Origin: Panopea generosa
Taxonomy: Eukaryota; Mollusca; Bivalvia; Adapedonta; Hiatellidae
Reading direction: 5' to 3'
DNA length: 64,000 bases
NCBI GenBank assembly: GCA_029582155.1
Contig: CM055896.1
Span: forward strand, 10,347,463 to 10,411,462
Part shown: positions 1 to 64,000 of the stretch, in pieces
Numbering within the stretch: the first letter of the stretch is position 1
Layout: the number at the start of each line of letters is the position of its first letter
Position numbers and translations under genes: made by a program
The notes under the pieces: model-generated
What the model was told of the DNA's origin: nothing
Seen by the model: only the letters and a program-made list of their open reading frames with translations
Databases searched by the model: none

Positions 1-66
1 GTTGTTATTCCAGCCGTCTTGTAATGTGATGGAGTGAAAGATAAAGTTATGATGGCCTACATGTAC
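1..66 (+). pseudogene. Decayed partial copy of the downstream AFF exon
   Basis: The stretch around 22-66 resembles bases 335-383 of the first AFF exon in this window: both share an ATGTGATGGAG core followed by a GAAA..AAGTTATGA..GGC..ATGTA series with small gaps. In the matching frame it has a TGA right after the GTG ATG GAG codons and the frame is lost further on, so it is not a usable exon. It lies about 300 bases upstream of the real exon on the same strand. A local tandem duplication that decayed is the simplest reading. It starts at the window edge, so its full extent is unseen. Confidence 0.4.
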
Positions 67-274
67 ATTCATTTAATAAATATTGTTATTAAGTGGGGGT
101 TGATGTAGCGGTTTGGATATCCAAGGTTCGTCCCGATGACCTTGAAACACAACTTCCAATAATGGTTTTTACCCAGGAACCTCGAGAGCGATTAACTTTA
201 TCTCAGAGCTCATTTTACTTTCGAGCCAAAATATTAAGTATTTATCAAATATATATATATATTTTTTTTTTCAG

Positions 275-408
275 GACCCAGGTCTTACCAGGCATGTACT
301 GTACATGGAGTCCCTCCTTTGTTTCTTACAATGTGGGTATGTGATGGAGAGAAAAGAACAAGTTATGAAGGCATCGACAATGTATAAAGAAACTCAACAA
401 CTAGTATC
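275..408 (+). CDS. AFF: AFF exon A (start of C-terminal homology domain)
   Basis: The exon follows a T-rich tract ending in TTTTTCAG and ends at a GTAAGT donor. It is 134 nt, starts in phase 0 and leaves two bases (TC) that are completed to TCA by the next exon. It encodes DPGLTRHVLYMESLLCFLQ followed by CGYVMERKEQVMK. This matches the helix with an ECGNALEK-like motif at the start of the vertebrate domain. Further 5' exons are outside the window. Confidence 0.9.
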
Positions 409-3400
409 GTAAGTGAAATTAGCATTCACAACCATTCTCAATTTGGAGTAACAGTCACTGGGATTGATTTATATCTTCAACATAAAAAATGTACACAAAT
501 GTACACAATGATGCTGAATTTATTGTCTTTATAATCAAAATTTTACAGTTAATTCAAATTTGCACTGTGCCAATCTTTTGTGAATTATTATTTCCATAAA
601 CACTGATGGAATAAGAAGAATAAAAACAGTTTGTTAATTTATAACACATAAAGGAAACAATATTTTATTCAAACTTAAGGCTGGGGAAAATACTTTCGAA
701 TTTATTTCTCGTTCTTCAAACCATATTCTAATTACATATTTTAAGCTCCCATGCCTCTTTGCCTGTTAAAAAACCATTAGAACTATGGTGCTTTCGTGAA
801 AATTCTGGAGAAACTGTAAATTTGATAGTAAAGATGTAATTCACCATTTTCCAAACACATAACACTCTGAATAAGTTATTAGCATAGCCTGCAAATGTGA
901 TGTTTTATCAAAATGTTAATTGGTCTTCTTCTTCTATATCTGTTTTGGGGTTTTAAGAATAAGGCCATATTAAATATAATTCCCATATCATTTTTTTGAT
1001 TGCTAGCGAAAACTGAAGGTTATTTCGTTAATGAAAATAATATATGACCGGATAAGAGTAGGAATTGTAAAATGTTTGTAAATACCGGTCCACTTCCTTC
1101 AGTTTGGATGGGACATTGTTAAAGAAAATTTACAGTAATGGGTGATTATTTTTGTTTGAAAGTTTTTTTTTCTCCTTTTTTTAATAGTATTTCAGTTACT
1201 TAATGGCAGTTGAATATTGTTGTAATTGTTCCTTGGATCTTATAGGAAAGTAGTACTAGTACTAGACTCTACAAGTCACTGACTTCTTCCCCACATATTC
1301 AGAGGTGGGAGATTCATGGCTGTCAAATAAAGTTTGTTACCATCATTTCAGTCAGGGACTGGCCAGGTGGGGTTCTTTAACTCGAAAACCCTGGACTGAC
1401 CATAAGATGCATTACCGACAGAGCTCGGTCTGCAGATTATGTAAATGGCCTCATGTGCAATTAATTTTTTTTTATTTATGCCATTAAAAAAAATTGATTT
1501 GGTTACAGTTAACTGTTGAGCGTATACAGTCATTTTATAGTTTGCCAACAGAAAGCAGAAGGCACAAAATATCAAATGTGTTGGTGCCCCGTTGGATCCC
1601 AGACATTGTTCACTGTCTGGTAACTTAATTACCACAGATAAACTATATTCTATAATGTTGTTTAATTGATGTCACTTCCAGTGTGATCGGTTGTTGCATT
1701 ATGGGAAGATATGGAGAAAGCAGACAGTCTCTTTGAAGTGCATTATATAGATAAGACAGACATTGGAGTATAATTCCTGTGAGAGAGTTACTAATCAGTA
1801 TAGCGACAGTAGGATGGATTCATATTTTTTTTTTTAGTAAATAGGGTTTTTGTAAACACCATTTTCAATTCATTTCAGGTTATATATGGCATATTTAGTT
1901 TTACTGGTGGAGGGAGATCTCCAACTGAGTAAGAATGAGTAGAACAACCGTCCTTCCGCATGTAACTAAAAACTTTCTCACATAAAGTTTTTGAGCAAGC
2001 AGGACTCGAACCTACGACCTTAGTGGTGAGAGGTACGCCCCCTTAGACCACTCTGCCACGAGGACCCCGGATGGATACATACATGACATATATGGTGTCT
2101 AACTGATCTGTGTTTTTGGGGTTATGCATGTATTAATCCTCCTTTACTCAATGAAAGGGATCCTCCCTGGCTTAGTCGACTAAGGCACTGTCTAAAGATC
2201 ATTTATCTATCACCGCTAACATCGTAGGTGTGAGTCCTGCTCGCTCTGAAAACTTTGTTTTAGAAAGTTTGCCAGTTACTAGCGGAAGGACGATGGTTCT
2301 ACCCAGATTCATTCTGAGGTATTCTTCGACCAATAAAACTGGATATGCCATCCATAACATGAAATGTGTTGAAAATGGTAATAAACCCCATTAAAAAATC
2401 TCTCAATGACCTTTAACATCGTACTTTTCTACTCTTTATTTTTGGACAATTCCTTTATCACCTAGAAGGGATTAAAAGTTAAAATTCTGTCCATGTCTGC
2501 TATATATTTTTTTCTTTATGTTTTAGTAAAACGTCTGTGATTCATGTTAATTTATCACATTTAAAAATGACTCGTGCTTTGAGAACCATATGCACAATTC
2601 TGCATGTTTCAATTATTACCAAACATAATTGGCCGCACCGTGCCATTCAGCAGTAGATTGCAACGTATGATAAATACTGCAGAGATCGTGATGCTGAAAT
2701 ATTCTAATCAAAACCCGCTTCTGTTTATTTTCTATTTTATGATATTGTTTAAAATGAGCACAATTTCTGTGTAGATAGCTCCCATCCACGGAAATCAATA
2801 CGTAATTAAATGAAATGGAGTCGTCAGCTCATGCTGTAATAAACTAAACTCATAAATGCTGTCCCCAGATTTAAGTCGATACGGTTCTCATCCAACAGCT
2901 GTAATGTTTTCATCTGTTTTATCAGATCAAATTTCTTGCTTCTGTATTTTTATTTTTTTTTTGTAAATTAAAACAGAAGTGCACCCTGACACTTGTTTAA
3001 GGTAGTCTGGGAGATTTGATAGCTCCAGTGTAGTACTAGGCGACTGGGAGATTTGATAGCTCCAGTGTAAAACCAGGCGACTGGGAGATTTGATAGCTCC
3101 AGTGTAAAACCAGGCGACTGGGAGATTTGATAGCTCCAGTGTAAAACCAGGCGACTGGGAGATTTGATAGCTCCAGTGTAAAACCAGGCGACTGGGAGAT
3201 TTGATAGCTCCAGTGTAAAACTAGGCGACTGGGAGATTTGATAGCTCCAGTGTAAAACCAGGCGACTGGGAGATTTGATAGCTCCAGTGTAAAACCAGGC
3301 GACTGGGAGATTTGATAGCTCCAGTGTAAAACTAGGCGACTGGGAGATTTGATAGCTCCAGTGTAAAACCAGGCGACTGGGAGATTTGATAGCTCCAGTG

Positions 3401-5444
3401 TAGAACTAGGCGACTGGGAGATTTGATAGCTCCAGTGTAAAACCAGGCGACTGGGAGATTTGATAGCTCCAGTGTAAAACCAGGCGACTGGGAGATTTGA
3501 TAGCTCCAGTGTAGAACTAGGCGACAGGGAGATTTGATAGCTCCAGTGTAGAACTAGGCGACTGGGAGATTTGATAGCTCCAGTGTAAAACCAGGCGACT
3601 GGGAGATTTGATGGTTCTAGTGTAAAACTAGGCGACTGGGAGATTTGATAGCCCCAGTGTAGAACTAGACGACTGGGAGATTTGATAGCTCCAGTGTAAA
3701 ACCAGGCGACTGGGAGATTTGATAGCTCCAATGCATGATACTCCACCTAGTCGTGTAATACTGACAGTAGGTCGACCAGACCTATAACTATTCCCTAAAT
3801 TCTCGGCGCCAAGCAGGGAAGCTTTAAGTACCATGACCTGCTCATATGAGGCAGATGCTGTACCACTCGACCACAACTTTTGATATGGTTTTACGTCCAC
3901 GGATGTAAAGATTGGCAGGGTGTGTGAACATGTAGAGTTATATTGGATTTCAATGTCACGTGTCCTTTAACAAAAAGGCGGCTCCAGCAAGATGTAAATT
4001 ACTCCCTGTTCAAAACAATGAGTAATATGGATTTTATTGAAGAGATAAAAATTTACATGAGAACTGTTTTAAGTTTTGGCATGTTGAAGGACCTTTGGAA
4101 TATGGTTTAATGATGTTCCAAGTGGTCTGTTGTTGTTCTCTCTACATGGTAGGCACATTGATGCTGTTTTAATAACCCACTGTATCAAACCACAGGTTGG
4201 TCAACAGTTGGGGCTCATATGATGCAAACATACTGTACAACCAGCGTTCAAATCCCTTAAATGGCACTAGTCTCTGCGGTGATTGGTCAGGTACTTTGTT
4301 CAGCAGTTTTGAGTCTCCCACCTCTGATTATGTGGGGAAGTATTCAGAGACTTGTGTAGTAATGCAGCTAACATTGACAAGGTGCACTGACTGCTTTAAT
4401 ATAACGGGAATACTATTGCAAAAAAGGCGTAAAACCCCAATTCAGACAAAAAAACTGTGCATTCTAGCACTTGCATTTGCCATTGGATACACTCAAAGTA
4501 TTTTGTTTGAACTAAAACCCTTGTTTGACATAAAATTCCTTTATTTGACCTTGTTTGCCCTCTGATGTCAATGTTTATCATTTGAATTTAATCAAACTTC
4601 AAACAGTATGGTCATAATCACATAATACAGTCAAACCTGGCTTAAGCAGCCAGCCAAAGGAAGAAACAAAATTGGCCTTTAAATACAGGTTAAATTGTTC
4701 TGAAAGTATAAAAATGGGAAATAAAAATTGTGTCTGCTTAAGACATGTGGCTATTTAATAGAGGTGACCGCATACACAGGTTTGACTGTATTTTATTGAA
4801 CAGACATATAATGATACACGTCCCAAGTTGTAGAACTTGAATTATGAAAAAGTGCAATTTTTGGCACTGTATCTGTTATGCTGTATGTGAGGAACTTACC
4901 CAGTTTCCATCGTACCACTCTCTAAATTACTCTATTTTTAGATGTTGTTGCTAATAGTGACAAATAACAAAAATGCATTGTATTTGCCAGTTGTTGTGAT
5001 GAACTGTTTACCTCATGAGGTTGGAACATTACATCGTACAAAATCAATGACAGCGGGACCTAGCGAGCTCATTCTGCATTCCAGCTCCACTCCATTATGA
5101 CAAGAATCACAAATTCGTTTCAGATATGACAAGTAGTTATCCTTGAATCTCAGCTCCTCCTTATTTTGATGAGTTAAGCATCTATACTATAGAAGGGAAT
5201 AGGTGAGGATGGTGGGAGTGGAGTAGTATCAAGTTTTCTGGGTACAGATATTCTTGTATAAAGTCAATATAAATGTACCAAGTTAAGTTCTGTAGCATAC
5301 AAATGTAGATAAACTAGAATCCTCTGCGAGTGATCTGAGGTGCCATATCAAGATCACTTACCTCTAACAGCTAAGATTGTAGGTTCAAATCCTGCTCTCT
5401 CCAAAAACTTTATGTTCATATGAAATGTATTGAAAATGACATTA

Positions 5445-5476
<32 letters not shown>

Positions 5477-8400
5477 CTAATGTTGCTAACAGTCGTTACC
5501 ATGGCAATAATTATTGTGGCTTTTATTTCAGACATCAGTGCCATCAGTTCCGAGTTCAGCATGACCCCGAGTCCCATGACAAGGCAGAACCAAAAATGAC
5601 AGTATTATGGTAAGTGGGTACTGTATATCTGTTGTCACCTTCACTCTAATGACCTTGGGTAAAGTACTGTTTATATGTCATCACCTTCACTCCACTGACC
5701 ACAGTTTATGTAAGAAATTTGATCACGCATATGAACGGCGGTATGCTGTTATGGATCTGAGTCCCTTGTCTCCTCCATCAAAGCCGGGTCAAGTTAGCGC
5801 AGTTGGTAGCATGCCTGACTAACAATCCAATGGTCGTGAGTTCCAATTCCCACCCGGCCACTGGTCTCCCTGATTGATATACAAAATTGCATCTTGTTAT
5901 CAATCGTCTATCACCGCTGCCCTTTATGGCTGATATAGTGTGTGCAAAAGGCGGCACAACTTACAAATGCACTAATCGTGGAATACTTGAATAGGGTCAA
6001 CAGTTACCAGGGATCATATTCATCAACCATTCTTGAAAATATTCTTAGACTTAAGCTTGAAAATCCACGTTTCAACCTTAGATAGACAGATAGAAATTTT
6101 ATTTGACTCTAATATGAGGTGTCCCTACGTGGAAATTTTGCAATTTCAAGTTAGTCTTAAAAAATGGTCTCTAAGTGACAAAATTTATTTTTAAGAATAT
6201 TCTCAAAACTGGTTGCTGAATCACCCCTGGTATCAGATCTGATGTCTGGTATTTTAAAAAACATCGTTAAAGCTACTTAGATAATAAAAACAAAACAAGT
6301 AGGTGTGGACATTTACACAATCAGTACACAAAAATGAAAAAAGATATACATTTTATGTTTTAAATCATGCATGCACATGAACATTTCATTAACCGCATGC
6401 AGTTAAGCAAAAAATAAAAACAGGTTTAAAAGTTTTGAACATACTCACACACATGAAACACATACCCTACACAGGTAAACAAAAATGAAGACAGATATAC
6501 AGTTTTAAATCTTGCACACTCCAGAACACTTACCATACACAGTTGAACAGAAATGAAGACAAACTACCTCTTTCCGAAAAATTGATAAGAGGCTATATTA
6601 AGAACTTCCCTGACATTGATGATTTCAGAAAGAAACTAGGCAGGATCAGTGACTACGTTATGAATGTATGTCTGCAATATAGCAGACAGATATATTGTTA
6701 CTCTGTGCAGTAACTAGTAAAAAATTGTCCTTCGCTTCACATTTGGAAATGATAAAAGATCTTACTGGCTAGACGATTTCCAGCATGTAGATATAGCCAT
6801 ATTTCATTTTGGTTGCTTAACCAGACAGTATCTATTCTTAATGTAGCTCATCTGAATTTAGATGAAGGAGTAGCACCTCCCCCCCCCCCTCATTTCCCAA
6901 CCACCAAAATATATGTATCCTCTTCAGTGCTCCAAGAATAGGATAGCCCGATGCCTGTCAGATCTGTATCCGGGCATGTGCCTTTTTCAAAGTTACTTGC
7001 CCGTCGGGCTTGTCTTAAAAAATCGGACAAGCTAGTTTTCACAATACACAGGTCTGCAAATATCTCTATTCGAAATGACACAGGTCAAACTGTTGTTTAA
7101 AGACCGTAACTAATCAGTATAAACAATTGACCCATGCGGTGTTTATCATACAACATGCCTGATAATACGACTTTGGTAAACCTCTCATGTATATTCATTT
7201 ATCTATTTTAATTCCTCTAATGTGATTGGTGGATAGCTTTGAATATAAAGTAATCTATTTTTAATAACCGCTCTGATTGGTCGGATATCTACGCCCAAGG
7301 TAAACACGTTTCTTACCACCTACCTGAGCAAAGACAAAAAAAAAAGATGATGACGTAATTCGCGGGTGTTTCTCAAATTCTCCAATATGAAGAGTCTTAA
7401 AGTAGTACATAGTACAGCACACTGTGAATTAAAGTATTTAAGAAACTTGGCAGTAAAAATGTATGTACTTATCTGCGTAGGGGGTCATTACAAATACATC
7501 TTTGAAGCAGCTGCTCTTTTTCATAAAGGAGAAGCACGATTCCATGCTCTTTTCTGACTGTTTTGTTTCTTATATAAATAACTTCCTTAAAAAAATTACC
7601 ATATTAGATGAAAAGTACCTTCTGTATTATAATATTAAACATTTTTCTTCACTATGTTAACTTTGTAACTGTAACTACATAATATTAAAATATTTGAGAT
7701 GAGTGAATCTCCTAAAAGAATGTGTGATATTCCTTTCCATGTTTGCAACTGAACATTTGTAATTAATGTGATTCTACTAAAAGAATGTGTAATATTCCTT
7801 TCCGTGTTTGCAACTGAACATTTGGGATTAGTGTGATTCTACTGAAAGTATGTGTAATATTCCGTTCCATGTTTGTAACTGAACATTTGGGATGCGTTTG
7901 ATTCTACTAAAAGAATGTGTAATATTCTGTTTCATATTTGCAACTGAACATTTGGGATGAGTGTGAGTCTACTAAAAGTATGTGTAATATTCTGTTTCAT
8001 ATTTGCAACTGAACATTTGGGATGAGTGTGAGTCGACTAAAAGTATGTGTTATATTCTGTTTCATATTTGCAACTGAACATTTGGGATGAGTGTGAGTCG
8101 ACTAAAAGAATGTGAAATATTCTGTTGTGTGTTTGCAACTGAATTGATTATTTTTGTTTCTAGTTTACGTATCCAGTCTCTGATCTACCTGAAGCTGTAC
8201 ATGATGAAGAAGAATGAAACAATGAAGTTGAAGAAGATTATTGAGGATCACCAGAGTAAAGTAAGTCTTCAAGGTCATATATTTATCTTCAAGGTCATAT
8301 ATATTCTGTCTTGAAAGTCATATATCTTCTGTTGTGAAGGTTAAAGGTCTTATGTCTTCTGTTTTGAAGGTCATATATATTTTGTCTTGGTCATATATAT

Positions 8401-11400
8401 TTAGTCTTCAAGGTCATATGTTTTCTGTCTTAAAAGTCATATATGTTCTGTCTTGAAGGTCAAATATCTTCTGTATTGAAGGTCATATCTTCTGTTTTGA
8501 AGGTTAAATATCCTATGTCTTCTGTTTTGAAGGTCATATAATTATATTATGTGTTGAAGATCTTATATTTTCTGTCTTAAAGGTTACCGGTATGTCTTCT
8601 CTCTTAAAGGTCATTGCATATTCTATTGTGAAGGTCATGTGTGCTCTGTCCTTAAAGTCATATGTAAACTGCAAAGGAATATCAATTACATGAAAATACT
8701 GAAGTCGTTTTTTTAAGTAGTGTGCTTAATTTGAATATGAAAATGAGCTACTATTGAGTCTAAGTAAAATAACAGACTTGAGTATTTTTGTGAAAAACCA
8801 ATTGGGGAATCTCCTCCACCTAAAGGTCAGGTCTAAATTGACACCGTTGATTTGCAATAAAAGACGGTAAGACTTTAAATCTCTGTTGTGGAGATGTTTT
8901 GAAAGTATATGTACAGTCATAACCTGTCTCGATGGAAAAAAGCAAAAATGTCCCCTTGATGAATGTGGTTGCTTAATACAAGATGATTAAAACTAAATTG
9001 ATAAAAATGGTAAATAGTAAATATGACTGTTTGAGAAGAAGCTTTAATAGAGGTGACCGCTAACACAAGTTTGACTATTTACAAAAAAAGCTATTAGAAA
9101 ATAATCATTTAAATGGAGAAATGACGTTACACTGGTTTGAAAAATGCTCTAAGCTTTTGCTGTCCGACACAATATGGACAACCTTCAAAATATAAATTCC
9201 ATGATTTAAATATTTTGTATTAAAGGCTTTAAGCATTTGAACTACACAGAAATATATATATGTTGCCTGTATTTGACCTGTATGTATTGTGTATATTTCA
9301 CAGAGCATGAAGTCTACCTCACAATCCAAGCTGCCATCTGCTCCTTCACCTCATCAAACCAATTGGAATCGCTCGACTGGTACTCCTTCCCCGATGTCGC
9401 CTTCACCATCACCGGCCAACAGTGTTTGCTCCGTGGGATCTGTGGTAAGGCTCACATCAAGGGCTTCTTTATTTATCTTGGCGTCCAGTCAAGTTGAGGA
9501 TCACATCAAGTAAATCTTGATATCTATTGCCTCCCTGCCAAATCCAAGGTCAGATCAAATAGATCTATATATCTCCTGCCTTCCTGCCAAATCTAGGATC
9601 AGATCAAATTAGATTTTAATATATTTTGCCTCCCTGCCAAATCAAGGGTCACATCAAGTAGATCTATATATCTCCTGCCTCCCTGCCAAATCCGGGGTCA
9701 CATCAAGTAGATCTATATATCTCCTGCCTCCCTGCCAAATCCAGGGTCACATCAAGTAGATCTATATATCTCCTGCCTTCCTGCCCAATCTAGGGTCACA
9801 TCAAGTAGATCTTTATATCTTCTGCCTCCCTACCAAATCCTGGGTCACATCAAGTAGATATATATATATATATAAAAATATATATATCTTCTGCCTCCCT
9901 GCCAAATCCAGGGTCACGTCAAGTAGATCTATATATCTCCTGCCTTCCTGCCCAATCTAGGGTCACATCAAGTAGATCTATATATCTCCTGCCTTCCTGC
10001 CCAATCTAGGGTCACATCAAGTAGATCTTTATACCTCCTGCCTACCTGCCAAAACCGGAGATATTGAATTGTTTATAAGTCAGTCAATCATGCTGTCTGA
10101 CCAGATAAATCTGTCTTGTCCGGCAATGCAGAGCTATTCCAGTTTGATTAAAAAGAAGAAGACCAGTATTTGTTCTTTTATCAATTCATTATTTCTATAG
10201 ATTGAGGATTTGATTTATGTTACTTTACATTTTGGAAAACTTGATTAGACACTGATTTTTAAATTTGTTGATGAATATTCTTTATTGGTGACTATTTTAT
10301 ACTGATGAATATTCTTATTTGGTGACTATTTTATACTGATGAATATTCTAAATTGGTGACAATTTTTTATTGATAAATATTCTAAATTGGTGACAATTTT
10401 ATATTGATGAATATTTCAAATTGGTGAATATTTTATATTAGTAAATTTAATAGTCTTAAACATTTAGCGTTTATGAAGGTTGTGTAGCTACCACAGATAC
10501 AAAAAAAGTATCTGGGAAAAAATAAGGATATTTACTTTGCTTCAAGCTCTATTTGTGCCTACATGCAGAGAGTAGTATTTATTTTCTATAATGATTGCCA
10601 TGTAGGCAGAGACTAGTATTTATTTTCTATAATAATTGCCATGTAGGCAGAGAGTAGTATTTATTTTCTATAATGATTGCCATGTAGGTAGAGACTAGTA
10701 TTTATTTACTATAATGATTGCCATGCTCATTGCTATGATTTTAACAACAGAATTGAGTTGAGCATGAAAAATGTTTTATAACCGTGCAGCCAGGTTGGTG
10801 AGTGATGCCAAAAATATGACCACTACATAGCTTACACATACGGTAAGCATTGACCAATGAATCAATGACAAAAGAATGAATGAATGCCTGAGTGAATAAA
10901 TGAATTCAGCTGTTTACAGCACATCAACAGAGGTTGTATGACCCCTACAGGAAAGAAGATTCAGGGCCAGCATTTAATAAAAACAAAATTGATTAATAAG
11001 TATGCAGACCAAACCTAGAACCTAAATTCATCAATATTTTGAGTGTGAGATTTACACTCAAACTCAAAATATCAAATATTTAAGATGCAAGTAACTTTTA
11101 TTGAACAATCAAATTACTATGTACGTATTTGCAGAAACAAGCAGTTTTAATGATTATATAACAGAAAATGTTACATGATCACATTTATCACCTGTAACTG
11201 TATGTTTACTTGGTTTTACAAAATCTCAGATAATTAGACGGAAATTATTGATAAATTTAGGCCCAGAACCTTGAAACCAGCAGCATTACAGAGTTCCAGC
11301 AAATTCTGCCCAAAAAACATGTACGTTAATGTCACCTTACGACATGCATGGTTGACACCGTAAAACTTTCTGTGTCTGTATTGGCACACAACAAAACTAA

Positions 11401-12679
11401 AATTCATGTTCACCTTTCCACTTTGTCTACAGGGTAGTGATCAGACTCCATCAAAGATGACAAATGGCACCAATAACTCGGCTCCTATAGCCCCCCACGG
11501 TCATGTGCTCGTCACACAGAGGATACATTCCATTACGCAGAAATACCTGTCCAACACCAGCTATCTGATACAGGCTCATGAACTGTGGGAACAAGCAGAT
11601 CACCAAGTAGCTGCCAATCTACAAGGTACATATTCGGAACTATTATAAACACTCGTAAATAGTTTTACTTGATCTGAATTCAGTGTCACCCCAACACTCA
11701 AATGTTGACATGACACTGAACAACCAGTGTTGACTGAGCATAATTGTTTAATGTAGATATCAGTGACTTAATTACAGTGACTAAATTACATTTATATGTC
11801 TCTGTTGATGTGACACATTACTGTTAATCAGACAGTGATTGAACACTTTATTGCTCTACAGTTAGTGTCAACTGGACACTTTATTCCTCTAAAATCCGTG
11901 TTGACTGAATGCTATATTCTCTAAAATCTGTGTCAACTGGACACTTTATTCCTCTAAAATCAGTGTTGACTGGATACTTTATTCCTCTAAAATCAGTGTC
12001 AATTGGACACTTTATTCCTCTAAAATCCGTGTTGACTGGATACTTTATTCCCTAAAATCAGTGTCAACTGGACACTTTATTCCTTTAAAATCCGTTTTGA
12101 CTGGATACTTTATTCCTCTACAATCAATGTTGACTGGACACTTTACTCCTCTTATATCTGTGTTGACTGGACACTTTATTCCTCTAAAATCAGTGTCAAC
12201 TGGACACTTTATTCCTCAAAACTCAGTGTTGACTGGACACTTTATTCCTCGAAACTCAGTGTTGACTGGACACTTTATTGCCGTCCCTTTAAATAACCAC
12301 TAAATTCACAGTTTGAGGTCCTGAAAATATCACATGTTTATTGTATTGCTCTACAATCAGCGTTGACTGAACACTATTCCACTACAGTCAATGCTGACTT
12401 GATGACATGTTAGTATTCAAAAATTGGTGTTGACTTTGTTTCAAAGAAATGCATATTATAAATAAAAATATATTTATTACTAATGTAACTACTATAAAGA
12501 ATCCAAATCATGCCATTTAGCCCATAATTATATAATTATATATTTTTTTAAATTACTGTTTTGTTTCAGACTATTTTGCTCAACTCGATTACGAGGTAGG
12601 ACCCCTGACACTACACAGCAGCCTTCTCCACCTGGTGAAATATGTGCGGCAAGGCCTGAGTCATATCAAGATCAAATAG
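275..12679 (+). CDS. AFF: AFF-family (AF4/FMR2, lilliputian) protein, C-terminal part, six exons
   Basis: The coding sequence is the join of 275-408, 5532-5609, 8164-8260, 9304-9444, 11433-11625 and 12570-12679. All five introns have GT/AG ends and the phases agree throughout. The product ends with the AFF C-terminal homology domain. Recognisable blocks are FLQCGYVMERK, KMTVLCLRIQSLIYLKL, a Ser/Pro-rich linker ending in TPSPMSPSPSPANS, HELWEQADHQ, and DYFAQLD..VGPLTLHSSLLHLVKYVRQGL. These match human AFF1/AFF4 segments such as FIECGNALEK, LTVLCLRCESLLYLRL, EIWDQAEQ and GPLIFNAS..DLVRYTRQGL, which I recall from the family. Family knowledge: AFF proteins are nuclear scaffolds of the super elongation complex (P-TEFb, ELL, ENL/AF9), and this domain mediates AFF dimerisation. 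The N-terminal part lies upstream of the window. Invertebrates usually have one AFF gene; I cannot say which vertebrate paralogue is closest. Confidence 0.93.
1845..2068 (-). repeat. tRNA-derived SINE, family 1
   Basis: Read on the minus strand, a tRNA-like head (GGTTCGAGTCC box B, about 2005-2015) is followed by a body with AAACTTTATGTGAGAAAG and CGGAAGGACGGTTG, and a 3' end with AACCTGAAATGAATTG. The same body recurs at 2161-2398 (opposite strand), 5326-5444 and 23955-24190. It lies in an AFF intron. Confidence 0.7.
2161..2398 (+). repeat. tRNA-derived SINE, family 1, opposite orientation
   Basis: The head (CTGGCTTAGTCGACTAAGGC, then a GTGAGTCCTGCTC box) is followed by the family body and a 3' end with ACATGAAATGTGTTGAAAAT and a short A tail. 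It forms a head-to-head inverted pair with the copy at 1845-2068, about 90 bases apart, so a transcript through this intron could fold into a long hairpin. Confidence 0.7.
3006..3733. repeat. 37 bp minisatellite, about 20 copies
   Basis: The unit GGCGACTGGGAGATTTGATAG plus 16 more bases repeats with few substitutions (AAAACC versus AGAACT variants). It lies in the intron between AFF exons A and B. Units are direct with no spacers. The open frame it creates on the minus strand is a by-product of the repetition. Confidence 0.95.
3735..3885 (-). repeat. tRNA-derived SINE-like element, family 2
   Basis: It shares the series TAATACTGACAGT..GG..ACCAGAC, CAAG..GAAG.TT, CCATGACCT..T and GAGGC.GATGCT.TACC with 17815-17995. 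The tRNA-like head is at the right end on the minus strand. It sits directly against the 37 bp minisatellite. Confidence 0.5.
4626..4790. mobile_element. Tc1/mariner-like MITE (TIR CAGTCAAACCTG)
   Basis: The element is about 165 bp and begins TA-CAGTCAAACCTG and ends CAGGTTTGACTG-TA, giving inverted ends and a TA target duplication, as in Tc1/mariner derivatives. The interior has no coding capacity. Related copies lie at 8912-9078, 18105-18270 and 49693-49874. Confidence 0.8.
5326..5444 (+). repeat. Truncated SINE, family 1
   Basis: It carries the tRNA-like box (AGGTTCAAATCCTGCTCTCT), part of the body and the 3' end CATATGAAATGTATTGAAAA. The middle of the body is missing compared with 2161-2398. 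A pure C run of about 29 bases (5445-5473) follows and ends the element. Confidence 0.6.
5532..5609 (+). CDS. AFF: AFF exon B
   Basis: The exon is 78 nt, with acceptor TTTATTTCAG and donor GTAAGT. It enters in phase 2, completing the TCA codon, and leaves TG, which becomes TGT (Cys) with the next exon. It encodes HQCHQFRVQHDPESHDKAE then PKMTVL. This corresponds to the vertebrate stretch ending in DKRLTVLC. It is too short and too split to show as an open frame, and was found by following phase and homology. Confidence 0.88.
5783..5995 (+). repeat. tRNA-derived SINE with a nearly intact tRNA-like head
   Basis: Bases 5783-5859 look like a tRNA. GCCGGGT at 5783-5789 can pair with ACCCGGC near 5858, and there is a D-arm-like GCGCAGTTGGTAGC and a T-arm-like GTGAGTTCCAATTCCCAC. 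The anticodon and T stems are mispaired and extra bases sit after the acceptor stem, so a working tRNA is unlikely. A SINE body follows (CACCGCTGCCCTTTATGG region). Confidence 0.55.
6007..6230. mobile_element. MITE with ~45 bp imperfect TIRs
   Basis: The left end CCAGGGATCATATTCATCAA and the reverse complement of the right end, CCAGGGGTGATTCAGCAACC, match and continue through a shared AATATTCTTA. No coding capacity. The superfamily is not settled because the target duplication is unclear. Confidence 0.65.
6310..6560. repeat. Degenerate ~90 bp tandem repeat
   Basis: The phrase ACAAAAATGAA.ACAGATATACA.TTTTAAAT recurs with intervening ACACATGAA and CATACC phrases. Copies are strongly diverged and the borders are uncertain. 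Confidence 0.35.
7695..8145. repeat. 65 bp minisatellite upstream of AFF exon C
   Basis: About seven copies share TTTGCAACTGAACATTTGGG and AAAAG.ATGTGTAATATTC. The spacing of the AACTGAACATTT phrase is 65 bases (7747, 7812, 7877, 7942, 8007). The last unit ends about 20 bases before the exon acceptor, replacing the usual branch-point region. Confidence 0.9.
8164..8260 (+). CDS. AFF: AFF exon C
   Basis: The exon is 97 nt, with acceptor TTTGTTTCTAG and donor AAA|GTAAGT. It encodes LRIQSLIYLKLYMMKK followed by NETMKLKKIIEDHQSK, a strong match to the LRCESLLYLRLFKLKK helix of vertebrate AFF proteins. It ends in phase 0. Minisatellites abut both sides: a 65 bp unit ends about 20 bases before the acceptor, and a ~23 bp unit begins at the donor. 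Confidence 0.93.
8261..8665. repeat. ~23 bp degenerate minisatellite at the exon C donor
   Basis: The unit is about CTTCAAGGTCATATATCTTCTGT, repeated with variable length. The first unit begins inside the donor region (GTAAGTCTTCAAGGTCATAT). Confidence 0.8.
8912..9078. mobile_element. Tc1/mariner-like MITE, diverged copy
   Basis: It runs from TACAGTCATAACCTG to ACACAAGTTTGACTAT, with the shared interior phrases GTGGTTGCTTAA and AATAGAGGTGACCGCTAACA. Same family as 4626-4790, but with more changes in the terminal repeats. Confidence 0.65.
9304..9444 (+). CDS. AFF: AFF exon D (Ser/Pro-rich linker)
   Basis: The exon is 141 nt, phase 0 to phase 0, with acceptor TATATTTCACAG and donor GTAAGG. 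It encodes a low-complexity Ser/Pro/Thr linker (KLPSAPSPHQ, GTPSPMSPSPSPANS). Vertebrate AFF proteins have a comparable linker inside the C-terminal domain (MPSPVSPKLSPGNS). It could be spliced out without a frame shift. A 49 bp intronic minisatellite starts just after the donor. Confidence 0.88.
9480..10058. repeat. 49 bp minisatellite after AFF exon D
   Basis: The unit contains GGGTCACATCAAGTAGATCT and CTGCCTCCCTGCCAAATCC. Spacing is 49 bases (for example GATCT at 9661 and 9710). About 11 copies; one is lengthened by a TA-rich run near 9855-9885. Confidence 0.92.
10255..10440. repeat. ~35 bp minisatellite
   Basis: About five copies of TTGATGAATATTCTTTATTG followed by GTGAC.ATTTTATA. It lies in the intron between AFF exons D and E. 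Confidence 0.8.
10556..10725. repeat. 41 bp minisatellite, four copies
   Basis: The unit CATGTAGGCAGAGAGTAGTA continues with TTTATTTTCTATAATGATTGC. Copies are nearly identical. Confidence 0.88.
11433..11625 (+). CDS. AFF: AFF exon E
   Basis: The exon is 193 nt, with acceptor TTTGTCTACAG and donor CAAG|GTACAT. It enters in phase 0 and leaves one base. It encodes a polar linker, then HVLVTQRIHSITQKYL and YLIQAHELWEQADHQ, equal to the vertebrate segment with VTIPQKIHQM and EIWDQAEQ. This is an amphipathic helical part of the dimerisation domain. Confidence 0.92.
11855..12280. repeat. 33 bp minisatellite in the last AFF intron
   Basis: The unit is about ACTGGACACTTTATTCCTCT plus AAAATCAGTGTTG, with roughly 13 copies. 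Because 33 is a multiple of three, it leaves an open frame through part of the array; there is no other sign of coding. Confidence 0.9.
12570..12679 (+). CDS. AFF: AFF terminal coding exon
   Basis: The acceptor is TTTTGTTTCAG. The first two bases complete a GAC codon. The exon encodes DYFAQLDYEVGPLTLHSS then LLHLVKYVRQGLSHIKIK and ends at TAG (12677-12679). The YVRQGL ending near the C-terminus is diagnostic for AFF proteins (YTRQGLHWL in vertebrates). The protein ends a few residues earlier than the vertebrate one. Confidence 0.93.
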
Positions 12680-13070
12680 TCGAACCACTGTCGTACCTGA
12701 CATGTGACACGTCCGTCATGTGGGGAAGGACACGGACTGATGATGCAGTTTACAGTTCTCTACAAATTTGTTTGAAATATTTTAAAGAAAAAAAGTGTTA
12801 AAATCTTTTAATTTGGAAGAACTGCAGTTGTGACAAGCTGTTTATGAGGCCAGTTGTGATTTTTATGGTAATTTCCAGCTATAGTTGTGTTTTTTTACGC
12901 CAGGACTGGCTCCTGCCGTTGACTTGTGATTTATCTACAGATGGATTTGTGTTACCACTGATATAAGCGGTGCACAGCAAAGGCCATTCGAATAATTGTT
13001 GACGTGTTCAATGATGGAATCTGTGGGCAGCTATGTCTCTATAGAACAGGTCAATTAAACTAGTCATGAG

Positions 13071-13360
13071 CAGGTTACAGATATAGTCCAGTATTGGCTC
13101 TACAATCGAAGTATATACTGTCACAGGCAGGTTACAGATATAGTCCAGTACTGGCTCTAAAATAGAAAAATATACTGTCATGGACAGGTTACAGATAGTC
13201 CAGTACTGGCTCTAAAATAGAAGTATATACTGTCACGGGCAGGTTACAGATATAGTATGGATATCGATGGTGACGGGCATGTTACAGATATAGTCCAGGA
13301 CTGGTTCAATGATACAAGTATTGATATCAATAGTCCCGGACATAGTACAGATATAGTCCA
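13071..13360. repeat. 57 bp minisatellite in the AFF 3' region
   Basis: About five copies of CAGGTTACAGATATAGTCCA followed by GTACTGGCTCTA and GTATATACTGTCA. Later copies are diverged. Confidence 0.85.
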
Positions 13361-15044
13361 GAACTCTCTACTCTGGAAATATGAATATAAAAAATGATCT
13401 ACCTAAACAAGATGGGCAAATGCAGAACGGGTATAAGTGAGAACGGCTATTAGCATTGAAATATTTTATAGGCGCTTACATAGTCTTTTGAATTTTACAG
13501 AACACTTTTAAGTAAAAATATGTTACAAGGAAATGAGGACGGTGCTATGATACAAATGATGTTATAAGATATTGTGCCATGAAGTATATATAAAACAGTG
13601 TTGAAATACTGTCTGAGGGAGGTGCACAAATACATTTTTATTCATGAAAAAATAATTTCTCCCATATTTGTAATGACAAAGATAATCTCAATATTCTATT
13701 TATAGCCAACCATGTGATATGTCACATGACCATAAGGTCACATGACACTATTTATAGTAAGTTGACAGTAAAACCTATTGTTTTCTTCTTCAAATGGCAC
13801 ACTTATTTAATGTTTCTGCAGATTTTCTTTGCAAACCTACAAATATTGTGATATTATAAACAGAGTAACGTCACAAATATGATGACTTCAATGAACATTG
13901 ATGAATGTGACATTGAATGGATGAAAATCTATTGTTTGCATTACAAAGATACTTTTGTGATTGAACAAGGTCTTTCATTTATAAACAAATAATCAAAATT
14001 AAGAGTCGGAACAAAGAGCCTTCAATTCATGTATTTGTACATAAGATATAAATATTATAAGACTGTAAGGTCAGGGATGGCGAAACCATGGACAAGTAAG
14101 TTTTTGTTATATTTTTCTGCCTCCAAAAGTAGCCAGGACATATATATAACATGAAGGTACCTTAATGTATCTCTTATCTAGATATGTACAATGATTTAAT
14201 GTTACCATGATGGACATAGGCACAATAGATTTTCAAAAGATTTCCAATAGATTATCAATAATTTTTCGGAAAAAAACTTTACTCCTTCCGGCTTTAACTT
14301 GAAAATATTTTCAAACAATATTAATGACTTGCCTAAAGGCAAATGGTAATGCTGAAGATGTCATTACTTTTCAAATTAATTAAAAGTTTCTACTCATTTG
14401 ATTAATTCATAAGGTAGCTATTATAGGACCCACCATTTGTTGCTAAAATTGCTTAAAAAAAAAAGTAAAACAAATGAATAATTTAGTAGTTAATATCAAA
14501 TAAAAATATGAAATGTTTCCAAGCTTCTCTGAAAGATTGCACTTTAAGTATCTCTCTCTGTTGTCCGCCATTTCTATAAATACCACCTGAGTTTTGAACT
14601 GGGTCCTAACGGTGTGGGTGTGTGCATGCGAGCGAGTCTGATTCTTAGGAGTACTCAGTCTCTGCCAAAAACTTCAGGATTATAGTCCTTTGAACTGGAG
14701 ACATTTCAAAATTACTAAGTCCGATTTCAATTCTTATAGTCTGTAAATAACAGAAAACCTAAAATTTACATCAAGTTTCAGTTTCTAAATTTTTATCATT
14801 TAATAATGATTTTATGTTAATATCTCCCAACTTCTTGCTTAGATGTTTCAATCTCTGTACAAAGTCATAAAAATAGTCCGACTGTACATTTGGAAACATT
14901 TTTGTAGTCCAGCTAAATTATAAATGTCATAGACTGGGTCTCAAACTATATCTGTTTTTTGCAGCCTGAGTTTTTCTACCAGGATTAAAATGGGACAGTC
15001 TTAATTAACAACTATAGCTACAATAGGCTGTGAAAAAGGCTAGC

Positions 15045-15240
15045 ACATGGTCCAGTAGTAGACATCAGATCCATGATCCGAGGGTCATTGATCTGATCAT
15101 CCTCTATCTGTGATGTGTGGTGCCCTTGAACCAGACATTTTTCCGCATATGCTTAGTACTGGTTCTACTCGGGGAAGACGTCAAAGTTGTAATAACTTTT
15201 TTTCGCAATCAAAGTAAAATAAATAATAAGTTTGAACTAA
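15045..15240 (+). repeat. tRNA-derived SINE, family 3
   Basis: The head (GTCCAGTAGTAGACATCAGA, then GAGGGTCATTGATCTGATC) is followed by GTACTGGTTCTACTCGGG and a 3' end CGCAATCAAAGTAAAATAAA. Related copies: 16200-16400 (+), 30435-30645 (-), 36793-37002 (-). Confidence 0.6.
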
Positions 15241-15692
15241 ATAGGCGGGCAATCTGTAGAATTATTTCTGTATTTATTGTTTTCTTATTTATGAAATTGT
15301 TTGCACTATGATTTACGCGCTTTTAACACCGGATTCTAAACATGTTCTGGTTCTCATCTAGCATTACTACATCTTGATATTCCAGGCATCTGTAGTTTTT
15401 TTAAATGGCATATGCCACAAGACTTAGACGAAATGAAAACAAGAAATTCTGGCATTAAAGGAATGTTATCTGTTTTTAATTTAACAAATAACAGGTTGTG
15501 TAAATTGAAAGCTCGGTATAATACACAGATAAGCTTTTTGCTTTCTACCACTATTTAAATTCTGCAAATGAGCTTTTGACCCCAAAGGTTGAGAACAAGC
15601 ATTATAAATGTGAAGATAATCTTATGACTTCCAAAGATTGACCACAAGTATCTGTAATAAATAAAACAAAACACAACTCAGTCTTGTGTAGG

Positions 15693-15857
15693 CAGGGCTG
15701 GAAAATTCCACCCGTCCGCTGGTCATGACAGTTGAACATTTGGTCAGGACGAGTAAGATTTAAGAAACTGTCTTTAATATTTCTTTGATTTTAAGCATTC
15801 AATTAAAAATGTTAGAAAGGGAGGACGAGTAGCTTTTATCAGAAATTTCAAGCCCTG
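15693..15857. mobile_element. MITE with TIR CAGGGCTTGAAATTTC
   Basis: The left end CAGGGCTGGAAAATTC and the right end GAAATTTCAAGCCCTG are inverted repeats of about 16 bp. Interior about 130 bp, noncoding. It resembles hAT-type short elements, but no 8 bp target duplication is visible. Confidence 0.55.
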
Positions 15858-16199
15858 AATAAGGTAAACATATAAGTAATATTTTTAATAATTGTACAAT
15901 TGTTAAATATCAGTGATTTACTGGTAATGTCTGCATTGTTATTTTCATCATACTGGAATTAAAACAATTCTTTGTTAAATTATACATTACGTCAGATTCT
16001 ACTCTTGATGTTGAGCATTGATACTGTTTGATATATGATATTTAACACTGTAACTTAAATGTTTAATTTTGTTATATTTCATAAGTTGACCAACAAATAC
16101 ATGCGTCCTTAAGTGCCATTGAGTATTCATATTATAACCTGTCTTCAAAGGGACACGCAGCAATGTTTAGCTAATGTTCATGCATCAAATCAGTATTAA

Positions 16200-16400
16200 G
16201 CGGAGAGGTAGAGTAGTGGATAATGTGTTGGAATGCTTTGTTAAGAGGTTGCGGGTATAATCACATCTCTACCTCATTCCTCTCAAAAAAACAAACACTT
16301 GGTACTGGTTGTACCTAGGAAGCAGGAAGCGGACTCGAGAGAGGTTCATATAAGGTCAAAGCTTTCTTTGCAATCAAGCTAAAATAAAAAATATAATCTT
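16200..16400 (+). repeat. tRNA-derived SINE, family 3, diverged
   Basis: The head (GTAGAGTAGTGGATAATGTG) is followed by GGTACTGGTTGTACCTAGG and TTTGCAATCAAGCTAAAATA, the same 3' end as 15045-15240. Confidence 0.55.
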
Positions 16401-16519
16401 AATCAGAGTGGATTTGCAACCTAATGGTGATTCTACAAGTATTGCTAGCTAAAACTTCATGTTAATGATTGATTGAATATTTAGTGTCATTTTTATGACA
16501 CCGAGGACTAACAGATGAT

Positions 16520-16730
16520 CAGTTAACCTAACCACTGTTTCCTGGGATCCTGGAAGGTACTCAAGCACATCTCATCTCTACAAGTAACTGATACCTTTCC
16601 CACTTGAATCTGTGGTGAGAGACGAATGATAATGAGATGCAGTGTCTTGTAATATCAAACATCACAAAGATTGTGGCCGGGCAGGGATTTTAACTCCGGG
16701 CCCCTGGATTGATAGATATTTAAGAAATAA
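16520..16730 (-). repeat. tRNA-derived SINE, family 4
   Basis: On the minus strand a tRNA-like head (near 16690-16730, complement of GGGATTTTAACTCCGGGCCC) precedes a body. The stretch AACTGATACCTTTCCCACTT and later phrases match 42805-42998. Confidence 0.5.
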
Positions 16731-17814
16731 TAAAACTAGTGACAATTTAAAATCTTTAAATGATTAAAATAGCTCAGTATATACTCTAGGGTATCATATT
16801 TTTGTATTTGCATAATAAAGATGTATAATTTTTAGAAATCTTTTTAAGTAAAAAAATAATGAAATTGCTGTATGTCCCTTGAAGATACCTGACTGGTTGT
16901 CACATACAAAAATAATGGATTCAATGTCAAATCCAGTTATTAATGTATGTTCCTTGAAAATTCCCATAAAATTTTATTTCTAAATTAAATTTTGTTTTAT
17001 ATTATGAAAAACCTCAATTTCACATATTAAAGGATATAATACACGAGACCGATACATTTATTTGTGTTGCTGTGATGAATTTATGTATCGAAAACAATGT
17101 TTTTATGTTGTTTGATAGAGAAGATTTGCTTATAATGCTGGTGACTGGCAGAATCAGCTGTTTAAATTAGTGTCCTTATTCTTCGTAAAACTGTGAGCAG
17201 CCAAAGGATGCCTTAATTATTCTTCGTAAAATTTGTTCAGGGGAAATAACTCTTGAATGGATATATTTCTGGAAACTTGATAGTTGTCTTCCATGGGTTC
17301 TCATTTTATGCCATAAGTTATGATATTGTTAGTGCTACACTGTTTATATAAGACACAATTTGTCACGAATTTATTTTGGTTACGATCTCTTGGACTTGTA
17401 TAGAGAATGAAGTGTTTATGTTGTTGGGTTGGCATGAATATCGTATGTGTCTTGAGTGGTAGTTCAAATAGTGCCATATAACATTGATGTCACTACACAA
17501 TCAGTCTGTTGATGCGGTGGCGTAATGCCACTAAATGTAAAAGAAAACTATTTTGCTGCAAAAATGATCTAAATTGTGATGCTGACACTTTTAAACTAGA
17601 ACATAATATACAATTTCTAGTACATGAGATTATATATAAGATACAATTTCTAATTCATAAGATACAATTCTATTACACGAGTTACAATTATAGTACTTAA
17701 GATACAATTTCTGTATGTTGTATAGCATCACTTTCAACAATTTTTTAGTCATATCACGCAGTGTCCTCTTCTGAAAGTATTCTGAGAACTCCTACACTGA
17801 GGTATCCTGCCGCA

Positions 17815-17995
17815 GACACATGGTATAATACCCCACCCAGTCACGTTATACTGACACTGGGCTTACCAGACGTAGATCTATCCTCATAATGTTGAGCGTC
17901 AAGTGAAGAAGATTCTAGTGCCATTTTTCAAGTCTTTGGTATGACCTAGCCGAGGATAAAACCCATGACCTTCTGCATGCGAGGCGGATGCTCTA
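17815..17995 (-). repeat. tRNA-derived SINE-like element, family 2
   Basis: Same family as 3735-3885. It shares TATACTGACACTGGGCTTAC-type and CATGACCTTCTGCATGCGAG-type phrases, with the tRNA-like head at the right end. Confidence 0.5.
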
Positions 17996-18104
17996 CCTGC
18001 TTATTTTGTCACTGAAATAAATTGACATTTTTTGTACTTTTCCAGTGGTGTCTCCACAAGCATCATCAGCACTTGATGAACAGATCATGTATTGTTTTAC
18101 CATA

Positions 18105-18270
18105 TACATTCAAACCTATATAAGCAGTCACTTCTATTAAGCAACCATTTGTTGTAAGCAGCCACATTGCTATGATCAAAGAGCAAATTAACCTGTATTA
18201 AGCAACAACCTGTGTTAAAAGGCCACTTTTGCTAATCCTTTTGATGGGCTGTTTGACAGGTGTTACTGTA
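18105..18270. mobile_element. Tc1/mariner-like MITE, diverged copy
   Basis: It begins TACATTCAAACCTATATAAG and ends GACAGGTGTTACTGTA. The interior has AAGCAGCCACATTGCT and AAGCAACAACCTGTG, as in the copy at 49693-49874. Confidence 0.55.
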
Positions 18271-18530
18271 CATCCACTAGGTCATCTGGATGAGATGGTT
18301 GTATCTCAGAGTTACCATCTAAATGCTGAGTTTTTATTACCAAGACAATAGAATCTGTGTGGTTCTTTATTGATGCATAGAATAAAACTTTTTCCAAATT
18401 GTTGACGTTGATTGTATGGGTTTTTGTTTCTTTATGTTGACTGTAAGTCTTTAATGAGCATGTAGTTAACACAACAAAGAAATAAAAAGGGTACTGGTAG
18501 CATTTTATCTATGTTAGAATTGTTTTATTA

Positions 18531-19606
18531 TGCTCCCCCAAAGGGGGGAAGCATATAGTCGTTGCTTTGTCCGTGCGTCCCCAAGTTCTTGTCTGGGCTA
18601 TTTCTCTACAACCTATGATTGGAATTTTATGAAACTTACTAAGATGCATCATTACCAAGTGCAGAAGCAGATATTATATTTATGTTCCGGTTCGATAATT
18701 TTTTACGGAGTAATGGCCCTTTGATTATGTCTGTGACCAACTTCTTGTCCGCGCTTTTTCTCTACAACCCCATGTTGCAGTTTTATAAGACTTGCTAGGA
18801 TGCATCACTGCCAAGTGGAGATGCGCATACTGTCATTGTGTTCCGGTTCGATGATTTTTAATGAAGTTATGGCCCTTTCATTGAGTCTGTGACCAAATTC
18901 TTGTCCACGCTATTTCTCTACCTCTGGTTGGAATTTTATGAAATTTGCTAGGATGCATCATTACCAAGTGCTGATGCCCATATTGTCTTTGTGTTCAGGT
19001 TCGATGATTTTTCACAGAGTTATGGCCCTTTGATTATGTCTGTGACCAAATTCTGTCTGCGCTATTTCTCTACAACCCCATGTTGGAATTTTATGGAACT
19101 TGCTAGGATGCATCGCTACCAAGTAGGATGTGCATATTGTCTTTGTGTTCCGGTTCGATGATTTTTCACAGAGTTATGGCCCTTTCGTTGAGTCTGACCA
19201 AATTATTGTCCGCGCTATTTCTCTACAACCTCAGGTTTGAATTTTATGAAATTTGCTATGTTTGTGATCTGGTTCGATGATTTTTCATGTAGTTATGGCC
19301 CTTTCATTCTGTCTTCACCGCTCTATTTCTCTACAACCTCTGGATGTTATTATCTGAAACTTGCTAGGATGCATCATTACCAAGTGGAGATGTGCATATT
19401 GTCGTCATGACGCTATTTCGCTACAGCCACTGGTTTTAATTTTGTAAAACTAGCAAGGATCTGTGCATATTGTCATTTTGTTTCGGTTCAATGATTTGCG
19501 AATGAGTTCTGTGAAGTGCAGAGCCACATATTGTTCCTGCTATGTAGTTTGGTATTTTTCAACCAAGAAGCCTGTACAGAGTCAAACACTCATTTGGGGA
19601 GCATCC
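18531..19606. mobile_element. TIR-bounded element with internal ~175 bp tandem repeats
   Basis: The left end ATGCTCCCCCAAA and the right end TTTGGGGAGCAT are inverted repeats. Inside are about five diverged tandem copies of a ~175 bp unit with TATTTCTCTACAACC, TTGCTAGGATGCATCA, GTTCCGGTTCGATGATTT and GAGTTATGGCCCTTT. No coding frame. I recall similar sequence being common in mollusc genomes; the superfamily is not identified. Confidence 0.6.
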
Positions 19607-20186
19607 ATCAATTCTACTGATATTATTTTGTTACATAACTATTATGCAATCATGATTTCATGTTTCACACCTCTAAGATGATGAAAAATACACGTTGTTT
19701 GGTTGTTAATGTACTCAAATTTATTGAAATATTGTGAAGAATTATATGGTTTCTATTTCAGCAATACTTAGTTGACTATACACATAAAGTAGAACTTAAG
19801 CCAGTGTATAGTTAGTTATATTTTCAGTGATATTATTTGTTATGGGTAAGTTTTGCAATATAAAGGGTACAGTTGTGTAGCAAGCAAGGGGAATAAGGTG
19901 CCAAAATGTGTGAAATACTTATTTATAAAGAGTTACCTCCCTTCAACTGTAAGCTTGCAAATCGTTCTTCAATGCTAGCCCAGATTACACTAGCAAGTTG
20001 ATCAATAGCTTTGCAATATTACTTTGTATTTATGCAGGTTATGACAATAGAAAGAGCACCATTTTATGTTGTTATCCTGTTTAAAAGTGTATTTTTCAAG
20101 TACAGTTTCACCATATAGGGCTGTTGTGAAAAAAATGACATGTTGATTTCATTATTTTGTGTTACATGTAGCTGGGACTGGGTATA

Positions 20187-20757
20187 AAACAGTTGATAAG
20201 ACGTATATAACATTGACATGTTTGCAATGTTATGTTATTGTTATACAGTTGATAAGACATATATAACATTGACATGTTTGCAATGGTATGTTATTGTTAT
20301 ACAGTTTATAAGACGTATATAACATTGACATGTTTACAATGGTATGTTATTGTTATACAGTTGATAAGACATTGACATGTTTGCAATGGTATGTTATTGT
20401 GATACAACTGATAAGACATATATAACATTGACATGTTTGCAATGTTATGTTATTGTTATACAGTTGATATGGCGTGTATAACATTGACATGTTTGCAATG
20501 GTATGTTATTGTTATACAGTTGATAAGACGTAGATATCATTGACATGTTTGCAATGGTATGTTATTGTTATACAGTTGATAAGACGTATATAACATTGAC
20601 ATGTTTGCAATGGTATGTTATTATTATACAGTTGATAAGACGTATATAACATTGACATGTTTGCAATGGTATGTTATTATTATACAGTTGATAAGACATA
20701 TATAACATTGACATGTTTGCAATCGTATGTTATTGTTATACAGTTGATAAGGTGTGT
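20187..20757. repeat. 56 bp minisatellite, about 10 copies
   Basis: The unit is ACAGTTGATAAGACGTATAT followed by AACATTGACATGTTTGCAAT and GGTATGTTATTGTTAT. One copy is shortened near 20360. Confidence 0.93.
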
Positions 20758-21089
20758 ATACATTAACAGTTTGATTTTTACATGAGAAGTGTGTATAACG
20801 ACTGGTGCATCAAACTGTGTTATTTATTTAAGGAGAATAACAAAACAAATTAGTTATGCTGTACTGATTAGTCAAGAACCATTACCACCACCAAATTTAC
20901 TGAATGCTGGACATTTGTTAAAACGTCATTTAATTGTGAATATATATTTTTGCATATTATAACAATAATCTATGTACATTGTGTTTAACTGTCAGGTCTG
21001 GACTTGTGCTGTGTGCATCAGCTGTTGTTTCTTTCTGTTATAACTGTCTCTTTGAAACAAAAACTGTTTAAAATGAGTTCTCTGTTATT

Positions 21090-21610
21090 CAGATGTTTCT
21101 TGATAGTGTGATGAGTGTTTGTTGATAGTGTGATGGGTGTTTGTTGAAAATGTGATGGGTGTTTGTTGCAAGTGTGATGGGTGTTTATTGAAAATGTGAT
21201 GGGTGTTTGTTGAAAATGTGATGGTTGTTTGTTGAAAGTGTGATGGTTGTTTGTTGAAAGTGTGATGGGTGTTTGTTGAAAGTGTGATGGGTGTTTGTTG
21301 AAAGTGTGATGGGTGTTTGATGATAGTGTGAAGGGTGTTTCTTGATAGTGTGATGGGTGTTTGTTGATAGTGTGATTGGTGTTTCTTGATAGTGTGATTG
21401 GTGTTTCTTGATAGTGTGATGGGTGTTTCTTGATAGTGTGATGGGTGTTTGTTGATAGTGTGATGGGTGTTTTTTGATAGTTTGATGGGTGTTTGTTGAT
21501 AGTGTGATTGGTGTTTCTTGATAGTGTGATGGGTGTTTCTTGATAGTGTGGTGGGTGTTTGTTGAATGTGAGATGGGTGTTTGTTCATAGTTTATCGGGT
21601 GTTTAATAAA
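21090..21610. repeat. 22 bp minisatellite, about 23 copies
   Basis: The unit is TGATGGGTGTTTGTTGATAG plus two bases, with variants at the GATA/GAAA position. The 22 bp period shifts frame each unit, yet few stops arise, so long minus-strand open frames (Thr/His/Gln-rich) appear. They are judged non-genic. Confidence 0.93.
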
Positions 21611-21854
21611 AGTTACCATTCTGTCTTCTGATTGAAGGTCACTAAATGCAAGTTCTTTTTTGGTTATTATGTAGAAAATAACATTTTTGTTCCTGTGGAT
21701 ATTGTTTATTTTGTTTATTTACAATGTGTAAGTTACTGAGAGATGGTTATCACATTGTCATGAAGCAGTTGTATTGCAATGTTTTCTAACAGTGCTTTTG
21801 CAATGTTTTCAATAGTATTTTGTCTGATCCTCCCTTACAGTTAAGTATATCTTG

Positions 21855-22360
21855 GCTGTGTCACCATTGACAAGTAAACTGTTTTTATATTATGTTGGTG
21901 TCACCATTGACAAGTTAACAAATTCTATATCATGTCCATGTCACTATTGACAAGTTAACTGTTTCTATATCATGTCCATGTCACCATTGACAAGTTAACT
22001 GTTTCTATATCATGTCCGTGTCAGCATTGACAAGTTAACTGTTTCTATATCATGTCAATGTCACCATTGACAAATTAGCTGTTTCTATATCATGTCCGTA
22101 TCACCATTGACAAATTAACTGTTTCTGTATCATGTCCAAGTCGCAATTGACAAGTTAACTGTTTCTATATCATGTCCAAGTCACCATTGACAAGTTAAAT
22201 ATTTCTATATCATGTCCGTATCACCATTGACAAGTTAACTGTTTTCTATATCGTGTCTGTGCCACCGTTGACAAGTTACCTGTTTCTATTTTATATCAGT
22301 GTCACCATTGACAAGTTAACTGTTTATATATCACGGGTGTGTTAACATTTACAAGTTAAC
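21855..22360. repeat. 40 bp minisatellite, about 12 copies
   Basis: The unit is TGTCACCATTGACAAGTTAA followed by CTGTTTCTATATCATGTCCG. Confidence 0.93.
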
Positions 22361-22364
22361 TGTG

Positions 22365-23710
22365 TTTCTTTGAGAACCATGGATATCATTTATTATTGGG
22401 GTAAGTTTCTGTGAGAACCATGAATATAGTTTATTATGGGGAGTAAAGTTTCTGTAAGAACCATGAATATAGTTTATTATGGGGAGTAAAGTTTCTGTAA
22501 GAACCATGGATATAGTTTATTATGGGTGGAAAGTTTCTGTGAGAACCATAGATATAGTTTATTATGGGGAATATGTTTCTGCGAGAACCATGGATATAGC
22601 TTATTAAGGGAGGAAAGCTTCTGTGAGAACCGTGAATATACTTTATAATGGAAAGTAAGTTTCTGTGAGAACCATGAATATAGTTTATTATGGGGAGTAA
22701 GTTTCTTTGAGAACCATGGATATAGTTTATTATAGGGGGTAAGTTTCTGCGAGAACCATGGATAAAGATTATTAAGGGAGGAAAGCTTCTGTGAGAACCA
22801 TGAATATACTTTATAATGGAAAGTAAGTTACTGTGAGAACCATGGATATAGTTTATTATGGGGAGTAAGTTTCTTTGAGAACCATGGATATAGTTTATTA
22901 TGGGGAGTAAGTTTCATTGAGAACCATGGATATAGTTTATTATGGGGGGTAAGTTTCAGTGAGAACCATATATATAGTTTATTATAGGGGGATAAATTTC
23001 TGTGAGAACCATGGATATAGATTATTAAGGGAGGAAAGCTTCTGTGAGAACCGTGAATATACTTTATTTTGGGAAGTAAGTTTCTGTGAGAACCATGGAT
23101 ATAGTTTATTATAGGGGGTAAGTTTCTGCGAGAACCATGGATATAGTTTATTATGGGGAGTAAGTTTCTTTGAGAACCATGGATATAGTTTATTATGGGG
23201 GGTAAGTTTCAGTGAAACCATGGATATAGTTTATTATAGGGGGATAAATTTCTGCGAGAACCATGGATATAGATTATTAAGGGAGGAAAGCTTCTGTGAG
23301 AACCGTGAATATACTTTATTTTGGGAAATAAGTTTCTGTGAGAACCATGGATATAGTTTATTATGGGGAGTAAGTTTCTTTGAGAACCATGGATATAGTT
23401 TATTATGGGGAGTAAGTTTCTTTGAGAACCATGGATATAGTTTTTTATTATAGTGGGGTTAGTTTCAGTGAGAACCATGGATATAGTTTATTATAGGGGG
23501 ATAAATTTCTGCGAGAACCATGGATATAGATTATTAAGGGAGGAAAGCTTCTGTGAGAACCGTGAATATACTTTATTTTGGGAAATAAGTTTCTGTGAGA
23601 ACCATGGATATAGTTTATTAAGTGTGTGTGTGTGGGGGGGGGGGGGGAGTCTATAAGAACCATAGATATAGTTTATCATGGGGGGTAAGTTATTTTTTGT
23701 TTGAGAACCA
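22365..23710. repeat. ~42 bp minisatellite with higher-order structure
   Basis: The unit is about GAGAACCATGGATATAGTTT then ATTATGGGGAGTAAGTTTCT. Variant units (GATTATTAAGGGAGGAAAGC; GTGAATATACTTTATTTTGG) recur in the same order near 22590, 22760, 23000, 23270 and 23530. Blocks of several units were therefore duplicated together. It ends in a G run at 23633-23648. Confidence 0.92.
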
Positions 23711-23954
23711 TGAAAGTGACCAGAAAATTTACTCCAGTAGTAGCTACTTCTTTATAAAGTGGCCTCATATCTCTGATGGGTTTATTTCCTTTAACACAAG
23801 CCCTGTACCTGCATAATTATCCTGTTTTGTAAAACTTGTTTTAATTAATTGAATTTGTAACCTGTCTCTGTAAAGTAGAACTTGTGATCTATATAGGCCA
23901 AATGATAAGTAGATTTCCAGTGATGGTCTCACAAGCCGCTCTGTATGTTTTCTT

Positions 23955-24190
23955 TAATTGGTGTTTAACGCCATTTTCAACACATGAAAGGTTATATATG
24001 GTATGTACAGTTTTGATTGGTGGAGGAAACCTCAGATTGAATCTGAGTAGAGCTATCGTCCTTCCACAAGTAACTGGCAAACTTTCTCACATAAAGATTT
24101 TGGAGCAAGGTAGGCTCGAACATACAACCTCATCAGTGAGATGTAAGCGATCATTTAACGGCAGTGCCTTAGACTGCCCGGACACGGAGG
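23955..24190 (-). repeat. tRNA-derived SINE, family 1
   Basis: It matches 1845-2068 along its length (AGGTTATATATGGTATGTAC, CTATCGTCCTTCCACAAGTA, AACTTTCTCACATAAAG), with the tRNA-like head at the right. Confidence 0.65.
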
Positions 24191-25659
24191 ACCATGTGTT
24201 CTTTATAATGGCTGTACTAAAATTGAAACATTAATTGATAGAAGGGAAGATGTCGATCTGTATAACCATAACTTTCTCATACACCAGGCAACCTACAACC
24301 ATGTAACCAGCCCATTATGTTCCAATTCCATTGCTATTTTTGAAAAGTTACAGGTGGGGATTCCTTTAAACAAGAACCTACAAATATAAGGTATAGTTGA
24401 GAATGTTGCGAGGGTATTGATGCAGCTGGTCCATTGTGTAATGTTTCAGTAGATGGAGACAGAGTAGAATTTTGTGTTAACACATATGCAGGCCATAAGT
24501 GCTTTCATGAATGTGAAGTCTCTTTTTCTACATTTCAAACCAAGTTTGTACATTTCTATAAACTATTGTACATTTATGATAACAGCAACACGCGGAGGAA
24601 GTGTGTGTTTTTTTTTGTTTTTTTTTAAGTTCTTCCATTTTGACAATTTTTAGCCCGCAAAGATGTAATCTCAAAGGGCTAACACGTTATATACACTTTT
24701 TAATACATGTGGCAATCTGTTATTTATGAATCTATAATGCTGTAAGTATTATAGTATAGATATAAAGATGATTTGAGATATTTGTATTATTTTTCAGTAT
24801 TGTATATTATCATCTGTTCATTTATGTAAACATGTGTTCTTAGAACAGATTATGACATTTGAAAAGGATAAAAATTGTATATGTATTTATTTTGACAATT
24901 TAAATGATTTATACGTGATGAGGATGGTGCATGTAATATGAACTATTTTTATTTATGATGTTCATCTTCGACGTCTTTATCTTATTGTGTACTATATTAT
25001 TATAAATGTGTTACAAATTTGAATATTTTATTGTTCAACCAATCAGATCTATTGCTTTTGATGATGTCATTGTTGTCATATATTAAAGGTCATTAAGTGC
25101 ATTGCTATGGTAATTAAGGTCGTTGCTATAGTGATATGATCTGCTTGCCTCAAGGTCTCACTCAGCCGTGTAAATATTTGAGCCAAAAATATAATGAAAT
25201 TCATAAAACATTAAAAAAATGAAAATAAAAGACACAAATGTGCTTTATATTTTGTTTTGTTTTTATTTTTTTCCTTGAGAAAAATGAATTAAAACAACAG
25301 TAATGTTGCTGTCCTGGAAGATACAGGAGACTTTGTTCAACAGGATTTGCCTTAGATAATCAACTGATCATTTATAATTTATCACTGACCTGGTTTTAGT
25401 TTCACCAACATATTTAAGTGTATTCTTAAATAATCAAAAACTTAAATTTCAGAAAAGCATCAAAGAGATCATGATTTTAGACTGGTTACACTACACCTGT
25501 GTATGATTTTAGACTGGTTACAGTACACCTGCGTATGATTTTAGACTGGTTACAGTACACCTGCATGTTATTTCATTGTCATTTATTGAAGAGCAAGTAA
25601 CTGACCAGTCAAATTCAGTTATGTTTTAATGTATATAAGAAAATGTTGGTGAGTAAATT

Positions 25660-28465
25660 GCGAGGTGCATTATCCAATTATCACTGGCCTGGTATATTCT
25701 CCAATTATCACTGGCCTGGTATACTATCAACTTATCTCTGACCTGGTATATTATCCAATTATCACTGGCTTGGTATATTAACAACTTATCACTGGCCTGG
25801 TATATTATCCAATTATTACTGGTCTGGTATATTATCAACTTATCACTGGCCTCTGACCTGGTGTATTATCTTACCACTGGCCTAGTATATTATCAACTTA
25901 TCACTGGCCTGGTATATAATCAACTTACCACTGACCAGTATATTATCAAATTATCACTGGGCTGGTATATTATCAACTTATCTCTGACCTGGTATATTAT
26001 CCAATTATCACTGGCCAGGTATATTATCAACTTATCTTTGGCCCAGTTTGTTATCAACTTATCACTGGCTTTGTATATATTATCAACTAATCACAGCTGG
26101 TATATTATCAAGTGATCACTGGCCTGGTATATTATCAACTTATCACTGGCCTGGTATATTATCAACTTATCACTGAGCTGGTATATTATCAACTTATCTT
26201 TGGCCCAGTCTGTTATCAACTTATCACTGGCTTTGTATATATTATCAACTAATCACAGCTGGTATATTATCAAGTGATCACTGACCTGGTATATTATCAA
26301 CTTATCACTTGGCTGGTATATTATCAGCTTATCACTGACCCAGTCTATTATCAACTTATCACTGGCCCTGGATATTATCAACTTATCACTGGCCGTGTAT
26401 ATTATCAACTTATCACTGACCTGGTGTATTATCAACTTAACACTGGTGTGGTGTTTTATCAACTTATCACTGACCCGGTATATTATCAAACTATCACTGG
26501 CCTGGTATATTATTAACTTATCTCTGACCTGGTGTATTATCAACTTATCACTGGCCTGGTATATGATCAACTTATCACTAGCCTAACATATTATCAACTT
26601 TTCACTGGCCTGGTTTATAATCAATTATCACTGGCCTTGTATATTATCAACTTATGACTGACCTGGTATATTATTAATTTATCACTGGTCTGGTATATAA
26701 TCAACTTGTCACTGGCCTGGTATATAGTCAACTTGTCACTGTCCTGGTATATTATAAACTTATCACTGGCCTGGTATATGATCAACTTATCACTGGTCTG
26801 GTATATTATAAACTTATCACTGGCCTGGTATATGATCAACTTATCACTGGCCTGGTATATTATCAACTTAACACTGGCCTGGTATATTATCAACTTATCT
26901 CTGACCTAGTATATAATCAACTTATCACTGGCCTGGTATATTATCAACTTATCACTGGCCTGGTTTATTATCAACTTATCTCTGACCTGGTATATGATCA
27001 ACTTATCACTAGCCTAATATATTATCAACTTTTCACTGGCCTGGTATATAGTCAACTTGTCACTGTCCTGGTATATTATAAACTTATCACTGGCCTGGTA
27101 TATGATCAACTTATCACTGGTCTGGTATATTAACAACTAATCTCTGACCTGGTGCATTATCAACTTATCACTGGTCTGGTATATGATCAACTTATCACTA
27201 GCCTAGTATATTATCAACTTTTCACTAGCCTGGTATATAATCAACTTATCATTGGCCTGGTATATGATCAACTTATCACTGGCCTGGCATATTATCAACT
27301 TAACACTGGCCTGGTATATGATCAACTTATCACTGGGCAGGTATATGATCAACTTATCACTGGGCAGGTATATGATCAACTTAACACTGGCCTGGTATAT
27401 GATCAACTAATCACTGGGCAGGTATATGATCAACTTATCACTGGGCAGGTATATGATCAACTTATCACTGGGCAGGTATATGATCAACTTAACACTGGCC
27501 TGGTATATGATCAACTAATCACTGGTCTGGTATATGATCAACTTATCACTGGCCTGGTATATTATCAACTTATCACTGGCCAGGTATATTATCAACTTAA
27601 CACTGGCCTGGTATATGATCAACTAATCACTGGTCTGGTATATTATCAACTTATCACTGGCCTGGTATATTATCAACTTATCACTGGCCAGGTATATTAT
27701 CAACTTATCACTGGCCTGGTATATGATCAACTTATCACTGGCCTGGTATATTATCAACTTATCACTGGCCTGGTATATTATCAACTTATCACTGGCCTGG
27801 TATATTATCAACTTATCACTGGTCTGGTATATTATCAACTTATCACTGGCCTGGTATATTATCAACTTATCACTGGCCAGGTGTATTATCAACTTATCAC
27901 TGGCCTAGTGTATTACCAACTTATAATGGACCCGGTGTTTTATCAACTGATCACAGGCCCAGTGTATTATCAACTTAACTCTGACATGGTGTAATACCAA
28001 CTTATCACTGACCCAGTGTATTATCAACTTATCACTGACCTGGTGTATTACCAACTTATCACTGACCTGGTGTTTTATCAACTTATCACTGACCTGTTGT
28101 TATATCAACTTATCACTGACCTGGTGTATTACCAACTTATCACTGACATGGTGTATAACCAACTTATCACTGACCTGGTGTTATATCATCTTATCACTGA
28201 CCTGGTGTTTTATCAACTTATCACTGACCTGGTGTATTACCAACTTATCACTGACCTGGTGTTATATCAACTTATCACTGACCTGGTGTTTTATCAACTT
28301 ATCACTGACCTGGTGTATTACCAACTTATCACTGACCTGGTGTTATATCAACTTATCACTGACCTGGTGTATTATCAACTTATCACTGGCCAGGCGTATT
28401 ATCAACACCGACTGATCTGGTATATTATCAAATCATTACTAGCCGTGTGTATTATTAATTTCTAA
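25660..28465. repeat. 27 bp satellite array, about 100 copies
   Basis: The unit TTATCACTGGCCTGGTATAT plus TATCAAC covers 2.8 kb. Subfamilies are regional: GGCCTGGTATAT units dominate to about 27900, and GACCTGGTGTATTACC units from about 27990 to 28400. Some units have TATGATCAAC. The period is a multiple of three, which gives a 280-residue repetitive open frame at 27152-27994 (nine-residue LITGLVYYQ unit) and others on both strands. Confidence 0.97.
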
Positions 28466-29210
28466 GTGTGGATAGCGGTTCGTAGCTGCTAAGGTAGTAT
28501 GGAAACGTGATGCATTCCCTTATTAAAATAAAATGAAGGACAATGAAGACAAGTGAAAATTAAGTGAATGAATGATGATGATTTAAACTACATAGTTGTT
28601 CAAAATATCATAACACGGCTCTGTTTAAATGTACTTACATGCCAAGAATATTGAAAACTTTGAGACATCTTTGTGTGTTAAGTTACATGTCGTTTAGATG
28701 ACCAGTATATCCACCGTGAATGTGTAGAGAAACCTCTCTCGAGAACGACCGTCCAATTGATCGCGCTGTTGTCGGAATAAAATAAATGTGTTTCCAATTC
28801 TCACAAATATGTCAAAAATACAGAACCTGTTTGGACTTTGTAGTGGACTTAGTAATCAGAAGCTGTGTCACTGATGACCTGTTTGTCTTGTGCACATTTA
28901 AATATTTCCCAGAAGGCCACTACTTCATTAACCATATAGCAGCGAAGAAAACAATGATAATGAAATGAACTCGTGAGAGATGTGAATAGATATGCAGACG
29001 TGAAATACCTTAATGAATGACTATACGTATATTGATGGTAACCCTCTCATACGCGGCAGTGCCTCGGGCCAGAGTCTGAAGTATATAAGCAGAGACACAA
29101 TACACATATTATGTCTCTGATATAAGTAATATAATTAAGTCACTGCTCCGACTTAAATTCGCTTTTCACTTCTTTCAGTTATTTAATAGTATAAGGTTAT
29201 TTTATTACTC

Positions 29211-29290
29211 GTACGTAATGTGGTGAAAACCATATTGGACTCGGCGCCTGCGGCGTATCATCCAATATGTTTTCCACCACACTATGTACC
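29211..29290. repeat. Near-perfect foldback (hairpin) of about 80 bp
   Basis: Arms of about 29 bases: the left arm GTACGTAATGTGGTGAAAAC.. continuing to ATATTGGA pairs with the right arm TCCAATATGTTTTCCACCAC..GTAC. A GC-rich loop (CTCGGCGCCTGCGGCG) lies between. It could be a small MITE or its remnant. Confidence 0.75.
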
Positions 29291-29688
29291 TGTACAATAT
29301 ATTCCCATAGTGTACAAAACACTGTAAAATGATATATTTATTCTATACCTCAATCTGAAAGAAATTTATCAAAAGAGAAAAAGAAAATCAAGTAAATGAA
29401 ACCGTGAGTTCAAAGCGGCAGACGAAGGAGTTGCAGTGACAGATATTCGGATTTTCTCAACGTCAATGTCGTGCGGAACATTTTGTCGGTTGTTTGTTTT
29501 TATCTTTAAAATTTCTGCTAAATTTATTACCTTTTTTTTTAAGAGGCCATCTATAATTTTGAACTGTACAATGTAAAAGTTATTGGATCCAATAAACTTC
29601 TACATAGTGTACGGTCACGTGGTAACATCCGGAGTAGGTGATTGGCTATACACTTATAGAATAATACTTTTGAAAAAGAAATATAGTA

Positions 29689-29693
<5 letters not shown>

Positions 29694-29748
<55 letters not shown>

Positions 29749-29775
29749 ATATATATATATATATATATATATACA
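29694..29775. repeat. (TA)n microsatellite
   Basis: Two TA runs separated by TATTGTATA. Confidence 0.95.
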
Positions 29776-30434
29776 ATATCAGCTTATTTTACATTGAGAC
29801 AAGAGCTAAACATACGCAAATCTATAATGTTACTTAAAATAGAATTGAATGTAGATTCAATATTTGATCAAAGTACTATTAGTCAGGCTTTAATAAATAT
29901 TCATACGCATTCCTAATTTGATTTAACATTGTAGCGTTTGGTTTATTTTTAAAATAAATACTAGTACACAATGTCCCTAGTATATTTCTTTTGTTTGATT
30001 TGTTTCTGTTCGCTTGTGTTAGATTATTTGAAAAAATAAAATTCGAGGAATTAAAAAATAGTCCCTGCCGCGTATTACATTTTGGCAGTGACCAACACTA
30101 CAAAGCGTAAACACGGGACATAAAGATGAAGCCACTTCCGGAGCGCAATTCTTCACCAATCATGTCGGTGTGTTTATCAAGGACTATAGAAGAACAGGTC
30201 ACCGTATATTATTTTTTTGTTTTTGTTTTGTTTTTTAGTTTATACGTGCTTGTTTTACTCAACTTGATGTGAACATTGTATTTTGTTTTTGTCAAATTCA
30301 TGTTGAACATGAATAAATAACAATAAAATGTTCTTCTCTTTATTTAATTGGCCCTGCAACGGCTCGCATTAATCACTAGTCAAGTGTAATATAAAATGTA
30401 ATGACAACTATAACCAGGGACATATGACTAGTTT

Positions 30435-30645
30435 AAAACTTATTTATTTTACTTGGATTGTGAAACATAACTTATACAAATCACACTCGAAGACTTCCTG
30501 GGTAGAACGAGTACTAGGCATGCGCGAAGAACGTGTCTTGCCCATTGACAAGGACAACTCTCACAGCTGCGACGACTCGCCGATCATGCGTCCGATGTTT
30601 TACCACTGGACCACACGCTCCGGAGAGATGACTCACCAAGACGAA
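30435..30645 (-). repeat. tRNA-derived SINE, family 3
   Basis: It shares ACTCGAAG.CTTCC.GGGT, GTGTCTTGC and TTTTACCACTGGACCACACG with 36793-37002, with the tRNA-like head at the right end. Confidence 0.6.
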
Positions 30646-31207
30646 TCAATATAAGTGTTTACTTGACAAAACAAATAATGTGAATAGATAGACAATGGTT
30701 ATATAAAACTGTTTTACATAGGCATATCGTTGGATTTAATATTAATGTATTCATGTAGGCCTATGTATGAACACCCCTTTTATTTAAAAATACTGTCTAT
30801 TACTTTGTGTTTTCTCTGAGAATGTTATGCCACCAGACTTTGTCAATATAGCTTATCTCAAACTTCTTCTTATCTAAGTTTTGATAACCACGATGATATA
30901 ATAAATATTATACAGAATACAGTACACGGTTACATAGAATTATCAAATAATTATCACATGTACTTGTAAGTCAAACATGATAAACATTCACAGATTCCCT
31001 CATTAGCTCTTCCGTTATTCAATTTACACCAACCTACATAGAGAGAAATTTGAATAAATGCAAACTTTCAAAATTTAAAAGTGGTAAATCTCTAAGGTTT
31101 ATAAATATGCTATGGATTGATAGCCTTTCTACTGATATATAATTGTAAATTTATCAACAGAATAGAGCAGAACATAATTTTACTGACTTAATCTGATACA
31201 AATACCA

Positions 31208-31209
31208 TT

Positions 31210-31257
<48 letters not shown>
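31208..31257. repeat. (TA)n microsatellite
   Basis: About 24 TA units. Confidence 0.95.
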
Positions 31258-31260
<3 letters not shown>

Positions 31261-31744
31261 GTACATTTGAGAACGTTTTAATCAGTATAATATTTACATT
31301 GTTATTATATGTAATGTTAAAATTAAGTTCTCTATTTAAAAGTCATAAATGAATTGAAGCAAAAACAAACATAATTCAATATCATGTGGTATAATCGACC
31401 CAACAACTCTCTTTGTATAATAAGTAAATTTTATTCACATAATTATAAAGTTCGCATAAGTTTAAAGTCACAAACTAACCCTAGCCTAACTGACATGTTA
31501 CCGTGCTCGTGTCTACTCCAACTGACGGACCTATCTCTACTCAAATCAGTCTCTGAATGAATAAACAACTATTCTATCATTGGTCAATTCATTTCTACTT
31601 TTTCTATTGGTCAGTATTCTAGTTACAGATCTTAAGATCCAGCCCTCAAAATTAACTGTCATCTATACATCAAGATAACCCTAGGCTATTATTTATCTCC
31701 AGTAACATGTCATCCTATCCTATTAACCTGTCATAATATGTACA

Positions 31745-34360
31745 TACAATTTCTTAACTCCATTTATATAACAATCACTCATAAATTGAGGATGGAATAC
31801 AAAGTTGATAGAGTCACATCCTCACCACTCCAAAGTTGATAAAACCTTCCCATCTCCCACCATTTCAAAGTTTAAACAACCTTCCCCTCTCCCACCATTT
31901 CAAAGTTGATCAGTCCCTCCTCCCCCCCACCACTCCAAAGATGATACTGCCTCCTCCTCCCCCACCTCTCCAAAGTTGGAACAGCCACTTTTCCTTCCTC
32001 CACATACCTTTCACCCACACTCCAAAGTTGATACAACCTCCCTCTCCCCCAACATTCCAAAGTTGATAAGACCCTCATCCCCTCCCCATCACTCCAAAGT
32101 TGTCCCCACCACTCCAAAGTTGATACAGTTCCCCTCTCCCACCACTCCAAAGTTGATACAGCCCCCCTCCCACACTATTCCAAGTTGATAAGTCCCTCTT
32201 CCCCCACCCCACCACTCCAAAGGTGATACAAACCCCTCCCACACCACTTCAAAGTTGATACACCCCGCTCCCACACCCTTCCAACTTGATAAGTCCCTCC
32301 TCCCCTCCCCATCACTGCAAAGTTGATACAGTCCCCTCCCACACCATTCCAAGTTGATAAACCCCTCCTCCCCTCACCAACACTCCAAAGATGATACAGA
32401 CCCCTCCCCCACCACTCCAACGTTGATATAGCACCCTCCCCCACCACTCCAAAGTTGATACAGCCCCCTCCCACACCATTCCAAGTTGATAAGTCCCTCC
32501 TCCCCTCCCCAACACCCCAAAGGTGATACAGACCCCTCCCACACCACTCAAAAGTTGATACAGCCCCCTCCCCCACCACTCCAAAGTTGATACAGCCCCC
32601 TCCCCCACCACTCCAAAGTTGATTAGTCCCGCCTCCCCTTCCCCATCATTCCAAAGGTGATACAGCCACCTCCCTCACCACTCCAAATTTGATACAGCAC
32701 CCTCACACACCATTCCAAGTTAATAAGTCCTCTTCTCCTCCCCCACCACTCCAAAGGTGATACAATTTCTTAACTCCATTTATATAACAATCACTCATAA
32801 ATTGAGGATGGAATACAAAGTTGATAGAGTCACATCCTCACCACTCAAAAGTTGATACAGCCCCCTCCCCCACCACTCCAAAGTTGATACAGCCCCCTCC
32901 CACACCATTCCAAGTTGATTAGTCCCGCCTCCCCCCTTCCCCATCATTCCAAAGGTGATACAGCCACCTCCCTCACCACTCCAAAGTTTATACAGCACCA
33001 TCCCACACCATTCCAAGTTTATAAGTCCTTTTCCCCTCCCCCACCACTCCAAAGGTGATAGGTGATACAGCCCCCTCCACCACCACTCCAAAGTTGATAC
33101 AGCCTTATCTCCCTCACCACTCCAAAGTTGATACAGCACCCTCCCACACCATTCCAAGTTAATAAGTCCTTTCCCCTCCCCCACCACTCCAAAGGTGATA
33201 CAGCCCCCTCCGCCACCACTCCAAAGTTGATACAGCCTCATCTCCCTCACCACTCCAAAGTTGATACAGCACCCTCCCACACCATTCCAAGTTTATAAGT
33301 CCTCTTCCCGTCCCCCACCACTCCAAAGGTGATACAGCCCCCTCTGCCACCACTCCAAAGTTGATACAGCCCCCTCCGCCACCACTCCAAAGTTGATACA
33401 GCCCCCTCCCCCACCACTCCAAAGGTGATACAGCCACCTCCCACACCATTCCAAGTTTATAAGTCCTTTTCCCCTCCCCCACCACTCCAAAGGTGATACA
33501 GCCCCCTCCCACACCATTCCAAAGTTGATACAGCCTCATCTCCCTCACCACTCCAAAGTTGATACAGCACCCTCCCACACCATTCCAAATTTATAAGTCC
33601 ATTTCCCCTCCCCCACCACTCCAAAGGTGATACAGCCCCCTCCGCCACCACTCCATAGGTGATACAGCCCCTCCCCCACCATTCCAAAGTTGATACAGCC
33701 TCATCTCCCTCACCACTCCAAAGTTGATACAGCACCTCCCACACCATTCCAAGTTTATAAGTCCTCTTCCCCTCCCCCACCACTCCAAAGGTGATACAGC
33801 CCCCTCCCAAACCATTCTAAAGTTGATACAGCCTCATCTCCCTCATTACTCCAAAGTTGATACAGCACCCTCCCACACCATTCCAAGTTTAGAAGTCCTC
33901 TTCCCCTCCCCCACCACTCCAAAGGTGATACAGCCCCCTCTGCCACCACTCCAAAGTTGATACAGCCCCCTCCCCCACCACTCCAAAGTTGATACAGCCC
34001 CCTCCCCCACCATTCCAAAGTTGATACAGCCCCCTCCCCCACCACTCCAAAGTTGATACAGCACCCTCCCACACCATTCCAAGTTTATAAGTCCTGTTCC
34101 CCTCCCCCACCACTCCAAAGGTGATACAGCCACCTCCCTCACCACTCCAAAGTTGATACAGCCTCATCTCCCTCATCACTCCAAAGTTGATACAGCACCC
34201 TCCCACACCATTCCAAGTTTAAAAGTCATCTTCCCCTCCCCAACCACTCCAAAGGTGATACAGCCCCTCCCCCACCACTCCAAAGTTGATACAGCCTCAT
34301 CTCCCTCACCTATCCAAAGTTGATACAGCCCCCTCCCCCACCATTCCAAAGTTGATACTG
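31745..34360. repeat. ~30 bp C-rich minisatellite downstream of copy 1
   Basis: The unit is about CCACTCCAAAGTTGATACAG plus CCCCCTCCC. Blocks of four to five variant units (including CCATTCCAAGTTTATAAGTC) repeat as higher-order modules. About 85 bases of the non-repeat left flank (31745-31830) reappear inside the array at 32761-32846. An array of the same unit occupies the same position beside copy 2 (51670-54530). Confidence 0.95.
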
Positions 34361-35350
34361 CTGACTATCACAACAGCAGCCTCCTGCTGTGTGAGAGACG
34401 TAAAATGCCCGTGTATATTGACATAGAATTTTCTGATAATTTGATATCATGGATCTAATTCAGTGTTGCTCTGGAATAGGATACTTGTTACTAGAGGACG
34501 TGATGGAGATGAAAAATGAAAAAAAAAGATGAACAAATAAACTGTTCAGTTATTCTACTGAGTGTGTTGTTACGTTATTGTTTATAAATACAAGTTATGT
34601 TTCTTAACTATTGTTTAAAACTCGAATTGAACTGTTTAATTAAAAGTCAATAGACTAAAACACAAGAACCTAAACATGGCACTAGGCGGTCACATGGATA
34701 GTGATTGTCGGCCTTTGTTCCGATGATATTTTTTATTTTTTTAAATGATCCTTTTCAGGAACCATGAACCCCTGAACAAAACCTGATTTTCTTGTTTACG
34801 TCATTTCTCTACTACGGCAATGTTTAAGAACTCAACATATCTGATGGATTTATGTTTTATTATAGAAAAAAATAAAATTGTATTCTTAATTGTGCTCCAC
34901 ACCAAAACATTAATAAATCTAATACATCAAGCTAGTAGTTATATAAAAAAATGCAAAAAAATTGTATCTCGGCTGAATAGATTAAAAAAAAAATTAAAAA
35001 AATGGTTATATTCAAACTTAAAACAAACTTTTCCAGGACTTTTATTATTATCTATATATATCCATATGTTTGTTTCAATTAACTATTATATGTCAACTGT
35101 TTTAAATATGCTTTCAGAAGAGTGACTTTGTCAGAAGAGAGACTTTGTACAAGCTAGAAATAGCCTTCTTCTCAATTCTATTGTTATGTATCGCCATATA
35201 TTTGAATATATGTTTATGTTATATGTTGATAACAAATAAATATTGTTTAAACTAAATATGCTTGTGAATTTCTTGTAAAACCTACATTTTAAGACTCAGT
35301 TCAAAGTCGAACATGTTATTGGTGAGGTATAACAAAAAAAGAAACTTTCT

Positions 35351-35356
35351 TTTATT
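35351..35356 (-). terminator. Candidate polyadenylation signal, copy 1
   Basis: AATAAA on the minus strand, about 160 bases after the stop codon. The same motif sits about 150 bases after the stop in copy 2 (56115-56120). Confidence 0.5.
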
Positions 35357-35515
35357 TCTAATAGATTCTAAAAATACCTTAAGCTTAAATACTGGAAAGT
35401 AACATCAACTTATCTATTGGAAAAAAGGACATAAAACTATAGAAATCGTCAGAAAATTATAAAAAAAAAACTAAAAGGTGAAACTGTATAAAATAATAAG
35501 AATGAAACTATACTC

Positions 35516-35928
35516 TCAAGTTGGTGATACTAAAGCACCGTTGAATGTTGCAACAATGCCTCTAAATAAATATTGAAATCCATGACAATACACATGAACA
35601 CCGTCACCAACAACTAATGTCAGATATACAGACGCAGATGCACCATGAAAACGGCCTGCTACAGCCGACGGTTCGTGTGCATTAGCGACAGCAATATTAT
35701 GTCCGTTATGTTGTATGTAACACGATGAAGCACCTGCTGTACCTGAATGCAATATTGAAATATCAAAACTATAGATGCCCGGTACACCACACGTGAACTC
35801 CCCTGACGTTACGTTGTATCCACTGCCCATATTCGTTACAATCGTTCTATAAATAACAACACCACTATCGGTCCCTCCATTACTGAGGGTACTCCGTGGG
35901 TTATTAACAGAGAAGACGACAACTGGAG
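35516..35928 (-). CDS. C1q-domain exon, copy 1 (terminal)
   Basis: The acceptor is a strong pyrimidine tract (TTTTCTCCTCCAG) and the first two bases complete a GCT codon. It encodes PVVVFSVNNPRSTLSNGGT.. to FNGALVSPT and a TGA stop. C1q hallmarks are GEFTCGVPGIYSFDIS (the G-x-Y-x-F core), a VYLTLVVGDGVHVY strand and a closing F.GALV. There is a sequon in GYNVTSG. The same frame stays open upstream to an ATG at 35984-35986, but that stretch is intron. Compared with copy 2, about 36 of 137 residues differ, half of them in the loop region from HSGTAG to FHGASA. Confidence 0.9.
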
Positions 35929-38900
35929 CTGGAGGAGAAAACAGATTTGATAATCTCGACTGGCAGATCGTCATAAAACGCTGCATATAGTTTTAATACA
36001 TGATACAACTTTGTAGATTGTAGTAGAGCATGTATAGTTGACACATTCTGTTAAATATCTTAAAAATGAGATTATCGTAGTCTCAGTATCCTTATATTTT
36101 ATTTATAATCTATTGTGATTAATGATTTCTTTATTTAATATCTTAAAAATGTGACACAATTCGTGTATCTATATTAAAAAAGCAATCATTATTGTTGGTA
36201 CATGTTTTTTTTTTAGTTAAAAACATTACAATTTTGCAAAATACATTTTAAGCGTTTTGAAACCGTCGCATTTAAGGTTGATCGCGATATTCCTATCGGC
36301 TTTTTTGACATCTGGCGTAAATTATCAAAATTCTGTACACTTTCGTTTTAGCATTTTTGGATATAGTACCGACGTTTCTCGTTTTCAGCGCCCTAGAAGT
36401 ACGTATTTTTCACACAAATCTTGCCGTGTTTCCCTTATAAAAAAGTAAATAATAATTCAAATATTGTTTTTGAATTATTTATCCTGCGATAAGACAGGAT
36501 AAACAAATAGAACACAAATTGTGTTACCTTTACATCTAATTATTGAGGCCCTCCCGGGGGTTTTGGAGATCTGGAGAACATGGCAATTTTTTTCAGAGAT
36601 CTGGGGAACATTGGCCATTATTTTCAGAGATCCAGGGATCAAAGGCCTAATTTTAGAGATATAGAGATATTGTCCTTAATGAAAAAAAGTACCTAATTTG
36701 ATCAATTTTATCAGAGACATATAAACAGAGATAAGCAACTGGAGGCACTTATCTAAATTTCAGGTGGCACATTTTGGCTTTTTCTAGTTTAGTTCGGACT
36801 TACTTATTTTACTTCGATTTTGAAACAAGTTCTTACGACTTAGACAAATCACGCTCGAAGTCTTCCCGGGTTTAACCAGTTCTAAGCACATGTGGAAAAA
36901 GTGTCTTGCTCAAGGACACCACACATATTCGTGGCGAAGGATTGAAATACCCACGACCCTCCGATCACGGGTTCGGTGCTTTACCACTAGATCACGTGGC
37001 GTTTTCTAAATCATGGAAACACACATCCTCCAGAATCAAACAACATACTTTTGTGATTATGATATCAAAAGAAAGGGCTTGATTTGGGAGATTATTTTTT
37101 TCTTTTTTAAATTTAAAGAAATGAAGAATTTTACGCTTAAAGTTTTTTTGTGTCATCGTTTTCTCTTTTTTAGCCCATTTTTGAAATAAGAAATAAAGAA
37201 AACCACTTCAATAAATGTCAATATGAAACTTTCGCCACCGATGGAAAACTTACTGCTTCATCTTTCCACCTAATATTTCTATTTTTATCGTGTTTTGTTT
37301 AAACGTACATGGCATTTGTTAAATCAAGACTACCGTTTTTTGTTTAAAATCTTTTTTTCCGTTAAATTTCAACATATTTCGATTTCAATCCATAATAATT
37401 TAATTTCAGAAAAAAAAATTAAATAATTGATAGATGTAATTGGTCATATTTTTTATCAGCTTTACTTTGGCACCAAAATTGTTAAATTCAGACCAAGATT
37501 CGAAGAGTTATTATAGAAATGCTAAAAGTGCCATGGACATTATATTACTATTAACCTGCCAGTTTCTGTAATTAAGTAACTGATTTTATGTATAATTTTT
37601 ATACTTGATTATAATTTAATTTTAAAATGAGATGTCGACTGCTTGAAACAGCTTTTGACAGCTTTGGGGGTTTCTTACGTGTTATTCTGGGCCCCTGCAC
37701 AACTTCATCCCATAATCGTATGTACTCGAAATAAATTTTGGATGGTAATTCCGACAAAAGATATATTTACATTACCGACGAGTAAAGGCAGAATAGTGCA
37801 GTGGTTAATGTCGTCGATTTCGGAATGTAAGGACTGGTGTTCAATCCCACCCGGCATCTACTATTTTTTATTAGATCGTGTTTACACAATAAAGTCAATT
37901 TTTTATGTGTATTTATAATTATTTATGTGTATTGTAAATTAACCGTTCAGCTGTTCAATTTTTTTTATCTCTTCTGTCCTTCCATCGATATCTTCTTTGA
38001 CTCTACTTGCCAAAGGCGAGCAGGGCTTATGTCGTGGTAAATTGTCCGTCGTCCATTCGTTAACCTTTTTCTTGTAGAAGCTATAGCATCCCCAACATTT
38101 TTCAAAGAATCTTATCCAAACTCGCACAGCATTTGTATAACCACAAACTCCTGAAGTTCTTGAACCAGCGTGATTGAACCACAAATGCTCCATGCCACAG
38201 GCCTTACAAGCACATTTTTAAGGAAACTTAAAAAACACCTTTTCTCTGAAAGTTCAAGCCATAGACCATAGATATTTTAAACAAGGAAAAGAAGACAGTA
38301 CATGGATTTTTTTAATATGATGTTGTGTAAATAATAATAGAGAAGATTATAGTAGACGTTTTACTTAAGGAAACACTAGTTGGTACTTTCAGGGAACTAT
38401 GTTTAAAACTTTTGGAGATCTGGGGAACAATAGGCATTACTTTAAGAGTTCCAGTGAACAGGGACCCCCCATGGGAGGGTCTCATTATTACGACGGGGTT
38501 GATTAAAACGCGGGTGATTTCAGATGACGTCAAGAGAACGCCATGTAAAACGTAATATACGACGTCGTCCGAAATCGCAGGCAAGCGTCGTGTGTTTTTA
38601 AATGGTTCAATTTTGATTTAAATTGCAATTTTTAAAAAAAACATTTTTTGGTCATATTATAGTGAAATAAATAATAGTGGAAAAAAAGTTTAACATACGT
38701 GAAATTAAAGAACTTGTATCTGATTGTTATTTTTCGCAACCATCAGTGAATGTTCAAATTCCTTGTTTTTAAACCCGCGTATTATATTTTAAATCCCGTC
38801 GTATTGATAAAATGTAAAAGAATCGCAAATTTTACTTTATCTGTATAAAATTTATACTCTTATAACAGGAAATAAAATAAGTAATTTAAAAGTGTTATTA

Positions 38901-41900
38901 AAAAAATAACAATTAATATTGATCATAATATAAGGGAAAAAGGCAAAAGTCTTCCGGAAAATACGTACTGATAAGAGGCGTTGTTATGAATCTGTTAGTT
39001 GGATAAACTGCTAGTAAAATCAAACTAAACTCTACCTGGACACGCATGCGTATTGCACGTGTGATATTCATCATCTTGCCCAACACATTGTTTCCCTAAA
39101 ATGGAAGGACTTGGGTTATCGCAGGATCTTGACCTCGATACCAATCCGCCGTTACAGGACGCCGAACAAACTGACCAGGTAGTCCAAGCTGACCAACCCC
39201 CATCTACAATTGACTATGACATATCAAGACATGATACACAATCTATTTTTGTTTAATATGCTACAACACCATTTAAAACATTATTATAATGTTATTTAAT
39301 TATAGATTACGTGTATACGTTTTAACGCTCTTCTAATTATTTTTAAAATGTAGTATATTATATAAATTTAACTGTTTTTTAACTAAATATATTATGCACG
39401 TTTATAGTGAAAAGCAGAATTTACGTCGAGTTGAAACATAAATAAACAACGTGATTTTGTCAGTTAATTTGATATTGAAATGATGTGTTGCAATTATAAA
39501 TGATTAATAGATACAAAAGTAAGTGTACAAAACCGAAATATTTAAAATTACCTGTGCAGGCTCCCGGGAGACACACGCGGTCATCTCTTGCGCCCCCAAA
39601 GCAAGGATTTTCGTCTGGGCCAGGGTACGGCCGACTACAACTGCGTTCTCTGTGCTGTAATCCAACACCACAAGACACACTACAAGATCCCCACGCTGAC
39701 CATCCACTCCAACCACTGTGTACTGTAATAGATAGAGTCTAATAAAGAAGAGTTATGGCCCTTGTTTAATTTTGAAATATTAGTAACGTTTACTGCTAAG
39801 GTTACTATCGTCATACAGATACCAAACATATTAATAAGAATTAATTGAAAAGTGACTAAGTTTCATCTACATGCACATACTTTCCGAAGTCGTTCAAAAC
39901 CCGATTGGAACGACCACAACTTTAATAGTGTACATGCCCAGTAAGAGATGAAGCATTTAACGACCAAAGCAGCACAGTCACAATAAATACAGACACTAAC
40001 TATAATGATGGTAAGCACAAAACAAAAATACAGAGAAAACGAACACTACTATTAAATTGCAATATATTTACAACATCCAGTCCCAGTGTGCTGTATGTTT
40101 AAACGTAAACGTAGACTACCAGGCAGTTATGACATAATACTGATAATTATAACATGAGTATCGCATAAACGTATATGACTGTACTGTAACGGACAGAGGC
40201 CACACCATTTACGACAGACCGTCTTGGCATGGGCCACATCACCGCAAATGTTGAAGGTTCCACTGATTAGTTCACAGTTATAGTCCGGGTCATCATGGCA
40301 TTGGCCGTCAGTGTTGGTTATTACTGAACGTATTATATAGAACATTAATATAATTGGTAGAAATACTAAAACAAACGTAAGTGATAATGTGTCTATTCAC
40401 TAACCAATAATATGAAAATAAAAAGATACACCTTACACTACGCCTTTGTTATTAATATTATTAATAACTGAATTACATACTTCTAGCTGAGATCAGCAGA
40501 AACTGTTATAAAAGAAGCATTGGATAAATATTGGTAAACAGTAAATTCGGTAATTGTATTATCCCAAATATTTTGCTGCCTTGTAAAGAAATAACAGCAA
40601 CACTTGCGTTAGTTCTTATAATTTACTGAATAGTAAAACAACGATACGTGTATTGTCGCCAATACTTTAGTGACCAGTAATATAGAAACGATGACACTTA
40701 CATTATTCGATTGGATACACATTAGCGACAATACAGGCATTATTCCTAATACCTAACCAATTGGATACACATTAGCAACAATACAGGCATTATTACCAAT
40801 ACCTAACCAATTGGATACACATTTGCGACAATACTTGAATTATTCCCAATACCTAACCGATTGGATACACATTAGTGACAATACTTGAATTATACCCAAT
40901 ACCTAACCAATTGGATACACATTTGCGACAATACTTGAATTATTCCCAATACCTAACCGATTGGATACACATTAGCGATAATACTTAAATTATTCCCAAT
41001 ACCTAACCGATTGGATATACATTAACGACAATACTTGAATTATTCCCAATACCTAATTGATTGGATACACATAAGCGACAATACTTGAATTATACCCAAT
41101 ACCTAACCGATTGGATACACATTAGCGACAATACTTTAATTATACCCAATACCTATCCGATTGGATACACATTGGCGACAATACTTGAATTATTCCCAAT
41201 ATCTAACGGATTGGATACACATTAGCGACAATACTTGAATTATACCCAATACCTATCCGATTGGATACACATAGGCGACACTACTTGAATTATTCCCAAT
41301 TCCTAACCGATTGAATACACATTAGCGACAATACTTGAATTATACCCAATACCTAACGGATTGGATACACATTAGCGACAATACTTGAATTATTCCCAAT
41401 ACCTAACCGATTGGATACACATTAACGACAATACTTGCATTATTCCTAATACTTTACTGACTGGTAAAATAGTAACAACAATACTTGAATTATTTCCCAA
41501 TTCTTTTAGACTAGGAAACAATAGCGACCAATACTATTGTATTCTTCTATATAACCTTACTTTGTGTAGGGTTGTTGCAAATCTTTTTGTTACAGTAGTC
41601 CGTCCCACAACACTGTTGACAACCAATGGATGACTGGCTGCTACGATCGTCCAACTTCCTCCCCACTATTGATACAGGACCGGCTGTACTCGTTCTTATG
41701 CATTGCTGTGGATGAAAAAGTAGTTTGTGTTTTCAATGAAATACACTAAAGAAAAATACACAATCAACAAAAGTGGTTATCACTTCTTTTGTACAAATAA
41801 CTTATCCATTTGTGAATATATACCCCGTTCACACTTCATAAAACTGACTTTCAGTTCATCCATGTGTCTCTACTACAATACTTTAAGTGTGATTATAATG

Positions 41901-44104
41901 TGAAACCAAACAATAAAGGGTTGTTATTCAACCGCGTACTGCTAAGAACATAACAACTGAAAAATGTACCATCCATGTTTAGAAATATTAGTCTTGTAGT
42001 TTAGTCAAGGAACCTCGTTGGTTTGATGCTGATGAAAAAAATTATTGGCGAATATAAATAGTAAAACATTAATGTTTACTTACTGCAGATGTTCTGCATC
42101 CTAGAGTGAAATCAGTGTTGTTCCCTAAACCTCTTGCCTCTGTGAAACATTCCTGAAATATGAACGTACAAATATGAAAAAATAAAGGGAATGGACGAAT
42201 CCAATGTTAAGAGAACTTGTGACCAGATATTTTTGTATATAATTGTATTTGATTTATATGCATTATATAATATATTATATGGCGATAAAATATGTTTCAT
42301 CTATAAGAAATGAACTTGACAATATCGTTTCGAAACATTTCACAGACAGTCCTACACTATTGTTAAAAACGAAATGTGGGCGGTACAGTCAGTGCTTTAA
42401 AGACCTTATCTAATAGGTTAGTGGGCAGTTAAAGTATGTTTCAATGTAAGAACAGTTATTCAATATTTCAAAGATAACAGGTTTTAAATTTGTTTTTGTA
42501 CAAATTGTTTATTCGTTAATGTTTGATTAACAACAGTTATATTTATTCTATGAGTTATGAGAACAGCTCACCTCATCCAACGAGCACTTGACTGCTGATA
42601 AACAGTCAGATATGTTTGGAATATTGGTACAAGAAAAACATTCCAATGTTTCTGAAAATAATTTCATATCAAATATTATATTCAATAAAACCATAGATGA
42701 ATTTGCAGACATTGTCATACGTTTGTCAGTATATGTTAACGGGTAAAAGCTATAACTACTTGGTTTATGTCATCGAGGGCTAACAAACGTTCGATTAAGC
42801 TAACTACACTTTTCTATAATCTAGGAATGGGTTAACCGGTACCGATCGCAACCATTGCTGCATTTAACCGATACCTTTCACACAGAGAGGCAATGCTGTA
42901 TATCAATCATCACGGAGACTATGGGTGGGTGGGGATTTAAAAACGCGTCCCCTGAATTGATAGTCAGACGCTCTATTGATTGAGATCACCGGACTAGAAT
43001 GACGATCATAATAATAGCTATGATGTAATAAAACCAAAATTGCTTTATATAACGTCATTCTCCTATGATTTTGCTTATGGAAAATATTCACCAAACCAGA
43101 TGCTTATGTGATCAATCATTTTATCATTACAAAGCATATTTCAAAATCTCTATCATAGAACGTTCGCCGTTACTCAATGTTTTTATTATCAATGGTATTA
43201 AACTTTCTGATTGATTTGAACAATGGCGCCCGTTTGTTATGGTTCGAACACTGTATACTGCTGAACCTGGTACTGAGAGTGCTAAGAGACGTGACAGGTG
43301 CTGCATATTCCATTATCCCACTTGAACAGACTCGTACAATATGAAATAAACATATCAGAAAAGTTAGTAGACTATATTCGTCTCTCTTCATATACTACTA
43401 AAATATAATTTGTTTTACAGAATGCTTATCATGAACTTTCAACATTCCCTTTAATTTTTTTTCATGTTTGCATGTGACATGTAATGTGTAAGAAGAAAAC
43501 ATGCTGAAATGTAAACTTTGTTACATGTTATACGTACTGCAATGTAAACTTTGTTACATGTTATACGTACATGTCATACGTACTGCAATGTAAACTTTAT
43601 TACAAATAAAAATATGCAAGGCAGCTTTGTAATCTAATCCATTTAAATACGATACATATTAAAACTATATTGCATTACTATAATTATATTGACCAAAAGA
43701 TGACGTCATTGTTGATTGCTGCAATTGGTTAGTAACATAAGCTTAATATTTTTTAAGTTTAATATATATAAAACTGATAAAAATCAGAATCTTTGTAACA
43801 TTAGCCAAGTTTTGATTTGATGACAGCAGCCCGTTAACAATATTTTAAATATTGGATTACCTGATACATGGACATGCCAGACCGCCAGTAGAACTGTCAA
43901 TAAACCAACACCTTAAAGTATAAATAGAGAACAGCGTAATATAACTAACTCTACTACTACATATGGCTATTTTCAAATCAAGACGTAATTCAAACGATGT
44001 AACTTACATCACATGGTTTAAGCCATTTCCTTTATTAAATACACCAATGTAAATTTAAATAGATATGTACTAAAAGTTTAAAAGTAAGATCTACCTGAAT
44101 GCAT
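35516..44104 (-). CDS. Secreted LU-ShKT-TSP1-TSP1-C1q protein, copy 1 (eight exons)
   Basis: The exons, in transcript order, are 44095-44104, 43861-43911, 42572-42651, 42084-42152, 41561-41705, 40180-40323, 39552-39722, 39036-39203 and 35516-35928 (nine segments, the first only ten coding bases). Phases agree at every junction. The chain reads: signal peptide starting MHSGVGLLTVLLAVW, LU domain with ten cysteines ending CCGTDYCNKKIC, a six-cysteine ShKT-like domain, two TSP1 repeats (WSxW..CSxSC type), and a C-terminal C1q domain of about 130 residues. The product should be extracellular; C1q domains usually trimerise and bind ligands. The donor after the ShKT exon is weak, and one TSP1 exon found in copy 2 is absent. 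I know of no described family with this order. Homologous copy at 56270-64000. Confidence 0.65.
36793..37002 (-). repeat. tRNA-derived SINE, family 3, nested in the TIR element
   Basis: The tRNA-like head is at the right (complement of CGACCCTCCGATCACGGGTT and GCTTTACCACTAGATCACG), and the body matches 30435-30645. Confidence 0.65.
37776..37860 (+). repeat. tRNA-like SINE head
   Basis: CAGAATAGTGCAGTGGTTAA (box A-like) and ACTGGTGTTCAATCCCACCC (box B-like) are spaced as in a tRNA. The body downstream is short and AT-rich. It lies inside the 1.94 kb insertion. Confidence 0.45.
37939..38193 (-). CDS. Short Cys-rich open frame inside the TIR element, unknown
   Basis: The 84-codon frame starts MEHLWFNHAGSRTSGVCGY and has FFEKCWGCYSFYKKK, ending in a charged stretch with EEIKKIEQLNG and TAA. 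Residues before the ATG continue in frame as KCACKACG, so a C-x-C-x2-C cluster precedes it. It has mixed composition, unlike the AT-rich random frames nearby. It lies wholly inside the element absent from copy 2, so it may be an element gene fragment or a captured exon. I do not recognise it. Confidence 0.3.
   Translation of the reverse strand: MEHLWFNHAGSRTSGVCGYTNAVRVWIRFFEKCWGCYSFYKKKVNEWTTDNLPRHKPCSPLASRVKEDIDGRTEEIKKIEQLNG
39036..39203 (-). CDS. TSP1 repeat exon (C1q-proximal), copy 1
   Basis: The exon is 168 nt, phase 1 to phase 1, with acceptor TCAATTGTAG and donor GTAGAG. It encodes DGGWSAWTTWSVCSASCNG, then six cysteines in total ending HTCNTHACPG. This is the thrombospondin type 1 pattern W..W..CS..C. 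Only about 8 of 168 bases differ from copy 2. Confidence 0.9.
39552..39722 (-). CDS. TSP1 repeat exon, copy 1
   Basis: The exon is 171 nt, phase 1 to phase 1, with acceptor CTATTACAG and donor GTAATT. It encodes HSGWSGWSAWGSCSVSCG, then RPYPGPDENPCFGG and VCLPGACTG. The CSVSCG motif fits the O-fucosylation consensus of TSP1 repeats. Confidence 0.9.
40180..40323 (-). CDS. ShKT-like exon, copy 1
   Basis: It encodes ITNTDGQCHDDPDYNCEL then FNICGDVAHAKTVCRKWCG and LCPL, with six cysteines spaced as in ShKT domains. The acceptor is ACGTTCAG. At the place where copy 2 has the donor TTAG|GTGTGT, copy 1 reads TTACAGTACAG. The nearest donor that keeps phase 1 is ACA|GTCATA, which is weak and sets the end given here. 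Homology alone would end the domain near 40186. Confidence 0.7.
40690..41450. repeat. 50 bp minisatellite, about 15 copies, copy 1 intron
   Basis: The unit is CCGATTGGATACACATTAGC then GACAATACTTGAATTATTCC and CAATACCTAA. The matching intron of copy 2 (about 60750-61060) has only a few diverged, related units, so the expansion is specific to copy 1. Confidence 0.93.
41561..41705 (-). CDS. LU-domain exon 3, copy 1
   Basis: The exon is 145 nt, phase 0 to 1, with acceptor TTCATCCACAG and donor A|GTAAGG. It encodes QCIRTSTAGPVSIVGRKL, a single DDRSSQSS segment, then GCQQCCGTDYCNKKIC. The CCxxDxCN ending is the signature of Ly6/uPAR three-finger domains. In copy 2 the DDRSSQSS segment is tandemly repeated. 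Confidence 0.88.
42084..42152 (-). CDS. LU-domain exon 2, copy 1
   Basis: The exon is 69 nt, phase 0 to 0, with acceptor ATATTTCAG and donor GTAAGT. It encodes ECFTEARGLGNNTDFTLGC then RTSA. The frame is open here; copy 2 has a stop at the Leu codon after ARG. Confidence 0.85.
42572..42651 (-). CDS. LU-domain exon 1, copy 1
   Basis: The exon is 80 nt, phase 1 to 0, with acceptor TTATTTTCAG and donor GTGAGC. It encodes ETLECFSCTNIPNISDC then LSAVKCSLDE. The C-x2-C start just after the signal peptide is typical of LU domains. Confidence 0.85.
42805..42998 (-). repeat. tRNA-derived SINE, family 4, in a copy 1 intron
   Basis: It matches 16520-16730 (ACCGATACCTTTCACAC, ATCAATCATCACGGAGACT, CCCCTGAATTGATAG). 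The corresponding intron of copy 2 (62700-62930) lacks it, so it probably inserted after the duplication. Confidence 0.5.
43861..43911 (-). CDS. Signal-peptide exon, copy 1
   Basis: The exon is 51 nt, phase 1 to 1, with acceptor TACTTTAAG and donor GTAATC. It encodes VGLLTVLLAVWHVHVS, a hydrophobic core followed by a plausible cleavage site before ETLECFSC. It was found by phase and hydrophobicity, not by a long open frame. Confidence 0.65.
44095..44104 (-). CDS. Start-codon exon, copy 1
   Basis: ATGCATTCAG is followed by a GTAGATC donor. It supplies M-H-S and the first base of a Gly codon completed by the next exon. With that exon it makes a complete signal peptide. A TATA-like box lies about 40 bases upstream of the ATG. 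Confidence 0.6.
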
Positions 44105-44140
44105 GGTACGCCTTTTGTCAAACTTATGCCTGAAGGAAAA

Positions 44141-44149
44141 CTTATATAG
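44141..44149 (-). promoter_or_regulatory. Candidate TATA box of copy 1
   Basis: CTATATAAG on the minus strand is centred about 41 bases upstream of the ATG, with CCAAT at about 44160. A start site 25-30 bases downstream would leave a 5' UTR of roughly a dozen bases. Confidence 0.4.
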
Positions 44150-46371
44150 CAAAATAATTGGAACTTTGGTGATAACACAATCCTAATTCGTTTGTAGACG
44201 AAGTATTATTAGTAATTAGAACATCACGATGTTGGCACACAACAGGACATGACAGAATATAAGTCGTTTCTAGAAATAGAAGAAGGGCTATCCTACCGGC
44301 AGGACATAAACCTAACTGACATGTCACGATTTGCTACGACTAACACTAGTGCAGTTCAAATTTAGTAATGTCTTAATATTCTTATCTTTGTAGACTATAC
44401 TAATTTACGATAAAGCAAACACTTGAGCTGCATTTAATGTCATCTGACGACACTAACAAAGATAATGGTTCCAACAGATCTACTTATTTAAAATGGTTGA
44501 ACTATCGCGTATATATGATAAATGATTCCATTATCACTGCAAGAAACCAGGATTATAACTAGTCAAGCCGTGAAGAAGTCCTATCTATAACATGTTCTAA
44601 TTCCAAAAAAAAAAATGGAAAAAAGAATTTATTGGGATTTTATGGTGTACCAATATATAAAGGTATATAATATGGCACCAGCCTGGAAAAATCCAGAATC
44701 ATTCTCGATGAACAAAACACCCACATAAAAATGCATACTGAAAAAAAATCAACAAATTATGGTTATGAAAAATACAACTACGGAGCAAATTATATTCAAT
44801 ATTTAATTAGCAGCAACGTGCGGGAGATACGTATTATTACCACCACTCATTTATTCGTAGAAAGAAACCAAGGTCATTAGTCTTCATTGTAACTTGATCG
44901 TGTGTATTAAGGAAACCAAAAGCAATTACATTATATATGTTAATAACAAACTCAATCTTCGATCTGTTCAACCACTATTTAGATTTCAACTGGTCTGAAA
45001 TATTAAACAAACATATTTGGGTGTTCTCGCCAAAGTTTTTAAAGTTTGTGATTGCATCGGCTAGCGCATTTGTTCGAACAGAATAAACATTGGAAACCAC
45101 AGAGACAGTGTACAGAGCAAGGACTCATTGAACATAGCTAAACGACAACGAAAACACAAACAATGAATATTTTAAATAAAGGACTAAGGATAAAACAAAA
45201 ATAATATAAACATATCTAAGATATAACAGGAATTTCTGTCTTGGAACGTCTCTAACAAAACGGCCATCATAGGGTTTAAACATTGTTTATGTAATTGCTT
45301 GTATCAGGAAATAGGGAGTCATCAATCAAATATTGACAATAGCGTGTCCAAGTAAATGCAATAAAATCAAGTAAAAGTATATGCATGGCATCAATGCGTC
45401 ACAAAAATTTAAGTCAAGAAAGTGAGATTGTTTTTGTCGATAACTGAACTGGATTCAATATTCGAAATTGCGTCTAAATAGGTAGTTGTTGATTAAGGTC
45501 GCATTCAGTGTAAACTTGATGTAGTTGGCGTCCGAGCATGTACATGCAGTTGCTCATTGAGCATGCATTAAATGCCCCCTACTTAATATGATGTATATTT
45601 CCGTTGGCAAACTTATAATGAAATACTAGTACTAAATAATCAATAGAATTCAAATAAGGGTGGCTTTAAAGATGTATCAATGGAGACAAAACATTTGGTT
45701 TTACTCTTATTTGAACTTTATGGTTTGGTCAACCCTTACGGACTGAATGCAAGGATAGTGTAATTGTAGATCGTGATTTCAAATTTGTTCATTAACCAGT
45801 GAAATAGCAAATACACCACGAAAATGAAATAGACAATTTTTTACCAAAACTGTCAGCATCATTATTCCTTTTAATTAACACAATAAATTGTCGAATCAAT
45901 TATGAAAAATAAAATACAGTTTAACCGCTTATCAAAATACGCGTCCTTCCATTGACAGCGTCAAACAACTAATGCAAAATATTGGCCGCTTTCGCCGCCT
46001 CCTCGGTCAGTAATGAACTGTATCAATCTGTCATTAAGGTTATATATGAGCAGCAGTTATAGGTATCACATTCACACAACAGAAGTGATTTACAGGGAAT
46101 GTTTCCCAAAAAGCGGAAAAAACTTCCCAATTACAACTGGATGTCGAGCAAATTGTCTGTATAATTAAATGATTCACTTATAACTTGCAATCACTTTGTT
46201 GATAAATGTTTCTGCCAATTTTTTTTATTTTATCCACCGATTCCAATATTGCCAAATACCCGATCAAGTATAATAAAACACAGGCAACAGCTGTGGAAGA
46301 TAATCAGGAGTTAACTGTCATGTTTTGAAATATAAAGTTATAATAGAAACTATAAAAGCATGCTTTGTTGG

Positions 46372-46415
<44 letters not shown>

Positions 46416-48065
46416 TAATAATATTAATAATGAATATAATAATAGTTACTGTAATAATAATGATGTTTGCTGTTCTGTATAAAATAGCGTCTGAGATTGC
46501 CATTGTAAAAATAAATCCACATAGATAATAATAATAATAATAAATAATAATAATAATAATATTAATAATGAATATAATAATAGTTACTGTAATAATAATA
46601 ATGTTTGCTGTTCTGTATAAAATAGCGTCTGAGATTGCCATTGTAAAAATAAATCCACATAGATATTTTAGAAAGATAAAACGGCATGTTAAGCTGCTTG
46701 TGCAGAAATAACTCAAATCGTCCCCAAATGCTCTAAAACACACACGTCTGTTAAAATCTACATTGGTAACACCAGTGATACCTTATACCAATATATTCAC
46801 TTTAAGTATTTGCTCTTATCATCTGCGGCAAGAAATCACAATATCTATGAACCATTTTTGAAAATATTCCTAACTAACTCACATGGAAACTTTGCGCAAG
46901 ACTTGTATTGACGTCAATACAAAGAGAACAACTGGGTAGTAAGGGAAGTGGCGATTTGAGATAAATGCTTCTTAAAATCCGCGGCTTTTGTCAGTTTTAG
47001 TCCTTATCTGCTATAGTATACTTTGCAGTTTATCAAATTGGATTATCTTCCTTTATTTGGAGACTCGGTTATAATTGGCTTTCATGTTTTTCTCTAGTTA
47101 ATCGACACTGGAAGGATTAAGAAGTCGATGTTGGATAAACTGTTATAAAACCTTAGACGAACAGTGGCGTTTGTAATGGTCCTTATATACGCCTTGTTGT
47201 GCCGTTAAATGTATAATGGGCTTGATAGCATTCGGCGAAACACTCACTAATTGACACAAGTGTAACCGCTGATCAAAAGTAATGTATACCCTGTCCGTCT
47301 TATATGTAGCTTAAATTGCTATTTTCTTTATATAACTTATAATAGGCCGTAGATTGAAAATAAAGTGTGCAACGTGACATAAAACGGAGGATACTATTGG
47401 GTAATAAATACGTCAACTTTTATGCCTATTTCAAACATATTCGCTAAATATATAAATACTATTCCAACATTGTAACATAGAAACAACTAAATGTAAAATG
47501 AATGGAAATTGAAAAAAATGAATGGAAATTGAAAAAAATTGCCGTTTTAGCATATGTGTTTTTGAACGAACTGTCGTCGGTATGGAGAACTGTAACGATG
47601 TCATCGGGTATGTGCGTAATATGTATACATTACATTTGATGTAAAAAGAAGTGATAGTGATTTACAAATGTAGAATAAGCATAATAAGTGTATGTGAGGA
47701 CAACACGGCTCACCACCTTGTCCAATCAAATGGAAAAACTCGCCACCGGAAAGTTTAAAGGTAACTTATCAGGATTTTTAAAAATAAAAATGAAATTGGC
47801 AAGAAATATTTTTTTTCTCCAATTTGTAATGTCAGTATTTATTCACTGACGCCGTATTTACGAGAAGATACATATTTAAACATATCAAAATAATATATTG
47901 CAAAGAGGATTACCTAGCTCGGGCTAAGATTTTTGTGACATATCAAACGAGTGATTTCGTTTTGATTTCGATTTGATCCGTCATTCTGGTTTACACTTTG
48001 TAGAATTTGTTTCAGATTAGAAAGAGTTCGAATGCTGTTGAGAAGGTCGCAAAACAGTATTAAAG
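44150..48065. other. Intergenic DNA upstream of copy 1, no gene seen
   Basis: AT-rich sequence with short random open frames and no recognised domain. It contains the duplicated AAT-rich segment at 46373-46664. Regulatory elements of copy 1 may lie here, but none was recognised beyond the TATA-like box. Confidence 0.4.
46373..46664. repeat. ~145 bp tandem duplication with (AAT)n microsatellites
   Basis: An ATAATAATA run followed by GAATATAATAATAGTTACTG, TTTGCTGTTCTGTATAAAAT and AAATAAATCCACATAGATA occurs twice, back to back, almost unchanged. Confidence 0.9.
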
Positions 48066-49644
48066 TACACTCTGTTTTAAGAATGGGTATTCATATAATT
48101 ATTATATACTAGGTTTCATGTGATTAGTATATGCTAGGTTTCATGTGATTATTATATACTAGGTTTCATGTGATTATCATATGCTAGGTTTCATGTGGTT
48201 GTCATATGCTAGGTTTTATGTGATAATTTTATACTAGTATTCATATAATTCTCATATACTAGTTTTCACGTGATTCTCATAATGCCAAGTTTCATGTGAT
48301 TATCATATGCTATGTTTCAAATTGTTATCATGTACCAGATCTTATAAGAATCTCAGATACTCGGTTTTATGATATTATGAAATGCCAGATTTCATATGAT
48401 TCGCATATACTAGGTTTCACGTGATCATCATATGCCTAATTTGATATGATTATCATAATTATACTAGATTCGTGTAATATGCTATGTTTCTTATGATTAT
48501 CACATGTTATGTTTCATATGATTATCATAAACTAGGTTTCATGAGATTATCATTTGCTAAATTTCATGTGATTACCATATCAGGTTACACGTGAGTATCA
48601 TATTCTAGGTTTCTTGTAATTACCATATGGTAAGTTTCGTGTGATACTCATATGGTATGTTTCATCTGAATCTCATATGTTAGGTTTCATGTGATTATCA
48701 TATGCTATGTTTCAAATGGTTATAATATACCAGGTTCAATGTGATCAAGATATGTCAGGCATCAAATGATTCTCATATGCCAGGTTTCATGTGATCCTCA
48801 TGTGCAAGATTTCATGTGATTCTCATATGCTTGGTTTCATTTGAATATCATATTGTAGGTTTCATGTGATACTCATATGCCAGGTTTCATGTGATTCTCA
48901 TATTCGAGATTTATGTGATTCTAATATACTAGTTTGCATGTGATTCTCATATTCGAGGTTCCATGTGATTTTCATATACTAGGCGTCATATGATTCGCTT
49001 ATGCTAGGCTTTTTATGATTCTCATATACTAGGTTTCATGTGATTCTCATATACTAGGCTTCATGTGATTTTCATATGCTAGGCTTCATATGATTATCAT
49101 ATTCTAGGCTTCATGTGATTCTCATATGCTAGGCTTCATATGATTTCATATTCGAGGCTTCATGTGATTCTCATATACTAAATTTAATACGATTCTCATA
49201 TACTAGGTTAAATATGATTATCGTATGCTAGGTTTCATTTCAGTGTCATATGCTATGTATCATATTATTATCACAAGCTAAGTTTTTATGTGTATCTCAT
49301 GTGTTAGATTTCATGTGATTGTCATATTTAAGATTTCATATGATTTTCATGTGCTATGGTTCGTAATATTCTAATATGCCACGTTTCAAGTGATTAACAT
49401 ATGCCTGGTTTCATATAATTTTCATATACTAAGTTGCATGTGATTCATATATTCGAAGTTTCATGTGATTCTTATATACTAGATGTCATATGATTCTTAT
49501 GTACTAGGTTTAATATGTCGATCATATGTTATGTATTATATGAGTGTCAAATACTATGTATCATGTGATTATAATATACTAGGTTTCATTTTATGACCAT
49601 ATGCCTGTTTTGATATGCTTATCATAAACATAATATGTTTCATG

Positions 49645-50257
49645 ACGTCTCACACCATTATTACATTTCCCATAGGGCTCCATTGTTACATTTACAGTCA
49701 AACCTGTCCTAAGCAGGCAGTCAAGGGAAGGATTAAAAGTGGCCTTTTAAGACAGGTTGTTGCTTAAAACATGTTAATTAGCTCTGAAAGCACAGAAATG
49801 ATAAATGACAAATGTGGCTGCTTAAGAAAAGTGGCTGCCTATAAGAGGTGACCGCTTACACAGGTTTGACTGTACGTCCAAAACACAGTGGAAAAAAGCA
49901 AAATATGCGGCATGTATCCGGATTGAAATTCTTCACTGGTTCAAGATATGGAATTATAAAGGAAAAAACATACCGTGACCATGTGTTTTTTTTAAAAGTC
50001 AATGCTATCGTGAGACCTATCGATTTCCAGAGTAATGATGTGTCAACTTTTGGTCCACGATGTAGTTCGAACCAACAATTTTGAAAGGACACAAAATTGT
50101 CCAGAAACCTGGTATCAGCATCAACATTTCAGTGGTGATTTCTAAAATACCGACCTTTCAACTCATGCTAGAAAAAAACCCCAACAACACTGCTGTACAA
50201 AGCCCTAAAAAAGACGAAAAAGAGAATTAAAGTTTTATTTTTACCTTCTTCATCTGT
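49645..50257. repeat. Interspersed repeat E, first copy, carrying a MITE
   Basis: It begins ACGTCTCACACC and ends CTTCATCTGT. Without the MITE it is about 431 bp, nearly the same as the inverted copy at 61743-62177 (435 bp). Shared phrases include CATTTCCCATAG, TTCGAACCAACAATTTTGAA and TTTCAGTGGTGATTTCTAAA. No coding frame or terminal inverted repeats were recognised; the class is unknown. Confidence 0.75.
49693..49874. mobile_element. Tc1/mariner-like MITE nested in repeat E
   Basis: TA-CAGTCAAACCTGTC to ACAGGTTTGACTG-TA is the best-preserved copy of the family. The inverted copy of repeat E at 61743-62177 is uninterrupted at this point, giving the empty site. Confidence 0.85.
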
Positions 50258-51669
50258 AGGTCAGGAGTACTCAAGGCAGATAAAAATGGTACGAGTCCAT
50301 ACGAGTGACATATGCGAGGTTTCATATGATTGTCAGATGATGCTTTAATTAATATGATTATCATACGCTAGGTTTCATGTGAATCTCATATATTAGGTTT
50401 CATTTGAGTATCATATACTAGGTTTTATGTGATTATCATATGCTATGTTTAATATGATTATCATATGTTAGATTTCATGTGATTATCACGCACGAGGCTT
50501 CATGTGATTCTCATATACATATACTAGGTTTCATGCGATTATAATATTTTGTCTTTGAATGGTTCTCATATACCAGGTTTAATATTATTATTATTATATA
50601 CTAGGTTTCATGTGATTCCTATATGCTAGGTTTCATATGATTCCCAAATGCAAGTTTTCATGTGAATATCATATAGTATAGTATGTTGCATATGATTGTA
50701 ACATGCTTGGTTTCATATAAATATCACATGCAAGGATTCATATGATTCTTATATACTATATTTCATACAATATGTGACTCAAGTGTGCGATATGTTATAA
50801 TAGAGTTATCGCCCTTAAACGCGAACGATTATCGTTACTCTAATTCCATAGCAGTTAGAAGTTAGTTTTGCATTCGTATTTTGTCATGCGATACTCTTTA
50901 ATATTGTAGACAGAGAATGTAAGGCTGAAGGTTAGGTTCATGTTAGATATGGGAAGAAGAAATAGGAATCTCACGCTACGTTCACACTTTCAACTTGTAT
51001 GCTTACCACGTGCTTTGAAGTTGCACGAGATTGACGTGACAAGAGCACCATTCGTGTAACATGCGTGTTTCCATTATTAACTGTTTGCCTGAACGTGTAA
51101 TATCATTTCATAAGGTTTCTTGTTATTCAGATACAAATAAACAAACAACTGCTAACGGTATAATTCCATTTATTGAAATACATTCACTATGATAACACAA
51201 TATTCATGATATAAGTTTATCCGTTATAATAATGCTTATATCGAATACAGAAATAAACGGCAACATCAAACAAACAATTATCATATTTACATGTAATTCA
51301 AACATGATTAACGTTCATAGAATCCCTCATAAGAATTTTCGTTAAGTAATCAAACATAAACTTACATAGAGAAAAAATTGAATAAATTTAAAAGTAGTAA
51401 AGCTCTAAGGTTTAGTACTTGCAATAGATTGAGAGACTTTGTATTGTTATCAAATTGTGAATTTATCAACAAAATAGAGAAGAACTTAATTTTATTGACT
51501 TAATATGTATACAGTTTATCATACACATACAATATACATACGTACACGCATACATGTGATAGGTGTTTCAATCAAAATAATCTTTACATATCATTTAATG
51601 TAACGTTACAGTTAAGTTTCCTATTAACATAATTCAATATTCACTTATAAAATAAGGATATAATTTAGT

Positions 51670-54530
51670 CCCACCACCACCCTAAAGCACCCTTCGCCCA
51701 CCAATCCAAAGTTGATGCAGCCTCACCCATCCCTCAAAAGTTGATACAGCACTCTCCCCAACAACTCAAAAGTTGATACAGCCTCACCCATCACTCTAAA
51801 GATGATACAGCCCTCTCCCCAACCACTCCAAGGTTGATTCAGCCCTCTTCCCTACCACTCCAAAGTTGATAAAGCCCCTCCCTCACCACTTCAAAGTTGT
51901 TAAAGCACTCCCACCACTCCAAAGTTGTTAAAGCACTCCCACCACTCCAAAGTTGTTAAAGTACTCCCACCACTCCAAAGTTGATACAGCCCTACGCATC
52001 ACTCCAAAGTTGATACTTCCTTACGCATCACTATAAAGTTAATACATCCCTATGCATCACTTTAAAATTGATAAAGCCCATCCACACCACTCTTAAGTTG
52101 ATTCAGCCCTCTTCCCCAACTACTCCAAAGTTGATACATTTCACCACTCCAAAGTTGATACAGCCTCCCCAACACTTCAAAGTTGATAGAGCCCAACAAC
52201 TACCTTAAAGATGACACAGCCCTACGCATCACTCTAAAGATGATACAGCCCTCTCCCCCACCACTCCAAAGTTGATACAGTCCTCTTCCCTACCACTCCA
52301 AAGTTTATAAAGCCCCTCCCTCACCACTTCAATGTTGTTAAAGCACTCCCACCACTCCAAAGTTGATACAGCCATACGCATCACTTTAAAGTTGATACTT
52401 CCCTACGCATCACTATAAAGTTAATACATCCCTATGCATCACTCTAAAATTGATAAAGCCCATCCACACCACTCCAAAGTTGATACAACTTCCCCAACTA
52501 CTCCAAAGTTGATACAATTCACCACTCCAAAGTTGATACAGGCTCCCCAACACTTCAAAGTTTATAAAGCCCAACAACTACCTTAAAGATGATACAGCCC
52601 TCTCCCCCAACACTCCAAAGTTGATACAGCCCTCTTCCCTACCACTCCAAAGGTGATAAAGCTCTTCCCTCACTACTTCAATGTTGTTAAAGCACTCCCA
52701 CCACTTCAAAGTTGTTAAAGCACTTCCACCACTCCAAAGGTGATACAGCCCTACGCATCACTCCAAAGTTGATACATCCCTATGCATCACTCTGAAATTG
52801 ATAAAGCCCATCCACACCATTCCAAAGTTGATACAACTTCTCCAACTACTCCAAAGTTGATACATTTCACCACTCCAAAATTGAAACAGCCTCCCCAACA
52901 CTTCAAAGTTGATACAGCCCAACAACTACCTTAAAGATGACACAGCCTTACGTATCACTGCTGATACAACCCATCACTCCAAAAATGATAAAGCCCCCTC
53001 CCCAACCAATCCAAAGTTGATACAGCCTCCCCCACTACTTCAAAATTGATACAGCGCACCACACCAAGTTGAAAAAGCCCCCGCCTGATCACTCCAAAGT
53101 TGATACAACCTCCCCAACCAATCCAAAGTTGATACGGCCTCCCCCACTACTTCAAAATTGATACAGCCCACCACTCCAAAGTTGATACAGCCCACCACAC
53201 CAAAGTTGATACAGCCCACCACACCAAAGTTGATACAGCCCACCACACCAACGTTGATACAGCACACCACACCAAAGTTGATACAGCCCACCACACCAAA
53301 GTTGATACAGCCCACCACTCCAAAGTTGATACAGCCTCTTCACCACCACTGTAAACGTGATACAGTCTCCCCCACCATTCCAAAGTTGATACAGACCCCT
53401 CCCCCACCACTCCAAAGCGGATATAACCACCCTTCCCCAGCACTCCAAAGATGATACAGCCCCCTCCCCCAACACTATTACAAAGTTGATACAGAACCCT
53501 CCACAAACACTCCAAAGCGGATATAACCAACCTTGCCTAGCACTCCAAAACTGATACAGCCCCCTCCCCCAACACCACTCCAAAGTTGATACAGCCCCCT
53601 CCCCCACCACTCAAAAGATGATACAGACCCCTCCCCCATCACTCCAAAAATGATACAGATTCTTCCCCCGCAACTCCAAAGATGATACAGACTCCCCCAG
53701 CCACTCCAAAGATGATACAGAATCTCCCACCACTCCAAAGATGATAAGACCCCCTCCCCATCACTCCAAAGATAATACAGACCCCCCGCTTCTCCAAAGA
53801 TGATACAGAACCCCACTTACCACTCCAAAGTTGATACAGACCCCTCCCCTACCACTCCAAAGCGGATATAACCACCCTTCCCCAGAACTCCAAAGATGAT
53901 ACAGCCCCCTTCCCCAACACTATTACAAAGTTGATACAGAACCCTCCACAAACACTCCAAAGCGGACATAACCAATCTTCCCTATCACTCCAAAACTGAT
54001 ACAGCCCCCTCCCCCAACACCACTCCAAAGTTGATACAGCCCCCTCCCCCACCACTCAAAAGATGATACAGACCCCTCCCACATCACTCCAAAAATGATA
54101 CAGATTCTTCCCCCGCCACTCCAAAGATGATACAGACTCCCCCCAGCCACTCCAAAGATGATACAGAATCTCCCACCACTCCAAAGATGATAAGACTCCC
54201 CCCCACCACCCCAAAGATAATAAAGACCCCCCACTTCTCCAAAGATGATACAGAACCCCACTTACCACTCCAAAGATGATACAGACCCCCAACCACTCCA
54301 AAGATGATAAGACCCCCCCCCCCACCACTCCAAAGATAATACAGACCCCCGCTTCTCCAAAGATGATACAGAACCCCACTTACCACTCCAAAGATGATAC
54401 AGACCCCCCACCACTCTAAAGATAACACAGACCCCCGCTTCTCCAAAGATGATACAGAACCCCACTTACCACTCCAAAAATAACAGAGACCCCTCCACCC
54501 ACCATTCCAAAGATGATACAGTAACACCAT
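51670..54530. repeat. ~30 bp C-rich minisatellite downstream of copy 2
   Basis: Same unit as 31745-34360 (CCACTCCAAAGTTGATACAG) but with different variants (AAAGATGATACAG, AGCGGATATAACC, ACGCATCACTATAAAG). Modules of about 445 bp repeat in its right part (AGCGGATATAACC at 53416 and 53861). A run of CCACACCAAAGTTGATACAG units is at 53190-53310. Confidence 0.95.
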
Positions 54531-54944
54531 GCTCCCCACACCTGTACTGCTTACTAGATGGAGATGAAAATTTAAAAAAATGATGAAGAAATATACTGTT
54601 TTTGTTTATACGGTAAATCTTATGTTTCTTTACCATTGTTTAAAATTCGAATTGAACTGTTTAATAAAAAGTCAATAGACTAAAACACAAGAACTTATAC
54701 ATGACATTAGACGGTCACATGGATAGTGATTTTCGGCCTTTGTTCCGATGATATATATTTTTTTTAAATGATCCTTTTCAGGAACCATGAACCCCTGAAC
54801 AAAACCTGATTTTCTTGTTTGCGTCATTTTTCTACTACGGCAATTTTTAAGAACTCAACATATGTTATGGATTTATGTTTCATTATAGAAAAAAAATAAA
54901 ACTGTATTCTTAATTTTGCTCCACACCAAAACAACAGAAATAAC

Positions 54945-55690
54945 AACAAATGTAATAAATTGAGCTGGTAAGTTTTTGACAAAGAGACTACTGTCGTGAC
55001 TATACAATCTTAGCATGAATAGAACCCTTGCGTAAATAGATGAGAACATGAAACATTTTCGCTGTCTTGTTATTGAGGAGATGTTGAACAATCACAATGC
55101 TATTAATCCTAATTCCCTATTGCAATCAAAAGCCTTAACGGATAAATTCTTAGACTAGTATGCTTTTTATTTACGTTGAATAAAATCAAATTGTATTCCA
55201 TTTTTAATAAAAGCATATCTATTGAATTCTTTGCTCCTAAACATTTATATTCTTAGACATTGATGTTATTTCTTTTTTGATGAAAATAATGTTATAGAAC
55301 TTTTATTAAGGAAGAAGTAAAAATGCAAGAACTGTACTATGTCTTTGTTATACCGTCACCAAAACATGTGCTTAAACATATAGGTTTTACAACAAATACA
55401 CACAAACTATTCTTTAATTAAAATTAATACATTAATGCATTAGGATAATAATCAACGTTTTGTAAAAAGTAGTTTTAAGCTTGAATTTAACTGTTTTGGA
55501 CTTTCAAAATAAATCATATCAGTCTAAAGACAAATGTTTGAAATTTTGAATTAAATTTTTTTTCTCACATATATTTTTAAATACGCGGTAAAGACTATTT
55601 TATATTTAATTAATTTCGTTAGAATGTGTATCAAAGAGTACTGTGTGAGGTTTTGCGCAAATTCTATCCATACACTATTACATAATAGTT
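54945..55690. other. Segment present in copy 2 and missing from copy 1
   Basis: The copies align up to GCTCCACACCAAAAC and again from about 55700 (ATATAAAAAATG.AAA.AAATTGTAT). Copy 2 has about 740 extra bases between. It is AT-rich; no gene or repeat family was recognised. It may be an insertion in copy 2 or a deletion in copy 1. Confidence 0.45.
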
Positions 55691-56114
55691 GAACAATGAT
55701 ATTTTTTCATATAAAAAATGTAAAGAAATTGTATATCGGTCGAAGGGATTTTAAAAAGAAATAAGAAATGGTTATATTCAAACTTAAAACAACCTTTACC
55801 AGGACATTTATTATTATCTGTTTGTATCCATATATTTGTTTAAATTAACTATTATATGTCAACTGTTTTAAATATGCTTTCAGAAGAGAGACTTTCCAAG
55901 AAGAGAGACTTTGTACAAGCTAGAAATAGCCTTCTTCTCAATTCTATTGTTATGTATCGCTGTATATTTAAATATATGTTTATGTAATATGTTGATAACA
56001 AATAAATATTGTTTAAACTCAATATGCTTGTGAATTTCTGGTTAAACCTACATTTTTAAGACTCATTTCAAAGACGGACATGTTATTGGTGAGGTGTAAC
56101 AAAAAAAAAATTCT

Positions 56115-56120
56115 TTTATT
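56115..56120 (-). terminator. Candidate polyadenylation signal, copy 2
   Basis: AATAAA on the minus strand, about 150 bases after the C1q stop codon, at the same relative place as in copy 1. Confidence 0.5.
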
Positions 56121-56269
56121 TCTGATAGTTTCTAAACAAACCTTAACCTTAAATAGTGGAAAGTGACATCAACTTATCTATTGTAAATAAAGGACATAAA
56201 ACTGCAGAAATCGTCAAAAATTAAAAAAAAAATAAGGTGAAACTATATAAAATAATAAGAATGAAACTC

Positions 56270-56682
56270 TCAAGTTGATGATACTAAAGCACCGTTGAAT
56301 GTTGCATTAATGTTTTTATATAAATACTGAAATCCATAACAATAAACGTGAACAATGTCTCCAACAACTAATGTCAGATATACAGACGCAGATGCAGCAG
56401 GTTGACCGCCTGCTGTAGGCGACGGTGCGTATGTATCAGCGACAACAATATTATATCCGTTATGTTGTATGTAAAAATATGATTGACCTGCAGCAGTTGT
56501 GTGCAATATTGAAATATCAAAACTATAGATGCCCGGTACACTACACGTGAACTCCCCTGACGTTACGTTGTATCCAATGCCCACATTCGTTATAATCCTT
56601 GTATAAACAACAACACCACTATCGGTCTTTCCATTACTGAGGATACTCCGTGGAGAATTAACAGAGAAGATGACAACTGGAG
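56270..56682 (-). CDS. C1q-domain exon, copy 2 (terminal)
   Basis: It is 413 nt, the same length and phase as copy 1, with acceptor TGTCTCTTCCAG. It encodes PVVIFSVNSPRSILSNGKT.. to FNGALVSST and TGA. The core GEFTCSVPGIYSFDIS is kept while the loop HTTAAGQSYFY to GGQPAASA differs strongly from copy 1. There are extra sequons: NVTSG as in copy 1, plus NATF near the end. Confidence 0.88.
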
Positions 56683-57768
56683 CTGGAAGAGACAACACAC
56701 TTGATAATCTCAACTGACAGACCGTACGAAAACGCTGCATATAGTTGTAATACATAATATAACTTTGTAGATTGTAATAAAGCTGTGTAGTTGACACATT
56801 CTTAAAAATTCCCAGTTTATTTATATTTTATTTATAATCTAATGTGTTCAATGATTTCTTTATTTAATATCTTAAAAATGTGACACAATTCGTGTATCTA
56901 TATTAAAATTGCAATCATTATTGTTGGTACATGTACTTTTTTAAGTTAAAAACATTACCATTTTGCAAAATACATTTTAAGCGTATTAGAAACGTTCCAT
57001 TTAAGGTTGATCGCGATATTCCTTTCAGATTTTTTGACATCTGGCGTAAATTATCAAAATTTTGTACACTTTCGTTTTAGCTTTTTTGGATATAGTACCG
57101 ACGTTTCTCGTTAGCAGCGCCCGCCAGCAGTACGTATTTTTCGAACAAATCTTGCCGTGTTTCCCTTATAAAAAAGTAAATAATAATTCAAATAGTGTTT
57201 CTAAATTATTTATCCTGCGATAAGACAGGATATACAAATAGAGCACAAATAGTGTTCCTTTACATCTAATTATTACGACGGAGATTAAAACGCTGGTTAT
57301 TTCAGATGATGTCAAGAGAACGCCATGTAAACCGTAAAATACGACGTCATGTGTTTTTAAATGGTTCAATTTTGATTTAAATTCGAATTTATGAAGAAGA
57401 AAAACAATTGGTCATATTATAGTGAAATAAATATAACATATGTTAAATAGAAGAACTTGTATCTGAGTGTTTTTTTTCGCAACCATCAATGAATGTTCAA
57501 ATTCCTTGTTTTTAAACACGCGTATTATATTTTAAATCCGGTCGTATTGATAAAATGTAAAAGAACCGCACATTTTACTTATCTGTATAAAATTGAGACT
57601 ATTATCACAGGAAATAAAATAAGTAATTTAAAAATGTTATTAAAACATTTTACAATTAATATTGATCATAATATAAGGAAAAAAGGCAATAGTCTTCCGG
57701 AAAATACGTTATGAGTAGAGGCGTTGTTATGAATGATAAACTGCTAGTAAAATCAAACTTAACTCTAC

Positions 57769-57936
57769 CTGGACACGCATGCGTATTGCACGTGTGGTAT
57801 TCATCATATTCCCCAACACATTGTTCCCCTAAAATGGAAGGACTGGGGTTATCGCAGGATCTTGACCTCGATACCAATCCGCCGTTACAGGACGCCGAAC
57901 AAACTGACCAGGTAGTCCAACTTGACGAAGCCCCAT
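57769..57936 (-). CDS. TSP1 repeat exon (C1q-proximal), copy 2
   Basis: 168 nt, phase 1 to 1, with acceptor AAACTGTAG and donor GTAGAG. It encodes DGASSSWTTWSVCSASCNG to HTCNTHACPG. The first Trp of the W..W motif in copy 1 (GGWSAW) is Ser here, leaving a shorter Trp ladder. Confidence 0.85.
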
Positions 57937-58204
57937 CTACAGTTTATTAACTATGACATATCAAGACATGATACACAATTATATTTTTGTTAATATGCTA
58001 CAACACGGTTTAAAACATTGTAATAATGGTATCTAATTGGTATACATATTACTTTTATAGTGAAAAGCAGAATTTACGTCGAGTTGAAACATAAGTAAAC
58101 AATGTAATTTTGTCAGTTAATATGATATTGAAATGATGTGATGCAAATATAAATAATTAATAGATACAAAAATAAGTGTACAAAACCGAAATATTTAAAA
58201 TTAC

Positions 58205-58375
58205 CTTTGCAGGCTCCCGGGAGACAAACGCGGTCATCTCTTGCGTCCCCAAAGCAAGGATTTCCATCTGGGCCAGGGTACGGCCGGCTACAACTTCGGT
58301 CTCTCCGCTGTAATCCAACACCACAAGACACACTACAAGATCCCCAAGCTGACCATCCACTCCAGCTACCGTGTA
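58205..58375 (-). CDS. TSP1 repeat exon with lost acceptor, copy 2
   Basis: It encodes HGSWSGWSAWGSCSVSCG to VCLPGACKG, open throughout. The bases before it read ATTACAA, where copy 1 has ATTACAG, so the normal acceptor is missing. Skipping this 171 nt phase 1-1 exon would keep the frame. The next in-frame AG (TGGTCAG|CT) would remove the first WSGWS residues. Confidence 0.7.
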
Positions 58376-58886
58376 TTGTAATTGATTCGGTATAATAAAG
58401 AAGAGTTATGGCCCTTGTTTCAATTTAAAATATTGATAACATCTACCACTTAGGTTACTATCGTCATACAGATACTGAACATATTAATAACAATAAATTG
58501 AGAAGTAGCCAAGTTTCATCTCAATATATATACTTTCCAAAGTCGTTCAATGCCCGACTGGAACGACCACAAATATTAAAGCGTACATGACCAGTAAGAG
58601 ATGAAGCATTTAACGACCAAAACAGCACAGTCACAATAACACAATAAATATATACACACTAATTATAATGATGATAGGCACAATGCAAAAATACAGAGAG
58701 AACGACAACACATGTCACCGCAATGGTAAGTTAGTGTCATAATCGCCAAGGGGAAGGACTAACTTTGTTAAAATATGGACAAAACAACATTCTTCCCCTC
58801 GGCGTCATATCAATAAATTCAATGATAAACTACAAAAAAACGATACTTAGAAAAATAAATAAATTACGCAATATGTATTATCGTAC

Positions 58887-59057
58887 CTGGACACGTTCCA
58901 ACTAAACAATTTGAAACGTCTTGTTGACTTCCAACACAATCCAGCCCACCGTGTGAAGGTTTAGGTTCTGTGCATGACCGATTACATGACCTTTGACCAT
59001 GACCACAGGTGACACTACATCCCATCCAAGGTGACCATGATGACCAGTGTCCGTCAA
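58887..59057 (-). CDS. Third TSP1 repeat exon, copy 2 only
   Basis: 171 nt, phase 1 to 1, with acceptor ATTCTTAG and donor GTACGA. It encodes DGHWSSWSPWMGCSVTCG to CLVGTCPG with all six cysteines and a CSVTCG fucosylation-type motif. Copy 1 lacks this exon: about 1.4 kb is missing there between roughly 40030 and 40125. Confidence 0.88.
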
Positions 59058-60238
59058 CTAAGAATATGATGAGGTGAATAAATTAAAAACATATATTTTA
59101 GAAATATATTAAAAATTGTCAACCAACCAAAAACATTTAGGAACATGCATGGTATAAGTATATAATGGTGAGGCAAATCAGCTGCAGTTGAATTAAATGA
59201 CACAAAGTCCAATATCACAATTTATTTATGCATTAATTGTGTAAGGGCGTGGCCGTAATCGATGTTGCTATCATTTGTGATAAGGTTATTAATTCTGTTG
59301 TTTCAAACATGCTAGTGATAATTATGATTTAAACCATATTTGTATATAATACAATTATTTTTGAGATTTTGTTAAGACTTCATTAATCTTTATAATTCAA
59401 CATTTCTGTTTTAGTGCAATACATGAACAGCATTCATTTTTAATATTCTGCAGGTTTAAACTTAAATGTGTAGATGTGTAGGTAATCAGACGTAAGACAA
59501 ATTAATAATGATAGTAATTAGTGGACTCATATGGTGAAACAATTGTGCCATTTTTTTAGAAAAGCACAAAATTTGTAAGAAATATAGATGAAGGTCAACA
59601 CTGAGACCCACTGCATTACTTTCAAAAATGGCGGAAATATCCAAGATGGCCGACAAAATGGCTGCTTATTTAACAAAAGAAACATAGTTTTCTTTATATT
59701 TATATTACTTAATCATATTTGATAGATCTTTAGGACAAATATTAACAAAATGTATTTGTATTTTATAATTTTAATGCTTTTATTGCGAAAAAATATTTTT
59801 AAAAAATGAGAAATGGGAAAATATAGGCTTAATGGGGTTATAAACATGTACACATTAACCATCCAAGGTACCAAACATTATTTCTGAGAAATAACCGCAA
59901 ATCAAAAGTAATGAATAATCTTAATTAACAGTACGTTCATGAATGTTCATTTTTAACAATTTTGTTGTTAATTGAATATTTTATAATTCATTTGTTATTT
60001 ATTTATCATTTTATAAATTAATAATTTTAAAGCATCGCTTGTTATCCGATAAACATTTAAAAGTTCATTAACATGATATACAATAATTACTGTCGTTTTG
60101 CCACGCCAATAGGTAGGACGGATCAGTTACATATTCAATCATTGACGAACGCACCCCTCTTTTTTAATCTGTTCAGTCTGTTGTCATGATTTATAATTAT
60201 AACATGAGTATTACATAAACGTAGATGAGTGTACACAC

Positions 60239-60376
60239 CTAACGGACAGAGGCCACACCATTGACGACAAACCGTCTTGGCATGGGCCACGTCACCGCAA
60301 ATGTTGAAGGTTCCACTGATTAGTTCGCAGTTAAAGTCCGGGTCATCGTGACATTGACCGTCCGTACTGGTTATTA
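60239..60376 (-). CDS. ShKT-like exon, copy 2
   Basis: 138 nt, phase 1 to 1, with acceptor TTCTGTCAG and donor TTAG|GTGTGT. It encodes ITSTDGQCHDDPDFNCEL, FNICGDVAHAKTVCRQWCG and LCPL, with six cysteines as in copy 1. The splice donor is intact here, unlike copy 1. Confidence 0.85.
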
Positions 60377-61130
60377 CTGACAGAACAATAGTAACATTAT
60401 TATTGTTGGTAAAAAATGTAGAACTTATTCAAAGAAACGTTAATACCAAAGTGTGACAAAATAGATGTAAATACATCTTCCCCTATGCTTTCAAATACGT
60501 ATTTATTACATTATCTAATCGTATAGACAAAATATGTTTATTAATTTCGGGAAAAAACTATCAAATACTAGAGCTAAGCTTTAAAACAAGGCCTCAAAAT
60601 GGATAGTATTTCGAGGCATACTTACACTTACGGTATTTGAGGACAATGTAGTTATCAGCATTTATCTAAAGTTATATAATGCAGTCTGATTGAATGGAAA
60701 CGTTTGGAAAATATAGATACGACAGTAAAAACGATAATTGTATTATCCAAAATACTTAACTGATTGGTGAAACAGAAATTACAATACTTGTATTATTCAC
60801 AATACTTCTCCATTTAGTACATTGGTACCACTAATACTTGCAATATTCCAAACACTTAACTGACTGGTGGAACAGAACTAACAATATTTGCATGATTCCC
60901 AATATCTTACTGACTGGTTAAACAGTAACAACGATACTTGTAATATTTTCAATACTTCTTTGATTAGAAAAAAACAGTAGCGACAATATTTGTATTATTT
61001 CCAATACTTTACTGACTGGTAAAACCGTATCAACGATACTTGCATTATTACCCAAAACTTTACATGTGAAACAATGGCATTTTTTGTGTATTTTATCACA
61101 GATTCTTTTGAATTCTACAAATAACCTTAC

Positions 61131-61356
61131 TTTGTGCAGGGCTATTGCAAATCTTTTTGTTACAGTAGTCCGTCCCACAACACTGTTGACAACCCGTTGA
61201 TGACTGGCTGCTGCGATCGTCCAACCCCCTCCCCACTATTGACGATTGGCTGCTGCGGTCGTCTGACCCCCTCCCCACTATTGACGATTGGCTGCTGCGA
61301 TCGTCTGACCCCCTCCCCACTACTGACGATTGGCTACTGCGATCGTCCAACCCCCA
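61131..61356 (-). pseudogene. Partial tandem duplicate of LU exon 3, copy 2
   Basis: It repeats the 3' part of the exon (DDRSSQSS units, GCQQCCGTDYCNKKIC and the GTAAGG donor) together with the following intron bases, but lacks the 5' part with QC.GTSTTSPVS and its acceptor. Four DDRSSQSS units are present. It could serve as an alternative last LU segment only if an internal AG is used; more likely it is inert. Confidence 0.65.
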
Positions 61357-61416
61357 ATACCTTTAGACTAGGAAACAATAGCGACTAATACTATTGTATT
61401 CTACTAATAACCTTAC

Positions 61417-61645
61417 TTTGTGCAGGGCTATTGCAAATCTTTTTGTTACAGTAGTCCGTCCCACAACACTGTTGACAACCCGTTGATGACTGGCTGCTGC
61501 GATCGTCTGACTCCCTCCCCACTATTGACGATTGGCTGCTGCGATCGTCTGACCCCCTCCCCACTATTGACGATTGGATGCTGCGATCGTCCAACTTCCT
61601 CCTTACTATTGATACAGGACTGGTTGTACTCGTTCCTCTGCATTG
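61417..61645 (-). CDS. LU-domain exon 3 with 14-residue repeat expansion, copy 2
   Basis: 229 nt, phase 0 to 1, which is 84 nt (two 42 nt units) longer than in copy 1. It encodes QCRGTSTTSPVSIVRRKL, three DDRS(S/I)QSS segments joined by SIVGRGS-type linkers, then GCQQCCGTDYCNKKIC. The frame is preserved. The expansion lies in the loop before the final CC..CN cluster. Confidence 0.8.
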
Positions 61646-61742
61646 CTATTGGTGAAAGAGTATTTTGCAATTTCAATGAAAGAAAACAAAGAAAAAAAAC
61701 TCCCTACCCAGACTATCATCTTTCTAACCACGTGTGTTCAGG

Positions 61743-62177
61743 ACAGATGAAGGAGGTAGAAATAAAACTTTAGTTCTTTTTTTTCTTATTTTTCAGGGCT
61801 TTATACTGCAGTGATTTATTCTTTCCTAGCATGAGTTAAATGGTCAGTATTTTAGAAATCACCACTGAAATTTTGATGTTAATAGCAGCTTTCTGAACAA
61901 TTCTGTGTCATTTCAAAATTGTTGGTTCGAACCGCATCGTGGGTGTATAGTTGACATATTCTTACTCTGGAAATTGATAGGTCTCACAAAAGCATTGAAT
62001 TTAAAATAAAAGCCCAACCTGGTCAAGGTATGCTTTTTCCCTTTATAATTGCATGTCTTGAACCAGTGAAGATATTTTAAACCCTGGCACATACTGCATG
62101 TTTTGTTTTCTCACTTTGTTGTGGACATAAATGTTATAATGGAGTTCTATGGGAAATGTAAAAGTGGTGTAAGACGT
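61743..62177. repeat. Interspersed repeat E, second copy, inverted, in a copy 2 intron
   Basis: It runs from ACAGATGAAGG to AAGACGT, the reverse complement of 49645-50257 without the MITE. The matching intron of copy 1 (41706-42083) has no such sequence, so insertion after the duplication is likely. GTTCA occurs on both sides (near 61735 and 62181) and may be the target duplication. Confidence 0.7.
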
Positions 62178-62340
62178 ATAGTTCAATACACCCATGTGTC
62201 ATTAAAACAACATTGTCGTCATAGTATAAAACCAAGCAATAAAGGGATGTTTATTTTTACCGCGTAGTATTAAGAACATAACAACCCAAATTTTGTTTAA
62301 CAAAAGACTTGCATCGTAAATAACATTGTTATTTACTTAC

Positions 62341-62409
62341 TGCAAACGGTCTGCATCCCAGAGTGTAATCAGTGCTGTTTCCTTAACCTCTTGCCTCTGT
62401 GAAACATTC
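62341..62409 (-). CDS. LU-domain exon 2 with in-frame stop, copy 2
   Basis: 69 nt with intact splice sites. It encodes ECFTEARG, then TAA where copy 1 has TTA (Leu), then GNSTDYTLGCRPFA. In this frame the protein would end within the LU domain. Confidence 0.7.
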
Positions 62410-62561
62410 CTGAAACAATGAGATTACGAATATCATGACCACGTTTGAGTGTTTTAAAGTTTACGGCTTTTAATTTGATAATGTACATGTTTAATCGTAA
62501 AGATTGACATTTGACAAAATATATAATACTTATTTTAAAAAGAAATGAACACACATCTCAC

Positions 62562-62641
62562 CTCGTCCAAAGAGCACTTGACCACTAACGAACAGTCAGA
62601 TATAATCGGGATATTGGTACAAGAAAAACATTCCAATGTTT
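62562..62641 (-). CDS. LU-domain exon 1, copy 2
   Basis: 80 nt, phase 1 to 0, with acceptor TTGTTTTCAG and donor GTGAGA. It encodes ETLECFSCTNIPIISDC then SLVVKCSLDE. Cysteines match copy 1. Confidence 0.8.
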
Positions 62642-63599
62642 CTGAAAACAAATATGTATCAAATATGTATCAACCATTATTCTCGATAGAACAACAGACG
62701 TTTATGCAGACACATTCACAATGTTATCATGTATATTAGCGTGCGTTTATGGATACATTTACTGTTCTATGTTTTATTTTTTGAAACTATAGACGCTTAC
62801 CTTATACTAGCTATAGATTAACAAACCTGCGCTGCTTTATATATTTCCATTCTCCTGTAAATTGGCGTTTGGAAGAAATCCAATAAAACAGACTCGAACT
62901 CAATAAAACTAATATCATTGGTTATTGCATAATGCCTATCAAAGCACTACTCAAACCATGTTCTTCGATATCGTGCCATCGCTACCAAAACACTTTTCAA
63001 AACATCTACTAAAGTACTTGCTGATTATGTGGAACATTTTATTAATATTTATCAAAGTTTTGACCAACTTTAAAAGGGTCGGCAATCAATCAAACATACA
63101 ATGCGCCGAAGAATCAAAGGATTTAGCCTGGTATCCGTCTGTTGAATGGATAAACAAAGTGCCTCAGTGAGACGTTATTGAAAAATCTCTGACAAAATAC
63201 GTCACATTGCACAACCTCTACCAAAAAAAGTTCATTGCACATTCCTGACCAAAATACATTATCATGCAAAATCTCCACCAAAACAACTTTAACATCGGAC
63301 GCTCTCTATCAAATACATAAACATTACATGGTCTCTGCCAAACTATTTTTAAAGAATCCATTTGTTTGCACTCAATTTCCAATATTTTGACCCAATGGGT
63401 CTTTATCAAGGATGAAACAAAAATATCAATTACATCTTGTCGCATATAAATAACTTTCATGATTTTCATTTGTGTCAGTATTATATTGGAAATTGAGAGT
63501 TAAAAATTATATATATTTTACGTACTTTCCGACGGAGGATAATATATAATTACTTTTATATTAAAATTGTACGTTATCTACCAATATATATTGTCATTG

Positions 63600-63975
63600 T
63601 ACGTAATCTACCAAAATATATAAAACTTTGTTACATGTAATACGTAAGACGGAAACACCGCGGCTACAATGTTCACTTTGTTACATGTAATACAGAAGAC
63701 GGAAACACGGTGCAATGTACACTTTGTTACATGTAATAAGCAAGACGGAAAAACGGTGTAATGTACACTTTGTTACATGTATACATAAGACGGAAACACA
63801 GTGCAATGTACAATTTGTTGTATGCAATACGCAAGACGGAATCACTGTGCAATGTATACATTGTTACATGTAATACGCAAAACGGAAACACGCTGCAATG
63901 TACACTTTGTTACATGTAATACGCAAGACGGAAACACGCTGCAATGTACACTTTGTTACACGTAATACGCAAGAC
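63600..63975. repeat. 46 bp minisatellite in copy 2 intron 1
   Basis: The unit is TTTGTTACATGTAATACGCA then AGACGGAAACACGCTGCAAT and GTACAC, about eight copies. The copy 1 equivalent (43505-43605) has only two or three related short units. Confidence 0.9.
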
Positions 63976-64000
63976 GGCAAGCTTTGATTTGATTCCATCA

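What the first reader, a model, noticed from the sequence alone, without database searches (positions are those of the whole stretch)
35516..44104. New-looking domain order: LU, ShKT, TSP1 repeats and C1q in one secreted protein
Phase-consistent exons join a signal peptide, a ten-cysteine LU domain, a ShKT-like domain, two TSP1 repeats and a C-terminal C1q domain. Copy 2 shows the same order independently, which argues against a chance run of unrelated exons. C1q-domain proteins of molluscs usually have a signal peptide plus C1q, sometimes with a coiled coil. I know of none with LU, ShKT and TSP1 modules. It would act as an extracellular, probably oligomeric recognition protein; that role is inferred.
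Basis: partly seen in the sequence, partly recalled or inferred. Interest (0 to 1): 0.9.

Follow-up and report, generated by a model that had tools for sequence, protein, structure and literature searches.

The report
Composite C1q recognition gene, damaged copies
A tandem pair of animal genes appears to join three-finger, ShK-like and thrombospondin modules to a C1q recognition head; the head looks fast-evolving while the front modules are conserved, but both copies carry splice or stop defects and no transcript has been seen.

Summary
The exons are real and in the stated order on the minus strand. C1q and TSP1 pass Pfam cut-offs; LU is sub-threshold but matches LU-type profiles full length; ShKT rests on cysteine spacing only. 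Two claims fail. (1) The chain is not fully phase-consistent in copy 1: the ShKT-like exon has lost its donor (TTAC|agtaca against TTAG|gtgtgt in copy 2). Skipping it gives an open LU-TSP1-TSP1-C1q frame. (2) Copy 2 is a tandem duplicate, not independent; it has an extra TSP1, an in-frame stop in an LU exon and a lost acceptor at one TSP1. One gene is supported by layout, phases and selection. LU and ShKT exons are under purifying selection (p about 2e-6). The C1q exon begins at a phase-1 acceptor, and no conserved signal-bearing start exon lies between it and TSP1. C1q amino-acid-changing differences (46 of 308 sites) exceed nearby noncoding divergence (166 of 1981; p=0.0005), though not its own synonymous rate significantly. 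Best reading: a secreted recognition protein with conserved front modules and a diversifying C1q head, akin to sSUEL/C1q and QREP proteins, each copy here reduced or decaying. New variant of a known kind.

The parts
44095..44104 (-). copy 1 exon 1, ATGCATTCAG, start of the putative signal peptide; TATA-like box at 44148
   Evidence: donor CAG|gtagat; tentative
43861..43893 (-). copy 1 exon 2, rest of the putative signal peptide
   Evidence: donor CAG|gtaatc; tentative, no copy 2 counterpart in the window
42572..42651 (-). copy 1 LU exon a (phase 1 to 0)
   Evidence: 4 nonsynonymous against 7 synonymous differences to copy 2
42084..42152 (-). copy 1 LU exon b (phase 0 to 0)
41561..41705 (-). 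copy 1 LU exon c (phase 0 to 1), holds the CCxxxxCN end of the LU domain
40186..40323 (-). copy 1 ShKT-like exon; homologous donor lost (TTAC|agtaca)
39552..39722 (-). copy 1 TSP1-B exon (phase 1 to 1)
   Evidence: Pfam TSP_1 E=4.6e-10
39036..39203 (-). copy 1 TSP1-C exon (phase 1 to 1)
   Evidence: Pfam TSP_1 E=1.6e-11
35516..35928 (-). copy 1 C1q terminal exon, phase-1 acceptor, stop at its low end
   Evidence: Pfam C1q E=4.8e-14; PDB sequence matches; fold matches
62562..62641 (-). copy 2 LU exon a
62341..62409 (-). copy 2 LU exon b with in-frame TAA at 62385-62383
61417..61645 (-). copy 2 LU exon c with an 84-nt in-frame repeat insertion
60239..60376 (-). copy 2 ShKT-like exon, donor TAG|gtgtgt present
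58887..59057 (-). copy 2 extra TSP1-A exon, absent from copy 1
   Evidence: Pfam TSP_1 E=6.1e-9; (one search scored its donor one base off)
58205..58375 (-). copy 2 TSP1-B exon, acceptor AG changed to AA
57769..57936 (-). copy 2 TSP1-C exon
56270..56682 (-). copy 2 C1q terminal exon
   Evidence: Pfam C1q E=4e-14

Best explanation
The locus is a tandem pair of one composite gene whose ancestral plan was signal peptide, LU (three exons), ShKT-like, two or three TSP1 and a C-terminal C1q. The product would be secreted (inferred), trimerise through C1q (known for the family, inferred here) and use C1q as the variable ligand-binding head on conserved cysteine-rich front modules. Every exon after LU exon c is phase 1-1 and LU exon b is 0-0, so a lost splice site or stop can be bypassed by skipping without losing frame. 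Copy 1 most likely makes LU-TSP1-TSP1-C1q with the ShKT-like exon skipped, or uses a very weak donor. Copy 2 is more damaged and may be decaying. Shown: exon order, phases, domain matches, lesions, duplication, selection contrast. Inferred: transcription as one unit, secretion, oligomer, ligand binding.
For: Domain matches for C1q and TSP1 above cut-off, LU below it. Seven of 7 intact copy 1 donors rank in the best 5.1% of the GT sites on the minus strand of the window (recalled weight matrix). C1q starts at a phase-1 acceptor with a pyrimidine tract, so it needs a phase-1 exon upstream; TSP1-C provides one, 1.1 kb away in copy 2. No signal-like first exon conserved in both copies was found there (10 candidates in copy 2, 36 in copy 1). 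Skipping the ShKT-like exon leaves one open frame through C1q. LU plus ShKT: 22.5 of 89 synonymous against 19.5 of 334 nonsynonymous sites differ, p=1.6e-6 (rounded). C1q: 46 of 308 nonsynonymous sites differ against 166 of 1981 nearby noncoding sites, p=4.6e-4; synonymous 9 of 100 equals noncoding. The 36 differing C1q residues cluster: 18 in one 35-residue stretch, permutation p=0.006. Positive selection on C1qDC paralogue clusters is reported in Crassostrea virginica (PMC6835236, passages).
Against: No transcript. Copy 1 lacks a proper ShKT donor; copy 2 has a stop and a lost acceptor. C1q dN against its own dS is not significant (Fisher p=0.18; ratio 1.74, bootstrap 0.94 to 4.59). Differing residues are not enriched in modelled loops (11 of 40 against 25 of 96). 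TSP1-B and TSP1-C show no significant constraint (p=0.12). Several copy 1 acceptors score poorly (exon 2, LU a, ShKT-like and TSP1-C: 19 to 29% of the minus-strand AG sites score as well). The signal peptide is short.
Confidence: 0.55

Rival explanations
1. Two neighbouring genes: an LU-ShKT-TSP1 secreted protein that ends before 39 kb, and a separate C1q gene with its own start exon, duplicated together.
For: A 3.1-kb gap in copy 1 separates TSP1-C from C1q. Stand-alone signal plus C1q and coiled-coil plus C1q genes are the commonest bivalve types (PMC6835236, section seen). Neutral divergence differs on the two sides: 51 of 360 sites in the ShKT to TSP1-B intron against 166 of 1981 further 3' (p=0.001; one weak 71-bp row left out, with it 16.9%). 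A hydrophobic open stretch from an ATG at 56799 lies just before C1q in copy 2.
Against: The ATG at 56799 would leave an intron of about 32 nt, and the matching stretch of copy 1 stops after 17 codons (read). No conserved first exon was found; two-exon starts and other phases were not tested. Both donor and acceptor at the TSP1-C to C1q junction are intact and phase-matched in both copies.
Confidence: 0.2
2. The composite gene is real in ancestry but both copies are dead relics.
For: Three lesions in two copies: ShKT donor lost in copy 1, stop in LU exon b and TSP1-B acceptor lost in copy 2.
Against: LU and ShKT exons still show purifying selection between copies, C1q frames are open in both copies over 136 codons with faster amino-acid change than nearby noncoding DNA, and each lesion hits an exon that can be skipped in frame (phases; copy 1 skip tested).
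Confidence: 0.15
3. The lesions are assembly or haplotype errors and both copies are intact in the animal.
For: The stop and the acceptor loss look like single-base differences in a repeat-rich region (tandem arrays).
Against: The copy 1 donor change involves several bases beside a length difference of 1.4 kb in the intron, which is unlike a base error.
Confidence: 0.1

Closest known systems
sSUEL/C1q proteins of Crassostrea (PMC6835236, passages and section 2.1)
   Same: secreted, N-terminal binding module joined to C-terminal C1q, in a tandemly expanding C1qDC family
   Different: front module is SUEL lectin, not LU, ShKT-like or TSP1
QREP proteins of gastropods (passages in PMC6835236 and PMC10672478)
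   Same: composite of front binding domains and a C1q head
   Different: front domains are immunoglobulin-like
sC1q-like type II and sghC1q proteins of bivalves (PMC6835236, section 2.1)
   Same: C1q head, secreted, tandem duplication, reported positive selection in paralogue clusters
   Different: front part is a coiled coil or nothing
Molluscan LU/ShKT/TSP1 secreted proteins without C1q (recalled, no call)
   Same: the front half of this gene
   Different: no C1q head; existence recalled only

Membership tests
C1q domain-containing protein (C1qDC) | C1q domain above the Pfam cut-off | tested here: met
   53.1 and 53.4 bits, cut-off 23.7, both copies; PDB C1q chains by sequence; Foldseek best matches are C1q domains of Caprin-2 and C1QL2, TM about 0.5, from a model of mean pLDDT 66
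C1q domain-containing protein (C1qDC) | secretion signal | tested here: inconclusive
   14-residue putative peptide in copy 1, peak hydrophobicity 1.9; none in the window for copy 2
TSP1 domain protein | TSP_1 above the Pfam cut-off | tested here: met
   40, 44.7 and 36.4 bits, cut-off 21.6, for TSP1-B and C of copy 1 and TSP1-A of copy 2
LU (Ly6/uPAR) domain | profile match above the curated cut-off | tested here: not met
   19.7 of 21.2 bits TOLIP, 14.8 of 24.8 UPAR_LY6; 18.6 and 15.8 bits on the longer sequence; shuffles 0 of 10
LU (Ly6/uPAR) domain | cysteine framework ending CCxxxxCN (motif recalled) | tested here: met
   sequence
ShKT domain | profile match | tested here: not met
   no ShK hit; no ShK chain; therefore called ShKT-like only
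ShKT domain | six-cysteine spacing (recalled) | tested here: met
   C-x7-C-x9-C-x9-C-x3-C-x2-C
sSUEL/C1q or QREP | SUEL or Ig-like domain in front of C1q | tested here: not met
   no such match among the Pfam scans of the front exons of copy 1 and the TSP1-A and ShKT-like exons of copy 2

The most novel reading that the evidence does not exclude
A third class of composite molluscan C1q recognition protein, LU-(ShKT)-TSP1n-C1q, in which phase-matched exons let tandem copies drop or add front modules without losing frame while the C1q head diversifies under positive selection.
Probability: 0.35. Interest if true: 0.65.

Novelty: new variant of a known kind. Interest (0 to 1): 0.45.

Why it matters
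Bivalve-type C1q families are huge, and most members have little in front of the head. A composite with conserved cysteine-rich modules and a diversifying head would show which part is the sensor and which may dock to cells or matrix, and would let one test module loss between tandem copies directly.

Tried and rejected
Structure model of the ShKT-like exon: pLDDT 45, useless. PDB sequence search for LU: one hit above significance, prostate stem cell antigen E=0.44, suggestive only. Own-genome search: none held. Loop enrichment of C1q differences: none. tRNA genes near a SINE-like stretch at about 37 kb: none found. A coding first exon for C1q near 38 kb: the open stretch 37942-38217 has no Pfam match and no counterpart in copy 2. 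The LU c to ShKT-like intron divergence is dominated by a 50-bp tandem repeat and was not used, though its first 65 bases are 92% identical. For the noncoding rate I used 4 aligned blocks and dropped 7 short rows of the 3' flank. Codon counts left out the stop codon of copy 2 and 28 inserted codons of LU exon c.

Full report
What is there. Copy 1 runs on the minus strand from 44104 to 35516: exons 1 and 2 (putative signal peptide), LU a, b and c, a ShKT-like exon, TSP1-B, TSP1-C and C1q. Copy 2 runs from 62641 to 56270 in the window: LU a, b, c, ShKT-like, TSP1-A, TSP1-B, TSP1-C, C1q; its first exons are not in the window. C1q and TSP1 exceed Pfam cut-offs. LU is below cut-off but covers LU-type profiles nearly end to end, and 0 of 10 shuffled sequences matched those families. 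The ShKT-like exon has no profile support, only cysteine spacing.

Lesions. Copy 1 has no GT at the ShKT donor used by copy 2. Trial ends at 40187 and 40185 break the frame; an end at 40180 keeps it, but the donor after it (GT at 40179) is weaker than or equal to 68% of the GT sites on the minus strand of the window. Leaving the exon out gives one open frame from the first ATG to the C1q stop. Copy 2 has TAA in LU exon b, AA in place of AG before TSP1-B and an 84-nt in-frame insertion in LU exon c.

Duplication. The copies share introns and 3' flank, and related minisatellites lie 3' of each (32.1-34.4 kb and 51.7-54.5 kb). Divergence of aligned noncoding DNA is 6.9% between TSP1-B and TSP1-C, 8.4% between TSP1-C and C1q and 8.4% in the 3' flank, but 16.9% between ShKT-like and TSP1-B and 21.9% (146 sites) between LU b and c, and the LU a to b introns do not align. 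So the 3' half is younger or has been homogenised. Copy 2 is therefore not an independent witness for the order of the 3' half.

Selection. Nonsynonymous over synonymous ratios are 0.11, 0.37 and 0.46 for LU a, b, c, 0.08 for ShKT-like, 0.31 and 1.02 for TSP1-B and C, and 1.74 for C1q. LU plus ShKT constraint is significant (p=1.6e-6), TSP1 is not (p=0.12), and C1q against its own synonymous sites is not (p=0.18). Against nearby noncoding DNA the C1q excess is significant (46 of 308 against 166 of 1981, p=4.6e-4; with the two largest proximal blocks only, 101 of 1148, p=0.003). Local alignment may understate noncoding divergence; the synonymous rate of 9 of 100 agrees with it.

One gene or two. 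The C1q exon begins at an acceptor in phase 1 and TSP1-C ends with a phase-1 donor in both copies. Between them I found 10 one-exon start candidates in copy 2 and 36 in copy 1; the only strongly hydrophobic one, at 56799, is too close to the acceptor and not conserved in copy 1 (read). Two-exon starts were not examined. I give one gene the better odds.

What it would do. By the known behaviour of C1qDC proteins (PMC6835236 and PMC10672478, passages) the product would be a secreted, oligomeric pattern-recognition protein. The contrast of constrained front modules and a diversifying head suggests that C1q senses and the front modules attach or signal; this is inference.

Known relatives and novelty. 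sSUEL/C1q and QREP proteins are composite C1q proteins of molluscs, and an oyster paper's legend mentions C1qDCs with an extra cysteine-rich domain (PMC4346834, passages). None of ten full-text searches listed this order, over open-licence papers only; no eukaryotic proteome could be searched. I file it as a new variant of a known kind.

Noticed in passing
61132-61242: Copy 2 has a second, partial copy of LU exon c downstream of the first, with the same 14-residue repeat expanded.
   Followed up: partly
146-409 and 11364-11645: Plus-strand open stretches match the AFF4 C-terminal homology domain (E=8.8e-4, below cut-off, and 7.4e-8): an AF4/FMR2-type gene lies at the left of the window.
   Followed up: no
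37942-38217: A 92-residue cysteine-containing open stretch in the copy 1 TSP1-C to C1q intron, absent from copy 2, no Pfam match.
   Followed up: partly
39.0-40.2 kb against 57.8-60.2 kb: Neutral divergence between copies drops from about 14-17% to about 7-8% around TSP1-B, as if the 3' half had been homogenised.
   Followed up: partly
25669-28431, 32104-34358, 51696-54521, 40708-41501: Large minisatellite arrays; the 32-kb and 52-kb arrays share a unit and flank the two gene copies.
   Followed up: no
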